From Sabellastarte sp. h YS-2021 (taxonomy: Eukaryota > Annelida > Polychaeta > Sabellida > Sabellidae), in contig OZ024939.1 in assembly GCA_964017235.1 (NCBI GenBank), positions 43,812,241-43,876,240 on the forward strand: a stretch of DNA of 64,000 nt, given 5' to 3'. Below are positions 1 to 64,000 of this stretch, one piece after another (position 1 is the first letter of the stretch; each line of letters starts with the position of its first letter). The notes under the pieces were generated by a model. That model made no database searches, was not told the origin of the DNA, and saw only the letters and a program-made list of their open reading frames with translations. A program made the translations under genes and the position numbers.

Positions 1-199
1 GGATACGGCGGATAAACTTACTCTTAATCTCAGTGGTCAGGTCAGCTAGATCTTGTTATTGTATTGTTGTGCTTAGTTAAGGGCATACCAGTTGACTGTA
101 ATCATTATTGTTAATCGCTAAATAAATTTGTTAAGTTTAACTTTTTGCTTTTTCTGTTACAACTTAAAGACAACCGGTAATTGCTACCGTGCTTGCCCG

Positions 200-570
200 T
201 GACCGTAACAGTGTACCTGCTGGTGTTTCACTGTAATGCATTATATGCACTGTAATTTATGTAGATCCAACTTCTAAAAGGTGAATTACAATCATCCAAC
301 TGACTACTGAAAAGAGTATTGGCCACAAAACACCCTGAAACTTCTGAAGTCATGAAGTTACACAAAACAGCTTTTGCACTTTGGACATTGTTAGACAATG
401 AAAAATCACAGTCAAACGATACACCCAAGATCTTGACTGACTTAGCGTGGCAGAGAGGATTTCTTAAGATGTCAATTAGGAAAAATGCTTTCAACTTATC
501 CCTCTGTATTTCTGGACCAAAGAGTATAAACTCAGACTTGTCAGGAGTCAATTTGGCCAGTTTAAATCCA
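200..570 (-). pseudogene. Degraded LINE reverse-transcriptase fragment
   Basis: The minus-strand reading frame around 228-570 contains KLTPDKSEFILFG, then LGVSFDCDFSL, and later LFSSQLDDCNSPFRS. These match the C-terminal half of non-LTR retrotransposon reverse transcriptases, where the usual forms are KLNPDKTEF, LGVxFD and LVSSRLDYCNSLF; the better-preserved relative at 38284-39207 in this same window shows them. The residues between the motifs are scrambled and there is no catalytic YADD block, so it is a short dead relic. No flanking target duplication was found. Confidence 0.7.
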
Positions 571-595
571 CTATTTTATATCAAATAAAGTCTTT

Positions 596-900
596 TATTT
601 TTTTTCACCTTTATTTCATTTCACTTTGGGAGTAGCTTTAACGAATAACATAAACATAATCATATATCAATCGATGTCTCTCAAGTTCTATTTGGTTTTT
701 ATATTGTTATCTACTTTATTTTCTCTCATTTCTTTTCTGTAAAATCTCATTGCTCTTTTCTGATTTCTTATTTTTTGGTTCTGATTCTCTTCTCTCAGTT
801 GATTCTCTCATTTAGCTTCCAATCTCAATTCTCATTTTAATTCTAATTTTATTCTCTGATCTGAATCTAATTTCAATTCTCTTCTTAGGTCGGATTCACC
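596..900. repeat. Pyrimidine-rich degenerate TTCTC/GATTCTC simple repeat
   Basis: On the + strand this stretch is almost entirely T and C, with frequent repeats of short words such as TCTCATTT, GATTCTCT and CAATTCTC. It has no open frame and no fixed period, so it looks like an old decayed microsatellite. Confidence 0.55.
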
Positions 901-3850
901 TCACAATTTATAGAGTGCAAAGATGTTAATTTAGACATTGGCCAATCACATTACAGAAACATTAGACAATACAAAAAATATTAGAAAACAAAATGAGTGA
1001 CCAATAACACAACATGAAAGAACAATAACCATTTATAAAACACATTTTACAATACAACATCACAAAAATATAAACTACATCAATACATAATCACACAGTC
1101 ATTCTCACATCATCACACAACTTCAGATAAACCCACCAAAAACTAGAAAAAGCACTCAAACAGCACAGACCTCAGGCAGGCTAGAGGGTCAATGACATAA
1201 AAACCTCATCATTTCGACTTTAAGGTGGCCTTAACATCGGTAACAGTGGCTTTCAGCAACAGTGGCTTTCGCACCTCCAAAACTTAATCACCTGTTACTT
1301 ATGCAAAAGTTAGCATTATCTGAAAATTCCAACAAAATTCATTAATACATTTCTGAGGAATCCCACATTTTTGTGAATTTAAGGTGACTTTAACATGTTG
1401 AATGTTTAAAATTAAATGTCAGAATATAAATGTTCTCCCCATGCTAACCTTCATGCACATACATGACATTTGCTATAAAAACTATCAAAACAACAAATTA
1501 TGTGACTTTAAGGTGGTCATAACTTGATAAAAATAGGACATTTAAGGTCACCATAAAGTCAGATTATATATTTATTCTGATACTGCGGCACATACACCAG
1601 GTATGATGAGACTAAAATGAGCCACAGTGGGAGTTGTGGGATAAAAACCTCATTTTTCAACTTTAAGGAGGCTCTTACACTGGCAGTGGTAGCATTGAAA
1701 CCTCCAAAATTTAATTAATTCTTACTCAAGCATGTATGAACGCACTGAAAAATTTTAACAATATCCATTTATAACTTTTTGAGTAACGTTCACTAATAAA
1801 CAGACAGATGGACAAATCCAAATGACTACATAACATCCGCTGGTGGAGGGAATAACCTCTTACAACTACAATGGACCTGGTATAACAACTGGATATCCTA
1901 ACATATAGTACATAATAATAGATGTTTAACAAAAGACATTACATCATAAAAGACATAAATTTACAAGCAACATGAAATAAACACAAACTACAAAGAAAAC
2001 AAATATATCCAAAGAAGTACATTTACAAATAAGACATTTTAGCTGAAAAAAAAAACTAGTGGATATCCTTAAAATTCATCTAACTCCTAAAAATGCTAAA
2101 TTTGACAGTGATAATACTCATTTACCTTTTTAGGCTTATCAAAATCCAAAAAAACGCACGTTTATTCTTTTTTGTGAACTTGTGTCAATTCATAAAACCC
2201 GACCAAATGAATTATTAACAACTAAATGTACAGAACATACAGAACAGCTATATAAGGAAGTAAATATGTTTATGCATACATGGGAGAGAGGTGTAAGAAA
2301 CTGTCTCTTTATAAACGTTTGTACATGTCACACTGAATGACTACTGGTATGTCAGTTCTCAAAACAGGTTTGTCTTTGACGAGCACAATGAACATTATGA
2401 GGCGTAAACCAAATAGGCTACAAAAAATTGGATGATTAACCAGGAAAGTGCCTTAGTACAAGTCCTCCAATAAAGTATACTCCATTCATATTTTTATATA
2501 GGAAATCACCAGGTTTTTAGATCAGCAAAGTCACTGACATAGGGACATGGCCTTGAGGCATTGTCATCAACTTCTTTGTCAATGCTACAATACTGGGAGT
2601 GATCCTCACTTCACTATCTGATAACACATTAACACTGAAATATTGTTCCTTAATAAATATATCTTTGTTAGTCTTCGCAAATTCTTGTGCAATTTGGAAA
2701 TTTTTTCCCTGCCTGGGTAAGGAATGTTTTGAAATTGTTCATTTGTACACTACTACTACTCCACCAGCACTTGAACCATCTATGTTTGAAATGGAAAATA
2801 GTATTACAACCTAAAAGTATTTCAGAAATTATAAGAGAGAGTATGATTTGGAGTTCACTTTCAACCCCTATGGTACTCAAGGTGAATATGATTAAATATC
2901 TACAGTTTTGAATTTTTAGAAGCTACTTTATTCGGAGTATTTTTGAAAACTAACAACTCTGAAACTGTAACAGATATGTTGATTTCAAGCTCATTTCTAA
3001 CCCATAAGATATCAAGATAAAATCTGCAGTTAAAACCTGATTCCTGAAAGTATCAGTTGACACAGTCCCCTGATGGGACTCTAGTTGAAATCTAAAAAGG
3101 GATTTGAGTTGGTTTTAGTTCACTAAGGATCTTATTTTGAGTCTTTGCTACCTTATGGATCTTTTTCCAGTGTGACAAATGTTTACCGATCATCCAGTGT
3201 GGCTGATGACCAAGTATATGAATCATGCTTGATTTGTTAGAGGGTTGTACATAACTGTAACCAGTACAGATTGTGATCTAAAGAGTCTACTGTTTTCACT
3301 CATTAGAGACGATTTCAAATCCAGGAAAAAATGTCTCCTGGAAAAGATACTTCCTGGAAACAATGCCTCCTGCATATTTCAGGACCTTGAAACAAGCCTC
3401 CTGAGGAAAAAAATAAGCAATATTTCAAAACAATATTTGTTTTTTTTGCCTGTACACCGACAATTTCAAATATACCAAGTAAAATAGGCAATACCTACGT
3501 AAAACTACCCAGGTAGCTGATTTAAAATATCAAATCCTTTGTATTAATAAATATTTGCACAAATTCAATAGCAATATTAATGTGCAAGTGCATGCAAAGT
3601 TTGTGATCAAATTATGCAAAATTCATTCAAGTTTCATCTTCAAAATTTGATGGGGTTTTGACACCAAATTTTGATATTTCAATAAGATATTATATCTGTG
3701 GGAGCTCTGTGGGTTGAGCATTTGTTTACCAAATGATCTGCTGTCAAGAGGTTTATGTTAAGGAAGCACAAGAAAATAAATTGTTTCATTATGTCACCTT
3801 CATAGAGTTCAAAGGACTAATTCATATAAGTCAAAAATCTCCCATACCTG
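900..3850. other. Non-coding AT-rich DNA with one dispersed direct repeat
   Basis: No convincing exon is present. A related segment occurs twice: at about 1196-1345 and 1640-1790. Both contain ATAAAAACCTCA, then ACTTTAAGG and GGCAG/CAGTGG words, then ACCTCCAAAA and a CTTAAT/TTTAAT stretch in the same order. This suggests two diverged copies of one unidentified repeat about 440 bases apart. The remainder shows nothing recognisable. Confidence 0.45.
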
Positions 3851-3892
3851 TAGTTGATAACTACCAAAACTCATTTTGATGATCCTTACATT

Positions 3893-4048
3893 AAAGGAGA
3901 TATTCACAAGGGTGTATGGAAAAGTTCCCACTCGGAAAAGTTCCCAACCAAGAAGTTCCCAGAAGCAAAAAGGAGATATTCACAAGGGTGTACGGAAAAG
4001 TTCCCACTCGGAAAAGTTCCCAACCAAGAAGTTCCCAGCACCAAAGTT
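3893..4048 (+). repeat. Two tandem copies of a 77-78-bp unit rich in GTTCCCA
   Basis: The segment beginning AAGGAGATATTCACAAGGGT is repeated almost exactly at 3893 and 3971. Each copy contains two or three GTTCCCA words (GTTCCCACTCGGAAAAG, AAGAAGTTCCCAG). The reverse complement of the same words appears at 4741-4785, so the segment pairs with that site as an inverted repeat. Reading frames through it are repeat-derived. Confidence 0.8.
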
Positions 4049-4737
4049 GCAGGGGTGGAAATGTTACCACTTTTAAAAATTTATTTTCATTAATTGTATT
4101 TTTCATTTCTGAGTACACCTTCAAACTTTTAAAATTAAAATATATGACATGCAGACACCCATAAACAAAACCAAATATTTTTATGTACATTTGAAATAGT
4201 CAACATATTGCAAATAGGAGCAAAGGAAGTGGCAAGGGCATTGGAATATACAATTGCTGTTTATCCCCCATACACAGACCTGTTCTGAATTGTAGTTGAA
4301 GTCTTGTAAGGACTACTCAGGACTGAACAAAGTTTAGTGTTATAGAGTGTATAACTTACTGAGCTGACCAGAGGATTGCTCTTTGATTTTCAGTCTGGGG
4401 GTTTTTAATGACTTCACATGAAATGTTCACAAATACATCAGAGAGAAAATAATTACTCTAGAATGAGCAGTTCTGTTGTACAGGTTTATTTACTGTTTCA
4501 TCTTCATCAAGGGTTTCCGTAATTGATTTCAAAGGAAAATTTCCATGAATACATCAGAGAATGTAGTTACTCTGGAATAAGCTGCTGTGGCCAAGCTTTT
4601 CTAGTAGTCAGGACTATTGCTGTTATTTCTAAACTCAAGAAGATCATTAAAAGCATCAAAGCTGTTTTACAAAATACATCATAGGCTAAAATCACAAGAT
4701 TATAGTCATATCAAATTGAATAAAAAGTTAAATGTTT

Positions 4738-4788
4738 CGGATGGGAACTTCTTGGGTGGGAACCTTACCGGGTGGGAACTTTTCAGGG
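4738..4788 (-). repeat. Inverted partner of the GTTCCCA repeat at 3.9 kb
   Basis: This short stretch reads GGGAACTTCTTGGGTGGGAA and then GGGTGGGAACTTTTC, the reverse complement (with a few changes) of the repeated words at 3920-4045. The two sites, about 700 bases apart, may be the ends of one inverted-repeat element. No target duplication was identified. Confidence 0.55.
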
Positions 4789-4789
4789 T

Positions 4790-6420
4790 GATGATAATGC
4801 GGCTATCTGAAAAATGGGCAAAACCAATAAGCGTACATCTCTAGCATTTTCACATCAAATTAGCCATACAATTCTGATAATGGTTTAATTAAAACACATG
4901 ATCTCATTGTGATGTCATTCTGTTGTTAAAAGTGTGCATTTAGGTAATGCACCCTTTTGTTCTAATTTACAGACACCTGAAATAGACAAATGGTTTTTTC
5001 CTTGAACCATGAGATAAATACCATAAATTGAAAAAAGACTTTTGAAATTTAAAAAAAGGAATAATACAATATACATAATTACTTATCTAGTCCAGAAAAG
5101 TGTACATTACAAAATAATTTCGCATTTTCATAAATTGGATAACATAACAAGTGTGTTTTAATTCTACTAAATCAATTATTTTGAGATTTATGTTAATTGG
5201 ATTTTGTCATGAGTTTTTAAAACAAGTCCACAAAAGTGGGTAGAATCACAAAGTTTTTGAGCTATAATTTCGGGGTCTCGTAAAGTGTGCATTATTTTCC
5301 CAGTAAGGCACAATTTTTCGTACTTTACATACCACATATTCTGATAGTGGATTTTTTTTTGCCCATTGATGGTAATTACCTTGCACCACAGATGAATTCA
5401 GAAATGTGCTTAAAGGTAGAAACAAGACTTGCAAATTAATGCCTGATTCAATGTGACAGGCCAAAGTTGGGATTTAATATGCAAGGTCAGTATTATAAAT
5501 ACTCTAAAATGTTTAGGCTATTCAGATCCACAAAAATTACTCATTATAGTAATCTTTTGAAAAAATGTGAACAGTAAATTAGTGCCTACACTTTTCCAAA
5601 ATAAAAAAATATGAAATGAAACACCTGATGGTTAAAATTTTAAGACATTTAATGTGATATTAAAGTTCATTTTAAACACCTTGTGTAAGTCATAACATAT
5701 AATTCTTAGACAGGAGAGCAGCTGTATATAACAGTCCTTTCAAGATTCTGCACAAAAATTGCAAGCAATTACCAAACTCTTTAAACCAGAATCATGACTT
5801 AAAGGACTGCAAAGACAGGCAATAAGTGTGTTCAGAACTATATTGCTATGTTTTCTAGGGAAGTTTTGGTCATACTGATAACCCAAAAAGGTCAAATTTC
5901 TACTGAAGCAGATACTGCTAGGTTTCAAGAGCATGTGTGAAAGATCTTATAAGGACTGGTTAGTTGTTTCCACATGAAAAATAAAACTTTATTTCTAATT
6001 CTAAAATGGTACGCCGCACAGTGACCATGGGCACGTCTTTTGTGCAACGCTGGAATCGCAAATACAGAACGGTAAATAAAATAACGCTGTTGAATTCTGC
6101 GTTCATCGTTCCTTCGCATACAAATGTAAACAAACAACTCACGGCAAAACAAACATATGCAGCAAATATGAGGTCACATAATTCAGTGGGGATTCTTATC
6201 AATGTTTTATTTAAAGATCAATTACTCATTAATATTCATGAGATCACAGAATTCTGTGGGGGATTAACCAATATTTTAACCAGATTTAAAGGCTGCTTGA
6301 CATCCATCACTGTGCATGTTTCATTAATGAAACAGCCAACATGGCGCTGGATTTGTTTTGATTATTTTGTAAGATTTACACCTTATTTTAAGAAAAATAT
6401 TTATTTAACCATTTTAGAAC
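4790..6420. other. Non-coding stretch
   Basis: Mostly AT-rich sequence without splice-consistent exons. A less AT-rich patch at 6004-6120 holds overlapping open frames on both strands, including a 140-codon frame at 6006-6428. The predicted proteins are low in recognisable motifs, and the frame runs into the palindromic element at 6423, so I do not call a gene. Confidence 0.4.
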
Positions 6421-6422
6421 TG

Positions 6423-6570
6423 GAATAAATGACAAATTTTCATGTTTAATGATAGTTTTAAACTATTGATCGTCTGCATTAAACCACTCGGCCCTTCGGG
6501 CTTCGTGGGTTTAATACAGGTGATGGATAGTTTGAAATCATTATAAAGCACTCAAATATGTCATTTATTC
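6423..6570. mobile_element. Palindromic (fold-back) MITE-like element
   Basis: The two halves are reverse complements of each other over nearly their whole length. The left arm starts GAATAAATGACA and the right arm ends TGTCATTTATTC. The middle is a strong hairpin around GGCCCTTCGGGC, flanked by ATTAAACC and GGTTTAAT. Each arm is about 70 bases with mismatches. This is the form expected of a terminal-inverted-repeat element reduced to its ends. No protein is encoded. Confidence 0.7.
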
Positions 6571-9370
6571 GTAAATTCTACTTGGACGTTTATGGTGCTT
6601 AATCTCCCCTATATTAAGGGGGAGTCTAAGGAGCACCTACACAAAAAAGGTCAACATATTTTAGTATCTTAGTGGGAAAATAGCACCACAGAGAAAACCA
6701 GGGAAATATAGAGACTAAGGTGGGTATGCCTTGGTCTACTCTTAAGACACTTTATTATAGTGGCAACTTCTGTTGATACTATTTTTAATTATGAACAGAG
6801 GTGACGGGCCACTATGTTACCATTACACGCATGTGCCTACCATCTCGCTTGCTGTCGCAAAAGTAATTGGAAACTAGCAGTGTAAATCTCAAAAAAAATT
6901 TCTGGACACAAAATAATTACAAAGTACAAAACACAAACCACTACACCAAGAAAAATAAGTAAAGATATTGTACAGAATGAAATGAAAAAAAAACATACAA
7001 GTAAATTCTCAAGAGATTATGAGTATCAACAAGGTGAAATGGAACACTTTACATGTTTGAAAAATTACCTGGGTTCTAATGAATGTCTGGTTCTTATTAA
7101 TGCTTTGTTTAAATTAAGCATGGTTTAAATTAAAGCCTGATACTAAACAATATATTATTTCAGCAATATTTTACGTATATAGAAAAATATGCAAAAAAAC
7201 AGTCAAATTAAATCTCAGTGCTTGAACACAATTAATTGTGCCAGAGCACTTGGAAAAAGCACTAAATTATCAGTGAAAAAGCCTTTCCAAGAAATTAAAT
7301 AAAAAAAAAATTTCCACTGTTTCATTCCTTTTTCTTTTTTTTATTTTTTGGGGCTGGGGGTGGGAGGTTGGCATCTAAACACCCATATATGAGTCATGTG
7401 TGAAGAGTCCCTTGTGTCCTCACTTGGAAATGTGTAACCATTCTCAATGCAAATGTCTGTATGAGTCTCCTGGCACAATGAAAAGTGAGTAATTATATTC
7501 TATGAAAATAAAACACAGGTTGTGATAATATTGTGTGAAGTCATCAGGTGCCTGCAATAGTTAAAGATACACAGAGGTTTTCATTACACGGAAGAGAGAA
7601 GAGTCTGTCTGAGTGTGCATCCAGTTACAGTAATTAGCAACATTTTATTAATGTGTGACCTTTTTATATAAATACCACCAGAAAGCAACAGCTGTAAGCC
7701 ACATTTCCTTCTCAAATGCCTATCACAGAATATTGCATGAAACATGTGACCTCATGAGACATCATGTTTACATGCACAATTCCACTGATCTTCTAAGCTG
7801 ATGGGGGACATGTCTAAAACTGGTGAACAAATTACAGTGACTTATACACAAAAGTAAGTAAACAAAGAATCAGCAAAAACAAAGAGAGAAAACAAATTAT
7901 AATATGTAATAAATCTTTGTATATAGGTGGGTTCATAAAGTTTTTTGAAACCTGAATGGTTTCTGACCAATTCAGTGATCATGGGTATTCACCAAAACTT
8001 TTAATAAAGACACATACTGTCACCATATTGTCCAATGAATGACAAATACACAAAATCAATTTTTGAACAAACATGAAAAATATTGGCCCAACACTTTTTA
8101 AATAAGATGGATGTTGTTACATCTCCATTTAACATTAAATCTCAGGTTACCAGCTTTGATTTGACATTGAAAAAGGCTGGAATACAGCAGTTGTTTGAGA
8201 GGCTGTAAACAATGGATTCTGGTCTCGATAGACAAAGTCACCTGTCTCCTATCCACGTGCCAGAGCTTACTCGTCAAAGGTCACTAATGACAAGGTGGGA
8301 GGATGTGGGCATTGTCTTGGGAATTTCTTCATATACCACCCACAGAGACCTTCTTTGACTGTGGTAATGCTATCGGATCCTTGGAGATCTAGTTTCTAAA
8401 GAAATGATGGGGAAAAGAATCATCTTGTCAAACAAAGTACTGATACATATTACATCAGGGACAGTAGACAAGAAAGAAATTAATGCCCAAATATGGAAGA
8501 CTAATCTTTTAAATAGGGACAGTTTGTTTTAGAGACAACATAGGTACCTTTAATGAAGAATATATTGTCACTAGTTTCACAGAGCTGACTTATTGTGGTT
8601 TTGGTTCATGTCCTGAAGGCACTCTGAATACACTGTTTCATATTTAAATGCTCAACAGCAAAGCTCAACATTACTCCCTATACATTCCTCGGGTGTGTTT
8701 GTTCATATGGGTGTAACCTAAAGGCATTTCCTAAACTTTGCATGACAAAGAAGAATAAGTGATGCCACGTGCTCTTTGACCTCTCCCAGTTTATCAAACA
8801 TGTATAATGAATATATGTGATACATGAAAAATGTGACTAGGGTAATATAAACATTCAAGTTTTCAGTGACTCCAGCTGAGATTGGTCTGAGCCAAAATTC
8901 TGAACTATAAAGTCGGTAAATTCTGTCACTTTAGTTTGTTCACAACGAATAGACCTTGAAAAAAAAACCATGGCTTACAATTATAATCATAATCATAAAT
9001 AACATAAAAGATTCTTTAGACTCTGAGATTTTACATGAGCCATTTTTCAACAGGCTCCAAGATGAGTCGATAACACTGAGCTTAGTCTCTTTGCGAAATT
9101 CCTTGACTCTGAGAAAGTCAGCTCAAGCAATTGTGTTAAATATTTAAGTAAAGAGTCCCAAATTTGGGTCAAAGACCAGCATTTGTCCTTTCTGAACGAA
9201 AAAATGAGCAATGACTTAAAACAAAAAACACAAACTGCCAAAAATCTTCCGAAGATAAACATTTTCCATACTCAGTGATAAAATCCTAAATTCACTATAT
9301 TTCCATTTCAAATGGATGGGGTAGGCTATTAAAAATAAGAATTAAACATACTCAAAAAGACCCTGTTTAA
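6571..9370. other. Non-coding AT-rich stretch
   Basis: No exon or recognisable repeat family was seen. There are scattered poly-A/T runs and a G-rich patch near 7350. Open frames are short and lack motifs. Confidence 0.4.
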
Positions 9371-9373
9371 TAA

Positions 9374-9398
9374 TAATAATAATAATAATAGTAGGATT
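9374..9398 (+). repeat. (AAT)n microsatellite at the LINE 3' end
   Basis: About eight AAT/TAA units lie immediately beside the LINE fragment at 9400-9790. In the LINE's orientation (minus) this is its 3' tail, as expected for non-LTR elements with short tandem tails. Confidence 0.75.
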
Positions 9399-9399
9399 T

Positions 9400-9800
9400 A
9401 TATAGCGCAAAATTGATAAAAATCCTCTAATGCGCTCGAGTCCAAGAAGGGAGAGTCCAGGGACAGGCATGGGTCGACATCTGAAAAGCGCCCGCCAGGG
9501 TATAACTAAGGTGGTGGGTATGCCAGCCTAAACAAGTAGGTCTTTAGCTGGCTTCTGAAACCATCGATTGTTTGCTGAGATCTGACAGTCTGTGGCAGCT
9601 TGTTCCATTCAACTGGTGCGGCCACCGCAAAACCACGCCTGCCTATGTGCTTCTTAGGGCGGGTAGAGGAGATAGATAGCCTGTTGCCGCGAGTGAGACT
9701 GCTAGATCTTATTAAAGCTGAAAGATACGGAGGCTGTGAGAGATTAATAGCCTTGAATACCAAAAGATTGTACTTAAATGAGAAATTTTTTCTTCAGTGT
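9400..9800 (-). pseudogene. 3' fragment of a LINE (C-terminal reverse-transcriptase tail)
   Basis: The minus-strand frame 9506-9763, open further toward 9800, contains FKAINLSQPPYLS, then GFAVAAPVEWNKLPQTVR and FRSQLKTYLF before a stop. This is the typical end of a CR1/jockey/L2-like non-LTR retrotransposon polymerase: FKALN..PPYLS, AAPxxWNxLPxxIR, FKxxLKTYLF. Only about 90 residues remain, so the copy is 5'-truncated and inactive. It ends in an AAT microsatellite tail. It differs from the LINE at 38 kb, so it represents a second lineage. Confidence 0.85.
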
Positions 9801-11960
9801 CTCAGTTAATTAAGATGCAAATATATCGTGTCAATAACTACACATTGCTTGAGCCTTGTGACGCATTCTTGAAAAACTAGATGTGAATAGGAAAAGAGTT
9901 TCATAATGGAGTAAAAATTCAGATGCATTATTTAATAGTAATTGCACAGTTAATTTCACTGTAGAGAGAACTAAGTCTTTGCAAATGTAGCCTGACAATT
10001 GAATGCAAAAAAACTACAAAATCTGTACAGAAGAATTTAACTCCACAACATATTGTGAAAATCACATCAGAAATGAAATGTTACCAAGATTCCTTCTCAT
10101 ACAATAACCATGATTTTCAACTACATGGTACAGGATCACTAATAAGCTATCCAATTAACCAATCATTTGAAGATGCATCTTGTTATTGTTAACATACTAA
10201 ATGGTTGTTTAGGAGTTACCAATTATTGAGGTATGGTGCACTCAAACCTCAAAAAATCTTTTTTAAAATACAGTAAAAACACATTCAAGTGACACAGAGT
10301 GGCCGTAAAAACAGCAACTGGTAATGCCTTTGCACAGAAATAGATTAGGCTATGAAGACTCCATAAATATTTGAATTCTTCTGAGATTCACAACAAGAAA
10401 TGATGAGTCAAGAATACAAGAAGGTCTCTTCTACAGTATTTTGTCAATTTTGATATTATAAGTATTACAGTGTTTTGTGAATAAAATTTATGCCAGCAGA
10501 CAGATAAATACAAATTTAATTTTTTTGGTCAAATGTGCTTCAGCAGTTATACGTACGTCAATTATAAATACAGCGCTCACTTTATAAACCTACTTATTAA
10601 ATGTTGCTCGTAACACTTTGCATAGACATGACTATTTCATAAAATGAAATGTGTTTTGTTGATGGATAAGAGTAAAGTACAACTGTGGCTCAACACAACT
10701 GCCAATTTGTAGAGCTGGTGCAGAGGCTAAGATTCAAACCCACAACTAAACAGGTGGGAATCCAACGTGATATGCAGGAAACAACCACGCCCCTGATTCC
10801 ACCTAACATCACCAAAATATTGATATCATGCACCCATGTTAACTGCTATTATTTTCATTCCATTTTACATTTGAGAAAATTTTCCCTGTCCCAAAGCTAC
10901 TGACACATCATTCTTCATATTTTAATTTGCAAATCAAGTTTCTGCTGAAGAACACAAGAAAATTTAAAATCACTTGTCCAACTAATTTAGATGCTCGTCT
11001 CATCTAAACTGCAACTCGTGGAGTAAGTGTAAGGGGACAAGTACCATGTAGGCCAACATGTGACTCACTTTGACCAATCGTGGTGCACGGGCTACAAGTC
11101 TCGTGCACATCACCCACTCAAGACATGTGAGATTGTATTGTATTTAACATGTGATATAAACTACAACCCCCTTTTCCCTGCCAACTCACTGCACGTGGTG
11201 TATCTGTATAATGTGTCTTGTGTTTTCACCTCAGGTGGGCACATTAACGCATACCAGGACTAGATTAGGCTTGAGAGTAAACAAGTCCCAGAAATTACAC
11301 AGCAATAAACAAGCATCTTGGAGTGAACATGAATATTTAAGCTACTGATAAGCAATAACATAGAGTTTTTAATTTTGGTTTGTCTTTTCAATTTTTGTGG
11401 TAAATCTAGTAGAATAACAGTTTTAAAGGCTAAATATTGAGAACTGCACCTATTTTATCATTAATTTGCTTTTTTTTTCCTTTGTGGCATACCAATGGGC
11501 AAATCTCTTAATTGGAACATGACAATTTTCTTAGTTTGGCTTGAAAGGATAAGTGAGCTTAATATGCTGTCGTTTAAATAGAGCCACAGTGACTGATAAT
11601 GCAGTTTTTCCTCATTTGGGAAGCAAGCAGTGAGGAGTATTTACTGGGGAGCAATAAGATCTTACATATGTCTACATTTAGACTCGCCGATATCATCTGA
11701 TGCTTTCTAAAGAGCCAAAAAATACAAAATCATCTGACATTTTTTCAAATTAAAGCTTTAAAAAGAAAATGTAACAGAGAATTTGGGGATACAAGGTATT
11801 TTATCGGATGAACAGTTATTTTCTTGGAAAAAGAGTTATTGTATTGGTGTAACTGGTGTAGAACTTCAGGATGACAACAAAAGGTAAATCATTAGACTTT
11901 AATAACCTGTATATTTGTGATCTCTAATATTTATTTTCCTTGTAGTAACTGTGAAGCTTA
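9800..11960. other. Non-coding AT-rich stretch
   Basis: I see no exon with both splice sites and no repeat family that recurs elsewhere in the window. Short frames at 10685-10903 and 11060-11263 have no domain signature. Confidence 0.4.
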
Positions 11961-11976
11961 GGTACTCTTTGCTTTA

Positions 11977-12194
11977 TTTTATTTATTTATTTTGAGATTA
12001 CATCAACGCTGTAAAGGTCATATCAAGACGTCGAGTAGCATTGTGGGCAGAGGAAACCAGTATCTACAGTTGGTCAAGGTTCTGTACTGTAAACTGCCAA
12101 CCATCACTAACAACTTTCCCACATAGGGTTCAGGGTTTGAACTGTCAAACTTACACGTGGGAGGCGAGTGTGTTACCACTCTGCCACTGTGGCC
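11977..12194 (-). mobile_element. tRNA-derived SINE, reverse orientation
   Basis: Read on the minus strand it starts GGCCACAGTGGCAGAGTGG (tRNA-like A-box region) and has a degraded B-box GTTCAAACCC. It then carries the body shared with the SINE at 21712 (TTTACAGTACA, TACTGGTTTCCTCTGCCC, ATATGACC) and ends in an A-rich AAATAAATAAAAT tail. Flanks are similar but not identical: GGTACTCTTTGCTTTA before and GGTACACTTTGTTTTA after, a plausible old target-site duplication. Confidence 0.85.
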
Positions 12195-12199
12195 GGTAC

Positions 12200-13345
12200 A
12201 CTTTGTTTTAATATTGCAGTTAAATGGCATTTAAAAATAATCATTCATATTCAAAATGGCTTTTTTGAAACAGTATTTGCCACACTGAAAAAAATCAACA
12301 GTGTACCCATTAGATGTATATAAAACGAGAAAATAATTACAGTACCTGAGGGAAAAAGCTGGTTTTTGTTTATTTATTTATAGTTATTTATTTCTTTTAG
12401 AAAAAAAAAACCTCTTTACAATTCTTTCAGCTCCGTTATAAATTGTTAATAATTCTTACACCTGTTGATTTAATTCCACTAGTCTGATCAAGATCTCCTG
12501 TAATGTAATTGGATCTTGTTCTTAATAATTTACAGGAATGAGATCAATTACCAATATATCTTCTAAAATGCACTTAAAAAGTCATCTGCCCATTGTGTAA
12601 ATATTTCAAAAATACTTTAAAATGCAGTTTTTCTAATTTGAAGGTACTTAATGTTAAAGTTATTAACATCAACACCCATGGACAAAGGAAGTTGTTTGAT
12701 TACAGTTAAACATGTCTTTTGGTTTATGTTTATTTCTTTTATATCTTGGGATGTTTCATCATATTTAATGTGACCTTGGACACTGAAATACATATTAGCC
12801 ATATGTATTACTAGGTCATGCAGATATCAAGATTGACATAACACTTAATTATAGAGCAATAATTCTTCAGAATGGAACAAAATATTTATTTGTAGATTTG
12901 TCAGCATGGGAAGAACTTTAAGAACAAATAAGATAATGGAATAATATGCTAACTTTACCAATCAGCACGAAGTTTAAACATACCTAAACATTAAGTTTAA
13001 ACATTTCCCTAAGCTTTGTGTACTCAGATTTAATGACACATCAATCATCCAAGTGTGTGTTATCACTGAAGAAAAACATAAAATTAAGCCTACAAGTCCA
13101 AGAAACAGTGCATATAATTATTTCTAGTTTCTGGAAATTACTTATGACGCCTACAAAAGTACATCGACACATAATACACTTTGTTCTGTCCTTTATCTGT
13201 TGCCAGGAGCCTGTCATCACAGAAACAGTAATTAGCTACATGTCTGCAGTAGACCTGGCATGAACTGCAAAGGGCATTATGCAGAACCAGAATCAAGTTG
13301 ATGGACCAACTCAGGATCTTCACAGCAAATAACAGAAATGAAACC
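12200..13345. other. Non-coding stretch upstream of the opsin start
   Basis: AT-rich DNA with no clear repeat. It should contain the opsin promoter, but I cannot point to a specific TATA box or start site. A frame at 13018-13263 lacks a matching splice donor and phase. Confidence 0.35.
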
Positions 13346-13397
13346 ATGGCTGTTTATAATCACAGTTTACATAATACAAACCACACACCCATTGAAG
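13346..13397 (+). CDS. Opsin exon 1 (putative): start codon and N-terminus
   Basis: The next exon has an in-frame stop upstream of its acceptor and no Met, so an upstream coding exon is required. This candidate has a strong start context (AAACCATGG), encodes 17 residues with NHS and NHT glycosylation sequons, and ends in phase 1 (GAAG|GTTGGT), exactly what exon 2 needs. The donor is weak beyond GT, so another first exon further upstream remains possible. Confidence 0.6.
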
Positions 13398-16300
13398 GTT
13401 GGTGATCCATTATCTGTCTTAAATAATCTCCGGTCTGTCTTAAACTAAAACTAGAATTCTCAAATGATGCTTATCACCTGGTGCAATAATACTGTGACAT
13501 TTCATGAACAAAGGAATACACAGGTTTTACACAAACTCTGAGCCATAGCTGTATCAGAAGTGACTGAAGTGCGGAATTCACATAATTTAAAAATGTTTTC
13601 ATTTTGAACGAAGTAATTTTCTGTCCTTTCAAGACCATCTACATTATATGCAAGTATTGTGGTCCCAGATGGGGCCTTTTGCCCTTTTAATAGCAACTTT
13701 TATTCCTCTTAAACTAACAGCGGACTGCTTGAGATAACCCTGTCAGTTTTTGTTGTTAAATTACACAGGTATTAATACTAGCAGTGGGGACTACTGGGGT
13801 TCTCTGCCACAAACCCCTTACTGGGCTCATGTCTCAGTGGCAACCTTTATGACCCCTGTCACACTTCTGGCTTCAGGGGGAAATGGGATGCTTCTCTACC
13901 TCTTCATCAGGTAAACAAAACATGATTTTTATTTTAAGCACATACGGATCCCACATACAGATTACTAGCAGTAGAGGACTCATTAGATAAAAAATAGCAT
14001 CAAGAGATGCCCGTACCCCACAGCCTAGGGAAATATTTTTAACACCATGAGATATAGAAGTACTGTATCAGTACAAAGTTCAGGATACTTTCAGAGCACT
14101 ATCACTTATACATCGGTCCAAACAATGTTTAAATAGAGAAAATAATGTCAAAGAAAGATAATGCATGTACTCTTTATCTACATCTGGCCTAGCCGAATTA
14201 TGGTATAGATGTTTTGAATATTACCATGCATACAGAAGTGGTAATACATTCAATGAATGCTTATGTGTGGTGTTGGTGCAAATCTGTGGCTCACTTGATG
14301 AAATTCCATCTGTTACACTGGGAAGTTGTAAAAGTAAAATTCTTAATGAATTCTAATATGACTTTAACAGTGCTTAATTTGCATCAAAAGACAGATCCAA
14401 AGGTGCAATAAGATTTTAAAGGTCAAGGTCACTACAAGGTCAAAGGTCAAATCAAGGTCACACCATGATGGTGTACACATACAACCCCTAACCGACGTCC
14501 CTACCAAGCATCAACTTCCTACACCTTACGTTTTCAGAGATATAGCCCGACAAGATTTTATAGGTCAAGGTCGCTACGGCAAGGTCAAAGGTTAAATCAA
14601 GGTCGCACCATGACGTTGCACACCTTCACCCCCTAACCAATGTCCCTACCAAGTATCAACTTCCTACACCTTACAGTTTCTGGTATAGCCTAGACAAGAT
14701 TTTATAGGTCAAGGTCACTACGGCAAGGTCAAATCAAGGTCAGACCATGACGTTGCACACTTACACCCCCTAACCAATGTCCCTACCAAGTATCAACTTC
14801 CTACACCTTACAGTTTCTGAGATACAGCCTAGACAAACTTTTTCCCGCTGCCCGCCCATCCAGACACCATTGGTGAAAGCAATACCCCGACAGCCTTTAA
14901 GGGCTGTGGGGTAAAAAATTAAGATTGGTAAAAACATGATTCAATTGGTCTTATTGTGATTTAAGGTCACTATTAAATACATTTCAAGGGCAATGAGCAA
15001 GTCTAAAATTCAAACACTTAATCTCAAATTTAGTACCTCAAAATCAGACTTGGGAGTTTAATATCTATTTGTTGTCTTTCACAAAAGAAATTTTTAACTA
15101 GGTGAAATATTTTCATGATGATAAAACATTTATACTTGTAGCCAAAATCCATTTCTTGTCAATAAAATAAAGTATGAATTATTGAAAACAAGCACAAGAA
15201 AACTGATTTAAATTGATTGCTTTTCTGTATGATAATTGAATGATCCAACATAATGATGAAAAACTTCCATTGCTTCAAACTGATGGCATCCTGTTTAGTA
15301 TAGCTTCTATAAGATCACCCTACAGTGAAGCATCCTATTGTGTTTAATCAATACTTTTTTACCCAACTATTACATTAGCTCATTAGTTTACCAAATTTTC
15401 ATTCCGAGAAAGTGGACATACACAAAACATAGGAGTATTTATCACAAGACTGCCTTGTTTTTCAACATCAATTTGTCATGGTCAGACCCCAACTAACTAG
15501 TGTATTAGCCAGAGAAAATCACACAACAGGAAGGAAAGAATTAGTTTGAACTAAATAATTTATTTACAATATGTACAAATCAGTGTTAAACCAACCAATT
15601 CAGAATATACATTTAAAACAATAGTAACTCAAACTTGTATGCCTGTTAATGACTTAAAAACTTTAAATATTATCACAAGATTACTTAAATAGTTTCATAT
15701 AGATTACTCACAGATTATAGTCCATGTAGCTGGATCAATGTTCAAAACAGAAGGTATGTCCTGATTATTTGCAAGTTTGTAGTCACCCAGGCTTGTATCA
15801 GTTGTAACGAACAGCTCTGAATAGTTGACTGCCTCTGGTTGATGTAGTTTTGAGAACAATGTTTTCGATTGTAACTGGCATATGAATTTCCTCACTCGGC
15901 ACTATGCTGGACTTCGTGCCCCTGAGGTCTTCCATGAGTCTTCCCCTTTCTTGCTGTGCTCAACTTCTTTGCTCTAGTGTACTTCACTCCAACTTAATCT
16001 GCTGAATAGTGTCTTTTTACCACACAGGTTCTTCAGTTAAAAAGTCCTGACAGGTTCTTCAGTTAGAAAGTCCTTGAACTGTTTTAACAATCTTTTAAAC
16101 TTTTGAGTCGGCAATACAATTTCATCTGTAGTATAGATCTCCTGTCCCAACAATGCTAATCTGTAACTGTGAGCTGACCTGCTTAGACGAGTGATCAGGA
16201 ACCTTACCATTACAACATGCATATTTTCTAAGAAATTAACATCATAAAACTTATACTTACATTAATTACTCATGATAAACATTTCTTGGAAGGAATCCTG

Positions 16301-19300
16301 TTTTTGTTAAAACTGCAACTCACATATTTTACTATTTTAAACAACATTCATCAGGCTATGAAACTGTAGGTCAGTAAGTGGAATATCTGTCTGCTGTAAA
16401 CATCAGCAGAGGATGCATGTGACTGTACACACATACCTACACCTTCTTATTCTATCACACAATTGCATAAAAACTATATTAGCTCTTTCTTGGCTTAGTT
16501 TTGAGAGTTGTTTACTTATTTCATCAGAATTTATGTTATACTTTTCTGTGTGATCCTGAACTGATAGGACACACATCAAGGACAATGGCATAAAATCATA
16601 TTATGTACCATCAACTCCAACTATTCATAACCAAAATTGGTTAAAATGTCTGTCCTTAAATTAAATGTATGCCTGGAATAAATGTCTGCTGCAGTATAAT
16701 ATTGCCTTTTTTTTTAACACTGTTTCACCAGGTTTCAAAGTCTGAGGACAGCAAGCAACCTACTTCTAGTAAACCTTGCACTCAGTGACCTGTTGACAGC
16801 ACTCACTGGATATCCATTACTCATCATCGCTTCCTTCAATGGAAGGTGGACTTTTGGACAGACAGGTAAGATATACTACAGTCTCATAGGCCATCTAATC
16901 CTGAGTTTCCTAAACCACAGAAGGTCTTGCTCAAAGTTAAAGTTGGACTTCTACATTCAACAGCTAAGTAAACACCTTCACTAACTGTGTGTTGCAATGA
17001 TCTGGATTCAAACCCGAAACCACTGAGATGAAAGCAAACTTGCTTTCTTTTCTGCTAATGAAGCCTTAGAAAGACCACTGAAAGTGTGTAGAAATGTCAA
17101 TGGCTCAGAAAGGCTGTCCCTGAAGTAATTAACTACAGAAAGTCCACAAGACTGGCTATTGTTCTTTGCCAAGAATGCTTATTTTATCAAAATAAATACT
17201 TGATGGAATTACAGTTTCTTCCTCATTATCAACTGTTTCAAGGTACCGAGCAAACTTTTCTTTCAAACTGGTGCCAAACTAACTTCTGATATGCATTATA
17301 TTAAGAATGTCAAAACTGGCCCTAATATGTGATACTCACCAACACAAATACTTCAATTAGAGCAAGACAAACAAAACTAGACTAAGGACGCATCTGTGGC
17401 CAGATGCTGGATGTATCCACCGACAAAGGCCAACTAACATAGTTTAGAAGATAAACAGCATTTTTCATTAAAAAGCAAGCTGAAAGCACTTTTAAGTTTG
17501 GCTACCCTTATTTGACCCTGTAGCAGGGGCCCAAGGTGAAGTCTGACCACATCAAAAGATTCGCAGCCCATGATTTCCTATAAGTCGTTTTCACATTGCA
17601 AACCTCTAGGACCAATAATAAGCAGGAGGGGCCCAAGGTCAAATCTGACCACATGAAAAGATTTGCAGCCCATGACTTCCTATAAGTTGTTTTCATATTA
17701 ATGAATTATTTGAGAAATACTGGCTATCTGCAATACTTCTAGAGATAATTCGCATTTACTCATTTTGAGTAGGTGAATAATTAGCTACGGGTCTGAAACT
17801 TCACCAAGTGAAAGCTCTCTCAAAAGTAGGCGAATGAGTTATTTGAGAAAAATTGGCTATCTACAATACTTTTAGAGATAATTCGAATTTACTAATTTTC
17901 AGTAGGTGAGTAATTACCTACGGGTCTGGAACTTCACTATGTGAAAGCTCTCCCAAAAGTAGATGAATGAGTTATTTGATAAGAATTGGATATCTGCAAT
18001 ACTTTTAGAGATAATTAGCATTTACTCATTTTGAGTAGGTGAATAATTAGCTACAGGTCTGAAACTTCACCAAGTGAAAGGTCTCCCAAAAGTAGGTGAA
18101 GGAGTTATTTGACAAAAATTGGCTATCGGGAATACTTTTAGAGATAATTTGCATTTACTCATTTTGAGTAGGTGAGTAATTACCTACGGGGTCTGAAACT
18201 TCACCAAGTGAAAGCTCTCCCAAAAGTAGGTGAATGAGTTATTTGAAAAAAATTGGCTATCTGCAATACTTTTAGAGATAATTCGCATTTACTCATTTTG
18301 AGTAGGTGAGTAATTACCTACAGGTCTGGAACTTCAGCATGTGAAAGCTCTCCCAAAAGTAGGTGAATGAGTTATTTAAGAAAAATTTGCTATCTGCAAT
18401 ACTTTTAGAGAAAATGCAGAATTACTCATTTTTAGTAGGCATGTAATTTAGCCACAGGCCTAATTTAGACATAAAGCCTACCAATAGAATACTGTGGTGC
18501 ACCCTCTAATATACCTTGCAAACTTGAGAAGGCTAGCTATAATATTTTTTTTCGTTAGAGCGGTAATGGTGAAATCTCTCTACACACTGCGGCTATCCAG
18601 TGGATACAATGATTTACTCAACAGTGAGAACCTGAAAGTAGATATTGGTAAGCTATACCATGACATAGAGGTCTGCAATTTCACTCTGTTATAGCTGACC
18701 AAAAATTATGTGAATAACATATTTAAACAAAATACTGTAAATGTAATAGTTTTCACGTTATAACTGATTTACTCAACAGTGATAACCTAAAAGTAGCTAT
18801 TACTCAGCTATGCAATGAGCTACATGTTTGAATTTTTTCTATGTTATAGCTGACCCAAAATTAGGTGAACAACATATTTAAGCAAAATACTGTAAATGCA
18901 ATAGTTTTCAAGTTACAACTGATTTACTCAATAGTGAGAACCTGACAATAGCTATTGCTCAGCTATGCCATGAGCTATAAGTCTGTAATTTCACGATGTT
19001 ATAGCTGACCCAAAAGTAGGTGAACAACATATTTTAACAAAATACTCCAAATGCAATATTTTTTCAAGTTACAAGTCATTTACTCAACATACAGTACCTG
19101 AAAATAGCTATTGCTCAGTTGTGCCATGAGCTACAGGTCTGTAATTTCACTATGTTATAGCTGACCCAAAAGTAGCCGAATAACATATTTACACAAATTT
19201 CTGTAAATGCAATAGTTTTCCAATTACAACTGATTTATTCAACAGTGTGAACTTCAAAGTAGCTATTACTCAGCTATGCAATGAGCCACAGGTCTGGAAC

Positions 19301-22300
19301 TTCACTATGTTATAGCTGACTCCGAAATAGGTGAATAACATATTGAAACAAAATACTCTAAATATAATACTTTTGAAGTTATAAGTAATTTACTCAACAG
19401 TGATAACCTAAAAGTAGCTATTACTCAGCTATGCAATGAGCTACATGTTTGAATTTTTTCTATGTTATAGCTGACCCAAAATTAGGTGAACAACATATTT
19501 AAGCAAAATACTGTAAATGCAATAGTTTTCAAGTTACAACTGATTTACTCAATAGTGAGAACCTGACAATAGCTATTGCTCAGCTATGCCATGAGCTATA
19601 AGTCTGTAATTTCACGATGTTATAGCTGACCCAAAAGTAGGTGAACAACATATTTTAACAAAATACTCCAAATGCAATATTTTTTCAAGTTACAAGTCAT
19701 TTACTCAACATACAGTACCTGAAAATAGCTATTGCTCAGTTGTGCCATGAGCTACAGGTCTGTAATTTCACTATGTTATAGCTGACCCAAAAGTAGCCGA
19801 ATAACATATTTACACAAATTTCTGTAAATGCAATAGTTTTCCAATTACAACTGATTTATTCAACAGTGTGAACTTCAAAGTAGCTATTACTCAGCTATGC
19901 AATGAGCCACAGGTCTGGAACTTCACTATGTTATAGCTGACTCCGAAATAGGTGAATAACATATGAAACAAAATACTCTAAATATAATACTTTTGAAGTT
20001 ATAAGTAATTTACTCAACAGTGATAACCTAAAAGTAGCTATTACTCAGCTATGCCATGAGCTACAGGTCTGAAATTTTACTATGTTATAGCTGACCCAAA
20101 AGTAGCTGAATAACATATTTATACAAAATTGTGTAAATGCAATAGTTTTCAAGTTACAAGTGATTTTACTCATGATGGAAGTTACTGAAAAGCCCAAAAG
20201 TAGCTATTACTCACTTAGCTATTGAGACAGACACCCAAGTTACTCACCATGTGCAGAATGATTTTCATCTAAAACAGAATATCTTCATTTATTTCAATGA
20301 CATGCAAGTACTGCCAAGTAAAAAATAATAAAATAAGGCAGAAAACAATTTGCCCAGCCCCAATGGATCTGTGTCACTTTGTAAAGTTATAGTTAATAAC
20401 AGTGGTTTCTGTAAGAGTTATAAATTGACAATATGTTACAGTCTTTGATAAAAAAAGAACAAAAATGTAGATAATACGATTCAATTTTTTACAAGAGTTT
20501 AAGAATAGACAAACTACTAGAAAAAGAAAGTAAAATACACATGTATTTATCGAAGCTTCTGTTTCTCAAAATATGAGGGTGTAAATAAATATAACCTAAT
20601 ATGTAATCACCTGTGTTACAACTTACAAATTCTTTCCTTAATATTTATATTTCTCCAACAATCACATTTTGAATCTTTTTTTAATTGATACCTTCCTGTT
20701 TCAATTCTTCAAAACCTTACCATGCATATATATCTACGGTTTACTTGGAAACCAACCCATTTCCCCCCCCTCCAAGGGCTGAAATTGGTATAAATTTATG
20801 CACCGCTAGAAAGTATCTGATGGCCTTGTTTAGGTCATTGTCCCACTGGCTGGCCTCTTTGAATAATACTTATTAGTTTTTTTTTGTCTTGTTAATTCCT
20901 AATTCCTGATTATGGCAAAAAATTACCTTTGAGAGGTCGGTTTGGAAGAGGTTCTTTACAAGACTAAAGTAATTTGCATGTGGGGTGTGTCTTGTTGATT
21001 TTTTTCACATTTCTGAATTTTGCTTGAGATAGGTTTGTTTTTAGATGAAGCCTTCACAGTCAATTAAGCGCCCTCAAAAGAATGCATGGCAATATGAAAG
21101 CGGATTAAACTCAAAGGCTTTTTGTATTTCAGGCTGTAATTTTTACGGAGCCTCAAGTGCTCTTCTTGGTCTGGGGTCTATTAACAGCCTGGTGGTGATC
21201 GCAGTGGACCGATATCTGGTGATTTACAGGTAATACACCCCTTATATCTGTATTCATTGTTTTCCATTCAATTTCATTTCCACATAACAATGACTCGTGT
21301 CTCATATTAGTTCTCTTTACTTTCACTTTTAGGGTAAAGTTCAAATGACCTTTACTTCTATCCATGTTTTTATTTATTCTGTTTAATGCTCAAATCTGCG
21401 GAATAATTTTCAATGAAATTTCTAACATTTAATATGCTGTGTGGATCACAAACTTGGGACAGAAATCGAGAGAATCTGTCGAGAGAAGTTATTTTATGAT
21501 CATACTTTGTGGCAAATCATGTTTGGTCTCAGGAGTGGTCTGTCCTCTTTGGGTGCTCTCATTCGATTTTTGGTACAAAGACTTAGCATTGCTAAGTGAA
21601 GTACAACAAATTTCCACATACTATCATACATATAAACAGATGTTTGAGTTCAATTGTATATTCATATGTACCTGTATATTTAGTTTGAGTCAATCTACAC
21701 AAGCACCAATATAGGGGCCACGGTGGCAGAGTGGCAACACTCTCGCCTCCCACCTCTGAGGCCGGGGTTCGATCCCCGCACGGGCTCAAGTGGGAAAGCT
21801 GGTAGTTGCTTGCCGTTGGTCAGCAGTTTACAGTACACAACCCTAGCGAACTCTATGTACTGGTTTCCTCTGCCCTTCCAACTACCCGTCGTGATATGAC
21901 CTGTACAGTGTTGAAAGCGACGTAAAACCCCAAATAAACAAACACAAGCACCAATAAAATATTCATTTTCATATGACAACGATTCATTCCTAATATTACT
22001 TGTCTTTACTTCCATTTTTAGGTACTAATGCTTTTAATACTGTGAATGATTATGATGAAGTTATCGCATTTACCTTTTGTTGGGTCCACTACCTACTGAT
22101 GAATCAAAATATTTTAATTGACTTTATCATCCCATGTAACAAAAAAAAATAGAATACTATAGTTTGAAAATACAATGAACAAATTTTTCAGCAGAAACAT
22201 TTTTAATCTGATCAATATTTAAAAGAAGTTGCCTGTTTCGAAAGATTCAACTAATTTAATATGTATGTTGTCTTTGTGTCAATTTATTTTATAGTGTAAT

Positions 22301-25300
22301 CTTAGTCTTGTCTATAATTATTTAGTTAAAATATTACCTTGTTGGGTGTATTTAGCACTTTCTTGGTGTAGCAGAACACTGAAGTTTAGGTTCACTTTAG
22401 TTTATTCACCGATTCACTTTACACTTCAATACTGTGGTAAAAATTCTGGAAAATGATGTTCAGCCTATCCACAGATCCAAAACAATTTAAATCAATAGTC
22501 AACTATTGTATACCAAAAATGTGTACAAGCACCAAAGCTATGTACTTACAGATGGTACACTCCCCTCATTAATCTAAGGAATCTGTGAAAAAATATTCAA
22601 ACTCAACCAGATAAAAATGTATCACAGGTCATATTGCTTACCGATGGTCAGCAGTTCACAATACAGAACCTTGATCAACTGTATGTAATGGTTTCCACTG
22701 CCCACAAAATTACCCGTCATGATATGACCTGTACAGTGTTGAAAGCGATGTAAAAAACCCAAATAAATATATAAATACAGGTCATTTCAACTGGAGCACT
22801 ATGGTAAATGCTTACGTTACTTAACAATCCATTAAAAGATGGGAAAATTCTTCACACTAAAATTAGTTTTCTTATAGGTCATGTTGTTTTACTGTTGATA
22901 GACAAGGTTTTTCAACTGGTTCTAACATTTCAGTTCTATCATCACTCTAAATACTGGCCTTAACCTATTTTAAGTTGCTTCAATTTTAATTCAATTTTCA
23001 CAAGAGAAACCATCAGTGCAGTGGGACACTGTCCTGTGAACTTCTGTGAAAGGATCAAAGCCCTCACATCAGAGTAGTAAGGTGTGTTAACACTGCTTCA
23101 ACAAGGTTGTCTGTATATTTTAGGAATGTGAAAATGAATGTCCTTGTGCTTGCATTTTACCAGGTTTTCTTAAATTACAAAGAAAGCAATTCAATAACAA
23201 TTTCTGATGCTCCAAAACTATGAAAACGGTTACCTCTTGATATATACGTGCCACTTCTTTGACCTGTCTCAAAGGCCTTAAATTTATTTATTCAAGAGAA
23301 CTTTTTATCATTTCGGTGACTTACCATGGTTAAAGACCAAGCTTGTTTAATTAATGTATGACTGAATTTATTTTGTGTCTCAGATTGGTACAGAAATTAA
23401 GAATAAACCTTCCACAAGTACGGTTATGTCAGGAGGCTTCCAGAGTATCCCACATGTTATGATTACTGGATACAAACCCAGAAGCCACAAGACAAGTGCC
23501 CAGTGATTTAATACCAAAATTTAACTTAAATATCACTCTGTAACAGATTAAACTTTCATCAGATTATATTTATTACTCTACACAGGAACACCAAGTTAAC
23601 TTATTGTCAGTCCATCCTACTTGTCATTTGGGTGTGGTTATACTCACTGCCCTGGGCTATTGCACCTTTACTGGGCTGGTGTAGTTACACACTGGAGGCT
23701 TTTGGAACCACCTGCAGCTACAATTACATGGGCTCAAAACACCACTGGTTTCTCCTTACAGTCACCATAGGTACGATTTTTTCTTAATTATTTTTTCTTT
23801 GACAAAGGTTTACTCAGCAATCAGACTTTGTGCACCCAACGTGAGACAATAAGTACCCAATGTAGCAATCATGTAATTTTGTTTTTAAATGTTACAATGT
23901 ACACAAACTTAAGAAACATTGAAAAAAAAAACAAGAATAAAAATGTAAATTAAAAAAATATCATCTATCTTGAAACAAGTTTGCTTCAAGTTTCTCATAC
24001 AGGTTGCTATCTTGACCAAAAATTTTTCAGACCAATTTTTATGTGTTTACACGATCAACATTAAACCATAGTCATCTACAATTTTCCATATCAGGTAACT
24101 TTATACTGCCGCTGCTGATCATCCTCTATTGTTACTGTTGGATCATAGTGAAGTTTAAGACACACAAACAGGAGTTTAAAAGCATCCTGGAACAGGACAA
24201 AGGAAACCCAACATCAACTTTCTCTTCATCTATGTCATCAACCATCAGCTACAGAGACTGGAAGAAGCCGAAACTCATAGGCCGCCACCTTCGGGGCCGC
24301 ACCCTGAAGATTACTTTATGGAAAAAATCAGAATACAAGATTGCAAGAGCTTTATTGATCATCATCTCAATGTACTGTATTTCTAAGATGCCTTATGCTC
24401 TTGTAACCTTGATAGGTCAATATGGTGACAGGACACTAGTCACCCAAATGGGAGTTATGGTCCCAATCATGATCGCCAAGATTTCTACACTGTGTAACCC
24501 CTTTATTCTCATGAAGGCACATCCTCGATTCAAATCAGCCCTACTTAAATTGTTACCACAATGGCTGAAGAAGTACACAAGTAATGAGAGGAGAAGAAGA
24601 AGAAAAAGACGACAAAAGGATGATCAGGTAGTTCTGGAGTTAGATTACTTGAATAAAAAGGCAAACTCTTGTGGGATAGAAGGAAAAGGCTCACAAAAGA
24701 AGCTCAACAGATCACAGAGATTACCTGTATCCAGCCAACTGCAGGTTCTGCTGCACAATCATATCAAGGTAAGATTTTTTTATGTTAACATGTACAAACC
24801 ATTTATCAATTTTTTTCGGGGCATTCATGTAATTTGGCTCTGCACAGCTTGGATTTTACCTTCACAGAGTTGCGTCTTGTGAACATCAAGATTGTAGCAC
24901 AAAAAAGTGAAATGGCTGCATCTATAACCCAATGATTTTGTCCATTTGAAGGTGACTCAAGGGAAAATTATGAGAAAATAATGCAAATATTTCAATCTAT
25001 GCATGATATAGTATTTCAAAACCTTTTTAAACAAATATGCTTAATGGCAATGTCTCTGACATATTGGTTCTTCTGCAGGTGTCCAATGGGGAACAGAGTA
25101 TAGAATTTCACAATGAATCCCAGGTTGTAGAGTTTCTCATTGAATGGGTTTCAGCGATGTCAGCAAGGCAGTCCAATGATGAGTGAGTAGCATAGGTATC
25201 GTATTGATAGATTATTTGTCTCTTATCAAATCTATTGCCAATGACATTAGATTTCTGTTTATAAAGCTTGTAACATTTCAAAATTCATTTCATCAGAAGG

Positions 25301-25598
25301 AATTTTGTCAAAATCTTATTGGCATTGAGGTGAAAAAAATTGGTTGCATGAATTATGTTACTTACTCCATTTGAAGGTTCATTATTGTACTTTGTGACAG
25401 TTGCAATTTGATAACTGATTCCTTGTGAATTTATTGCCTAAATACTAAAATTTATGTGCACACAAAGTACAAAATTTTGTGAATTTGTAATTTAGTGTGA
25501 CCTTTTTCAGATTAAAGGTTGTGGTAGGACCGAAAGCTTCATCACAGACACATCAGTTTGCAAAAGAGAGTAGTTCCTTCACTACAGGTTGGATTTAG
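13346..25598 (+). CDS. Divergent rhabdomeric/melanopsin-like opsin, 8 exons (~491 aa)
   Basis: Exons: 13346-13397 (putative), 13769-13910, 16732-16865, 21133-21229, 23586-23770, 24095-24768, 25079-25182, 25511-25598. All junctions are AG/GT and in phase, giving 491 codons plus stop. The protein should be a membrane GPCR binding retinal by a Schiff base and signalling through a G protein. Seen: TM1 GN (55-56), TM2 NLALSDLL, the Cys pair C111/C185, DRY 135-137, the loop-2 glutamate E179 in SYTLEAFGTTC, and the retinal lysine K332 in AKISTLCNP. Features such as RWTFGQTGC, LIGQYGD and LVTQ resemble r-opsins/melanopsins. Odd: TM6 reads SKMPYA instead of SWxPYA (K301 for the toggle Trp), and NPxxY reads NPFIL (L342). 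The TM5-TM6 loop is long and Ser-rich, and the C-tail has a strongly basic run at 369-376. The subgroup (possibly a non-canonical r-opsin) is inference; opsin identity is firm. Confidence 0.9.
13769..13910 (+). CDS. Opsin exon 2: extracellular N-terminus and TM1
   Basis: Encodes residues 18-65. It begins GINTSSGDYWG (NTS sequon), followed by TPYWAHVSVATFMTPV and TM1 ending SGGNGMLLYLFIR, where GN is the conserved TM1 asparagine. Acceptor ACACAG and donor CAG|GTAAAC; it enters in phase 1 and leaves in phase 2. Confidence 0.9.
14014..14913 (+). mobile_element. Element A copy 1: 145-bp minisatellite core between hairpin ends
   Basis: Lies in opsin intron 2. The left end has a small hairpin GCATCAAGAGATGC (13998-14011), then TACCCCACAGCC at 14014. 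The right end is a hairpin with arms TACCCCGACAGCC and GGGCTGTGGGGTA (14883-14913), so its outer arm is the inverse of the left motif. Between them is a unique left region, then about three tandem units of about 145 bp containing AGGTCAAGGTCACTACGGC, ACACCTACACCCCCTAACC and AAGTATCAACTTCCTACACC, then a TTTTTCCCGCTGCCCGCCCA block. No protein is encoded. Homologous copies lie at 32202 and 54827 in the same orientation. Confidence 0.85.
14914..15473. other. Opsin intron 2, middle part
   Basis: AT-rich intronic DNA between element A and the LTR-like copy. I see no exon, repeat or other signal in it. Confidence 0.4.
15474..16353 (-). mobile_element. LTR-like retroelement copy (solo LTR?), reverse orientation
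   Basis: This about 880-bp segment is the reverse complement of 39208-40064 along its whole length, and both copies end at the same points. In its own orientation it starts TGATGAATG and ends TGACCATGACA, i.e. TG...CA ends. It has a region matching the TATA-containing part of the other copy and a TGTAAATAAATTATTTAG polyadenylation-like signal near its end. The short frames at 15704-15895 and 16037-16222 belong to it and are not genes. The flanks CAATT and GGCTA do not form a target duplication. Confidence 0.65.
16732..16865 (+). CDS. Opsin exon 3: intracellular loop 1, TM2, start of extracellular loop 1
   Basis: Encodes residues 66-110: FQSLRTASNLLLVNLALSDL, then a TM2 segment with GYPLL, and SFNGRWTFGQTG. 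The LRTxxNxxxxNLAxSD and RWxFG patterns are opsin hallmarks, the latter typical of r-opsins. Acceptor CACCAG follows a long pyrimidine tract; donor ACAG|GTAAGA. Confidence 0.95.
17380..18610 (+). mobile_element. Element B-type with 147-bp and 133-bp repeat cores (opsin intron 3)
   Basis: The left end has the hairpin GCATCTGTGGCCAGATGC (17390-17407) followed by GTATCCACCG (17413-17422). Next come about 1.5 copies of the 147-bp B repeat in reverse orientation (17480-17700). Then follow about six 133-bp D units (17701-18480), starts near 17701, 17834, 17967 and 18100, each with GAGTTATTTGA, CTTTTAGAGATAATT and CTCCCAAAAGTAGGTGA. The right end (18530-18610) has AGAGCGGTAATGG and CTATCCAGTGGATACAAT, a degraded form of the 3' hairpin seen intact at 50133-50164. 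Confidence 0.75.
18603..20250 (+). repeat. 155-bp satellite C array (about 10 units) with 621-bp higher-order duplication
   Basis: Each unit contains GATTTACTCAACAGTGA, AGTAGCTATTACTCAGCTAT, ATGTTATAGCTGACCCAAAA and TGCAATAGTTTTCAAGTTA. The array starts at the junction GGATACAATGATTTACTC and ends with a distinctive last unit (20158-20240, TTTTACTCATGATGGAAG). The same start and end occur around the larger array at 57.5-61 kb. Segment 18771-19391 is repeated almost exactly at 19392-20010 (offset 621, four monomers). Confidence 0.9.
20260..21132. other. Opsin intron 3, distal part
   Basis: AT-rich DNA leading to the exon 4 acceptor. It holds a short poly-C run at 20763-20770. No repeat family or exon is visible. 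Confidence 0.4.
21133..21229 (+). CDS. Opsin exon 4: TM3 and DRY motif
   Basis: Encodes residues 110-142 with GCNFYGASSALLGLGSINS, then VVIAVDRYLVIYR. C111 is the conserved TM3 disulfide cysteine; D135-R136-Y137 is the G-protein-coupling DRY motif. Acceptor TTTCAG and donor ACAG|GTAATA; enters in phase 1 and leaves in phase 2. Confidence 0.95.
21712..21943 (+). mobile_element. Full-length tRNA-derived SINE with 13-bp target duplication
   Basis: The head has tRNA-like RNA polymerase III boxes: A-box region GGTGGCAGAGTGGC and B box GGTTCGATCCC. The body contains GGTCAGCAGTTTACAGTACA and CGTCGTGATATGACCTGTAC, and the end is A-rich (CCCAAATAAACAAAC). It is flanked by exact direct repeats ACAAGCACCAATA at 21699-21711 and 21944-21956, the mark of LINE-driven insertion. 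It sits in opsin intron 4. The minus-strand frames here are SINE-derived. Confidence 0.95.
22633..22776 (+). mobile_element. 5'-truncated SINE copy with 9-bp target duplication
   Basis: Matches the 3' two-thirds of the SINE at 21712: TTGCTTACCGATGGTCAGCA, TGGTTTCCACTGCCC, GTCATGATATGACCTGTACA, then an AAATAAATATATAAAT tail. It lacks the tRNA-like head. Direct repeats ACAGGTCAT at 22624-22632 and 22777-22785 show it inserted already truncated. Confidence 0.85.
22786..23585. other. Opsin intron 4, distal part
   Basis: AT-rich intron DNA with no recognisable repeat or exon up to the exon 5 acceptor. Confidence 0.4.
23586..23770 (+). CDS. Opsin exon 5: TM4 and extracellular loop 2
   Basis: Encodes residues 142-204. 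TM4 contains LLVIWVWLYSLPWAIAPLLG, followed by WCSYTLEAFGTTCSYNYMG. E179 aligns with the loop-2 counterion of invertebrate opsins and C185 with the conserved disulfide partner. Acceptor CTACACAG; donor ATAG|GTACGA. Confidence 0.95.
24095..24768 (+). CDS. Opsin exon 6: TM5 to C-tail, with retinal lysine
   Basis: Encodes residues 204-428: TM5 (GNFILPLLIILYCYCW), a loop of roughly 65 residues with a Ser/Thr-rich part, TM6, TM7 and helix 8 region HPRFKSALLKLLPQWLKKY. K332 in IAKISTLCNP is the chromophore lysine, six residues before the NP as usual. TM6 SKMPYALVTLIGQYGD lacks the toggle tryptophan, and TM7 ends NPFIL instead of NPxxY. A basic run (NERRRRRKRRQ, from residue 367) follows helix 8. 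A Met upstream at 24043 lies before the splice acceptor and is not a start. Confidence 0.95.
25079..25182 (+). CDS. Opsin exon 7: C-terminal tail
   Basis: Continues in frame from exon 6: VSNGEQSIEFHNESQVVEF, then LIEWVSAMSARQSNDE. The acceptor TTCTGCAG is good. The donor is a consensus GTGAGT at 25183, but without splicing the frame reads GAG TGA and stops at 25185-25187, so two C-termini are possible. Confidence 0.75.
25511..25598 (+). CDS. Opsin exon 8: last coding exon
   Basis: Acceptor CTTTTTCAG. Joined to exon 7 it reads ELKVVVGPKASSQTHQF, then AKESSSFTTGWI and a TAG stop at 25596-25598. It is rich in Ser/Thr, as expected for opsin tails phosphorylated by receptor kinases. An alternative donor ACAG|GTTGGA at 25588 could lead to further exons, but none was found before the polyadenylation signal. 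Confidence 0.6.
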
Positions 25599-25714
25599 CA
25601 ATATATTAGTTGTTATATAATATCACATCACTTCCAATGCATAATCTGAGGCACATGGAACAGTTATAGTGGTTACAAAAGCAGTGTTTATGTGTTGGTC
25701 ATTAAATTATTGGC

Positions 25715-25720
25715 AATAAA
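25715..25720 (+). terminator. Candidate polyadenylation signal of the opsin gene
   Basis: AATAAA lies 117 bases after the predicted stop codon. It is the first canonical signal downstream; there is no direct evidence of cleavage. Confidence 0.45.
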
Positions 25721-25989
25721 ACCAACCATCTTTGAGTATCTGCCAACTTTGCCACCTGATGAAAAATGAGAGATCTGAACCCACAATCTCAGATATAGAG
25801 AGATGTATTGAGTATGATACAACAAACTTTTAGCACAAACAGTGTACCTCGGTGAAGTCAAATCTCAATGAACTGTCACATTCACAAAAAAAAAATTCAC
25901 TAACAGTAAAATCACATCAATGACATAAACTATAGGGCTGGTGTTCTTTGATATTTCCTGGTTTTCAGAAAATAATTACGAAAGGCTGT

Positions 25990-26554
25990 CATGTATGGAA
26001 GCATATAAGGGTCATGTATGATAAACATTTTTTGAAATTTCGACTTTTATAACTCGAAATTTCGACTTTGCAACTCAAAATTTCGACTTTGTAACTCGAA
26101 ATTTTGACTTTTATGATTCAAAGTTTTGACTTTTATAACTCGAAATTTCGAGTTTGAAAGTCAAAATTTCGAGTTTGTAAGTCGAAATTCCGAGTTTAAA
26201 AGTCAAAATTTTGAGTTTAAAAGTCATAATTTCGAGTTTATAAGTGGAAATTTCGAGTTTAAAAGTCAAAATTTCGAGTTTGTAAGTCAAAATTTCGAGT
26301 TTAAAAGTCAAAATTTCGAGTTTGTAAGTAAAAATTTCAACTTTTTAAACTCAAAATTTCGAGTTTATAAGTCAAAATTTCAAGTTGAAAAGTTTCAATT
26401 TCCAGTTTGTAAGTCGAACTTTCGACTTTTAAACTCAGAATTTGGAGTCTGTAAGTCAAAATTTTGAGTTTAAAAGTTGAAATTTCGAGTTATAAAAGTC
26501 GAAATTAAAAAAAAAAAATTCTCCTACATGAACCTTATAGGCTTCCATAGTCAT
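25990..26554. mobile_element. Fold-back element F1 with internal ~21-bp palindromic tandem repeats
   Basis: The ends are inverted copies: the left CATGTATGGAAGCATATAAG plus GGTCATGTA is matched by TACATGAACC plus TTATAGGCTTCCATAGTCATG on the right. The interior (26028-26510) is a run of about twenty 18-22-bp units, such as AAGTCAAAATTTCGAGTTTA and the reverse-complement form in the left part. The reading frames on both strands with repeating FEFKSQN or TFKLEI peptides are by-products of the repeat. It resembles element F2 at 41496-42062 in size and design. Confidence 0.85.
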
Positions 26555-26581
26555 GTTAACTTTATACCAATAGCTTTGTTG

Positions 26582-29060
26582 CATCCACCGGATAGCATCC
26601 TGTGGATACTATGGATTTCGCTTCGTTACACCTACGCCGCCGCAGTGTGTACAGACATTTCGCTATTACCGCTCTAACGAAAAAAATATTATAGCTAGCC
26701 TTCTCAAATTTGCAGGATATATTCATAACCTTAAAATCTTGCCTGGGAATATTTTTGGCCTTATTTTGAAAAACAAGATGGCCGCCACAGGCGTTTTTTC
26801 GACTTTCAGTAAGGACTTTTGGTGGCCCTCTAGAGCAAAGGGTATTATAGCTAGAGATCTCAAATTCGCAGGGTATGTTCCTCATTACAAAATCTTGATT
26901 GGGAATATTTTTGGCCTCATTTTGAAAAACAAGAGCGTTTCTTTGTCAGTCATAAAAAGTGCTTATAACGCGCTTATTATTAGTTGTACAGGTTTGGGAT
27001 GGTAAACCAACATATAGGAAATCATGGGCTGGGAATCTTTTGGTGTGGTCAGATTTGACCTTGGACCCCTCCTTCAAGGTCAAACAAGGATAGCCTAACT
27101 TAAAAGTGCTTATAACTCGCTTATTATTGGTTGTACGGGTTTGGAAGGTAAACCAACTTATAGGAAATTATGGGCTGGGAATCTTGTGGTGTGGTCAGAT
27201 TTGACCTTGGACCCCTCCTTCAAGGTCAAACAAGGACAGCTAAACTTAAAAGTGCTTATAACTCGCTTATTATTAGTCCTAGAGGTTTGGCATGGTATAC
27301 CAACCTAGAGGAAATCATGGGCTGGAAATCTTTTGGTGTGGTCAGATTTGACCTTGGACCCCTCTTTCAAGGTCAAACGAGGATAGCCAAACTTAAAAGT
27401 GCTTATAAGTTGCTTATTATTGGTCGTACAGGTTTGGGATGGTAAACTAACCTATAGGAAATCATGGGCTGGGAATCTTTTGATGTGGTATGATTTGACC
27501 TTGGACCCCTCCTTCAAGGTCAAACAAGGATAGCCTAACTTAAAAGTGCTTATAACTCGCTTATTATTGGTTGTACGGGTTTGGGATGGTAAACCAACAA
27601 ATAGGAAATCATGGGCTGGGAATCTTTTGATGTGGTCAGATTTGACCTTGGATCCCTCCTTCAAAGGTCAAACGAGGATAGCCAAACCTAAAAGTGCTTA
27701 TAACTCGCTTATTATTGGTCATATAGGTTTGGGATGGTAAACCAACATATAGGAAATCATGGGCTGGGAATCTTTTGATGTGGTCAGATTTGACCTTGGA
27801 CCCCTCCTTCAAGGTCGAATGAGGATAGCCAAACCTAAAAGTGCTTATAACTCACTTATTATTGGTCGTACAGGTTTGGGATGGTAAACCAAACTATAGG
27901 AAATCATGGGCTGGGAATCTTTTGATGTGGTCAGATTTGACCTTGGCCCCCTCCTTCAAGGTCAAACGAGGATACCCAAACTTAAAAGTGCTTATAACTC
28001 GCTTATTATTGGTCATACAGGTTTGGAAGGTAAACCAACTTATAGGAAATCATGGGCTGGGAATCTTGTGGTGTGGTCAGATTTGACCTTGGACCCCTCC
28101 TTCAAGGTCAAACAAGGACAGCTAAACTTAAAAGTTCTTATAACTCGCTTATTATTGGTCCTAGAGGTTTGGCATGGTAAACCAACCTAGAGGAAATCAT
28201 GGGCTGGAAATCTTTTGGTGTGGACAGATTTGACCTTGGACCCCTCCTTCAAAGTCAAACGAGGATAGCCAAACTTAAAAGTGCTTATAAGTTGCTTATT
28301 ATTGGTCGTACAGGTTTGGGATGGTAAACTAACCTATAGGAAATCATGGGCTGGGAATCTTTTGATGTGGTATGATTTGACCTTGGACCCCTCCTTCAAG
28401 GTCAAACGAGGATAGCCAAACTTAAAAGTGCTTATAACTCGCTTATTATTGGTCGTACTGGTTTGGGAAGGTAAACCAACTTATAGGAAATCATGGGCTG
28501 GGAATCTTTTGGTGTGGTCAGATTTGACCTTGGACCCCTCCTTGAAGGTCAAACAAGGACAGCTAAACTTAAAAGTGCTTATAACTCACTCATTATTGGG
28601 CCTAGAGGTTTCGGATGGTAAATCAACCTATAGGAAATCATGGGCTGAGAATTTTTTGGTGTGTTCAGATTTGACCTTGTACCCGTCCTTCAAGGTTAAG
28701 CGAGGACAGCCAAACTTAAAAGTGCTTGTAGCTAGTTTATTATTGGTCGTACAGGTTTGTAATGTGAAACCAATCTACAGGAAATCATGGGCTAGGAATT
28801 TTTTGATGTGGCCAGATTTGACATTGGGCCCCTCCTTCAAGGTCAAATGACAATAGTCAAACTTAAAAGTGCTGATAACTTGCTTATTATTGGTCCTAGA
28901 GGTTTGCAATATGAAACCAACTTATAAGTGGTCATGGGCTGGGAATCTTTTGATGTTTTCAGATTTTACCTTGGGCCTCACCTTCAAGGTCAAATGATGG
29001 TTCACTGGCTTTTCGGTGGATACAAATTTGCATTGGTTCTCCAATGTGTAGGTCTAGTTA
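26582..29060 (-). mobile_element. Element B copy: 147-bp satellite (~13 units) between hairpin ends
   Basis: In its own (minus) orientation the 3' end is the hairpin at 26582-26609 (GCATCCACCGGA / TCCTGTGGATAC), followed by the GCGGCGTAGG-type block, AGCGGTAATAG and the AAGATGGCCGCCAC segment. The array runs at about 26950-28990 with a 147-bp period (GGGCT words at 27026, 27172, 27319, 27466). Each unit has GCTTATAACTCGCTTATTAT, ATCATGGGCTGGGAATC and TTTGACCTTGGACCCCTCC. The other end (29010-29060) has CGGTGGATAC and a CATTGG/CCAATG hairpin. Many open frames cross the array because the period is a multiple of three; none is a gene. Confidence 0.85.
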
Positions 29061-29960
29061 TATCTGTTATCAAGTTCATCTAAAAGTAAAATTGATAAAA
29101 TTGTATGTGTTCTGACAGATGGAGTTCATATGTGACACTGAGAAAGTTTTAAAAAATTTACTGGGCGATATCCTAGAATAACCGGCAATGTCCCATCCTA
29201 ACATGACACAGTTGTAAACATGAATTGGGTGAAACAGCCTATTTTTGTACGTAAAAATGTATTAAATATATGTATTTATAATGTTCAAAAATGACTCAAA
29301 TCTCAGCATTATAAAGATTTTACTACGAACATTTGATTAGAAACATGCAAGCGTCAGGCTTTCCCTGTAATAACTCTGTGCAGTGATAAAAAAATACAAC
29401 TTTGTTTTACGATGGTAGAGTAGTTCACCTGAGGGGCTTATTGCCTCAAATCATGGTAAAATTCTGTGTATACCATGGTTTGTCAGGTGCTGTCCCTACA
29501 CTGTCACCTTAGCTGTTGAACAGCATGTAAAACTCTAACCTTGACCTTTAATTCTGGCCTATATCGAATACACTTGAGGAAATATAACAGGGTATCTGTG
29601 CTACTTTTTTGGAATGGATTTGAATGGTACAGTTAGTTCATAATCTTGGGATAAAATATGAAATTGATACACAAATACTACATCAAAAAGACAAATCAAT
29701 TATGGGATATAGAAAAGATACAAATGTGATACTAGTTCATTTAGCTATTTGACTTAAACTTCAGTTAAATAAATTGATACACCAAACACCCAAATAAACA
29801 GATTATTTTAAAAGACCATCAGATACAATACCCAGTATGAAAGATTAAGGGGAGTTAACTAAAAGTAAGATTATATCTCCGATTGATGAAAACATGCAGA
29901 GTAGTGAAAAAAAATTGATAGTCCTGTTGCTTTGAACATACTGAACAAGCTGGATTAGAT
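29061..29960. other. Intergenic stretch
   Basis: AT-rich DNA without a recognisable gene or repeat. Confidence 0.4.
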
Positions 29961-29962
29961 TT

Positions 29963-30140
29963 ATTTAGATTTATTTTTGTCTACATCGCATTCAACAGCC
30001 AGGGTCATATTGCGATGGGTAGTTCAGGGGTGGAGGAACCAGTGCATACCAGTAGGTCATGATTCTGCACTGTATACAACCAGCACTGGCAAGTAACTAT
30101 CAACTTTCCAATATGAAGCACCCTTGTCGAGATTCAAACT
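29963..30140 (-). mobile_element. SINE fragment, reverse orientation
   Basis: On the minus strand it reads a B-box-like GTTTGAATCTC, then TATTGGAAAGTTGATAGTTA, CAGTGCAGAATC, TGGTATGCACTGGTTCCTCC and ATCGCAATATGACCCTGGCT, ending in a TTGAATGCGATGTAGAC-AAAAATAAAT tail. This is the body of the SINE at 33732; the tRNA-like head is missing. Confidence 0.8.
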
Positions 30141-32190
30141 GACTAAGCTGACTAAGATGTTATTTTTTTAATAATCTCAGAAAGCTAAGTTGTTATTTTT
30201 TTAATATTCTCAGAAAATGAACTGCTGACGATTATCTCCACTGGTGTGACAAAGAAAGGTCTGGAAACGCCAACCCTGGGTCATCGTAGTCTGCCCAAAC
30301 ACCAGGGTGCTGTCAAAACTCCTGGAACGCCAATACTGGGTCATCACAGTTTGCCAAAACAGCCGAGTGTGAAAATGACTAGGGCCATAGGCATGACAAG
30401 CTGAAGAATATGCCCACAACTAGAGACTTGCTGACACTGCCACAAGATACTGCCATTATTTGGACCTGACGGTCACTATGCCTGTCAATCAATTTGTGAT
30501 AATCTTTAGCATGATGTAACTTCAATTTTTTTCGTCCCCTAAACAGGATGCTAGTCCATTATGTGTTTACCTCCCTAGTCATGGTATCTATTTATACTCT
30601 TGGGTGAAAAGGGGGCACAGATGTATGTACAGTACTCCTAAAGGAGTACTAAATCCATGAACCTAATCCATGTGCTCAAAACTCCAACACACTGACCTCT
30701 TGACCACAGAGATCTCATGAGATTGTCAAAAAGTACAGTTGAAATGAAAGGTTGATAGGATTTGAAGTGTCGCTTTTACTGTGTAAAGACTATCCCACAA
30801 TGGTGAGTACTGGTGGAGGAAACCAGTGCAGATTATTTTTATCCAATTATCACCTTCAGTGGTTTAATGCACAACTTTACAGCCAGACCTACAGATTCTA
30901 GTTGAGATCTGTACCCTAACCACAAAGGTAGGACTGTGGTGACTAATCAAAGTGACCTATGAGTTGTTAAGAGAACTTTGGGGATGTTTATTCTGAAATA
31001 TCTCAGTGATGGATAACTTGCTCCCTAATAGTGATGATTTGTTGTGTAATATGAGGGAAGATATGCATTTTTCTTGAGTGTATTCTTGGTATCTTTTCAA
31101 GAAGGTCACATCAAATTGGTGTGATGAAAATTAATGAAATCAGAATCAATCATTACTAAATCAAATATAGTTGTCAAGAAATTTATTTAAAGCAAATACT
31201 ATGCAGTTTGAGTTTTTAAATTAATAAATTATGTTCTCTGTTGTACTCTTGTGCTATGAAAATAAATTACCTAAATTTCTGCATTTAGGTAAAAATAATA
31301 GGTCTAAAAAGATAAGTGTATTACCAGAACTGAACGTAACATTTACTCAAAAATTATTTTCAAAGAATAGGAATTAATCGTCATCGTGAACAAAAAATCA
31401 TTATGTTTGATGAATTCTAACTGTATATGGACTATATTACTTTTTGCACACAAACACTTTGACTAGATTACGCTTGTATATGGTTCTTTGCCAAAAATGA
31501 ATGTATCATTGTAGAATTACCTGTTCAAAAATGGTCTACTGTTGCTGTTACTGCTATTGGTACTCAATACTAATCTTACTTCATAGAGCTTGAAAAATTA
31601 ATTCAAATATCTTTCTCAGAACATTTAATTTCCATATTAGAAATATTATTATATTCATAGCATAAAAGACTGTATTTTCCAGTTTTTATAGCAACAAATC
31701 TGAAGACATTCAGATTACTGTTGAAAGTTAAACTCATAAAATCATCAAAAATATTTTTTGGCATATTTTCCTCAGTTCTTGTCTGCAAAAATCTTGCATT
31801 TGAAGGCTTTTCAACAATAAAGCAATATGATGTTCCTATTCATATATATCTTATTTGTATATGTTTTTAAAATATAAATGTACATTTTATGTTGTGGTTA
31901 GTGATCACTTTACACTAAATAGCAAGAAGTACAATATTTTAAAATACCTCATTAAAATAGTTTAGATTTACTCCTCAACTTCTTAATGCCAGTAAACAAA
32001 TATGAAAAACTGCACTCATGTGAACAGATTTTTTGTTTATGCTAATGGTTGAAGTTCATGTTTTTTACAATATCACACCATTTCTTAAGATATATAGGTT
32101 ATCAGAATCAAGGAAAACCCATAATATACAGTTTGAATGAACTTGAACACATTGACATGATCATTTGAAAACACTTGATAAAACAGCATC
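30141..32190. other. Intergenic stretch
   Basis: No gene recognised. A direct repeat of about 65 bp occurs at about 30252-30300 and 30316-30365 (GGAACGCCAAYACTGGGTCATC and GTCTGCCAAAAC-like words). A weak SINE-like trace (GGTGGAGGAAACCAGTGCAG) is at 30812. The rest is AT-rich. Confidence 0.4.
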
Positions 32191-32201
32191 AGAGATGCCT
32201 G

Positions 32202-33310
32202 TACCCCACAGCCTGGGGAAATATTTTTCAACACCATAAAATATAGAAGTAGTGAAACAGTACAAAGAACTGGATACTTCCAGAGCAGTGTCAGTTATAA
32301 AAAGGTCCAAATAATGTTTAAATAGAGAAAAATAATGTCAAAAAGAAAGAAAATGTATGTAAAGATGAAGTATTAAAACAAGACAATGCAATAGCAAGAC
32401 AACAAGATTTTATAGGTCAAGGTCACTACGACAAGGTTAAAGGTTAAATCAAGGTCACACCATGGCATTGCACACCTACACCCCCTAACCAATGTCCCTA
32501 CCAAGTGTCAACTTCCTACACCTTACAGTTTCCAAGATATAGCCCGGACAATTTTTATAGGTCAAGGTCACTACAGAAAGGTCAAAGGTCAAATCAAGGT
32601 CACACCATGACATTACACACCTACACTCCCTAACCAATGTCCCAACCAAGTAACAACTTCCTATACCTTATGGTTTCAGAGATATAGCCCTAAAAATATT
32701 TTATAGGTCGTCACTACGACAAGGTCAAAGGTCAAATCAAGGTCACACCATGACATTGCACACCTACACCCCCTAACCAATGTCCCTACCAAGTATCAAC
32801 TTCCTACACCTTACAGTTTCCAAGAAATAGCCCAGATAATATTTTATAGGTCAAGGTCACTACTGCGAGGTCAAAGGTCAAATCAAGGTCACACCATGAC
32901 GTTACACACCTACACTCCCTAACCAATGTCCCAACCAAGTAACAACTTCCTATACCTTATGGTTTCCGAGATATAGCCCTGACAATATTTTATAGGTCAA
33001 GGTCACTACGACAAGGTCACACTATGACTTTGCACACCTACACCCCCTAACCAATGTCCCTTTCAAATATCAACTTCCTACACTATATGGTTGCTGAGAT
33101 AAAGTCCGGACAAGATTTTCAAACTCAAGGTCACTGCAGCATGGTCAAAGGTCAAATCAAGGTCACACCATGACATTGCACACCTACACCCCATAACCAA
33201 TGTACCTACCAAGTATCAACTTCTTACACGTTACGGTTTCTGAGATACAGCCTGGACAAACTTTTTCCTGCCACGCACCCACCCGTCCATCCGACACCAT
33301 GGGTGGAAAC
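32202..33310 (+). mobile_element. Element A copy 2 (145-bp core, ~6 units), right hairpin lost
   Basis: The left end carries the hairpin GCATCAGAGATGC (32187-32199) and TACCCCACAGCC at 32202, as in copy 1, followed by the same unique left region (AGCAGTGTCAGTTATAAAAA). About six units of 143-146 bp follow (CCATGRCATTGCAC words at 32461, 32606, 32749 and 32895). The closing block TTTTTCCTGCCACGCACCC is present, but the copy stops at GGTGGAAACAATATGG without the terminal hairpin. Confidence 0.85.
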
Positions 33311-33717
33311 AATATGGTAAAAACTGCTGTCATTCTTCACAGAAAGTTCCTGGACTTTTTTCAAAAGATTGCGTAAAACCAGAATTCCCATTATCAACTG
33401 TATATGGTTATACTTGCAGTAAACTTCCACTTAGGCTAACAACAAAAATAATATATTTCTCATATTTTAGCTTCAAAACAGGTTGCACTTACAACTTTTC
33501 TACAGTTATGCTAGTTCAACTGACAACAAGTCTGCAGTAACGCTGTGTCTCTTCTTACTTAACACACTGCGCTTACTATTTACAACTCTACAGCTTTATA
33601 TATTATGCTATTACCCTTTCAACATAAACATACAACTGTAATAAAATAAATCCCTTATTCCCTAAATGGACACAGTGTGTACACACTTCTCATACCTAAC
33701 AAACCATGTAACCAGAT
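33311..33717. other. Intergenic stretch
   Basis: Short non-coding stretch with no recognisable feature. Confidence 0.4.
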
Positions 33718-33731
33718 GACACACTCTACTG

Positions 33732-33987
33732 CTGGGCTCGGTGGTGTAGCAGTTCGAGTGCTTGCCATCAACCTCTGAGGTCGCCAGTTCGAATCTCGGT
33801 CCAGGAACTTCATGTTGGAAAGTTGGTAGTTACTTTGCCAAGGCACGGTGATTTACAGTGCAGAATCTTGACAAAAAAGTATGCACTGGTTCTTCCACCT
33901 GTCGCAATATGCCCCTGGCTGTTGAATGTAATGTAAAGCATAAAAAAATAAATAAATAAATAAATAAAAAAAATAAAAAAATAAATA
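33732..33987 (+). mobile_element. tRNA-derived SINE with 14-bp target duplication
   Basis: The tRNA-like head has GGTGGTGTAGCAGTTCGAGT and the B box AGTTCGAATCTC. The body has ATGTTGGAAAGTTGGTAGTT and CACTGGTTCTTCCACCTG, and a tail of (AAAT)n at 33947-33985. Flanks GACACACTCTACTG (33718-33731) and GACACATTCTACTG (33988-34001) differ by one base. Its head and body differ from the SINE at 21712, so it is a sister family. Confidence 0.9.
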
Positions 33988-34001
33988 GACACATTCTACT
34001 G

Positions 34002-37000
34002 TACATATCTAACCCTATTGTAAAATTCATTTGATATGATTCATTTAATAGACATATTTTGAACATATTAAACATTGGCACTTTACTGGGAGATGAAACT
34101 GCCAACATTGAGATGGTAGTGACTGTTGTTTCAACACTTCTAAATATGATTTTATCAAAAATTTAATCAGGTACTCCTTAGACGATATTTCAAACACAAC
34201 TTTACACTTCTAAATATGATTTTATCAAAAATTTAATCAGGCACTCCTCAGACGATATTTCAAACACAAGTTTATCCTCCTTTGGTGATAAAATACCAGA
34301 CACTACATTGCCCGTGTGAAAGTCCAGCTTTGAAAAATATGTGATAATCCACACACCAAACTGTCTGCCAAAATAAAAATCCCCCCCCCCCCCCAAAAAA
34401 AAGAAAAAAAAAGAGGGAACATGTAACAAAGGGCGAGATTTGTCACGTTGTGAAAATAAATACGTGAAAAATATATATGGCAAAAACACTGTTGAAATGG
34501 GAATGAAATACAGCATAAGATAATAGCAGATACAGCATATCAGACATATATCAGGAGGCTGTCTGTGAAACCCACATGTTGTAAAGAGCAAGGTGATTAA
34601 ACACCCAAAATGTAAGCGACTAAGCCACTCAGTTGATGTTCATTTCAGCATTTGATGGAACAAACACAGGTGCATTAGAGCCAAATGACAAACACAAGCT
34701 TAGAGTGGGATGTCAATCATAGAAATAATGTCTGCAGCCATTCTTTCGTAACATTAGGTTTGCAGCCCTTAAAAGGCAAGAAAAACTAAGGTACATCAAA
34801 TTGTGTTTCTCGGAAATTAAAATTTTAATCCTTCAAGGTCTAATAACAAGACGCTGAAATGCCTTTTGGACCCAACTTGAAATTGTACCCAAGATTTAAC
34901 TAGTTATGTTTGCAAGCAGGTCTGATCTGCATATCAGTAAAACACTGCACGTATACATGCCACATTTTGTATATACTTCCAACATTTCTTTTGAAGATTT
35001 GAGCTGGAAAAACTTCTTTTTCCCCTTTCTTCTTTGACCAAAAAGGATGTATTTGTTTACACAAGAAGGAGAAACCTTTAACTGAGTAAAACTCCACAAA
35101 AACATGCTAAAGATAGGAAGCAAATCTAATTCAAAGACATCATTATGGACAAGAAATTAACATATTTCTTTGCAATGAATGGCAAGGATGGATCGAATTT
35201 TCAAACTGAAAATTTTTTAAGCCACCAGTGTAGAGGGATGCTATTATGGCATAAACCAGAGCTCACTGGTAGTGTATTGTTTGCTGACTCTAGCTATATA
35301 CTGAAACTGGATGAAACTACCAGTGTTTTGAATGATTCCATGGTATTTACAAGAATTCATTGGAATTGTACTGTGTCACCAGCTTTAGTTATCCACTGGA
35401 ACATGATAAAATATTGGGCTGACCTAAATAAACACCATTTATAAATAGTTAGCCGACTGCCTGTATTTTGAATCAAAATGCAAAACACAAAAGTCAAAGT
35501 GGGCAAGACTAAAGCAAAGACTGTTCACAAAAGTTGTGACAGCTGAAAGTTTTGTGATGTATACAAACAATATTCAAAAGTAAGAAATTTGTGTAAAAAT
35601 AAATCATCCTAAGGATCAAAAAGGAGAAATTAAAAATTAGAGGAGTTGGGGAAAACACTGAAGAGGTCAAGGGAAACAACACAAATCACCAAATATGGAG
35701 TGTCTACAGTTAGCTGCATTTAAAAACATTTTTTGGAGCTACAGATTTTTAGGTCATCTTAAAATAAAAAAAAACATTCTTACAAAAATGAAAGAGTATT
35801 ACTGGTTCTTCCACATAAGGTCAAATTGCCTGCTATTGCTCAAACTGAAGCCTGAATTTAAAATAAAAAAAGGAGTGCGTGAGAATGCACAAATCCTCGC
35901 CTGCAGATGTTGTGAAATAAATTCTAGTTATCTGCATGGCCAGCCAGAGAGAAACACAAACACACCCACGGTAATTATATGAAGATCTGACTCACCAAGT
36001 TTTTCCTTAATGTCAGTACTTTGAACTAAATTCTATTAGGCATCTGATTTTTGTGACCCACTTTGTTTGTCATGTTCCAATATGAGGTAATGCATTGTGC
36101 AAGATGGCTCCTCTGTCTTGTCTCCCTCCTCGGTTTATGTCAGAAAAAAGGAGCTTAACGTCACCCTAATGTGAGGTACTTCTTGTAATAAAATAATAAA
36201 ATCTAGCATTTCTGGCATAATTTGCAAAATTCTAGAAAAGGTAAAACTCGGTGTAATTTTTATAAATGGGAATTCAATGCCATCTTAAAATAGGGGACAT
36301 CTTTAACACCAGTTACACACACCTGCAAAATTCAAATTGAATCCATCAAACTGTTTTGAGATACTGTATGAAAACAATCTTAAATTCAAAATAATTTAGT
36401 TATTACTGAGTTTTAAGGTCACCTTTAACAAGACATATCTCCAGGGGTAGTTACAACTACATGCCAAATCTGAATTTAATCCATTAAGTATTTTTTGACG
36501 TACTGTCTGGAAATGAAAAGTAACTATGAAACCGACAGGGACAAATATGTGCTCCCAGCAGAGATCCTGGTAATCTAAAAATGATGCAATTTTTTGGTCA
36601 ATAATAGCAATCAAGCTAGGAGCCGGTTTAAAACATTATATTAAATATTTTTGTTTGACGGATTTACAAGTATAGGCCTGGGTTTCAGGTAGCAATAAAT
36701 GTTACCAATTTTCATTGAAATACTCCAATCTTTCCAATTATTGTAGTAATAATTATGTTATATGATTCTTTAATGTCATTTCAATGCATTTTAAAATTAC
36801 AAAATGGTCATATTTTGGAATAAAAATGGACATTAACTCTGTCACTTTGTTGTCACTAAAGTGACATAAGTGGCAGTTTATTCTGTAGATGATAATTGAC
36901 ATATATATTGTTGTAAATTTGTCAAAATAACATAAAATAATTAGACGTGTCAGAATGCAGCACGTCATTCTGAACACAATGGTGAAAAAATTATAAAAAT

Positions 37001-38110
37001 TGGACCAGAAATAAGAATGTTATGGTTACTTAAACTGAGATTCAATGTTAAAAACGAAGTACCGGAATCGCATACATTCCTCAATTATCGCCCATTTAAC
37101 ACCACTTTTAGTTACTTCTGACGGCTTTGGAAATAAATTACTGGGTTACCGGTTACCGCATATGCAGCCACACCATTACATAATTATAGTATCTTCTGAT
37201 GTTTGGACCTCTGGTTAACCTTTATATATATTCAACTTAGACTGATTCTACTTCTGCAGGGTTAACTCTAGCAAATGCTGCTCCACATAGGCATTAACAC
37301 TCTAAAGACATAACTCTTGCTGGGTAACAGCCTCTGCTTGGTTCAGCACTCTACCTTTTAAGTGAAAAATAAATATTATTTTCCAAAGTACACAAAACAG
37401 TCCATAAAATAACAAACACACAAAAGGTCAAATCACATGTTAACATATCCTTACAATACATTAACTACAGAGATTAATAAATATAAATTTGAGTTCCATG
37501 ATTAACCAGATAAATGGTTCCAAGGTTTTTTGTATATAGAAACAGAATGAATTTTAAAGTTTCTCCTTTATAGAAAGAGACAAAAAAGGTTATTACAGAG
37601 ACAAAATACAGGTAAGCAATAATGACATGTCCATGACAATATAGTTACTTCATTTTTCATTTCTTTATTCTTTAAATAATGACATAAAGACAGTCCATTT
37701 GACTGATAAAACCAAGTAAACGTGAGCAACAAATTCAACTTATCATTGCAAATAATCTGAAAACAGAAAACATGACCTAATTTTGTGTATGAATTAATCT
37801 GAGGTTTACATAAATTTCTTGGAATTGTGGAAACTTATTGGAAGAGTGAGAGCACTTCAGAAAAATTTTTTACACATGAAACATTTTGAAGGTGAAGTCA
37901 ACTCAGAATCCTTTGTATTGTACTGTATTGCAAAGTCATGGCAATCCAATTGTTCTTGCTTTCAAAAAAGATGGAATTACTTTCCTTTGTTTGCAACTTG
38001 CAAATCTCCATTGACTGTGTGATAGACAAACAAGATGTATATATGTGTGTACAGTCACAGGCCTCCTCTGCTGATGTTTACAGCAGAGATATTACACTTA
38101 CTGACCTAGT
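34002..38110. other. Intergenic stretch between SINE and LINE
   Basis: Nothing here can be called a gene. Noted: a direct duplication of about 60 bp (TTCTAAATATGATTTTATCA at 34138 and 34208); a run of 14 C followed by A-rich sequence at 34381-34410; a TGTCACTTT/AAAGTGACA hairpin at about 36840-36868. A 99-codon frame at 35145-35444 has no recognisable domain and no splice partners. Confidence 0.4.
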
Positions 38111-38123
38111 TTCATATCCTGAT

Positions 38124-39207
38124 TCAATTCAATTCAATCAATTCAATCAGTTGTCCAGGTGCTTAATCTCCGTATCAACGGATTCTAAGGCACACCATCC
38201 AATCCGTAAGGCATAAATCATGAGACATTAGACATGTTCCGAGTCGTTGCCAGGGAGGCGGTCCGGTGTTCGGTAGTAAGAAGCTATGGTGGGAATGATT
38301 TCTGAAATAGGTAGGTTTTGAGTCGACTTTTGAAACTGGAGAGATTTGGAGCACTGCGTATATCATATGGAAGATCATTCCATAACTTAGGGGCATCATA
38401 TGAGAAACTATTGTTAAAATGGACCTTTGATTTATGGATGGAAGGACAGTAAGAGGGAACCAGAAGGAACAAATTTTTGGGATTGGAACGTCTTGTATTC
38501 ACGGCAGATTTGTACAAGGGGAGATATGGTGCAAAATACTTAGGCTGGCCAGTGGTGAGGTACTTATAGACCAAAACTAGGGTTTTGAAGATAATACGTT
38601 GTCTAACGGGTAGCCAATGGAGTGTCCTAAGGGTGGATGTAATGTGAGTGTACTTTGAAGCACCAGTGACAAACCGTGCATGCGCATTTTGAACATATTG
38701 GAGCCTTGTAGCATTTCGGGATGACAAACTGCGAAAAAGAGAGTTGCAATAATCCAAACGACTACTGACCAGAGCATTTGCAATCACCACTGATGTATCC
38801 ACAGAAAGAAACCTCCTGATACGATGAAGGTCCCTGAGGCTGATAAAGCAGGATTTGATAACAGAATTTACGTGATTGGTGAAACAAAACTTTGCATCAA
38901 ACAGAACACTCAGATTGCGTACAACATCTGCGGGAGAGAGGCAATTACCCAGGATATTGACAGGTAGTGAGTCACTGAGCCATTTGTGTCTGTCTTTGGC
39001 ACCGAAGACTATGAATTCTGTTTTATCAGGATTTAGCTTGAGTTTGTTTTCAGACATCCAGACCTGAATATCATTCAAACATGATTTAAGACGGTCAAAA
39101 GACTTGAGACTATCATCAGGGGATAAGTGAATGAACAACTGAGTGTCGTCCGCATAGAAGTGGTAACGGACTCCGGTATATTTTCTGATGACTTGACCAA
39201 GAGGTGC
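38124..39207 (-). pseudogene. 5'-truncated LINE with reverse-transcriptase C-terminal half
   Basis: The minus-strand frame is open from 39207 to a stop at 38284. It begins APLGQVIRKYTG, then has the catalytic block YHFYADDTQLFIHLS, KLKLNPDKTEFIVFGAK, ANALVSSRLDYCNSLFRSLS, LHWLPVRQRIIFK and WNDLPYDIR...FKSRLKTYLFQ. These are the palm and thumb parts of a non-LTR (jockey/CR1/L2-type) reverse transcriptase. The 3' end (38124-38152) is a tail of ATTGA/TCAAT repeats. The coding frame is intact where present, so insertion is fairly recent, but everything upstream of the YADD region is missing where the LTR-like element begins. Confidence 0.9.
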
Positions 39208-40064
39208 TGATGAATGTGTTGTTTATAAGGAAGTGTGTCAAATTGTCAAATGGTGAAATAGGTGAGTTGCAGTTTTAACAAAAACGGGATTCTTTCCAAG
39301 AAATCTTTATCATGAGTAATTAATGTAAGTATAAGTTTTAGGATGTTAATTTCTTAGAAAATATGTATTTTGTACTGGTAAGGTTCCTGATCACTCCTCT
39401 ATATAAGCTGGACATCACAGTTACAGATTAGCATTGTTGGGACAGGAGTTCTTTACCCCAGATGATATTGTATTGCCGACTAGAAGCTTTGAAAGATTGT
39501 TAAACAGTCAAAAGACTTTTAACTGAAGAACCAGCGTGGTAAAAAGAACACTATCCAGCAGATTAACTGGGAGTGAAGTCCACCAGAGCAAAGAAGTCGA
39601 GCACAGCAATAAAGGGGAAGACTCGTGGAAGACCTCAGAGGCGAGAAATCAATCATAGTATAGAGGAAATTCTTGTGTCAGTGACAATCGAACACATTGT
39701 TCTCGAAACTACATCAACCAGAGGCAGTCAACTATTCAGAGCTGTTTGTTATAACTGATTCAAGACCAGGTGACTACAAACTTTCATGTGATCAGGTTAT
39801 GACTTCTATTTTGAACACTGATCCAGCCATATGGACAATAATCTGTGAATGATCAGTAAGAAACTATTTAAGTAATCTTGTAATAATATTAACAGGTGTA
39901 TAAGTTTGAGTTATTATTGTTTTAAATATGTATTCTGATTTGGTTGGTTTAACACTGATTTGTACATATTGTAAATAAATTATTTAGTTCAAACAATTTC
40001 TTTCCTTCCTGTTGTGTGATTTTCTCTGGCTAAAACACTAGTTAGTTGGGGTCTGACCGTGACA
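39208..40064 (+). mobile_element. LTR-like retroelement copy (solo LTR?), forward orientation
   Basis: Starts TGATGAATGTG and ends GACCGTGACA (TG...CA). It has a TATA-like CTATATAAGCTGG at 39400-39412 and TGTAAATAAATTATTTAG near the end as a polyadenylation signal, the order expected of an LTR. It matches the reverse complement of 15474-16353. It directly abuts the broken LINE on its left; the 5-bp flanks (GGTGC, ACTGC) are not a clear target duplication. The 61-codon frame at 39573-39758 belongs to the element. Confidence 0.65.
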
Positions 40065-40778
40065 ACTGCCATAAAATTAACTAAAAATTCACAATGTCTG
40101 TAAAACTGAAATTGAAGAAGCTAAATGGTGTAATCTGTAACAGCTTTCCCTATTATGTGAACGATTTTCTTCAGCCATGGTGGCGATTTTCTGGTTATTC
40201 CCAAAAAGGCCAAAATCAGTACCAATAAAGCTACTCATGAACCAGATGTGTATATAAAACACAAAATTAAATCTATTCTATAATATTAAAATAAGACATA
40301 TGTGAATTTGTTATTTTGTTAAAATTGGCAGGTGTTATCGCAGTTACAACAGCCACTTCATTAGCCTATAATTAAACAGTGTTAACAAAGATTATAAAAC
40401 AAAGATAATAGATCCATATTTGAGATTTCAAAGAGCTGAAAATAATTCGACATTGTTACATATCGATTTTACATGGAATTTACAAAGTGACAATGAAGAC
40501 CAAGACATTTATTGAAATATATGCAGACAATATGACTACATATTTGTGCTTCCAATGTCTGATATTTCCAGCCCCTGAATGTGTGCATATTTGGTGTTCA
40601 GAATTCAATGTGTTCTTGAAGGTGTTTTTACCTCTCAATTCAATAGGTGTCATTTGTCAAATACAAACACAACTCCCGTCAGATGTCACCCCCAGAGCGG
40701 AAAAACACAGACACAGAGCAAAAGATAGCTGATTTTCTTCAATCTTCTTAGAAAAGAAATGTGTCCGTTTTAATCACT
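40065..40778. promoter_or_regulatory. Upstream region of the lectin receptor gene
   Basis: About 700 bp of AT-rich DNA between the LTR-like copy and the start codon. It should include the receptor promoter and 5' UTR, but no specific TATA box or binding site can be assigned. Confidence 0.3.
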
Positions 40779-40833
40779 ATGGCTTGTGTATATATTTGTG
40801 TCTTTCTACTTCAGGCTTGTTTGCATATTGCAG
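40779..40833 (+). CDS. Receptor exon 1: signal peptide
   Basis: Encodes MACVYICVFLLQACLHIAG, a short hydrophobic N-terminus typical of a secretory signal. Donor GCAG|GTAAGA, phase 1. An ATG at 40759 in another frame stops after four codons, so 40779 is the start. Confidence 0.88.
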
Positions 40834-43800
40834 GTAAGATGTTCAATTAGTTTCTTTTCAATTTAAACAGTTTACATTAGAAATATTCAGGACAATGACA
40901 ATATACTTTCTGTATGAAGTTTTAACATAGGCATGTTTTGTCTGTTTTAGAAATATATCACACAATATTTTATAATTATTACATTTTTTCAGGTTCTGTA
41001 CCAAGTGAACGGTCTTCTTTGGAGATAATTCGCATCGGTGAGGATTATTTTCGAGTGTATTTCTACTACAGTGATGTCGAAAATTCATTTCTTTTAATCA
41101 AAGAATTTGAGCTACAGTATCGAAACACATCTTCAGATGTTTGGATTGTGGATGACTCCTTCCGTCCTTCCACATCTACATATGTGTATCAAAGATATTT
41201 CAGTATCAATGGCTTGAAAAGCAGCACAGAATATGTTGTAAGAATGGTCCTGAAGCAAATGGACATAATCACCTGGCAGACATCAACTTTGATAGTTAAG
41301 ACAAAGCCATTTGGTATGTCATGTATTTCGCTGCGTTTTCTTGTTGAACTGTGCAGGATTTTCTATCTCACTGAATAGATATAACTGGATAATAATGATG
41401 GATTAAAACCAGTGGTGTTGCTTTATAACCTAAGCTTGCTGACTTCTACATTACTTTTTTATATTCTCAAAGTCTATGGCACCAGTAACTACAGATGAGT
41501 ATTAGGGCCAAGTAAAAAAAAAATTTTTTTCAATTTAGTGGATAGTATCTCAATTTTTGGAGATAGTTATCTCAATTTCTTGAGATATTATCTCAATTTT
41601 TGGAGATATTAAGTCAATTTTTTTGTGATATTAAGTCAATTTTTCGCAATACTAAGTCAATTTTTGAGACACTATATCAATTTTTCGAGATAGTTATCTC
41701 AATTTCTCGAGATATTAAGTCAATTTTTCGAGATATTATGTCAATTTCTTATTTAGTTATCTTTTTTTACTTGACATAATATCTCAAGAATTTGAGAGAA
41801 CTATCTCAAGAAATTGACTCAGTATCTCAAAAAATTTACTTAATATCTCGAAAAATTGACTTAATATCTCAAGAAATTGAGATAACTATCTCAAGAAAGT
41901 GACTTAGTATCTCAAAAAATTGACTTAATATCTCGAAAAATTGACTTAATATCTCAAGAAATTGAGATAACTATCTCAAGAAATTGACTTAGTATCTAAA
42001 GAAATTGAGATAATATCTCAAGAAATTGAAAAAAAATTTTTTTTTACTTGGCCCAAATACTCTTCCATAAGTAAAATTGCTATCTTACTTATTTCAAAAT
42101 TCCACAGAATAGAAGTTGCTATCTCTTCTAGAAGGCTCTTTCCCACTGAAATATAGTTACCCTATTATCTAGAATGCCTGGTTTAACGAAAACATTTTCC
42201 TTTTAAAACTTTATCAAACATTCATATCACTTACTGCCATGTTTCAACAATGAAGCCATTGTCTATACTCAGAATCAAGTCACCACGGGAATCGGTACTA
42301 CTACTTCTCAGAGGATGGCTTCAGCAATCATCGAAAGAAAGGTTTTTCTGATGCCCAACAATTCTGTGAAAGTCTTGGTGGAAATCTCGCAAGCATACTC
42401 AGTTCAGATGAAAATCACTTTATCAAAAGCAATATATACTATTCAAGGTATCAATTTTCTGTTCCTCTGAAGACAACTCCATTAACAGAGTTTTCATGTA
42501 GTGATCCACAATAATATCAAGGACAGTAAAACCTGATTTATCTGACCTTCTGTTATCTGAACATTGTATTTTATTACACTTATTTCACTATGCAAAATTC
42601 TTTATACTGAACTGTGTCTTCTATTTTAAAAACCTGCTTCTATATATACAAAATCTTACTCTCATTGGATGGCCAGATAACAGAAGTCCTCCTATATATA
42701 CTACAAGCACTTATCAGATCATGTTCATACTGACTCCAAGTACCAAATGTAGGTCATGCTCCAGATATTGCTGAATTTAACCACTAAAATGTTACCTTTG
42801 CAAATTGCACATAATCCAGTCTAGTACAGATAAGAAAATAAGATTGTGTATGCCACAATCACTCCCTTGATAACTGTATCTGCCAAGCAACAAGCAAATC
42901 CCCCTCATCCCCTGATTTCCAATTACCCATTATTTGACAATTGTGAATCCAGTTAACCTGAGACAAATCATTTACATAGAAAAGCAATGTATTCTGTATA
43001 TGTTGTAGTGGAGAATACTGGATAGGTCTGCAATTTTCTGGGAAAGATCCAGAATACTGTAACTCATGTAGACTGTGCCATGTGGGAGTAGACGCAGAAA
43101 ACAACTGCAATCTATGTGATACATGTCGCAATGAATGGAGCTGGACAGATAGTTCTCCAACGACATACCAGAACTGGGAAGAACAACAGCCCAATGATGA
43201 TGCCAGATGTGCAATCTTCAATGTTGATCAGAAATGGTATGATGCTGCTTGTGACAGTGAGCATTACTTTGTGTGTGCAAAAGGTATAATTTGCTTAATT
43301 AACATTTTCGTTCTTTTTTGTCTTTTTTTTCTCATTCCTTCTTATATCTGTGTCCCTTCAGCATGTGAGGGCAGGCCTCACAATTTTCCCAGTTTCAAAT
43401 CCTTCAGAGAGAAGGAACAAAAATTCACTGGGTCATACATGTCATCACCTTTTCATTGTCCCTTTGTGATTGGGTGATAATAAATCTTGTATATGTGGTT
43501 CTGAAGTCAAATCCAGCCGATTAAGAGTCCATGAGAGCTTGTCTATACATGACATAATGGCTTCAAAAATGAAGTATTTTGTTTATTAGGGTTTTAATGT
43601 CACTTTCAACACATTACATAGGTCATAAAACTCAGCTTTACAACTAATCATATGGTTCTACTATATGAAGCCACACATTCAAATCTTATTCAAAGCAACA
43701 TGTTAGAATTATTATGTAATTGTTTGAAAATGACCCAATATTCCCTTTCCATAAATTAATTAATAGATGTAAATTTCAGCTGACAACTGTCTCAGTCTTG

Positions 43801-46800
43801 AAGAACCAGAAAATGGGAATGTAATAATGACATATTCAAGTTATGGACCTACAGCACAATACTCTTGCCAGGATGGGTATAGACTTGTGGGAGAAGAATA
43901 CAGATATTGCTATGTTTTTGAAGATAACGCTTGGTCTGGAGAAACACCTACTTGTATAGGTATGAGAATGTTATAAGAAAACTGTTATCAGAAAATTGCC
44001 TCCTAGTATAAGATATGTCAAAACTTGACAGTTAAATTTTGAACCTCAGATTTCAGGTAAAGAGTTTTTATCAAGAGTTTTTAACATATTTATCCACTCC
44101 TCTTTCATGTGACTTTTGTATTTCATAAACTTGTTTCTGCTCCACACTCTTTAACTGTGCTAAAGTGCAAAAGTCTTTTCACTGTCATTATTTTTTGTAC
44201 TTTTATTATTTTCTATTATCAAACTAAGTCATATCCTTCACAACACAATTGCATAATTGAAAAAAAATATTAATATATCTCATGCAAAAATAAACTAGAC
44301 CAAGGACGCATCTGTGGCCAGATGCAAGATGTATCCACCAACAAAGGCCAACTAACATAGTTTAGAAGATAAACAGCATTTTTCGTTAATAAGCAAGTTG
44401 AAAGCAAGTTGAAAGTTTGGCTACCCTTATTTGACCTTATAGACCAAGGACGCATCTGTGGCCAGATGCAAGATGTATCCACCGACAAAGGCCAACAAAC
44501 ATAGTTTAGAAGATAAACAGCATTTTTCGTTAATAAGCAAGGTTAAAAGTTTGGCTACCCTTATTTGACCTTGTAGCAGGGGTCCAAGGTGAAGTCTGAC
44601 CACATCAAAAGATTCGCAGCCCATGATTTCCTGTAAGTTGTTTTCACATTGCAAACCTCTAGGACCGATAATAAGCAACTTATAAGCACTTTTAAGTTTG
44701 TCTATCCTTATTTGACCTTGAAGGAGGGGCCCAAGGTCAAATCCGACCACACCAGAAGATTCCCAGTTTGTGATTTCCCATAGGTTGGTTTACCATCCCA
44801 AACCTCTACGACCAATAATAAGCAAGTTATAAGCACTTTTAAGTTTGGCTATCCTCGTTTGACCTTGAATGAGAGGCCCAAGGTCAAATCTGACCACACC
44901 AACAGATTCCCAGCACATGATTTCCTATAGGTTGGTTTACCATCCCAAACCTCAAGAACCAATAACAAGCAAGTTATAAGCACTTTTAAGTTTGGTTATC
45001 CTCGTTTGACCTTGAAGCAGGGGCCCAAGGTCAAATCCGACCACACCACAAGATTCCCAGCCCATGGTGTCCTATATGTTGGTTTACCATCCCAAACCTC
45101 TAGGACCAATAATAAGCGAGTTACAATCAATCACCAAAAATAAGAACGTCCGAAAATAAGAACGTGACCCCCCCAAATGGCCTTAATAATTTTTACCAAA
45201 AATAAGAACATGGGGCAAAATGGGCCTGCTAATTTTTACCAAAAATAAGAACGTCAAAATACCGGTGACTTTTCGGTGACTGACTGTATAAGCACTTTTA
45301 AGTTTGGCTATCCTAGTAACATTACACATTTTAGACATTTTTGTGTAGCACAGGTCTAATTTAGACATAAAGCCTACCAAAAGTATAGGGTGGTGAGTCC
45401 TCTACCATACCAAGCCCCCTGCAAAATATGAAGAAAATGTGGACTGTAGGTCGCTAACAAGCACTATTCCACATTTTAGACATTTTTGTCTACCACAGGC
45501 CTAATTTAGACATAAACCCTACCAAAAAGATAGGGTGGCGAGTCCTCTAGCATACCAAACCACCTGCCAAATATGAAGAAATCTGGAAAGAAATGTGGAC
45601 TGTAGGTTGCTAACAAGCAATATTCCACATTTTAGACATTTTTGTGTACCACAGGCCTAATTTAGACATAAACCCTACCAAAAAAAATAGGGTAGCCAGT
45701 CCTGTACCATATCAAGCCACCTGCCAAATATGAAAGAAATCTGGAAAGAAATGTGGACTGTAGGTCGCTAACAAGCAATATTCCACATTTTAGACATTTT
45801 TGTCTACCACAGGCCTAATTTAGACATAAACCCTACCACAAAAACAGGCGGCCAGTCCTGTACCATATCAAGCCACCTGCCAAATATGAAAGAAATCTGG
45901 AAAGAAATGTGGACTGTGGGTCGCTAACAAGAAATCTCTGCGGACACGGACAACGATGATGATGAATCCATACTATCCCCGCTTTGCGTCGGGGATACAA
46001 TTATAGAAAGAAATCTGGAAAGAAATGTGGATTGTAGGTCGCTAACAAGCAATATTCCACATTTTAGACATTTTTGTCTACCACAGGCCTAATTTAGACA
46101 TAAACCCTACCACAAAAACAGGCGGCCAGTCCTGTACCATATCAAGCCACCTGCCAAATATGAAAGAAATCTGGAAAGAAATGTGGACTGTGGGTCGCTA
46201 ACAAGAAATCTCTGCGGACACGGACAACGATGATGATGAATCCATACTATCCCCGCTTTGCGTCGGGGATACAATTATAGAAAGAAATCTGGAAAGAAAT
46301 GTGGACTGTAGGTCGCTAACAAGCAATATTCCACATTTTAGACATTTTTGTCTACCACAGGCCTAATTTAGACATAAACCCTACCACAAAAACAGGCGGC
46401 CAGTCCTGTACCATATCAAGCCACCTGCCAAATATGAAAGAAATCTGGAAAGAAATGTGGACTGTGGGTCGCTAACAAGAAATCTCTGCGGACACGGACA
46501 ACAATGATGATGCATCCATACTATCCCCGCTTTGCGTCGGGGATACAATTATAGAATTAATCGGATGAGTAAATAAAAAAATCCACCGTAAAGGCAATGC
46601 ACCAAAACCTCTAGGGCCAATAATAAGTGAGTTATAAGCACTTTTAAGTTTGGCTGTCCTCATTTGACCTTGAACGAGGGACCCAAGGTCAAATCCGACC
46701 ACACCAGAAGATTCCCAGCCCATGATTTTCTATATGTTGGTTTACCATCCCAAACCTCTAGGACCAATAATAAGCGAGTTACAATCAATCACCAAAAATA

Positions 46801-49800
46801 AGAACGTCCGAAAATAAGAACGTGACCCCCCCAAATGGCCTTAATAATTTTTACCAAAAATAAGAACATGGGGCAAAATGGGCCTGCTAATTTTTACCAA
46901 AAATAAGAACGTCAAAATACCGGTGACTTTTCGGTGACTGACTGTATAAGCACTTTTAAGTTTGGCTATCCTAGTAACATTACACATTTTAGACATTTTT
47001 GTGTAGCACAGGTCTAATTTAGACATAAAGCCTACCAAAAGTATAGGGTGGTGAGTCCTCTACCATACCAAGCCCCCTGCAAAATATGAAGAAAATGTGG
47101 ACTGTAGGTCGCTAACAAGCACTATTCCACATTTTAGACATTTTTGTCTACCACAGGCCTAATTTAGACATAAACCCTACCAAAAAGATAGGGTGGCGAG
47201 TCCTCTAGCATACCAAACCACCTGCCAAATATGAAGAAATCTGGAAAGAAATGTGGACTGTAGGTTGCTAACAAGCAATATTCCACATTTTAGACATTTT
47301 TGTGTACCACAGGCCTAATTTAGACATAAACCCTACCAAAAAAAATAGGGTAGCCAGTCCTGTACCATATCAAGCCACCTGCCAAATATGAAAGAAATCT
47401 GGAAAGAAATGTGGACTGTAGGTCGCTAACAAGCAATATTCCACATTTTAGACATTTTTGTCTACCACAGGCCTAATTTAGACATAAACCCTACCACAAA
47501 AACAGGCGGCCAGTCCTGTACCATATCAAGCCACCTGCCAAATATGAAAGAAATCTGGAAAGAAATGTGGACTGTGGGTCGCTAACAAGAAATCTCTGCG
47601 GACACGGACAACGATGATGATGAATCCATACTATCCCCGCTTTGCGTCGGGGATACAATTATAGAAAGAAATCTGGAAAGAAATGTGGATTGTAGGTCGC
47701 TAACAAGCAATATTCCACATTTTAGACATTTTTGTCTACCACAGGCCTAATTTAGACATAAACCCTACCACAAAAACAGGCGGCCAGTCCTGTACCATAT
47801 CAAGCCACCTGCCAAATATGAAAGAAATCTGGAAAGAAATGTGGACTGTGGGTCGCTAACAAGAAATCTCTGCGGACACGGACAACGATGATGATGAATC
47901 CATACTATCCCCGCTTTGCGTCGGGGATACAATTATAGAAAGAAATCTGGAAAGAAATGTGGACTGTAGGTCGCTAACAAGCAATATTCCACATTTTAGA
48001 CATTTTTGTCTACCACAGGCCTAATTTAGACATAAACCCTACCACAAAAACAGGCGGCCAGTCCTGTACCATATCAAGCCACCTGCCAAATATGAAAGAA
48101 ATCTGGAAAGAAATGTGGACTGTGGGTCGCTAACAAGAAATCTCTGCGGACACGGACAACAATGATGATGAATCCATACTATCCCCGCTTTGCGTCGGGG
48201 ATACAATTATAGAATTAATCGGATGAGTAAATAAAAAAATCCACCGTAAAGGCAATGCACCAAAACCTCTAGGGCCAATAATAAGTGAGTTATAAGCACT
48301 TTTAAGTTTGGCTGTCCTCATTTGACCTTGAACGAGGGACCCAAGGTCAAATCCGACCACACCAGAAGATTCCCAGCCCATGATTTTCTATATGTTGGTT
48401 TACCATCCCAAACCTCTAGGACCAATAATAAGCGAGTTATAGGCACTTTTACCTTTGGCTATCCTCGTTTGACCTTGAAGGAGGGGCCCAAGGTCAAATC
48501 CGACCACACCAGAAGATTCCCAGCCCATGATTTCCTATATACTGGTTTACCATCCCAAACCTCTAGGACCAATAAAAAGCGAGTTATAAGCACTTTTAAG
48601 TTTGGCTGTCCTCGTTTGACCTTGAATGAGGGGCCCAAGGTCAAATGCGACCATGCCAGAAGATTCCCAGCCCATGATTTCCTATATGTTGGTTTACCAT
48701 CCCAAACCTCTAGGACCAATAATAAGCAAGTTATAAGCACTTTTAAGTTTGCCTGTCCTCACTTGACCTTGAAGGAGGGGCCCAAGGTCAAATCCGACCA
48801 CGCCAGAAGATTCCCCGCCCATGATTTCCTCTAGGTTGGTTTACCATCCCAAACCACTAGGATCAATAATAAGCGAGTTATAAGCACTTTTAAGTTTGGC
48901 TATCCTCGTTTGACCTCGAAGGACGGGCCCAAGGTCAAATCCAACCACACCAGAAGATTCCCAGCACATGATTTCCTATATGTTGGTTTACCATCCCAAA
49001 CCTCTAGGACCAATAATAAGTGAGTTATAAGCACTTTTAAGTTTGGCTGTCCTCATTTGACCTTGATCGAGGGGCCCAAGGTCAAATCCGACCACACTAG
49101 AAGATTCCCAGCCCATGATTTCCTATAGGTTGGTTTACCATCCCAAACCTCTAGGACCAATAATAAGCGAGTTATAAGGACTTTTACCTTTGGCTATCCT
49201 CATTTGACCTTGAAGGAGGGCCCCAAGGTCAAATCCGACCACACCAGAAGATTCCCAGCCCATGATTGTCTATATGCTGGTTTACCATCCCAAACCTCTA
49301 GTACCAATAATAAGCGAGTTATAAGCACTTTTAAGTTTGGCTGTCCTCGTTTGACCTTGAATGAGGGGCCCAAGGTCAAATCCGACCACGCCAGAAGATT
49401 CCCAGCCCATGATTTCCTATATGTTGGTTTACCATCCCAAACCTCTAGGACCGATAATAAGCAAAGTTATAAGCACTTTTAAGTTTGGCTGTCCTCATTT
49501 CACCTTGAAGGAGAGGCCCAAGGTCAAATCTGACCACACCAGAAGATTCCCAGCCCATGATTTCTTATATGTTGGTTTACCATCCCAAACCTCTAGGATC
49601 GATAATAAGCGAGTTAGAAGCACTTTTAAGTTTGGCTATCCTCGTTTGACCTTGAAGGAGGGGTCCAAGGTCAAATCTGACCACATCAGAAGATTCGCAG
49701 CACATGATTTCCTATAGGTTGGCTTCACATTGCAAACCTCTAGGACCAATAATAAGGGAGATATAGGCACTTTTAAAGTCCACTATGTGGGTTACTTCGG

Positions 49801-52800
49801 CACTCCGTGGATGACCTTGAATTAGGAGCTTCAAGGTCAAATGTGTGCAAGGTTGTAGAGGACATGTATATGTGTCATACATATCACCTATGAAGAGATT
49901 CAACCTTCTACCTATGAGGAGCAGCCAGTACAAAAATGTAGATTATTTTCAAAGAAATGCCCGTGGCGGCCATCTTGTTTTTTAGAATGAGGCTATTTTC
50001 CTTCCCAGGAAGCTTACCCCCCAATGAAGATATCCTGCAAATTTGGTGAACCTAGCTGCTGTTGTTTTCCTCTTAGAGTGTTAACGCCGAAAATCTCTCT
50101 ACGTGCGGCGGCGTAGCGAACGTTAAACCAAAGTATCCACCGGATGCTTCCGGTGGATACAATTAATAACTGCAGAACAAAATCTATGCGAGTGTGTCTA
50201 CAAAAGACAGAATGGATTTGCCTAACTGTTTCTGAAATGTCTAGTCTATGTCATTTGCTAGCACTGTAGTTTTTCAATTAACAAGCATGTTTTTTGCAGA
50301 AGACAACATAAAAGTCAAGAGCAATCATGTCAGTGATGAAACCACCTCATCAACCACATCCCCCCCACAAAGTGCTACTACTAATTCTGGTAAATACAAA
50401 ATCCTTGGCTCAGTTCTCAATCACTGAATTTAGTGCTCTATTTGTGGTAAGCAATGACAACCTTACATCACCTATTTACATTTAAATTTCAATAGTACTG
50501 GATCAGTGAAACTGTATTTTCTCAACAAAGAAATTTCAAGTATTTTCTATTTTGCCAACATATATTTGAGAACATTAAATTGAGACTAATTTAATCTGAA
50601 TCTGAGTAAATTCCCTTAAAAGACTAACACAACTTCTTTTGAGTCAGAGTATATGCGTGCCTGACCATTCACATAAAGAATATAGGAACATATAGGAAGA
50701 ACATTAAGAAATAGTCTAAAAACACACCAGTGTCTAGACACTTCTTAACTGGTGGGCATTCACACAAACACTCCAGGTCCTCAGTATTAAAGTAGTGCAA
50801 AAAGAGTTCGATAATCCCAGCAGAGCCAGGCTGAAATAATCTGTGTTAAGCTGAACTTCCAGACTGTTGCTACAAATAGCAAAAATTTATTTTTTCAAGT
50901 TACGAAATTAATATGTTCACAAGATACAATTTTTTTTCAAGGATTATAATGTACAACTATGTAAATCCTGTTTCAGGTGAAGTGCTTGCTATTGCACTGT
51001 TTGTGGTTGCAGTGGTTGTTGTTATTGCTGGGGGTGGTCTCATGTTGTTCCTCATATTTAGATGGATAAATGGTAGGTTGGTGTCTCACTTGTTGGGTGT
51101 TAGAAATGTAACAAGCATTCAGTGAGGCAGACTATTATTGGTCATGTATCTGCTGTGTCCAGTGAAGAGGGTGGTATACAGTGTTATGCCATACTCAAAA
51201 AAAATTTGTGCTACAATCCATTCATTCAAGTCAACCTATAATCTACCCAAGAAATCAAGTAAAAGAGACAAAAATAAGAAATCTAAGTAATCCGTATGCT
51301 GTTTTCCCTTATTTTACATTGATATTATTTCATGACAATGCCACAACACATAGTGGTAGGAATTCAGAAAATAAAAAAAGTTTTCATAGGCATTACTTCC
51401 AGGGTCTACAGTACCCACAGCACCCAAATGTTTTCCAAAATTACTGTATCTCTAACGGCTTTTAAGATAATTTGCACTTTTCCTTTGACTCAGAAGAAAT
51501 ACCTCAAATTTAATATTTAGGTCTTCTAGTAGAAGGCCAAGACCAGAAAGCATGTGTTTGGATACAGGGAACATGTATATGTATAACATATATCAGCCAC
51601 GGGATGATACGTCCTTCTGTCTGTTCATACTAGGTCAAAGAGCTATCCCAAATTTAGTCTTTAGCATGTTGACCTTGCACTACCTAAACAAAGTTTTAAA
51701 GATATAAGACCTTTTTGGTACATTATGACCCCACTTTGCCGTGAAGCAGGGGTCATAAGTCAAATTCAACACTCATTCAATTCTCAGACCATGACATTCT
51801 ATAAGTTGTTTTCACATTGCAAACATCTAGGAGCAATAAGGTAGATATTTGACTTTTTAATAGGATAATCCTATTTGACATTAAACATTATTGTGAAACA
51901 GTCACCATTTGTTTTTGAAACTAGGCCAAGTAACGATCAGGTTAGCTTTCTTTTGATATAAATTAGTGATCTCAACGGGTATCCGGATATCCGGGTACCC
52001 GAACTTTGAATATCTACCCGAATCCGAAATCACATACCCGAGTACCCTCATTTAAGCTTAAGTGCTTCCAATATCGCCCATGGTGGCCGACCGAGTCCCG
52101 ATATGTCCCAACTATCTACATAAAGTCACTTCAAAAGGAAGTTAATTTGTACAATAATATTGTTTTCTCACCTTTTACACCATTTATAGTGTCATTTATC
52201 TTTTATTTTGGTTGTTTATACATTGCTAAATGCAGGAACGCTTTGAAATTCGTCAGCATGTTAAAACAATTATCTAATTCCGACAACATAAATTGCTGTA
52301 TACTGTCCACAAAGTGACATGTTCTACTTCAATAAATAAAACTTCAGTGTTTTCACACAGTATTTTATAACTTTTATTCAGTAAAATTAACTTATTGATC
52401 TTAGAAAAAAATAAAAGTTGCGATTCCGAAACTACATTCGAGCTTTGTTTAATGTTTGACTTTTTGGTCATGTGACTCCATTTTATGGCATAAACAACCG
52501 TGTTTTGAATCTACAAAAGTCTTTTATGAATATTTCTTCCGTCTCCTGGTGTTTTGAATGCAACAACGAGGGAAGCAAAAAACAATATTATCCTAATATA
52601 CATGATTATTTTGTCATTTATTAAATAAAAAGCTTGGCAGATAAGGAATAAAGCAAATGGGTTGGATCCCGTGCTTTATGTGAGTTTAAGGTTTGTAAAT
52701 GTGGAGATTTATGTTCTAATACCTATTATCGCCCATCGGAACGAGTACCCGGGTACCCGCCCGTTAAATTCCTACCCACCCGGTCCCACATAACTGGAAA

Positions 52801-55800
52801 TATTGAGAACACTAATATAAATTTGATAATGCTAGCTGCAATATTTCAAGATTTTCACAATCTTAATAATATTTTTACACAGCTGACTATAGTGGCTATT
52901 TTGTTTTGTTTTCCAAAATGAGGCGAAAATTTTTTCTCAGTAAAAATATTTGCTTTCCAGGACTTCCCATTGGCTGTTTTTACATTCTGAAGCCATAGGT
53001 GGAATAATAAGGGAGAGACAAAAATTTTGGGGTATGCTAAACCCATTTGAACTTGAAGTAGGAGTCAAAGGTCCAATTCAACACTGGAAAAGATTCTCAG
53101 GCCATAACTTTCTGCAAGTTGTTTTCACATTCCAAACCCCTAGGTGCAATGCCAAATGAGATATTACGTTCTTTAAATAGGATAACCCCATTTGACATAA
53201 AACATGTGATATAGTGGCCATTTTGTTTTGAAACTAGGTTAAAATCTTTCTTAGCCATGAGACCAAAATTTTGCACAGAAATGTTTTCACAGCCATAAAA
53301 ATTCCCTGCAAATTTGTTAAAAATATTTTTATGAATGAGATATATAAAGATTTACGTAGAAACGTGATGAGCGGGCAGACAGACGCACACACGCTGTTCA
53401 TCTCAGTTATACCATTCCTAAATTTTTAAAATTTTTACTGTTGAATAATTATGGTCATGAGAAGAAAATAAATTAGAAAAATACCAACTTGATATTTACA
53501 GTTGAATCCCATGATGTTCTAGGGACTTCAGCAACATAAGGTACCAACCTTTGTCCAAATAAAACCACTGATAAAATATTTCACTAGGTCTACCTGAGAA
53601 AATAGCCATGATGGAGAAAGGAAATGGGAAAAAGACTGAGAATGTCTACATGAATAAAGGATTCAAAGGTAAGTCTTACAAAAACAAAATATTGTTAAAG
53701 TAACAACTTCTATATCATCTACTGATTACTTTTTTCAAGATTTTTTATTTTTTGAAGGATATTATATGTTGTATAAGTTTTGTTTGGCAAATCAGTATTT
53801 TCAACTGTTCTAATGGAGAGGAACCATATTTCTGTCACAGTTTTGCTAAAAAGAAAGTGGCCTGATGCAAGATCTATCCATTGGAAAAGGACAAAATGGC
53901 ATTTTTCAAGACGGCAAAAAAAAATTTTAAAAATTTTTAATTATTCACGGGAATTAATAGTAGAACTTCTTATCCAGTAGGACCAACATTTACCCGGAAT
54001 TACTTTATCTCTTACGGTTTTCAAGTTCAATGACATTTTCCATTTCCGTCAAAATTCAAGATGGCAGCTGAAATTTGGAAAAGTTTTATTATTTCAGAGA
54101 TTCTAGTAGTCCTTAGTAGCCAGGGCTCCAAAAACTGCCCAAAATTACTCTATCTGTTATGCTTTTCAAGATAAACAACATTTTCCATTTCCGCTAAAAT
54201 TCAAATGCAAGCTAAAACTCGGAAAATTCTAAATTTTTCTGAGGTGATTTCCTATAGGTTGTTTTCACATTGGAAACCTCAAGGACCAATAAGTGAGGTA
54301 TACACACATTTAAGTTTGGCTAGGGGCCAGGGGATTCTCAGCTCATAATTTCCTACTGGTTGGATTCAAACTGCAAACCTCTAGGACCAGTAACAGGAAA
54401 TTTATAAGCACTTATAAATATGGCTATCCTCGTTTGACCTTGAAGGAGGGGGCCCAAGGTCAAATCTGAACACATCAGAAGATTCCTTGCCCATGATTTC
54501 CTTTAGGTTTTACATTATAAACCTCTAGGACAAATAAGTGAGTTATAACCACTTTGAAATTTTGCTATCCTCATATGACCTTGAAGGAGGGGCCCAAGGT
54601 TAAATCTAACCACATCAGATTTCCAGCCCATAATTTCCTATAGGTTGGGTTGACATACTAAACATCTAGGACCAAAAATAAGTGAAATATAAGCACTTTA
54701 ATTCTACGCTACATAAGGTACCTGGGCAGTGGTTAACCTTGAATGAAGAGCTTTGGTGGCATAGTAAACACTAAACAAAGGATAACTGAGATATTCATGA
54801 TTTCTTTGGAAATTTAAATCAATTGTGCTTACTGCCTGGGGAAATAGTTTTCAACAACATGAGATACAGAAGTAGTAAAAAAGTAAAGATCAGGATACTT
54901 TCAGAGCAGTGTCTGTTACATAAAGCTCCAAATAATGTCTAAGTAAAAAAAAACATCTAAGAGAAAGAAAATATATGTAAAGATAAAGCATTATAACAAG
55001 ACAATTCAATAGCAAGATGACAGCATTAATCAGTTGGCTAAAAATTATGAAGCTGCAAAATTTATTAATTGGAGAATAGCTGTCAATGGAAATAGCAAAA
55101 ATATGTAAAAGTGCATGTGACAATCAGTTGTAGCAATCCATATATCTTTGTAAATATGGCAAGTAAGCATATTTTGGCCAAGCCAAAGTTAAAGATCACA
55201 CCATGATGCACATCTACACCCCCTAACTAATGTCCCTACCAATATCAACTTCCAACACCTTGTGGTTTCTGAGATATAGCCCAGACAAGATTTTATAGGT
55301 CAAGGTCACTACAGCAAGGTCAAAGGTCAAATCATGACGTTGCACACCTACACCCCCTAACCAATGTTCCTACCAATTAACAACTTCTTACGCCTTAGTT
55401 TCTGAGATATAGCCCGGACAAGATTTAATAGGCCACGGTCACTACGGCAAGGTCAAAGGTCAAATCAAGGTCACACCATGACATTGCACACCTACACCTC
55501 TTAACCAATGTGCCTACCAAGTATCAACTTCCTACATTTTGCGGTTCCGTGATATAGCCCAGACAAGATTTTATAGGTCGTCACTACAGAAAGGCCAAAG
55601 ATCAACTCAAGGTCACATCATGACGTTGCACACCTACATTTCCTACCCAATGTGCCTACCAAGTATCAACTTCTTACATTTTATGGTTCCGTGATATACC
55701 CCAGACACGATTTTATAGGTCAAGGTCACTCTAGCAAGGTTAAAGGTCAAATCAAGGTCATACCCTGACTTAGCACACCGACATCCCCTAACCAATGTCT

Positions 55801-56300
55801 GTACTAAGCATCAACTTCCTACACTATTGTTTCCAAGATATGGCTCCGACAAGATTTTCAAACTCAATGTCACTGCAGCAAGGTCAAAGGTCAAATCAAG
55901 GTCCCTACCAAGTATCAACTTCCTACACCTTACGGTTTCTGAGATACAGCCCAGACAAACTTTTTCCCGCTGCCTGCCCGCCCATCCACATATCCAGAAA
56001 CCAGGGGTGAAAACAATGCCCGAACAGCCCTTAAGGGCTGTGGGGTAACAATGATATGCTGCCTTGTGAATTTTATTCATGCATTCAGCCATTCAAAATA
56101 AATGAAACAAATTCTTTCCAATTAAGTTTTCAAAAGATTCTCAAATAGGTTGGATAAATTCTGTTATTCCATGAGAATAATTTCAGGGAAAAGTCACCAA
56201 TATCTGAAGTGTTTCAGGTGCTGGGGCAACATCGGCACAAACAAAGAAAAACAAGAAGTATGAGGCATATGATGAAGCATATGAAGATATCAAAAAGTAG
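40779..56300 (+). CDS. Type I membrane receptor: FN3, C-type lectin, sushi, TM, Tyr-rich tail (451 aa)
   Basis: Nine exons: 40779-40833, 40993-41313, 42273-42447, 43009-43283, 43780-43959, 50300-50389, 50977-51072, 53588-53668, 56218-56300. All have AG/GT borders and compatible phases, summing to 452 codons with stop. Domains: signal peptide 1-19; fibronectin III about 25-125; C-type lectin domain about 127-276 with an inserted CxxCxxC-x9-CxxCxxC block at 201-223; sushi/CCP about 277-336; Thr/Ser stalk 337-366; transmembrane helix about 368-393; cytoplasmic tail 394-451 with Y418, Y439, Y442 and Y446. It is likely a cell-surface receptor for glycan or protein ligands signalling through tyrosine phosphorylation, perhaps in immunity or adhesion; that role is inferred from the domains. 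Domain-border introns are all phase 1 and only the intron inside the lectin domain is phase 2, a sign of exon shuffling. Introns 2, 5, 7 and 8 are full of mobile elements. Confidence 0.92.
40993..41313 (+). CDS. Receptor exon 2: fibronectin type III domain
   Basis: Encodes residues 19-126 in one exon. It has the beta-sandwich pattern of FN3: EIIRIGEDYFRVYFYY, FELQYRNTSSDVWIV, YFSINGLKSSTEYVVRM and a final strand STLIVKTKPF. The L..STEYVVRM motif is the classic FN3 E-F turn. NTS (about residue 56) is a glycosylation sequon. Both ends are phase 1, so the domain is a movable module. Confidence 0.85.
41496..42062. mobile_element. Fold-back element F2 with internal ~21-bp repeats (intron 2)
   Basis: Left end GAGTATTAGGGCCAAGTAAA is inverted at the right end as TTTACTTGGCCCAAATACTC. 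The left half is built of units like GAGATATTAAGTCAATTTTT and AGTTATCTCAATTTC, and the right half of their reverse complements (CTCAAGAAATTGACTTAATA), so the whole 567 bp folds on itself. It encodes nothing. Confidence 0.88.
42273..42447 (+). CDS. Receptor exon 3: C-type lectin domain, first half
   Basis: Encodes residues 126-184: YYYFSEDGFSNHRKKGFSDA, then QQFCESLGGNLASILSSDE, NHFIKSNIYYS. The AQ.FC...GG.LASI.S.EN.FI pattern is the N-terminal half of the lectin fold. It leaves in phase 2, inside the domain. Confidence 0.92.
42448..43008. other. Receptor intron 3
   Basis: No recognisable repeat. A minus-strand frame at 42859-43221 is the shadow of exon 4. Confidence 0.5.
43009..43283 (+). 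CDS. Receptor exon 4: C-type lectin domain, second half, with Cys-rich insertion
   Basis: Encodes residues 184-276. It begins EYWIGLQFSGKDPEY, then the insertion CNSCRLC (201-207), nine residues, CNLCDTC (217-223), and resumes with EWSWTDSSPTTYQNWEEQQP, NDDARCAIF, KWYDAACDSEHYFVCAK. WIGL, WxWxD, NW and the C251, C265 and C273 cysteines are standard. The calcium/sugar triplet reads QPN, and the WND site reads WYD, so calcium-dependent sugar binding may be weakened or altered. The six-cysteine insertion is not part of the usual fold. Confidence 0.93.
43579..43635 (-). mobile_element. Possible SINE tail fragment
   Basis: The minus strand reads ATGACCTATGTAATGTGTTG and GTGACATTAAAACCC, similar to the 3' part of the SINE at 21712 (ATGACCTGTACAGTGTTG, CGACGTAAAACCCC). 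It is short and diverged. Confidence 0.45.
43780..43959 (+). CDS. Receptor exon 5: sushi (CCP) domain
   Basis: Encodes residues 276-336 as a single phase-1/phase-1 module. It has the four sushi cysteines: NCLSLEEPENGNV, QYSCQDGYRLVGEEYRYC and the final AWSGETPTC. The tryptophan and the P.NG, Y.C..GY.L.G and W.G..P.C positions match the complement-control-protein fold. Confidence 0.95.
45123..48438 (+). repeat. Tandem duplication of a 1658-bp block, nearly identical
   Basis: 45123-46780 and 46781-48438 match base for base wherever compared; one difference seen is GATGATGCATCC near 46513 versus GATGATGAATCC at the matching site. Each copy starts ACAATCAATCACCAAAAATA and ends in a B-type monomer, so unequal exchange between B monomers would explain it. 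Confidence 0.92.
45325..46560 (+). repeat. Satellite E (~145-158 bp) with a 274-bp higher-order unit
   Basis: Units carry CACATTTTAGACATTTTTGT, CCACAGGCCTAATTTAGACA and GTGGACTGTAGGTCGCTAAC. The last three are organised as 274-bp blocks (marker GAAATCTCTGCGGACACGG at 45931, 46205 and 46479). Each block ends in the hairpin TATCCCCGCTTTGCGTCGGGGATA followed by CAATT. The same array recurs at 46983-48218 in the second 1658-bp copy. Confidence 0.88.
50300..50389 (+). CDS. Receptor exon 6: Thr/Ser-rich stalk
   Basis: Encodes residues 336-366: EDNIKVKSNHVSDE, then TTSSTTSPPQSATTNSG. The Thr/Ser/Pro content suggests an O-glycosylated spacer holding the sushi domain off the membrane. Phase 1 at both ends; acceptor TTTTTTGCAG, donor CTG|GTAAAT. 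Confidence 0.85.
50390..50976. other. Receptor intron 6
   Basis: Short AT-rich intron with no recognisable repeat. Confidence 0.5.
50977..51072 (+). CDS. Receptor exon 7: transmembrane helix
   Basis: Encodes GEVLAIALFVVAVVVV, then IAGGGLMLFLIFRWIN: about 26 hydrophobic residues ending in Arg-Trp, as in a single-pass type I protein with its C-terminus inside the cell. Acceptor GTTTCAG, donor ATG|GTAGGT, phase 1 on both sides. Confidence 0.93.
51073..51955. other. Receptor intron 7, proximal part
   Basis: Mostly unrecognised. A diverged B monomer lies at about 51715-51860 (GACCCCACTTTGCCGTGAAG, TTCTATAAGTTGTTTTCACA, CATCTAGGAGCAATAA). Confidence 0.5.
51964..52814. mobile_element. Non-autonomous hAT-type DNA transposon with exact 8-bp target duplication
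   Basis: The ends are inverted: TAGTGATCTCAA at 51964 and TTGAGAACACTA ending at 52814. Both subterminal regions are rich in GGGTACCCG/TACCCGGG words (CGGGTACCCGAAC at left, GAGTACCCGGGTACCCGCCC at right). The element is bounded by ATATAAAT at 51956-51963 and 52815-52822. An 8-bp duplication and TAGTG ends fit the hAT superfamily. At 851 bp it has no intact transposase; a 103-codon frame at 52006-52317 has no transposase motif. It lies in receptor intron 7. Confidence 0.9.
52823..53587. other. Receptor intron 7, distal part
   Basis: Contains a diverged B-like monomer at about 53035-53200 (ACTTGAAGTAGGAGTCAAAG, CATTCCAAACCCCTAGG). Two segments with ATTTTGTTTTGAAACTAGG-like words echo 51905. 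No exon is seen. Confidence 0.5.
53588..53668 (+). CDS. Receptor exon 8: cytoplasmic tail, first part
   Basis: Encodes residues 398-425: GLPEKIAMMEKGNGKKTE, then NVYMNKGFKG. Y418 is followed by M-N, which fits the pYxN pattern recognised by Grb2-type SH2 domains if phosphorylated; this is inference. Acceptor TTTCACTAG, donor AAAG|GTAAGT. Confidence 0.88.
53990..54240 (+). repeat. Two diverged copies of a ~125-bp unit
   Basis: ATTACTTTATCTCTTACGGT and ATTACTCTATCTGTTATGCT each precede TTTTCAAG, ACATTTTCCATTTCCG and AAAATTCAA in the same order, about 140 bp apart. A further trace is at 51442. Confidence 0.6.
54241..54720 (-). repeat. Satellite B monomers (about 3, diverged) in receptor intron 8
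   Basis: Reverse-oriented B units with GATTTCCTATAGGTTG, AACCTCAAGGACCAATAA and TTTGACCTTGAAGGAGG words. They are more diverged than those in intron 5. Confidence 0.8.
54827..56048 (+). mobile_element. Element A copy 3 in receptor intron 8
   Basis: The left end is damaged (GCTTACTGCCTGGGGAAAT in place of TACCCCACAGCC), but the left unique region is present (TTTCAGAGCAGTGTCTGTTA). About six 145-bp units follow. The right end is intact: CTGCCTGCCCGCCCATCC, then the perfect palindrome ACAGCCCTTAAGGGCTGT (56024-56041) and GGGGTA. Same orientation as copies 1 and 2. The frames at 55795-56092 are repeat-derived. Confidence 0.85.
56218..56300 (+). CDS. Receptor exon 9: cytoplasmic C-terminus with Tyr cluster
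   Basis: Encodes residues 425-451 and the TAG stop (56298-56300): GAGATSAQTKKNKKYEAYDE, then AYEDIKK. Three tyrosines lie within eight residues, and the last (Y446) is in YEDI, a YxxI form as in ITAM-type half motifs, preceded by acidic residues. Acceptor GTGTTTCAG. Confidence 0.88.
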
Positions 56301-56690
56301 TTGGAAATGCTTCAGGTGTAAATAGATGGCAGAAGTTCCTGATGGACAGCAGAACCAAAGTTTACTGTATAAAATGTACACAAAAACCATGGACAAGTGT
56401 TCTGTAAATAGACAAGAGGAGAGTGCCCGTGAACGGGCACTGTGTCAGCTGACTGAATGTTTTTGATTTGTGATGGTGATAATGAGAGGAAAGCATAATT
56501 ATCAGGGAAAGGGCTGTACAGAAATACAGTAAATGGTAACTGAACAGCATGTTCGAAAGATATTCCGAAGCTGACAGAAAAAAAGGACAAAAAAGTTGTG
56601 CCCTGCAAATGGTATTATGAAATAAAGTAACAAGGTAATTGTTTAAGTGTAAAAAGTAGGTTAAAATATTTAAAGAAATACTATAAATGC
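56301..56690 (+). other. Receptor 3' untranslated region (inferred)
   Basis: Follows the stop codon; a canonical AATAAA at 56621-56626 is the likely polyadenylation signal. A GTGCCCGTGAACGGGCAC palindrome at 56425-56442 would form a perfect hairpin in the transcript. Confidence 0.55.
56621..56626 (+). terminator. Candidate polyadenylation signal of the receptor gene
   Basis: AATAAA, 321 bases past the stop codon and before the satellite block begins. Confidence 0.55.
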
Positions 56691-56691
56691 A

Positions 56692-57508
56692 ATATCCTCG
56701 TTCGACCATGAAGAAGGGGTCCAAAGGTCAAATCTGACCATACCAAAAGATTCCCAGCCAAAGAATTTAGGATGGTATACCATCCCAAACCTCTCGGACC
56801 AATAATAAGTGAGTCATAGGCACTTTTTAAGTTTGGCTATCCTTGTTTGACCTTGACGGAGGGGTCCAAGGTCAAATCCGACCACACAAAAAAATTCCCA
56901 GCCCATGATTTCCTGTAGCTTGTTTACCATCCCAAACCTGTAGGACCAATAGTAAGCAAGTTCTAAGCAATTGTAAGTTTGGCTATCCTCAATTGACCTT
57001 GAAGGAGGGGTCCCAGGTCAAATCTGACCACACCAAAAGAATCCCAGCCCATGATTTCCTATATGTTGGTTTACCATCCCAAACCTCCAAGACCAATAAT
57101 ACGCGAGTTATAAGCACTCTAAGTTTGGCTATCTTCGTTTGACCTGGAAGGAGGGGTCTAAGGTGAAATCTGACCACACCAAAAGATTCCCAGCCCATGA
57201 TTTTCTATAGGTTGGTTTTCCATTCCAAACCTCTAGGACCAATAATAAGTGAGTTATAAGCACTTTTAAGTTTGGCTATCCTCATTTGACCTTGAAGGAG
57301 GGGTCCAAGGTGAAATCCGACCACACCAAAAAATTCCCAGCTCATGATTTTCTATAGGTTGGTTTTCATTTCAAACCTCTAGGACCAATAATAAGCGAGT
57401 TATAAGCACTTTTATGTTTGGCTATCCTCATTTGACCTTGAAGGAGGGTTCCAAGGTCAAATCGGACCATATTAACAGATTCCCAGCCCATATTTCCTAC
57501 AGGTTGGA
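56692..57508 (-). repeat. Satellite B array (~5.5 units)
   Basis: Reverse-oriented 147-bp units with GACCTTGAAGGAGGGGTCC, CCCATGATTTCCTATAGG and CTCTAGGACCAATAATAAG. It ends abruptly at GGTTGGATACAATG, where satellite C begins, the same junction as at 18600. Confidence 0.88.
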
Positions 57509-57509
57509 T

Positions 57510-60500
57510 ACAATGATTTACTCAACAGTGAGAACCTGAAAGAAGCTATTGCTCAGCTATGCCATGACATAGAGGTCTGCAATTTCACTATGTTATAGCT
57601 GACCAAAACGTCTGTGAATAACATATTTAACAAAATACTCTAAATGTAATAGTTTTCAAGTTACTACTGATTTACTCAAGAGTGAGAACCTCAAAGTAAC
57701 TATTACTCAGCTATGCAATGAGCTACATGTCTGAATTTTTGCTCTGTTATAGCTGACCTAAAAGCAGGTGAACAACATATTTAAGCAAAATACTGTAAAT
57801 GCAATAGTTTTCAAGTTACAACTGATTTACTCAATAGTGAGAACCTGAAAATAGCTATTGCTCCGCTATGCCATGAGCTATAGGTCTGTAATTTCACTAT
57901 GTTATAGCTAACCCAAAAGTAGGTGAACAATATATTTTAACAAAATACTCCAAATGCAATATTTTTCAAGTTATAGCCGATTTACTCAACAGTCAGTGCC
58001 TGAGAATAGCTATTGCTCAGTTGTGCCATGAGCTACAGGTCTGTAATTTCACTATGTTATAGCTGACCCAAAAGTAGCTGAATAACATATTTGCACAAAT
58101 TTCTGTAAAGGCAATAGTTTTCCAATTATAACTGATTTACTCAACAATGAGAACTTCAAAGTAGCTATTACTCAGCTATGCAATGAGCCACAGGTCTGGA
58201 ACTTCACTATGTTATAGCTGACCCCAAAATAGGTGAATAACATATTGCAACAAAATACTCTAAATGCAATAGTTTCCAAGTTATAAGTGATTTACTCAAC
58301 AGTGATAACCTAAAAGTAGCTATTACTCAGCTATGCCATGAGCTACAGGTCTGAAATTTTACTATGTTATAGCTGACCCAAAAGTAGCTGAATAACATAT
58401 TTATACTAAATTCTCTAAATGCAATAGTTTTCAAATTATAAGTGATTTGCTCAAAATTGAGAACTTCAAAGTAGCTATTACTCAGCTATGCAATGAGTCA
58501 CAGGTCTGGAACTTCACTATGTTATAGCTGACCCCAAAATAGGTGAATAACATATTGAAACAAAATACTCTAAATGCAATAATTTCCAAGTTATAAGCGA
58601 TTTACTCAACAGTGATAACCTAAAAGTAGCTATTACTCAGCTATGCCATGAGCTACAGGTCTGAAATTTTACTATGTTATAGCTGACCCAAAAGTAGGTG
58701 AACAACATATTTAAGCAAAATACTGTACATGCAATAGTTTTCAAGTTACAACTGATTTACTCAATAGTGATGACCTAAAAGTAGCTATTACTCAGCTATG
58801 CCATGAGCTACAGGTCTGAAATTTTACTATGTTATAGCTGACCCAAAAGTAGCTGAATAACATATTTATACTAAATTCTCTAAATGCAATAGTTTTGCAA
58901 TTACAACTGATTTACTCAATAGTGAGAACCTCAAAGTAGTTATTACTCAGCTATGCAATGAGCTACAGGTCTGAAATTTTACTATGTTATAGCTGACCCA
59001 AAAGTAGGTGAACAACATATTTAAGCAAAATACTGTAAATGCAATAGTTTTCAAGTTACAACTGATTTACTCAATAGTGATGACCTAAAAGTAGCTATTA
59101 CTCAGCTATGCCATGAGCTACAGGTCTGAAATTTTACTATGTTATAGCTGACCCAAAAGTAGCTGAATAACATATTTATACTAAATTCTCTAAATGCAAT
59201 AGTTTTGCAATTACAACTGATTTACTCAATAGTGAGAACCTCAAAGTAGTTATTACTCAGCTATGCAATGAGCTACAGGTCTGAAATTTTACTATGTTAT
59301 AGCTGACCCCAAAATAGGTGAATAACATATTGCAACAAAATACTCTAAATGCAATAGTTTCCAAGTTATAAGTGATTTACTCAACAGTGATAACCTAAAA
59401 GTAGCTATTACTCAGCTATGCCATGAGCTACAGGTCTGAAATTTTACTATGTTATAGCTGACCCAAAAGTAGCTGAATAACATATTTATACTAAATTCTC
59501 TAAATGCAATAGTTTTCAAATTATAAGTGATTTGCTCAAAATTGAGAACTTCAAAGTAGCTATTACTCAGCTATGCAATGAGTCACAGGTCTGGAACTTC
59601 ACTATGTTATAGCTGACCCCAAAATAGGTGAATAACATATTGAAACAAAATACTCTAAATGCAATAATTTCCAAGTTATAAGCGATTTACTCAACAGTGA
59701 TAACCTAAAAGTAGCTATTACTCAGCTATGCCATGAGCTACAGGTCTGAAATTTTACTATGTTATAGCTGACCCAAAAGTAGGTGAACAACATATTTAAG
59801 CAAAATACTGTACATGCAATAGTTTTCAAGTTACAACTGATTTACTCAATAGTGATGACCTAAAAGTAGCTATTACTCAGCTATGCCATGAGCTACAGGT
59901 CTGAAATTTTACTATGTTATAGCTGACCCAAAAGTAGCTGAATAACATATTTATACTAAATTCTCTAAATGCAATAGTTTTGCAATTACAACTGATTTAC
60001 TCAATAGTGAGAACCTCAAAGTAGTTATTACTCAGCTATGCAATGAGCTACAGGTCTGAAATTTTACTATGTTATAGCTGACCCAAAAGTAGGTGAACAA
60101 CATATTTAAGCAAAATACTGTAAATGCAATAGTTTTCAAGTTACAACTGATTTACTCAATAGTGATGACCTAAAAGTAGCTATTACTCAGCTATGCCATG
60201 AGCTACAGGTCTGAAATTTTACTATGTTATAGCTGACTCAAAAGTAGCTGAATAACATATTTATACGAAATTCTGTAAATGCAATAGTTTTCCAATTACA
60301 ACTGATTTACTCAATAGTGAGAACTTTAAAGTAGCTATTACTCAGCTATGCCATGACCTACAGATCTGAAATTTCACTATGTTATAGCTGGCCCAAAAGT
60401 AGCTGAATAACATATTTATACGAAATTCTCTAAATGCAATAGGTTTTAAGTTACAAGTGATTTACTCAATAGTGAGAACTTCAAAGTAGCTATTACTCAG

Positions 60501-61090
60501 CTATGCAATGAGCCACAGATCTGAAACTTCACTATGTTATAGCTGATCCCAAAATAGGTGAATAACATATTGAAACAAAATACTGTAAATGCACTAGTTT
60601 CCAAGTTATAAGCGATTTACTCAACAGTGATAACCTAAAAGTAGCTATTACTCAGCTATGCCATGAGCTACAGGTCTGAAATTTTACTATGTTATAGCTG
60701 ACCCAAAAGTAGCTGAATAACATATTTATACGAAATTCTCTAAATGCAATAGTTTTTAAGTTATAAGCGATTTACTCAACAGTGATAACCTAAAAGTAGC
60801 TATTACTCAGCTATGCCATGAGCTACAGGTCTAAAATTTTACTATGTTATAGCTGACCCAAAAGTAGCTGAATAACATATTTATACGAAATTCTCTAAAT
60901 GCAATAGTTTTTAAGTTACAAGTGATTTTACTCATGATGGAAGTTACTGAAAAGCCCAAAAGTAGCTATTACTCACTTAGCTATTGAGACAGGCACCCAA
61001 CTTACCATATTGTAGCTATGAAAAAAGTAGCTGAATAACATATTTTAACAAAATGCTCTAAATGCAACACTTTTCAAGTTATAAATGATT
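57510..61090 (+). repeat. 155-bp satellite C array (~23 units) with 1085-bp higher-order repeat
   Basis: Units as at 18.6-20.2 kb; TATGTTATAGCTGAC recurs every 154-155 bases (for example 57596, 57750, 57905, 58060, 58215, 58370). From about 58216 a seven-unit block of 1085 bp is repeated nearly exactly from 59301 to about 60230. The array closes with the same special last unit (60920-61005, TTTTACTCATGATGGAAG) as the smaller array. Confidence 0.92.
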
Positions 61091-61500
61091 TTGTGCATGA
61101 TTTCATGAATTTTAATGCATTAAAAATTATTAAAAAAATTTATTAAAAAAAAAGTAAGACAGATCCAGGTCTCATACTCACACAAGAGAATCTACCTGTG
61201 GCCTAGTACATATATGCAAGATATGAGAGAAATCCCTGCAATAGTCACTGAGAAAATTGTGATTAAGTGTTGAAATTTTCACACTTTTGGTGGGGGTACC
61301 CCCCTTGTAATGTCTCTAGCAAACAGACGAACAGACAGATTTGCATGCCTTGAACAATTTTTCATCCTCGATAGATAAGGTATCTTTTTAAAAAAACAGC
61401 ACATCTCTAGGCCTTGTAGTTTTGGAGAAGAAGTTGTTCACGCGGACGCGTGTCCGCGTACGCGGACGCCCACGCCGCAGAGTGACGACATAATGTCAGC
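61091..61500 (+). mobile_element. Tail segment after satellite C ending in a CpG-rich palindrome
   Basis: Contains GTGGGGGTACCCCCCTTG, GTAGTTTTGGAGAAGAAG and then a CpG-dense block at 61441-61475 with the perfect palindrome GTCCGCGTACGCGGAC (61454-61469). It looks like the end of a satellite-bearing element, by analogy with the others in the window. Confidence 0.5.
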
Positions 61501-64000
61501 TGACTGACAAGTCAGTGACATAAAAATTAATACAATTTGTTGAAAGTCCATTTCAGAGGACAGAAAAATAACATGTAATAACTTTTGTACATCTATATCT
61601 TACACAAGGTGCTTCAAAAATGATGTTATGCTTTACCTGGGGCTTGTCTGTCTGCTGAAAAGATTAACCAATGAATCTACTGAATAGCTAATTAACCTAA
61701 TATTTAATTTAGTTGACAACGTTAAAAGTAACATTTTCAAAGGTAAAATAATTTTCCTTTCACATCTGCACATCTGTAGTACCTATCTTTAACTGTGGCC
61801 TAATGGTAACACACAACGCCCAAGAAAACAAAGTAAGTAGCTTCCCGAGTGGCATTTCAACTGTCTCAGAAAATCTGCAGATAGATTTGCAATAGTTTTC
61901 CCTGATGCATTAGATTGCTTTATGAGTCCCTGAAGATAAAACAGATATGTTTATGACCGTTATAAGATGGAAAACACTGCCTAGGACTTAAGATAGGTCA
62001 AAGATTGCTGCAAGATCCAAAAGATGACTTTACAATGGGTTTACAATGCCATAAATCTGATAACAATCCGGAGAGGTTTGCGATAATTTTAAACAGAGTG
62101 AAATTGTGGCAAAATGTTCCCAATAAACTTCTGAGCGTTGGGAAGTTCCATATTTTTCATATCGGATGTAAGATGGCTTTAAGATTATTCCGATTGAAAT
62201 GATTTACTTCCCGATTCTCAAAATTTCACAATCAGGTGCAAGGTTTATGATATATCGTAGAGGTAAAACAGCCCTATTAAAATGACAGTCCTCTATCTTT
62301 GGGTCCTATTCCCAGTGGCAGGCTAGAGCCTCATGGTCATTGATGGTCAGTCCTGAGACTGTCTTTTAGTGAGAATCTTACACACTACAGAGAGCTGCAC
62401 TTATGCCGTCAACATAGGCAAATGACACTATAAATCCCGTTTAAAAAGGAATATTACGTTGAGTATATATGCACAACAAAATCTACATGGAGATAAAGGG
62501 ATGTCTATAGTAAATTACAACATTATCAAAATATATCAACCAATTTTGATAAAATCTAAACATCATAATAAGCTTACTACATTTTGGTGATATTCTACCT
62601 TCAAAGGGGATTTTTAAAATGTATCATGTTCACTGAGGTAATATCTATAATACATCTAATAATCTGGTGTTTGTGAAATGCTCTCTTTAAAATATATTAC
62701 ATCTAAAATGTACATACATGCAACTAACAAATGTACTTCATTCTGCTCATGTTTTCTTGTACATGTCTACTTCCTCTTTACAAATACTGTCACCCAAGTA
62801 AATATTGCTGCCAACAAATTTTTGTCTTCTTTGCCGACATTATGTTATAAAGAAATATTATGTACAAATATGACTTATTTCATTAAAAAATTAAAATATT
62901 GTTGATAATACAGTTTATGATAAATTTTTCTGTTAACTGATTCAATTAAAGGTAGATCATAATTTTAACTATAATACATCATCCCATTTTACATTTCTCC
63001 AAGTTTTATTTTTTATATAAAAAAAGGGTAGCAATAAAAAGGGTTCCTTTATGCCTTATTTACTTCAACTGATATGTATGTCAACACTTGTCATGCTATA
63101 GGCTACAAATACATATGTATATCATGTGGCATTAAATTGAAATAACACTCTATATTTACTTTGTCTTGCATGTATTAGAACTTCTTTACAATAATAAACC
63201 ATAAATCGCACATAAATGACATGAATTCAAATAAATGCCAGCTTAAAATTAATATCATAATCTTGAAACTGTTAAACCAATTTCTGTTTCTCAAATTCTT
63301 GTCTGGACCACTGATGTTGGAAAATATAAATTACTAGTAAATAGTCAATACTACTATATAAATTACTACTTAAATGTTCCCGACTTTTATGTTCTGTTCA
63401 GTTGCAATTTACAGAAATCGTAGATTCAAAATCTATGACCTATACCCTTCAATTAAATGTTTCAGATATGTTTTTCCTTTCTTAATAAAGAACTTATTTT
63501 TCCGGCCTACATTTACATAATTGCTATTTATGTGTACTCATACCTCAACTTTCAGGTGCAGAAAGCTACTGCTTTGTTATACTTTTGAATCAAAAGTGGG
63601 GTTAGTCACAATATTACTATGAGACAGGTGCTGAAAATGAAGTTTTAATAAAGACTGATCACTGATGACCACATGCTCACATGCTGAGTCTGAACATTTT
63701 GATACATTGTATATTGCATATTGTCACAGAGAGGGAGGGATCAGGAGAAGCATACTATCTCATCAAGAACCTGCAGTGAAAACAATTGGGCACTGGCAAG
63801 GAATTCCCATTTTGCCCTCTTCAGATTTGGACCATGATTTGTACATGTTGATATGAAAGGTTGATCACAGTATGTTCCCCGCTATGTCACTGTAGCCCCC
63901 CTTCAGAACTTGCAGTAATGCATAATAGTCGGTAGGGTTGCTATCACAGAGATGTTGGTAGAGAGTTGTAACTGAATAATAAGGTTGTGTCTCTCTCACA
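61501..64000. other. Non-coding 3' end of the window
   Basis: AT-rich sequence without a recognisable exon, RNA gene or repeat family. Short frames at 62005, 62678 and 63665 have no domain signature. Confidence 0.4.

What the first reader, a model, noticed from the sequence alone, without database searches (positions are those of the whole stretch)
24095..24768. Opsin keeping the retinal lysine but losing the TM6 toggle Trp and the NPxxY Tyr
Seen: K332 is in AKISTLCNP at the correct spacing, DRY and the disulfide pair are present, but SKMPYA replaces the usual (S/C)WxPYA and NPFIL replaces NPxxY. Known: Trp 6.48 and Tyr 7.53 are central to light activation of nearly all opsins. Inference: the protein may bind retinal yet be activated differently, couple weakly, or serve a non-visual or isomerase-like role.
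Basis: partly seen in the sequence, partly recalled or inferred. Interest (0 to 1): 0.82.

Follow-up and report, generated by a model that had tools for sequence, protein, structure and literature searches.

The report
Opsin with two rewritten activation switches
An invertebrate gene for a light-sensor protein (an opsin) keeps the site that holds the light-absorbing retinal but has replaced two amino acids that normally pass the light signal on, so it may have changed its job or be in early decay.

Summary
Exon 24095-24768 is one of seven coding exons found (13769-25595) of an opsin gene with intact splice sites and reading frame; the start-codon exon was not found. It encodes K7.43 (retinal site), K6.48 where Trp is usual, and L7.53 in NPFIL. 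W6.48 is present in 48 of 48 comparison opsins (many are vertebrate melanopsins and OPN3) and Y7.53 in 46. Each replacement is at least two base changes from the usual codon, so a single base error explains neither. Trees place the gene among r-opsins beside Platynereis r-opsin 5, with moderate support: a probable noncanonical r-opsin, a class of unknown function (PMC10733189). Its two nearest relatives keep W and Y, so the changes are on this lineage. No significant rate excess was found, and neutral decay would rarely leave the frame open, so an old pseudogene is unlikely; recent relaxation is not excluded. My best reading is an intact, retinal-competent opsin whose light-to-G-protein coupling is weakened or rerouted. 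No relative sharing K6.48 was found among the protein hits. The window's own genome could not be searched, so conservation of the change is untested.

The parts
13769..13910 (+). Exon with TM1 (GN1.50); begins in phase 1, so an upstream 5' exon with the start codon is still missing
   Evidence: tblastn of Platynereis r-opsin 5 TM1, E 1e-5; acceptor and donor
16732..16865 (+). Exon with TM2 (LALSD2.50)
21133..21229 (+). Exon with C3.25, TM3 and DRY
23586..23770 (+). Exon with TM4, E181 counterion position and C187 (bovine numbering); holds A at 182 and N at 190
24095..24768 (+). Exon with TM5-TM7, helix 8 and start of the basic C-tail; K6.48 24385-24387, K7.43 24478-24480, L7.53 24508-24510
   Evidence: helices predicted over TM5, TM6, TM7 and H8 (low confidence in packing)
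25079..25182 (+). C-tail exon
   Evidence: GT-AG and frame
25511..25598 (+). Probable last coding exon, ending ...FTTGWI and TAG at 25596-25598; polyadenylation-like hexamers at 25701 and 25715

Best explanation
An intact noncanonical r-opsin gene of an unidentified invertebrate. The protein keeps what is needed to bind retinal (K7.43, the E181 position, Y3.28, disulfide cysteines) and the ionic-lock residues (D3.49, R3.50, E6.30, Y5.58). It has lost the aromatic ring at 6.48 against which isomerised retinal pushes, and the 7.53 tyrosine that packs against R3.50 and Y5.58 in the active state. Shown: sequence, gene structure, r-opsin kinship, lineage-specific replacement. Inferred: it still binds retinal, but with light-to-Gq activation weakened or rerouted; the lysine at 6.48 puts a possible positive charge in the pocket, which should destabilise the protonated Schiff base (a shift toward UV absorption, or poor pigment formation).
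For: Seven exons, six canonical introns, open frame. Pfam and PDB matches. Trees: r-opsin clade 96/94; window with P0003 88/88, then with Platynereis r-opsin 5 86/85; with P0003 and P0025 left out, window plus r-opsin 5 97/91 and a separate squid+spider+crustacean+melanopsin group 95/91. AU tests: placing the window in that group p 0.040, with squid rhodopsin p 0.029, with melanopsins p 0.007, with P0004/P0005 p 0.002, with P0048/P0050/P0052 p 0.008. Functional-site table. Lineage-specific amino-acid changes not in significant excess: 12 of 12 comparisons p 0.067 or more. Neutral-decay simulation: intact frame in 0.7% of runs reaching five changed invariant sites, 0.01% when two of them need two base changes. 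Literature on W6.48 and Y7.53 (passages).
Against: No ortholog with K6.48 was found, so conservation of the change is unproved. The window breaks 5 of 41 near-invariant r-opsin columns, against 0-3 in each of the 15 reference r-opsins, which fits some relaxation; by all-opsin yardsticks it breaks 6 of 35 columns (others 0-6) or 9 (eleven other rows printed, 2-13). Its end branch is longer than that of Platynereis r-opsin 5 (1.15 against 0.66), and it has more private changes than P0002 in 6 of 6 comparisons, none significant. In the 21-row trees the joins of the window with P0003 and P0002 are below the starred level. The nearest named relative is 43% identical. All changes to function are inferred.
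Confidence: 0.5

Rival explanations
1. A paralog under recently relaxed selection or newly inactivated: several constrained sites have drifted, but no stop or frameshift has appeared yet.
For: 5 of 41 near-invariant r-opsin columns changed, loop 2 short, first exon not found. Molluscan noncanonical r-opsins duplicate often in some bivalves (12 copies in Dreissena, PMC10733189 passage); the window's phylum is unknown.
Against: Splice sites of the seven exons and 473 codons intact; neutral simulation 0.7% or less for the five-site scenario, although 14% if only two sites drifted; no significant rate excess against P0002 or P0003; the ionic lock, disulfide, counterion position and retinal lysine are kept.
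Confidence: 0.25
2. A working light receptor in which other residues have taken over the role of W6.48 and Y7.53.
For: DRY, E6.30, Y5.58, P5.50, P6.50 and N7.49-P7.50 are kept. Some opsins lack Y7.53: two fish pinopsin-like proteins have NPVIC, and scallop Gq-opsins with NPJIV exist (PMC10733189 passage). Motif-variant GPCRs can signal (PMC9368030 passages). Some non-opsin receptors among the hits have Phe or Thr at 6.48 (4 of 28).
Against: W6.48 is replaced in no other opsin compared (48 of 48 have W), and W265F alone costs about 90% of initial transducin activation (PMC5025775 passage). The searches made showed no precedent for losing both switches at once (listings).
Confidence: 0.12
3. The pocket has been re-purposed for a polar non-retinal ligand, with light response lost.
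For: Pocket positions 3.32, 5.43, 5.46 and 6.48 are Ser, Thr, Asn and Lys, where Platynereis r-opsin 5 and squid rhodopsin have Gly, Phe, Gly and Trp.
Against: K7.43 and the E181 position are kept, as expected for a retinal Schiff base. Polar residues at some of these positions occur in other opsins, for example Asp at 5.46 in P0003 and Ser at 3.32 in P0005.
Confidence: 0.06
4. Assembly or sequencing error, or a rare allele.
For: Reads were not available to me.
Against: W to K and Y to L each need two base changes, and the surrounding frame is undisturbed; no second copy or alternative exon lies in the window.
Confidence: 0.04

Closest known systems
Noncanonical r-opsins (Platynereis dumerilii rhabdomeric opsin 5, P0002; that it belongs to this class is recalled)
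   Same: Nearest named relative: 43% identity over the core; shares K7.43, DRY, E181 position, the FGTTC stretch of loop E2, Tyr at 6.44, HPR tripeptide
   Different: Platynereis has W6.48 (SWVPYA), Y7.53 (NPLLY), D190 and a 4-residue longer loop 2
P0003, unnamed 391-residue protein from an ENA source (2.2 Mb contig)
   Same: Sister to the window gene in the core tree (88/88); shares AKIST and a similar TM6-TM7 loop (LVGQYGD against LIGQYGD)
   Different: Keeps W6.48 (AWTPYA) and NPIVY; its model lacks TM1-TM3, so its placement is less certain
Canonical r-opsins: squid rhodopsin, spider kumopsin, vertebrate melanopsin
   Same: Fold, counterion position, retinal lysine, DRY, HP(K/R/S) at the helix 8 start
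   Different: Separate group in the tree (95/91); W6.48 and Y7.53 in all 15 r-opsin rows
RGR-opsins, retinochromes, gluopsins (PMC9368030 passages)
   Same: Opsins with altered TM7 motif and doubtful G-protein signalling
   Different: Their described changes are at 7.49 and 7.50 with Y7.53 kept; they are another opsin class, and none was in my trees
Pectinid Gq-opsin duplicates with NPJIV and DRF/DRC (PMC10733189 passages)
   Same: r-opsin paralogs, some of which lost Y7.53
   Different: Canonical clade; W6.48 is not mentioned in the passages seen (term W265: 0 occurrences)

Membership tests
Opsin | Lysine at 7.43 at correct spacing from NP7.50 | tested here: met
   K314, AKISTLCNP
Opsin | Seven-helix class A receptor similarity, best to opsins | tested here: met
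   Pfam 7tm_1 E 7e-38; rhodopsins head the PDB list
Opsin | Forms a pigment with retinal | not testable with these tools
   needs expression and spectroscopy
r-opsin | Groups with r-opsins against c-opsins and other opsins | tested here: met
   96/94; grouping with P0048, P0050, P0052 rejected, p-AU 0.008
Noncanonical r-opsin | Falls outside the canonical r-opsin and melanopsin group, with known noncanonical members | tested here: met
   window + P0002 97/91, canonical group 95/91; AU p 0.040: moderate, and only one named reference, whose class is recalled
Noncanonical r-opsin | HPK tripeptide, present in most (PMC10733189 passage) | tested here: not met
   HPR here; P0002 and P0003 also have HPR. 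Not a strict criterion
Signalling class A GPCR | W6.48 and NPxxY7.53 | tested here: not met
   K and L
Signalling class A GPCR | DRY, E6.30, Y5.58, P5.50, P6.50 | tested here: met
RGR/retinochrome photoisomerase | Groups with RGR/retinochrome | not tested
   no member in the trees; r-opsin placement argues against it
Pseudogene | Stops, frameshifts, broken splice sites | tested here: not met
   none in the seven exons found; first exon unresolved
Pseudogene | dN/dS near 1 against close orthologs | not tested
   no ortholog DNA obtained; the genome search unreachable

The most novel reading that the evidence does not exclude
A two-lysine opsin: K6.48, placed where Trp normally touches the retinal, works together with K7.43 as a charge switch or even as an alternative Schiff-base partner, giving a UV-shifted or light-silent retinal protein that activates without the Trp toggle and the Tyr7.53 lock, and that is conserved in a clade not yet sampled.
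Probability: 0.08. Interest if true: 0.85.

Novelty: new variant of a known kind. Interest (0 to 1): 0.45.

Why it matters
[quoted passage not shown] A natural opsin that keeps the retinal lysine but carries a lysine at 6.48 and no Tyr 7.53 would be a ready test of whether these microswitches are needed or only usual. It would also give a handle on noncanonical r-opsins, for which it is stated to be unknown whether they work like canonical r-opsins (PMC10733189 passage). If it is a decaying paralog, it matters little beyond opsin turnover.

Tried and rejected
Own-genome search for other opsin copies: the same genome search was made 25 times, and each time the machine was unreachable. So paralog number, species and ortholog dN/dS are unknown.

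Protein searches, 3 of 3 used. The single-sequence search gave 7 hits, one of them the window itself. The alignment search scored only the 7996 candidates sharing most words and gave 75 hits, largely vertebrate melanopsins and OPN3/TMT opsins, then other receptors. The search confined to TM6-TM7 scored 35 candidates and reported none, not even P0003, so this negative is weak. Of the 79 non-self hits, 51 went into the main alignment and the other 28 were checked only: none of the 28 has a lysine at 7.43 or at 6.48.

Viral contig scan: 103 pattern matches, no relative. Rfam and tRNA scans: nothing.

Structure: only the contiguous exon 24097-24768 was folded, because the tool takes letter-for-letter window translations. 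pLDDT 68, pTM 0.34; Foldseek listed mostly GPCRs at the top but nothing at E 0.001 or better (best 0.36). I use it only to say that TM5, TM6, TM7 and H8 are predicted helical.

First coding exon: a scan of 9000-13769 for ATG exons with a phase-1 GTRA donor gave 11 candidates, of which I saw the four with a glycosylation motif; none was convincing. Considered and set aside: that loop 2 is short because of a mis-set acceptor (no in-frame alternative was seen by eye), and that a mutually exclusive exon restores W and Y (no second copy in the window). The promoter/terminator scan uses a bacterial model and says nothing here.

Literature search served to find background; of their listings I opened only the papers named in the report.

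Full report
What is there. The window (64 kb, 35.5% GC) reads as animal DNA. On the + strand, seven exons (13769-13910, 16732-16865, 21133-21229, 23586-23770, 24095-24768, 25079-25182, 25511-25595 plus stop) joined by six GT-AG introns encode 473 residues of a class A receptor. The 397-residue core matches Pfam 7tm_1 with E 7.1e-38, and among solved structures squid rhodopsin is best, E 3.3e-45. The finding's coordinates are exactly the fifth of these exons. The start codon lies on a further 5' exon that I could not identify.

The two replacements. At 6.48 the codon is AAG (Lys) and at 7.53 it is CTC (Leu); both are at least two base changes from Trp and Tyr codons. I aligned the window protein with 53 others: 51 of the 79 non-self hits (P0002 to P0054 without P0006 and P0007) plus partial squid rhodopsin and kumopsin. 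For the count I dropped three incomplete rows (P0043, P0049, P0051) and two proteins that are not opsins (P0053, P0054), leaving 48, many of them vertebrate melanopsins and OPN3 and so not independent. W6.48 is in 48 of 48 and Y7.53 in 46 of 48; the two exceptions are pinopsin-like fish proteins with Cys. With nothing dropped, W is in 51 of 53 and the other two rows have gaps there. The 28 hits left out have no lysine at 6.48 or 7.43; 24 have Trp, 3 Phe and 1 Thr at 6.48. Among 41 columns at least 93% identical in 15 r-opsin rows, the window differs at five: bovine G182A, D190N, W265K, P285Q, Y306L. The 15 references differ at 0 to 3 each. With all 48 opsins as yardstick it differs at 6 of 35 columns (others 0 to 6); at a 90% limit with P0025 also dropped it differs at 9 columns and the eleven other rows printed at 2 to 13. 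So the number of breaks is not exceptional; the positions are. Kept are N1.50, D2.50, C3.25, Y3.28, DRY, W4.50, E181, C187, P5.50, Y5.58, E6.30, P6.50, Y6.51, K7.43, N7.49, P7.50. Loop 2 is 4 residues shorter than in Platynereis r-opsin 5; teleost OPN3 shows a gap of the same size in that alignment.

What it is. In a tree of 21 rows on the transmembrane core, with the two odd columns left out, the window sits in the r-opsin clade (96/94), next to P0003 (88/88) and then Platynereis r-opsin 5 (86/85), the last two joins below the starred level. With P0003 and P0025 left out, the window plus r-opsin 5 have 97/91 and the squid, spider, crustacean and melanopsin rows form a separate group at 95/91. 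A first tree on 527 columns that included the tails left these joins unresolved and warned of long branches between the window and P0003. AU tests reject the window inside the canonical group only mildly (p 0.040; with squid alone p 0.029) and with melanopsins (p 0.007), P0004/P0005 (p 0.002) or the P0048/P0050/P0052 set (p 0.008) more clearly; these groups were named after the tree was seen. This fits a noncanonical r-opsin. That Platynereis r-opsin 5 belongs to that class, and that P0004 and P0005 may be arthropsins, is recalled and comes from no call. [quoted passage not shown] that it is unknown whether they have similar functional properties as canonical r-opsins; and that, because most have HPK, they likely function similarly. 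[quoted passage not shown]

Living gene or relic. Both nearest relatives keep W and Y, so the replacements arose on this lineage. Random mutation of the coding sequence until five of the 41 sites had changed left no stop in 5.6% of runs and, with an assumed indel load, an intact frame in 0.7%; requiring two of the changes to be two-base changes gives 0.01%. If only two sites had drifted neutrally, the figure is 14%, and the 41 sites are drawn from few, partly closely related rows, so this argues against an old pseudogene but not against recent relaxation. Lineage-specific changes in the window are not in significant excess over P0002 (6 outgroups, p 0.067 to 0.48) or P0003 (6 outgroups, p 0.32 to 1). 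Against P0002 the window has more private changes in all six comparisons, and its end branch is longer (1.15 against 0.66).

How it probably works. Passages of PMC11484933 describe, for the bistable spider opsin JSR1, the retinal chain pushing on W6.48 to start the TM6 swing, and Y7.53 moving in beside Y5.58 and R3.50. A passage of PMC5025775 gives about 90% loss of initial transducin activation in W265F rhodopsin. From this I infer that the protein can still hold retinal on K7.43 but converts light into G-protein activation poorly or by another route. Lys 6.48 would sit against the retinal; a charge there should disfavour a protonated Schiff base. Neighbouring pocket positions are also polar (S3.32, T5.43, N5.46, against Gly, Phe, Gly in r-opsin 5 and squid; P0003 has Asp at 5.46), which could accommodate the lysine or point to another ligand. 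That relocated lysines have been tested in rhodopsin I saw only as a title in two reference lists (Devine et al. 2013). All of this paragraph beyond the cited passages is inference.

What is new. Loss of Y7.53 has precedents (PMC10733189 passage). For Lys at 6.48 in an opsin I found none: a search for W265K, W6.48K, Trp265Lys, Lys6.48, K6.48 and 'Trp6.48 opsin' returned 0 papers, and two broader searches showed nothing of the kind in the titles and abstract starts listed (10 of 10 papers, 10 of 80); these cover open-licence papers only. The decisive missing piece is an ortholog, because the protein searches gave none with K6.48 and the genome search did not complete (25 requests). I therefore call it a new variant of a known kind, of middling interest until a second species or reads confirm it.

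Noticed in passing
14410-14836, 17700-18439, 18605-20172, 26955-28994, 48263-49776, 56693-61091: The window is crowded with tandem arrays of about 133-155 bp units, the first three of them inside introns of the opsin gene.
   Followed up: no
45435-46556 and 47093-48214: Two blocks report the same tandem-repeat structure at an offset of 1658 bases: a recent duplication or an assembly duplicate.
   Followed up: no
38284-39222 (-): Reverse transcriptase fragment (RVT_1, E 1.5e-8), probably a CR1/L2-like LINE by eye.
   Followed up: partly
42980-43477 (+): Exon of a C-type lectin domain (E 1.6e-8).
   Followed up: partly
40926-41378 (+): Weak fibronectin type III-like stretch, below Pfam's cut-off.
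   Followed up: partly
26035-26506: A 21-base tandem array just downstream of the opsin gene; 26117-26467 within it is open over 116 codons and reads as a repetitive peptide.
   Followed up: no
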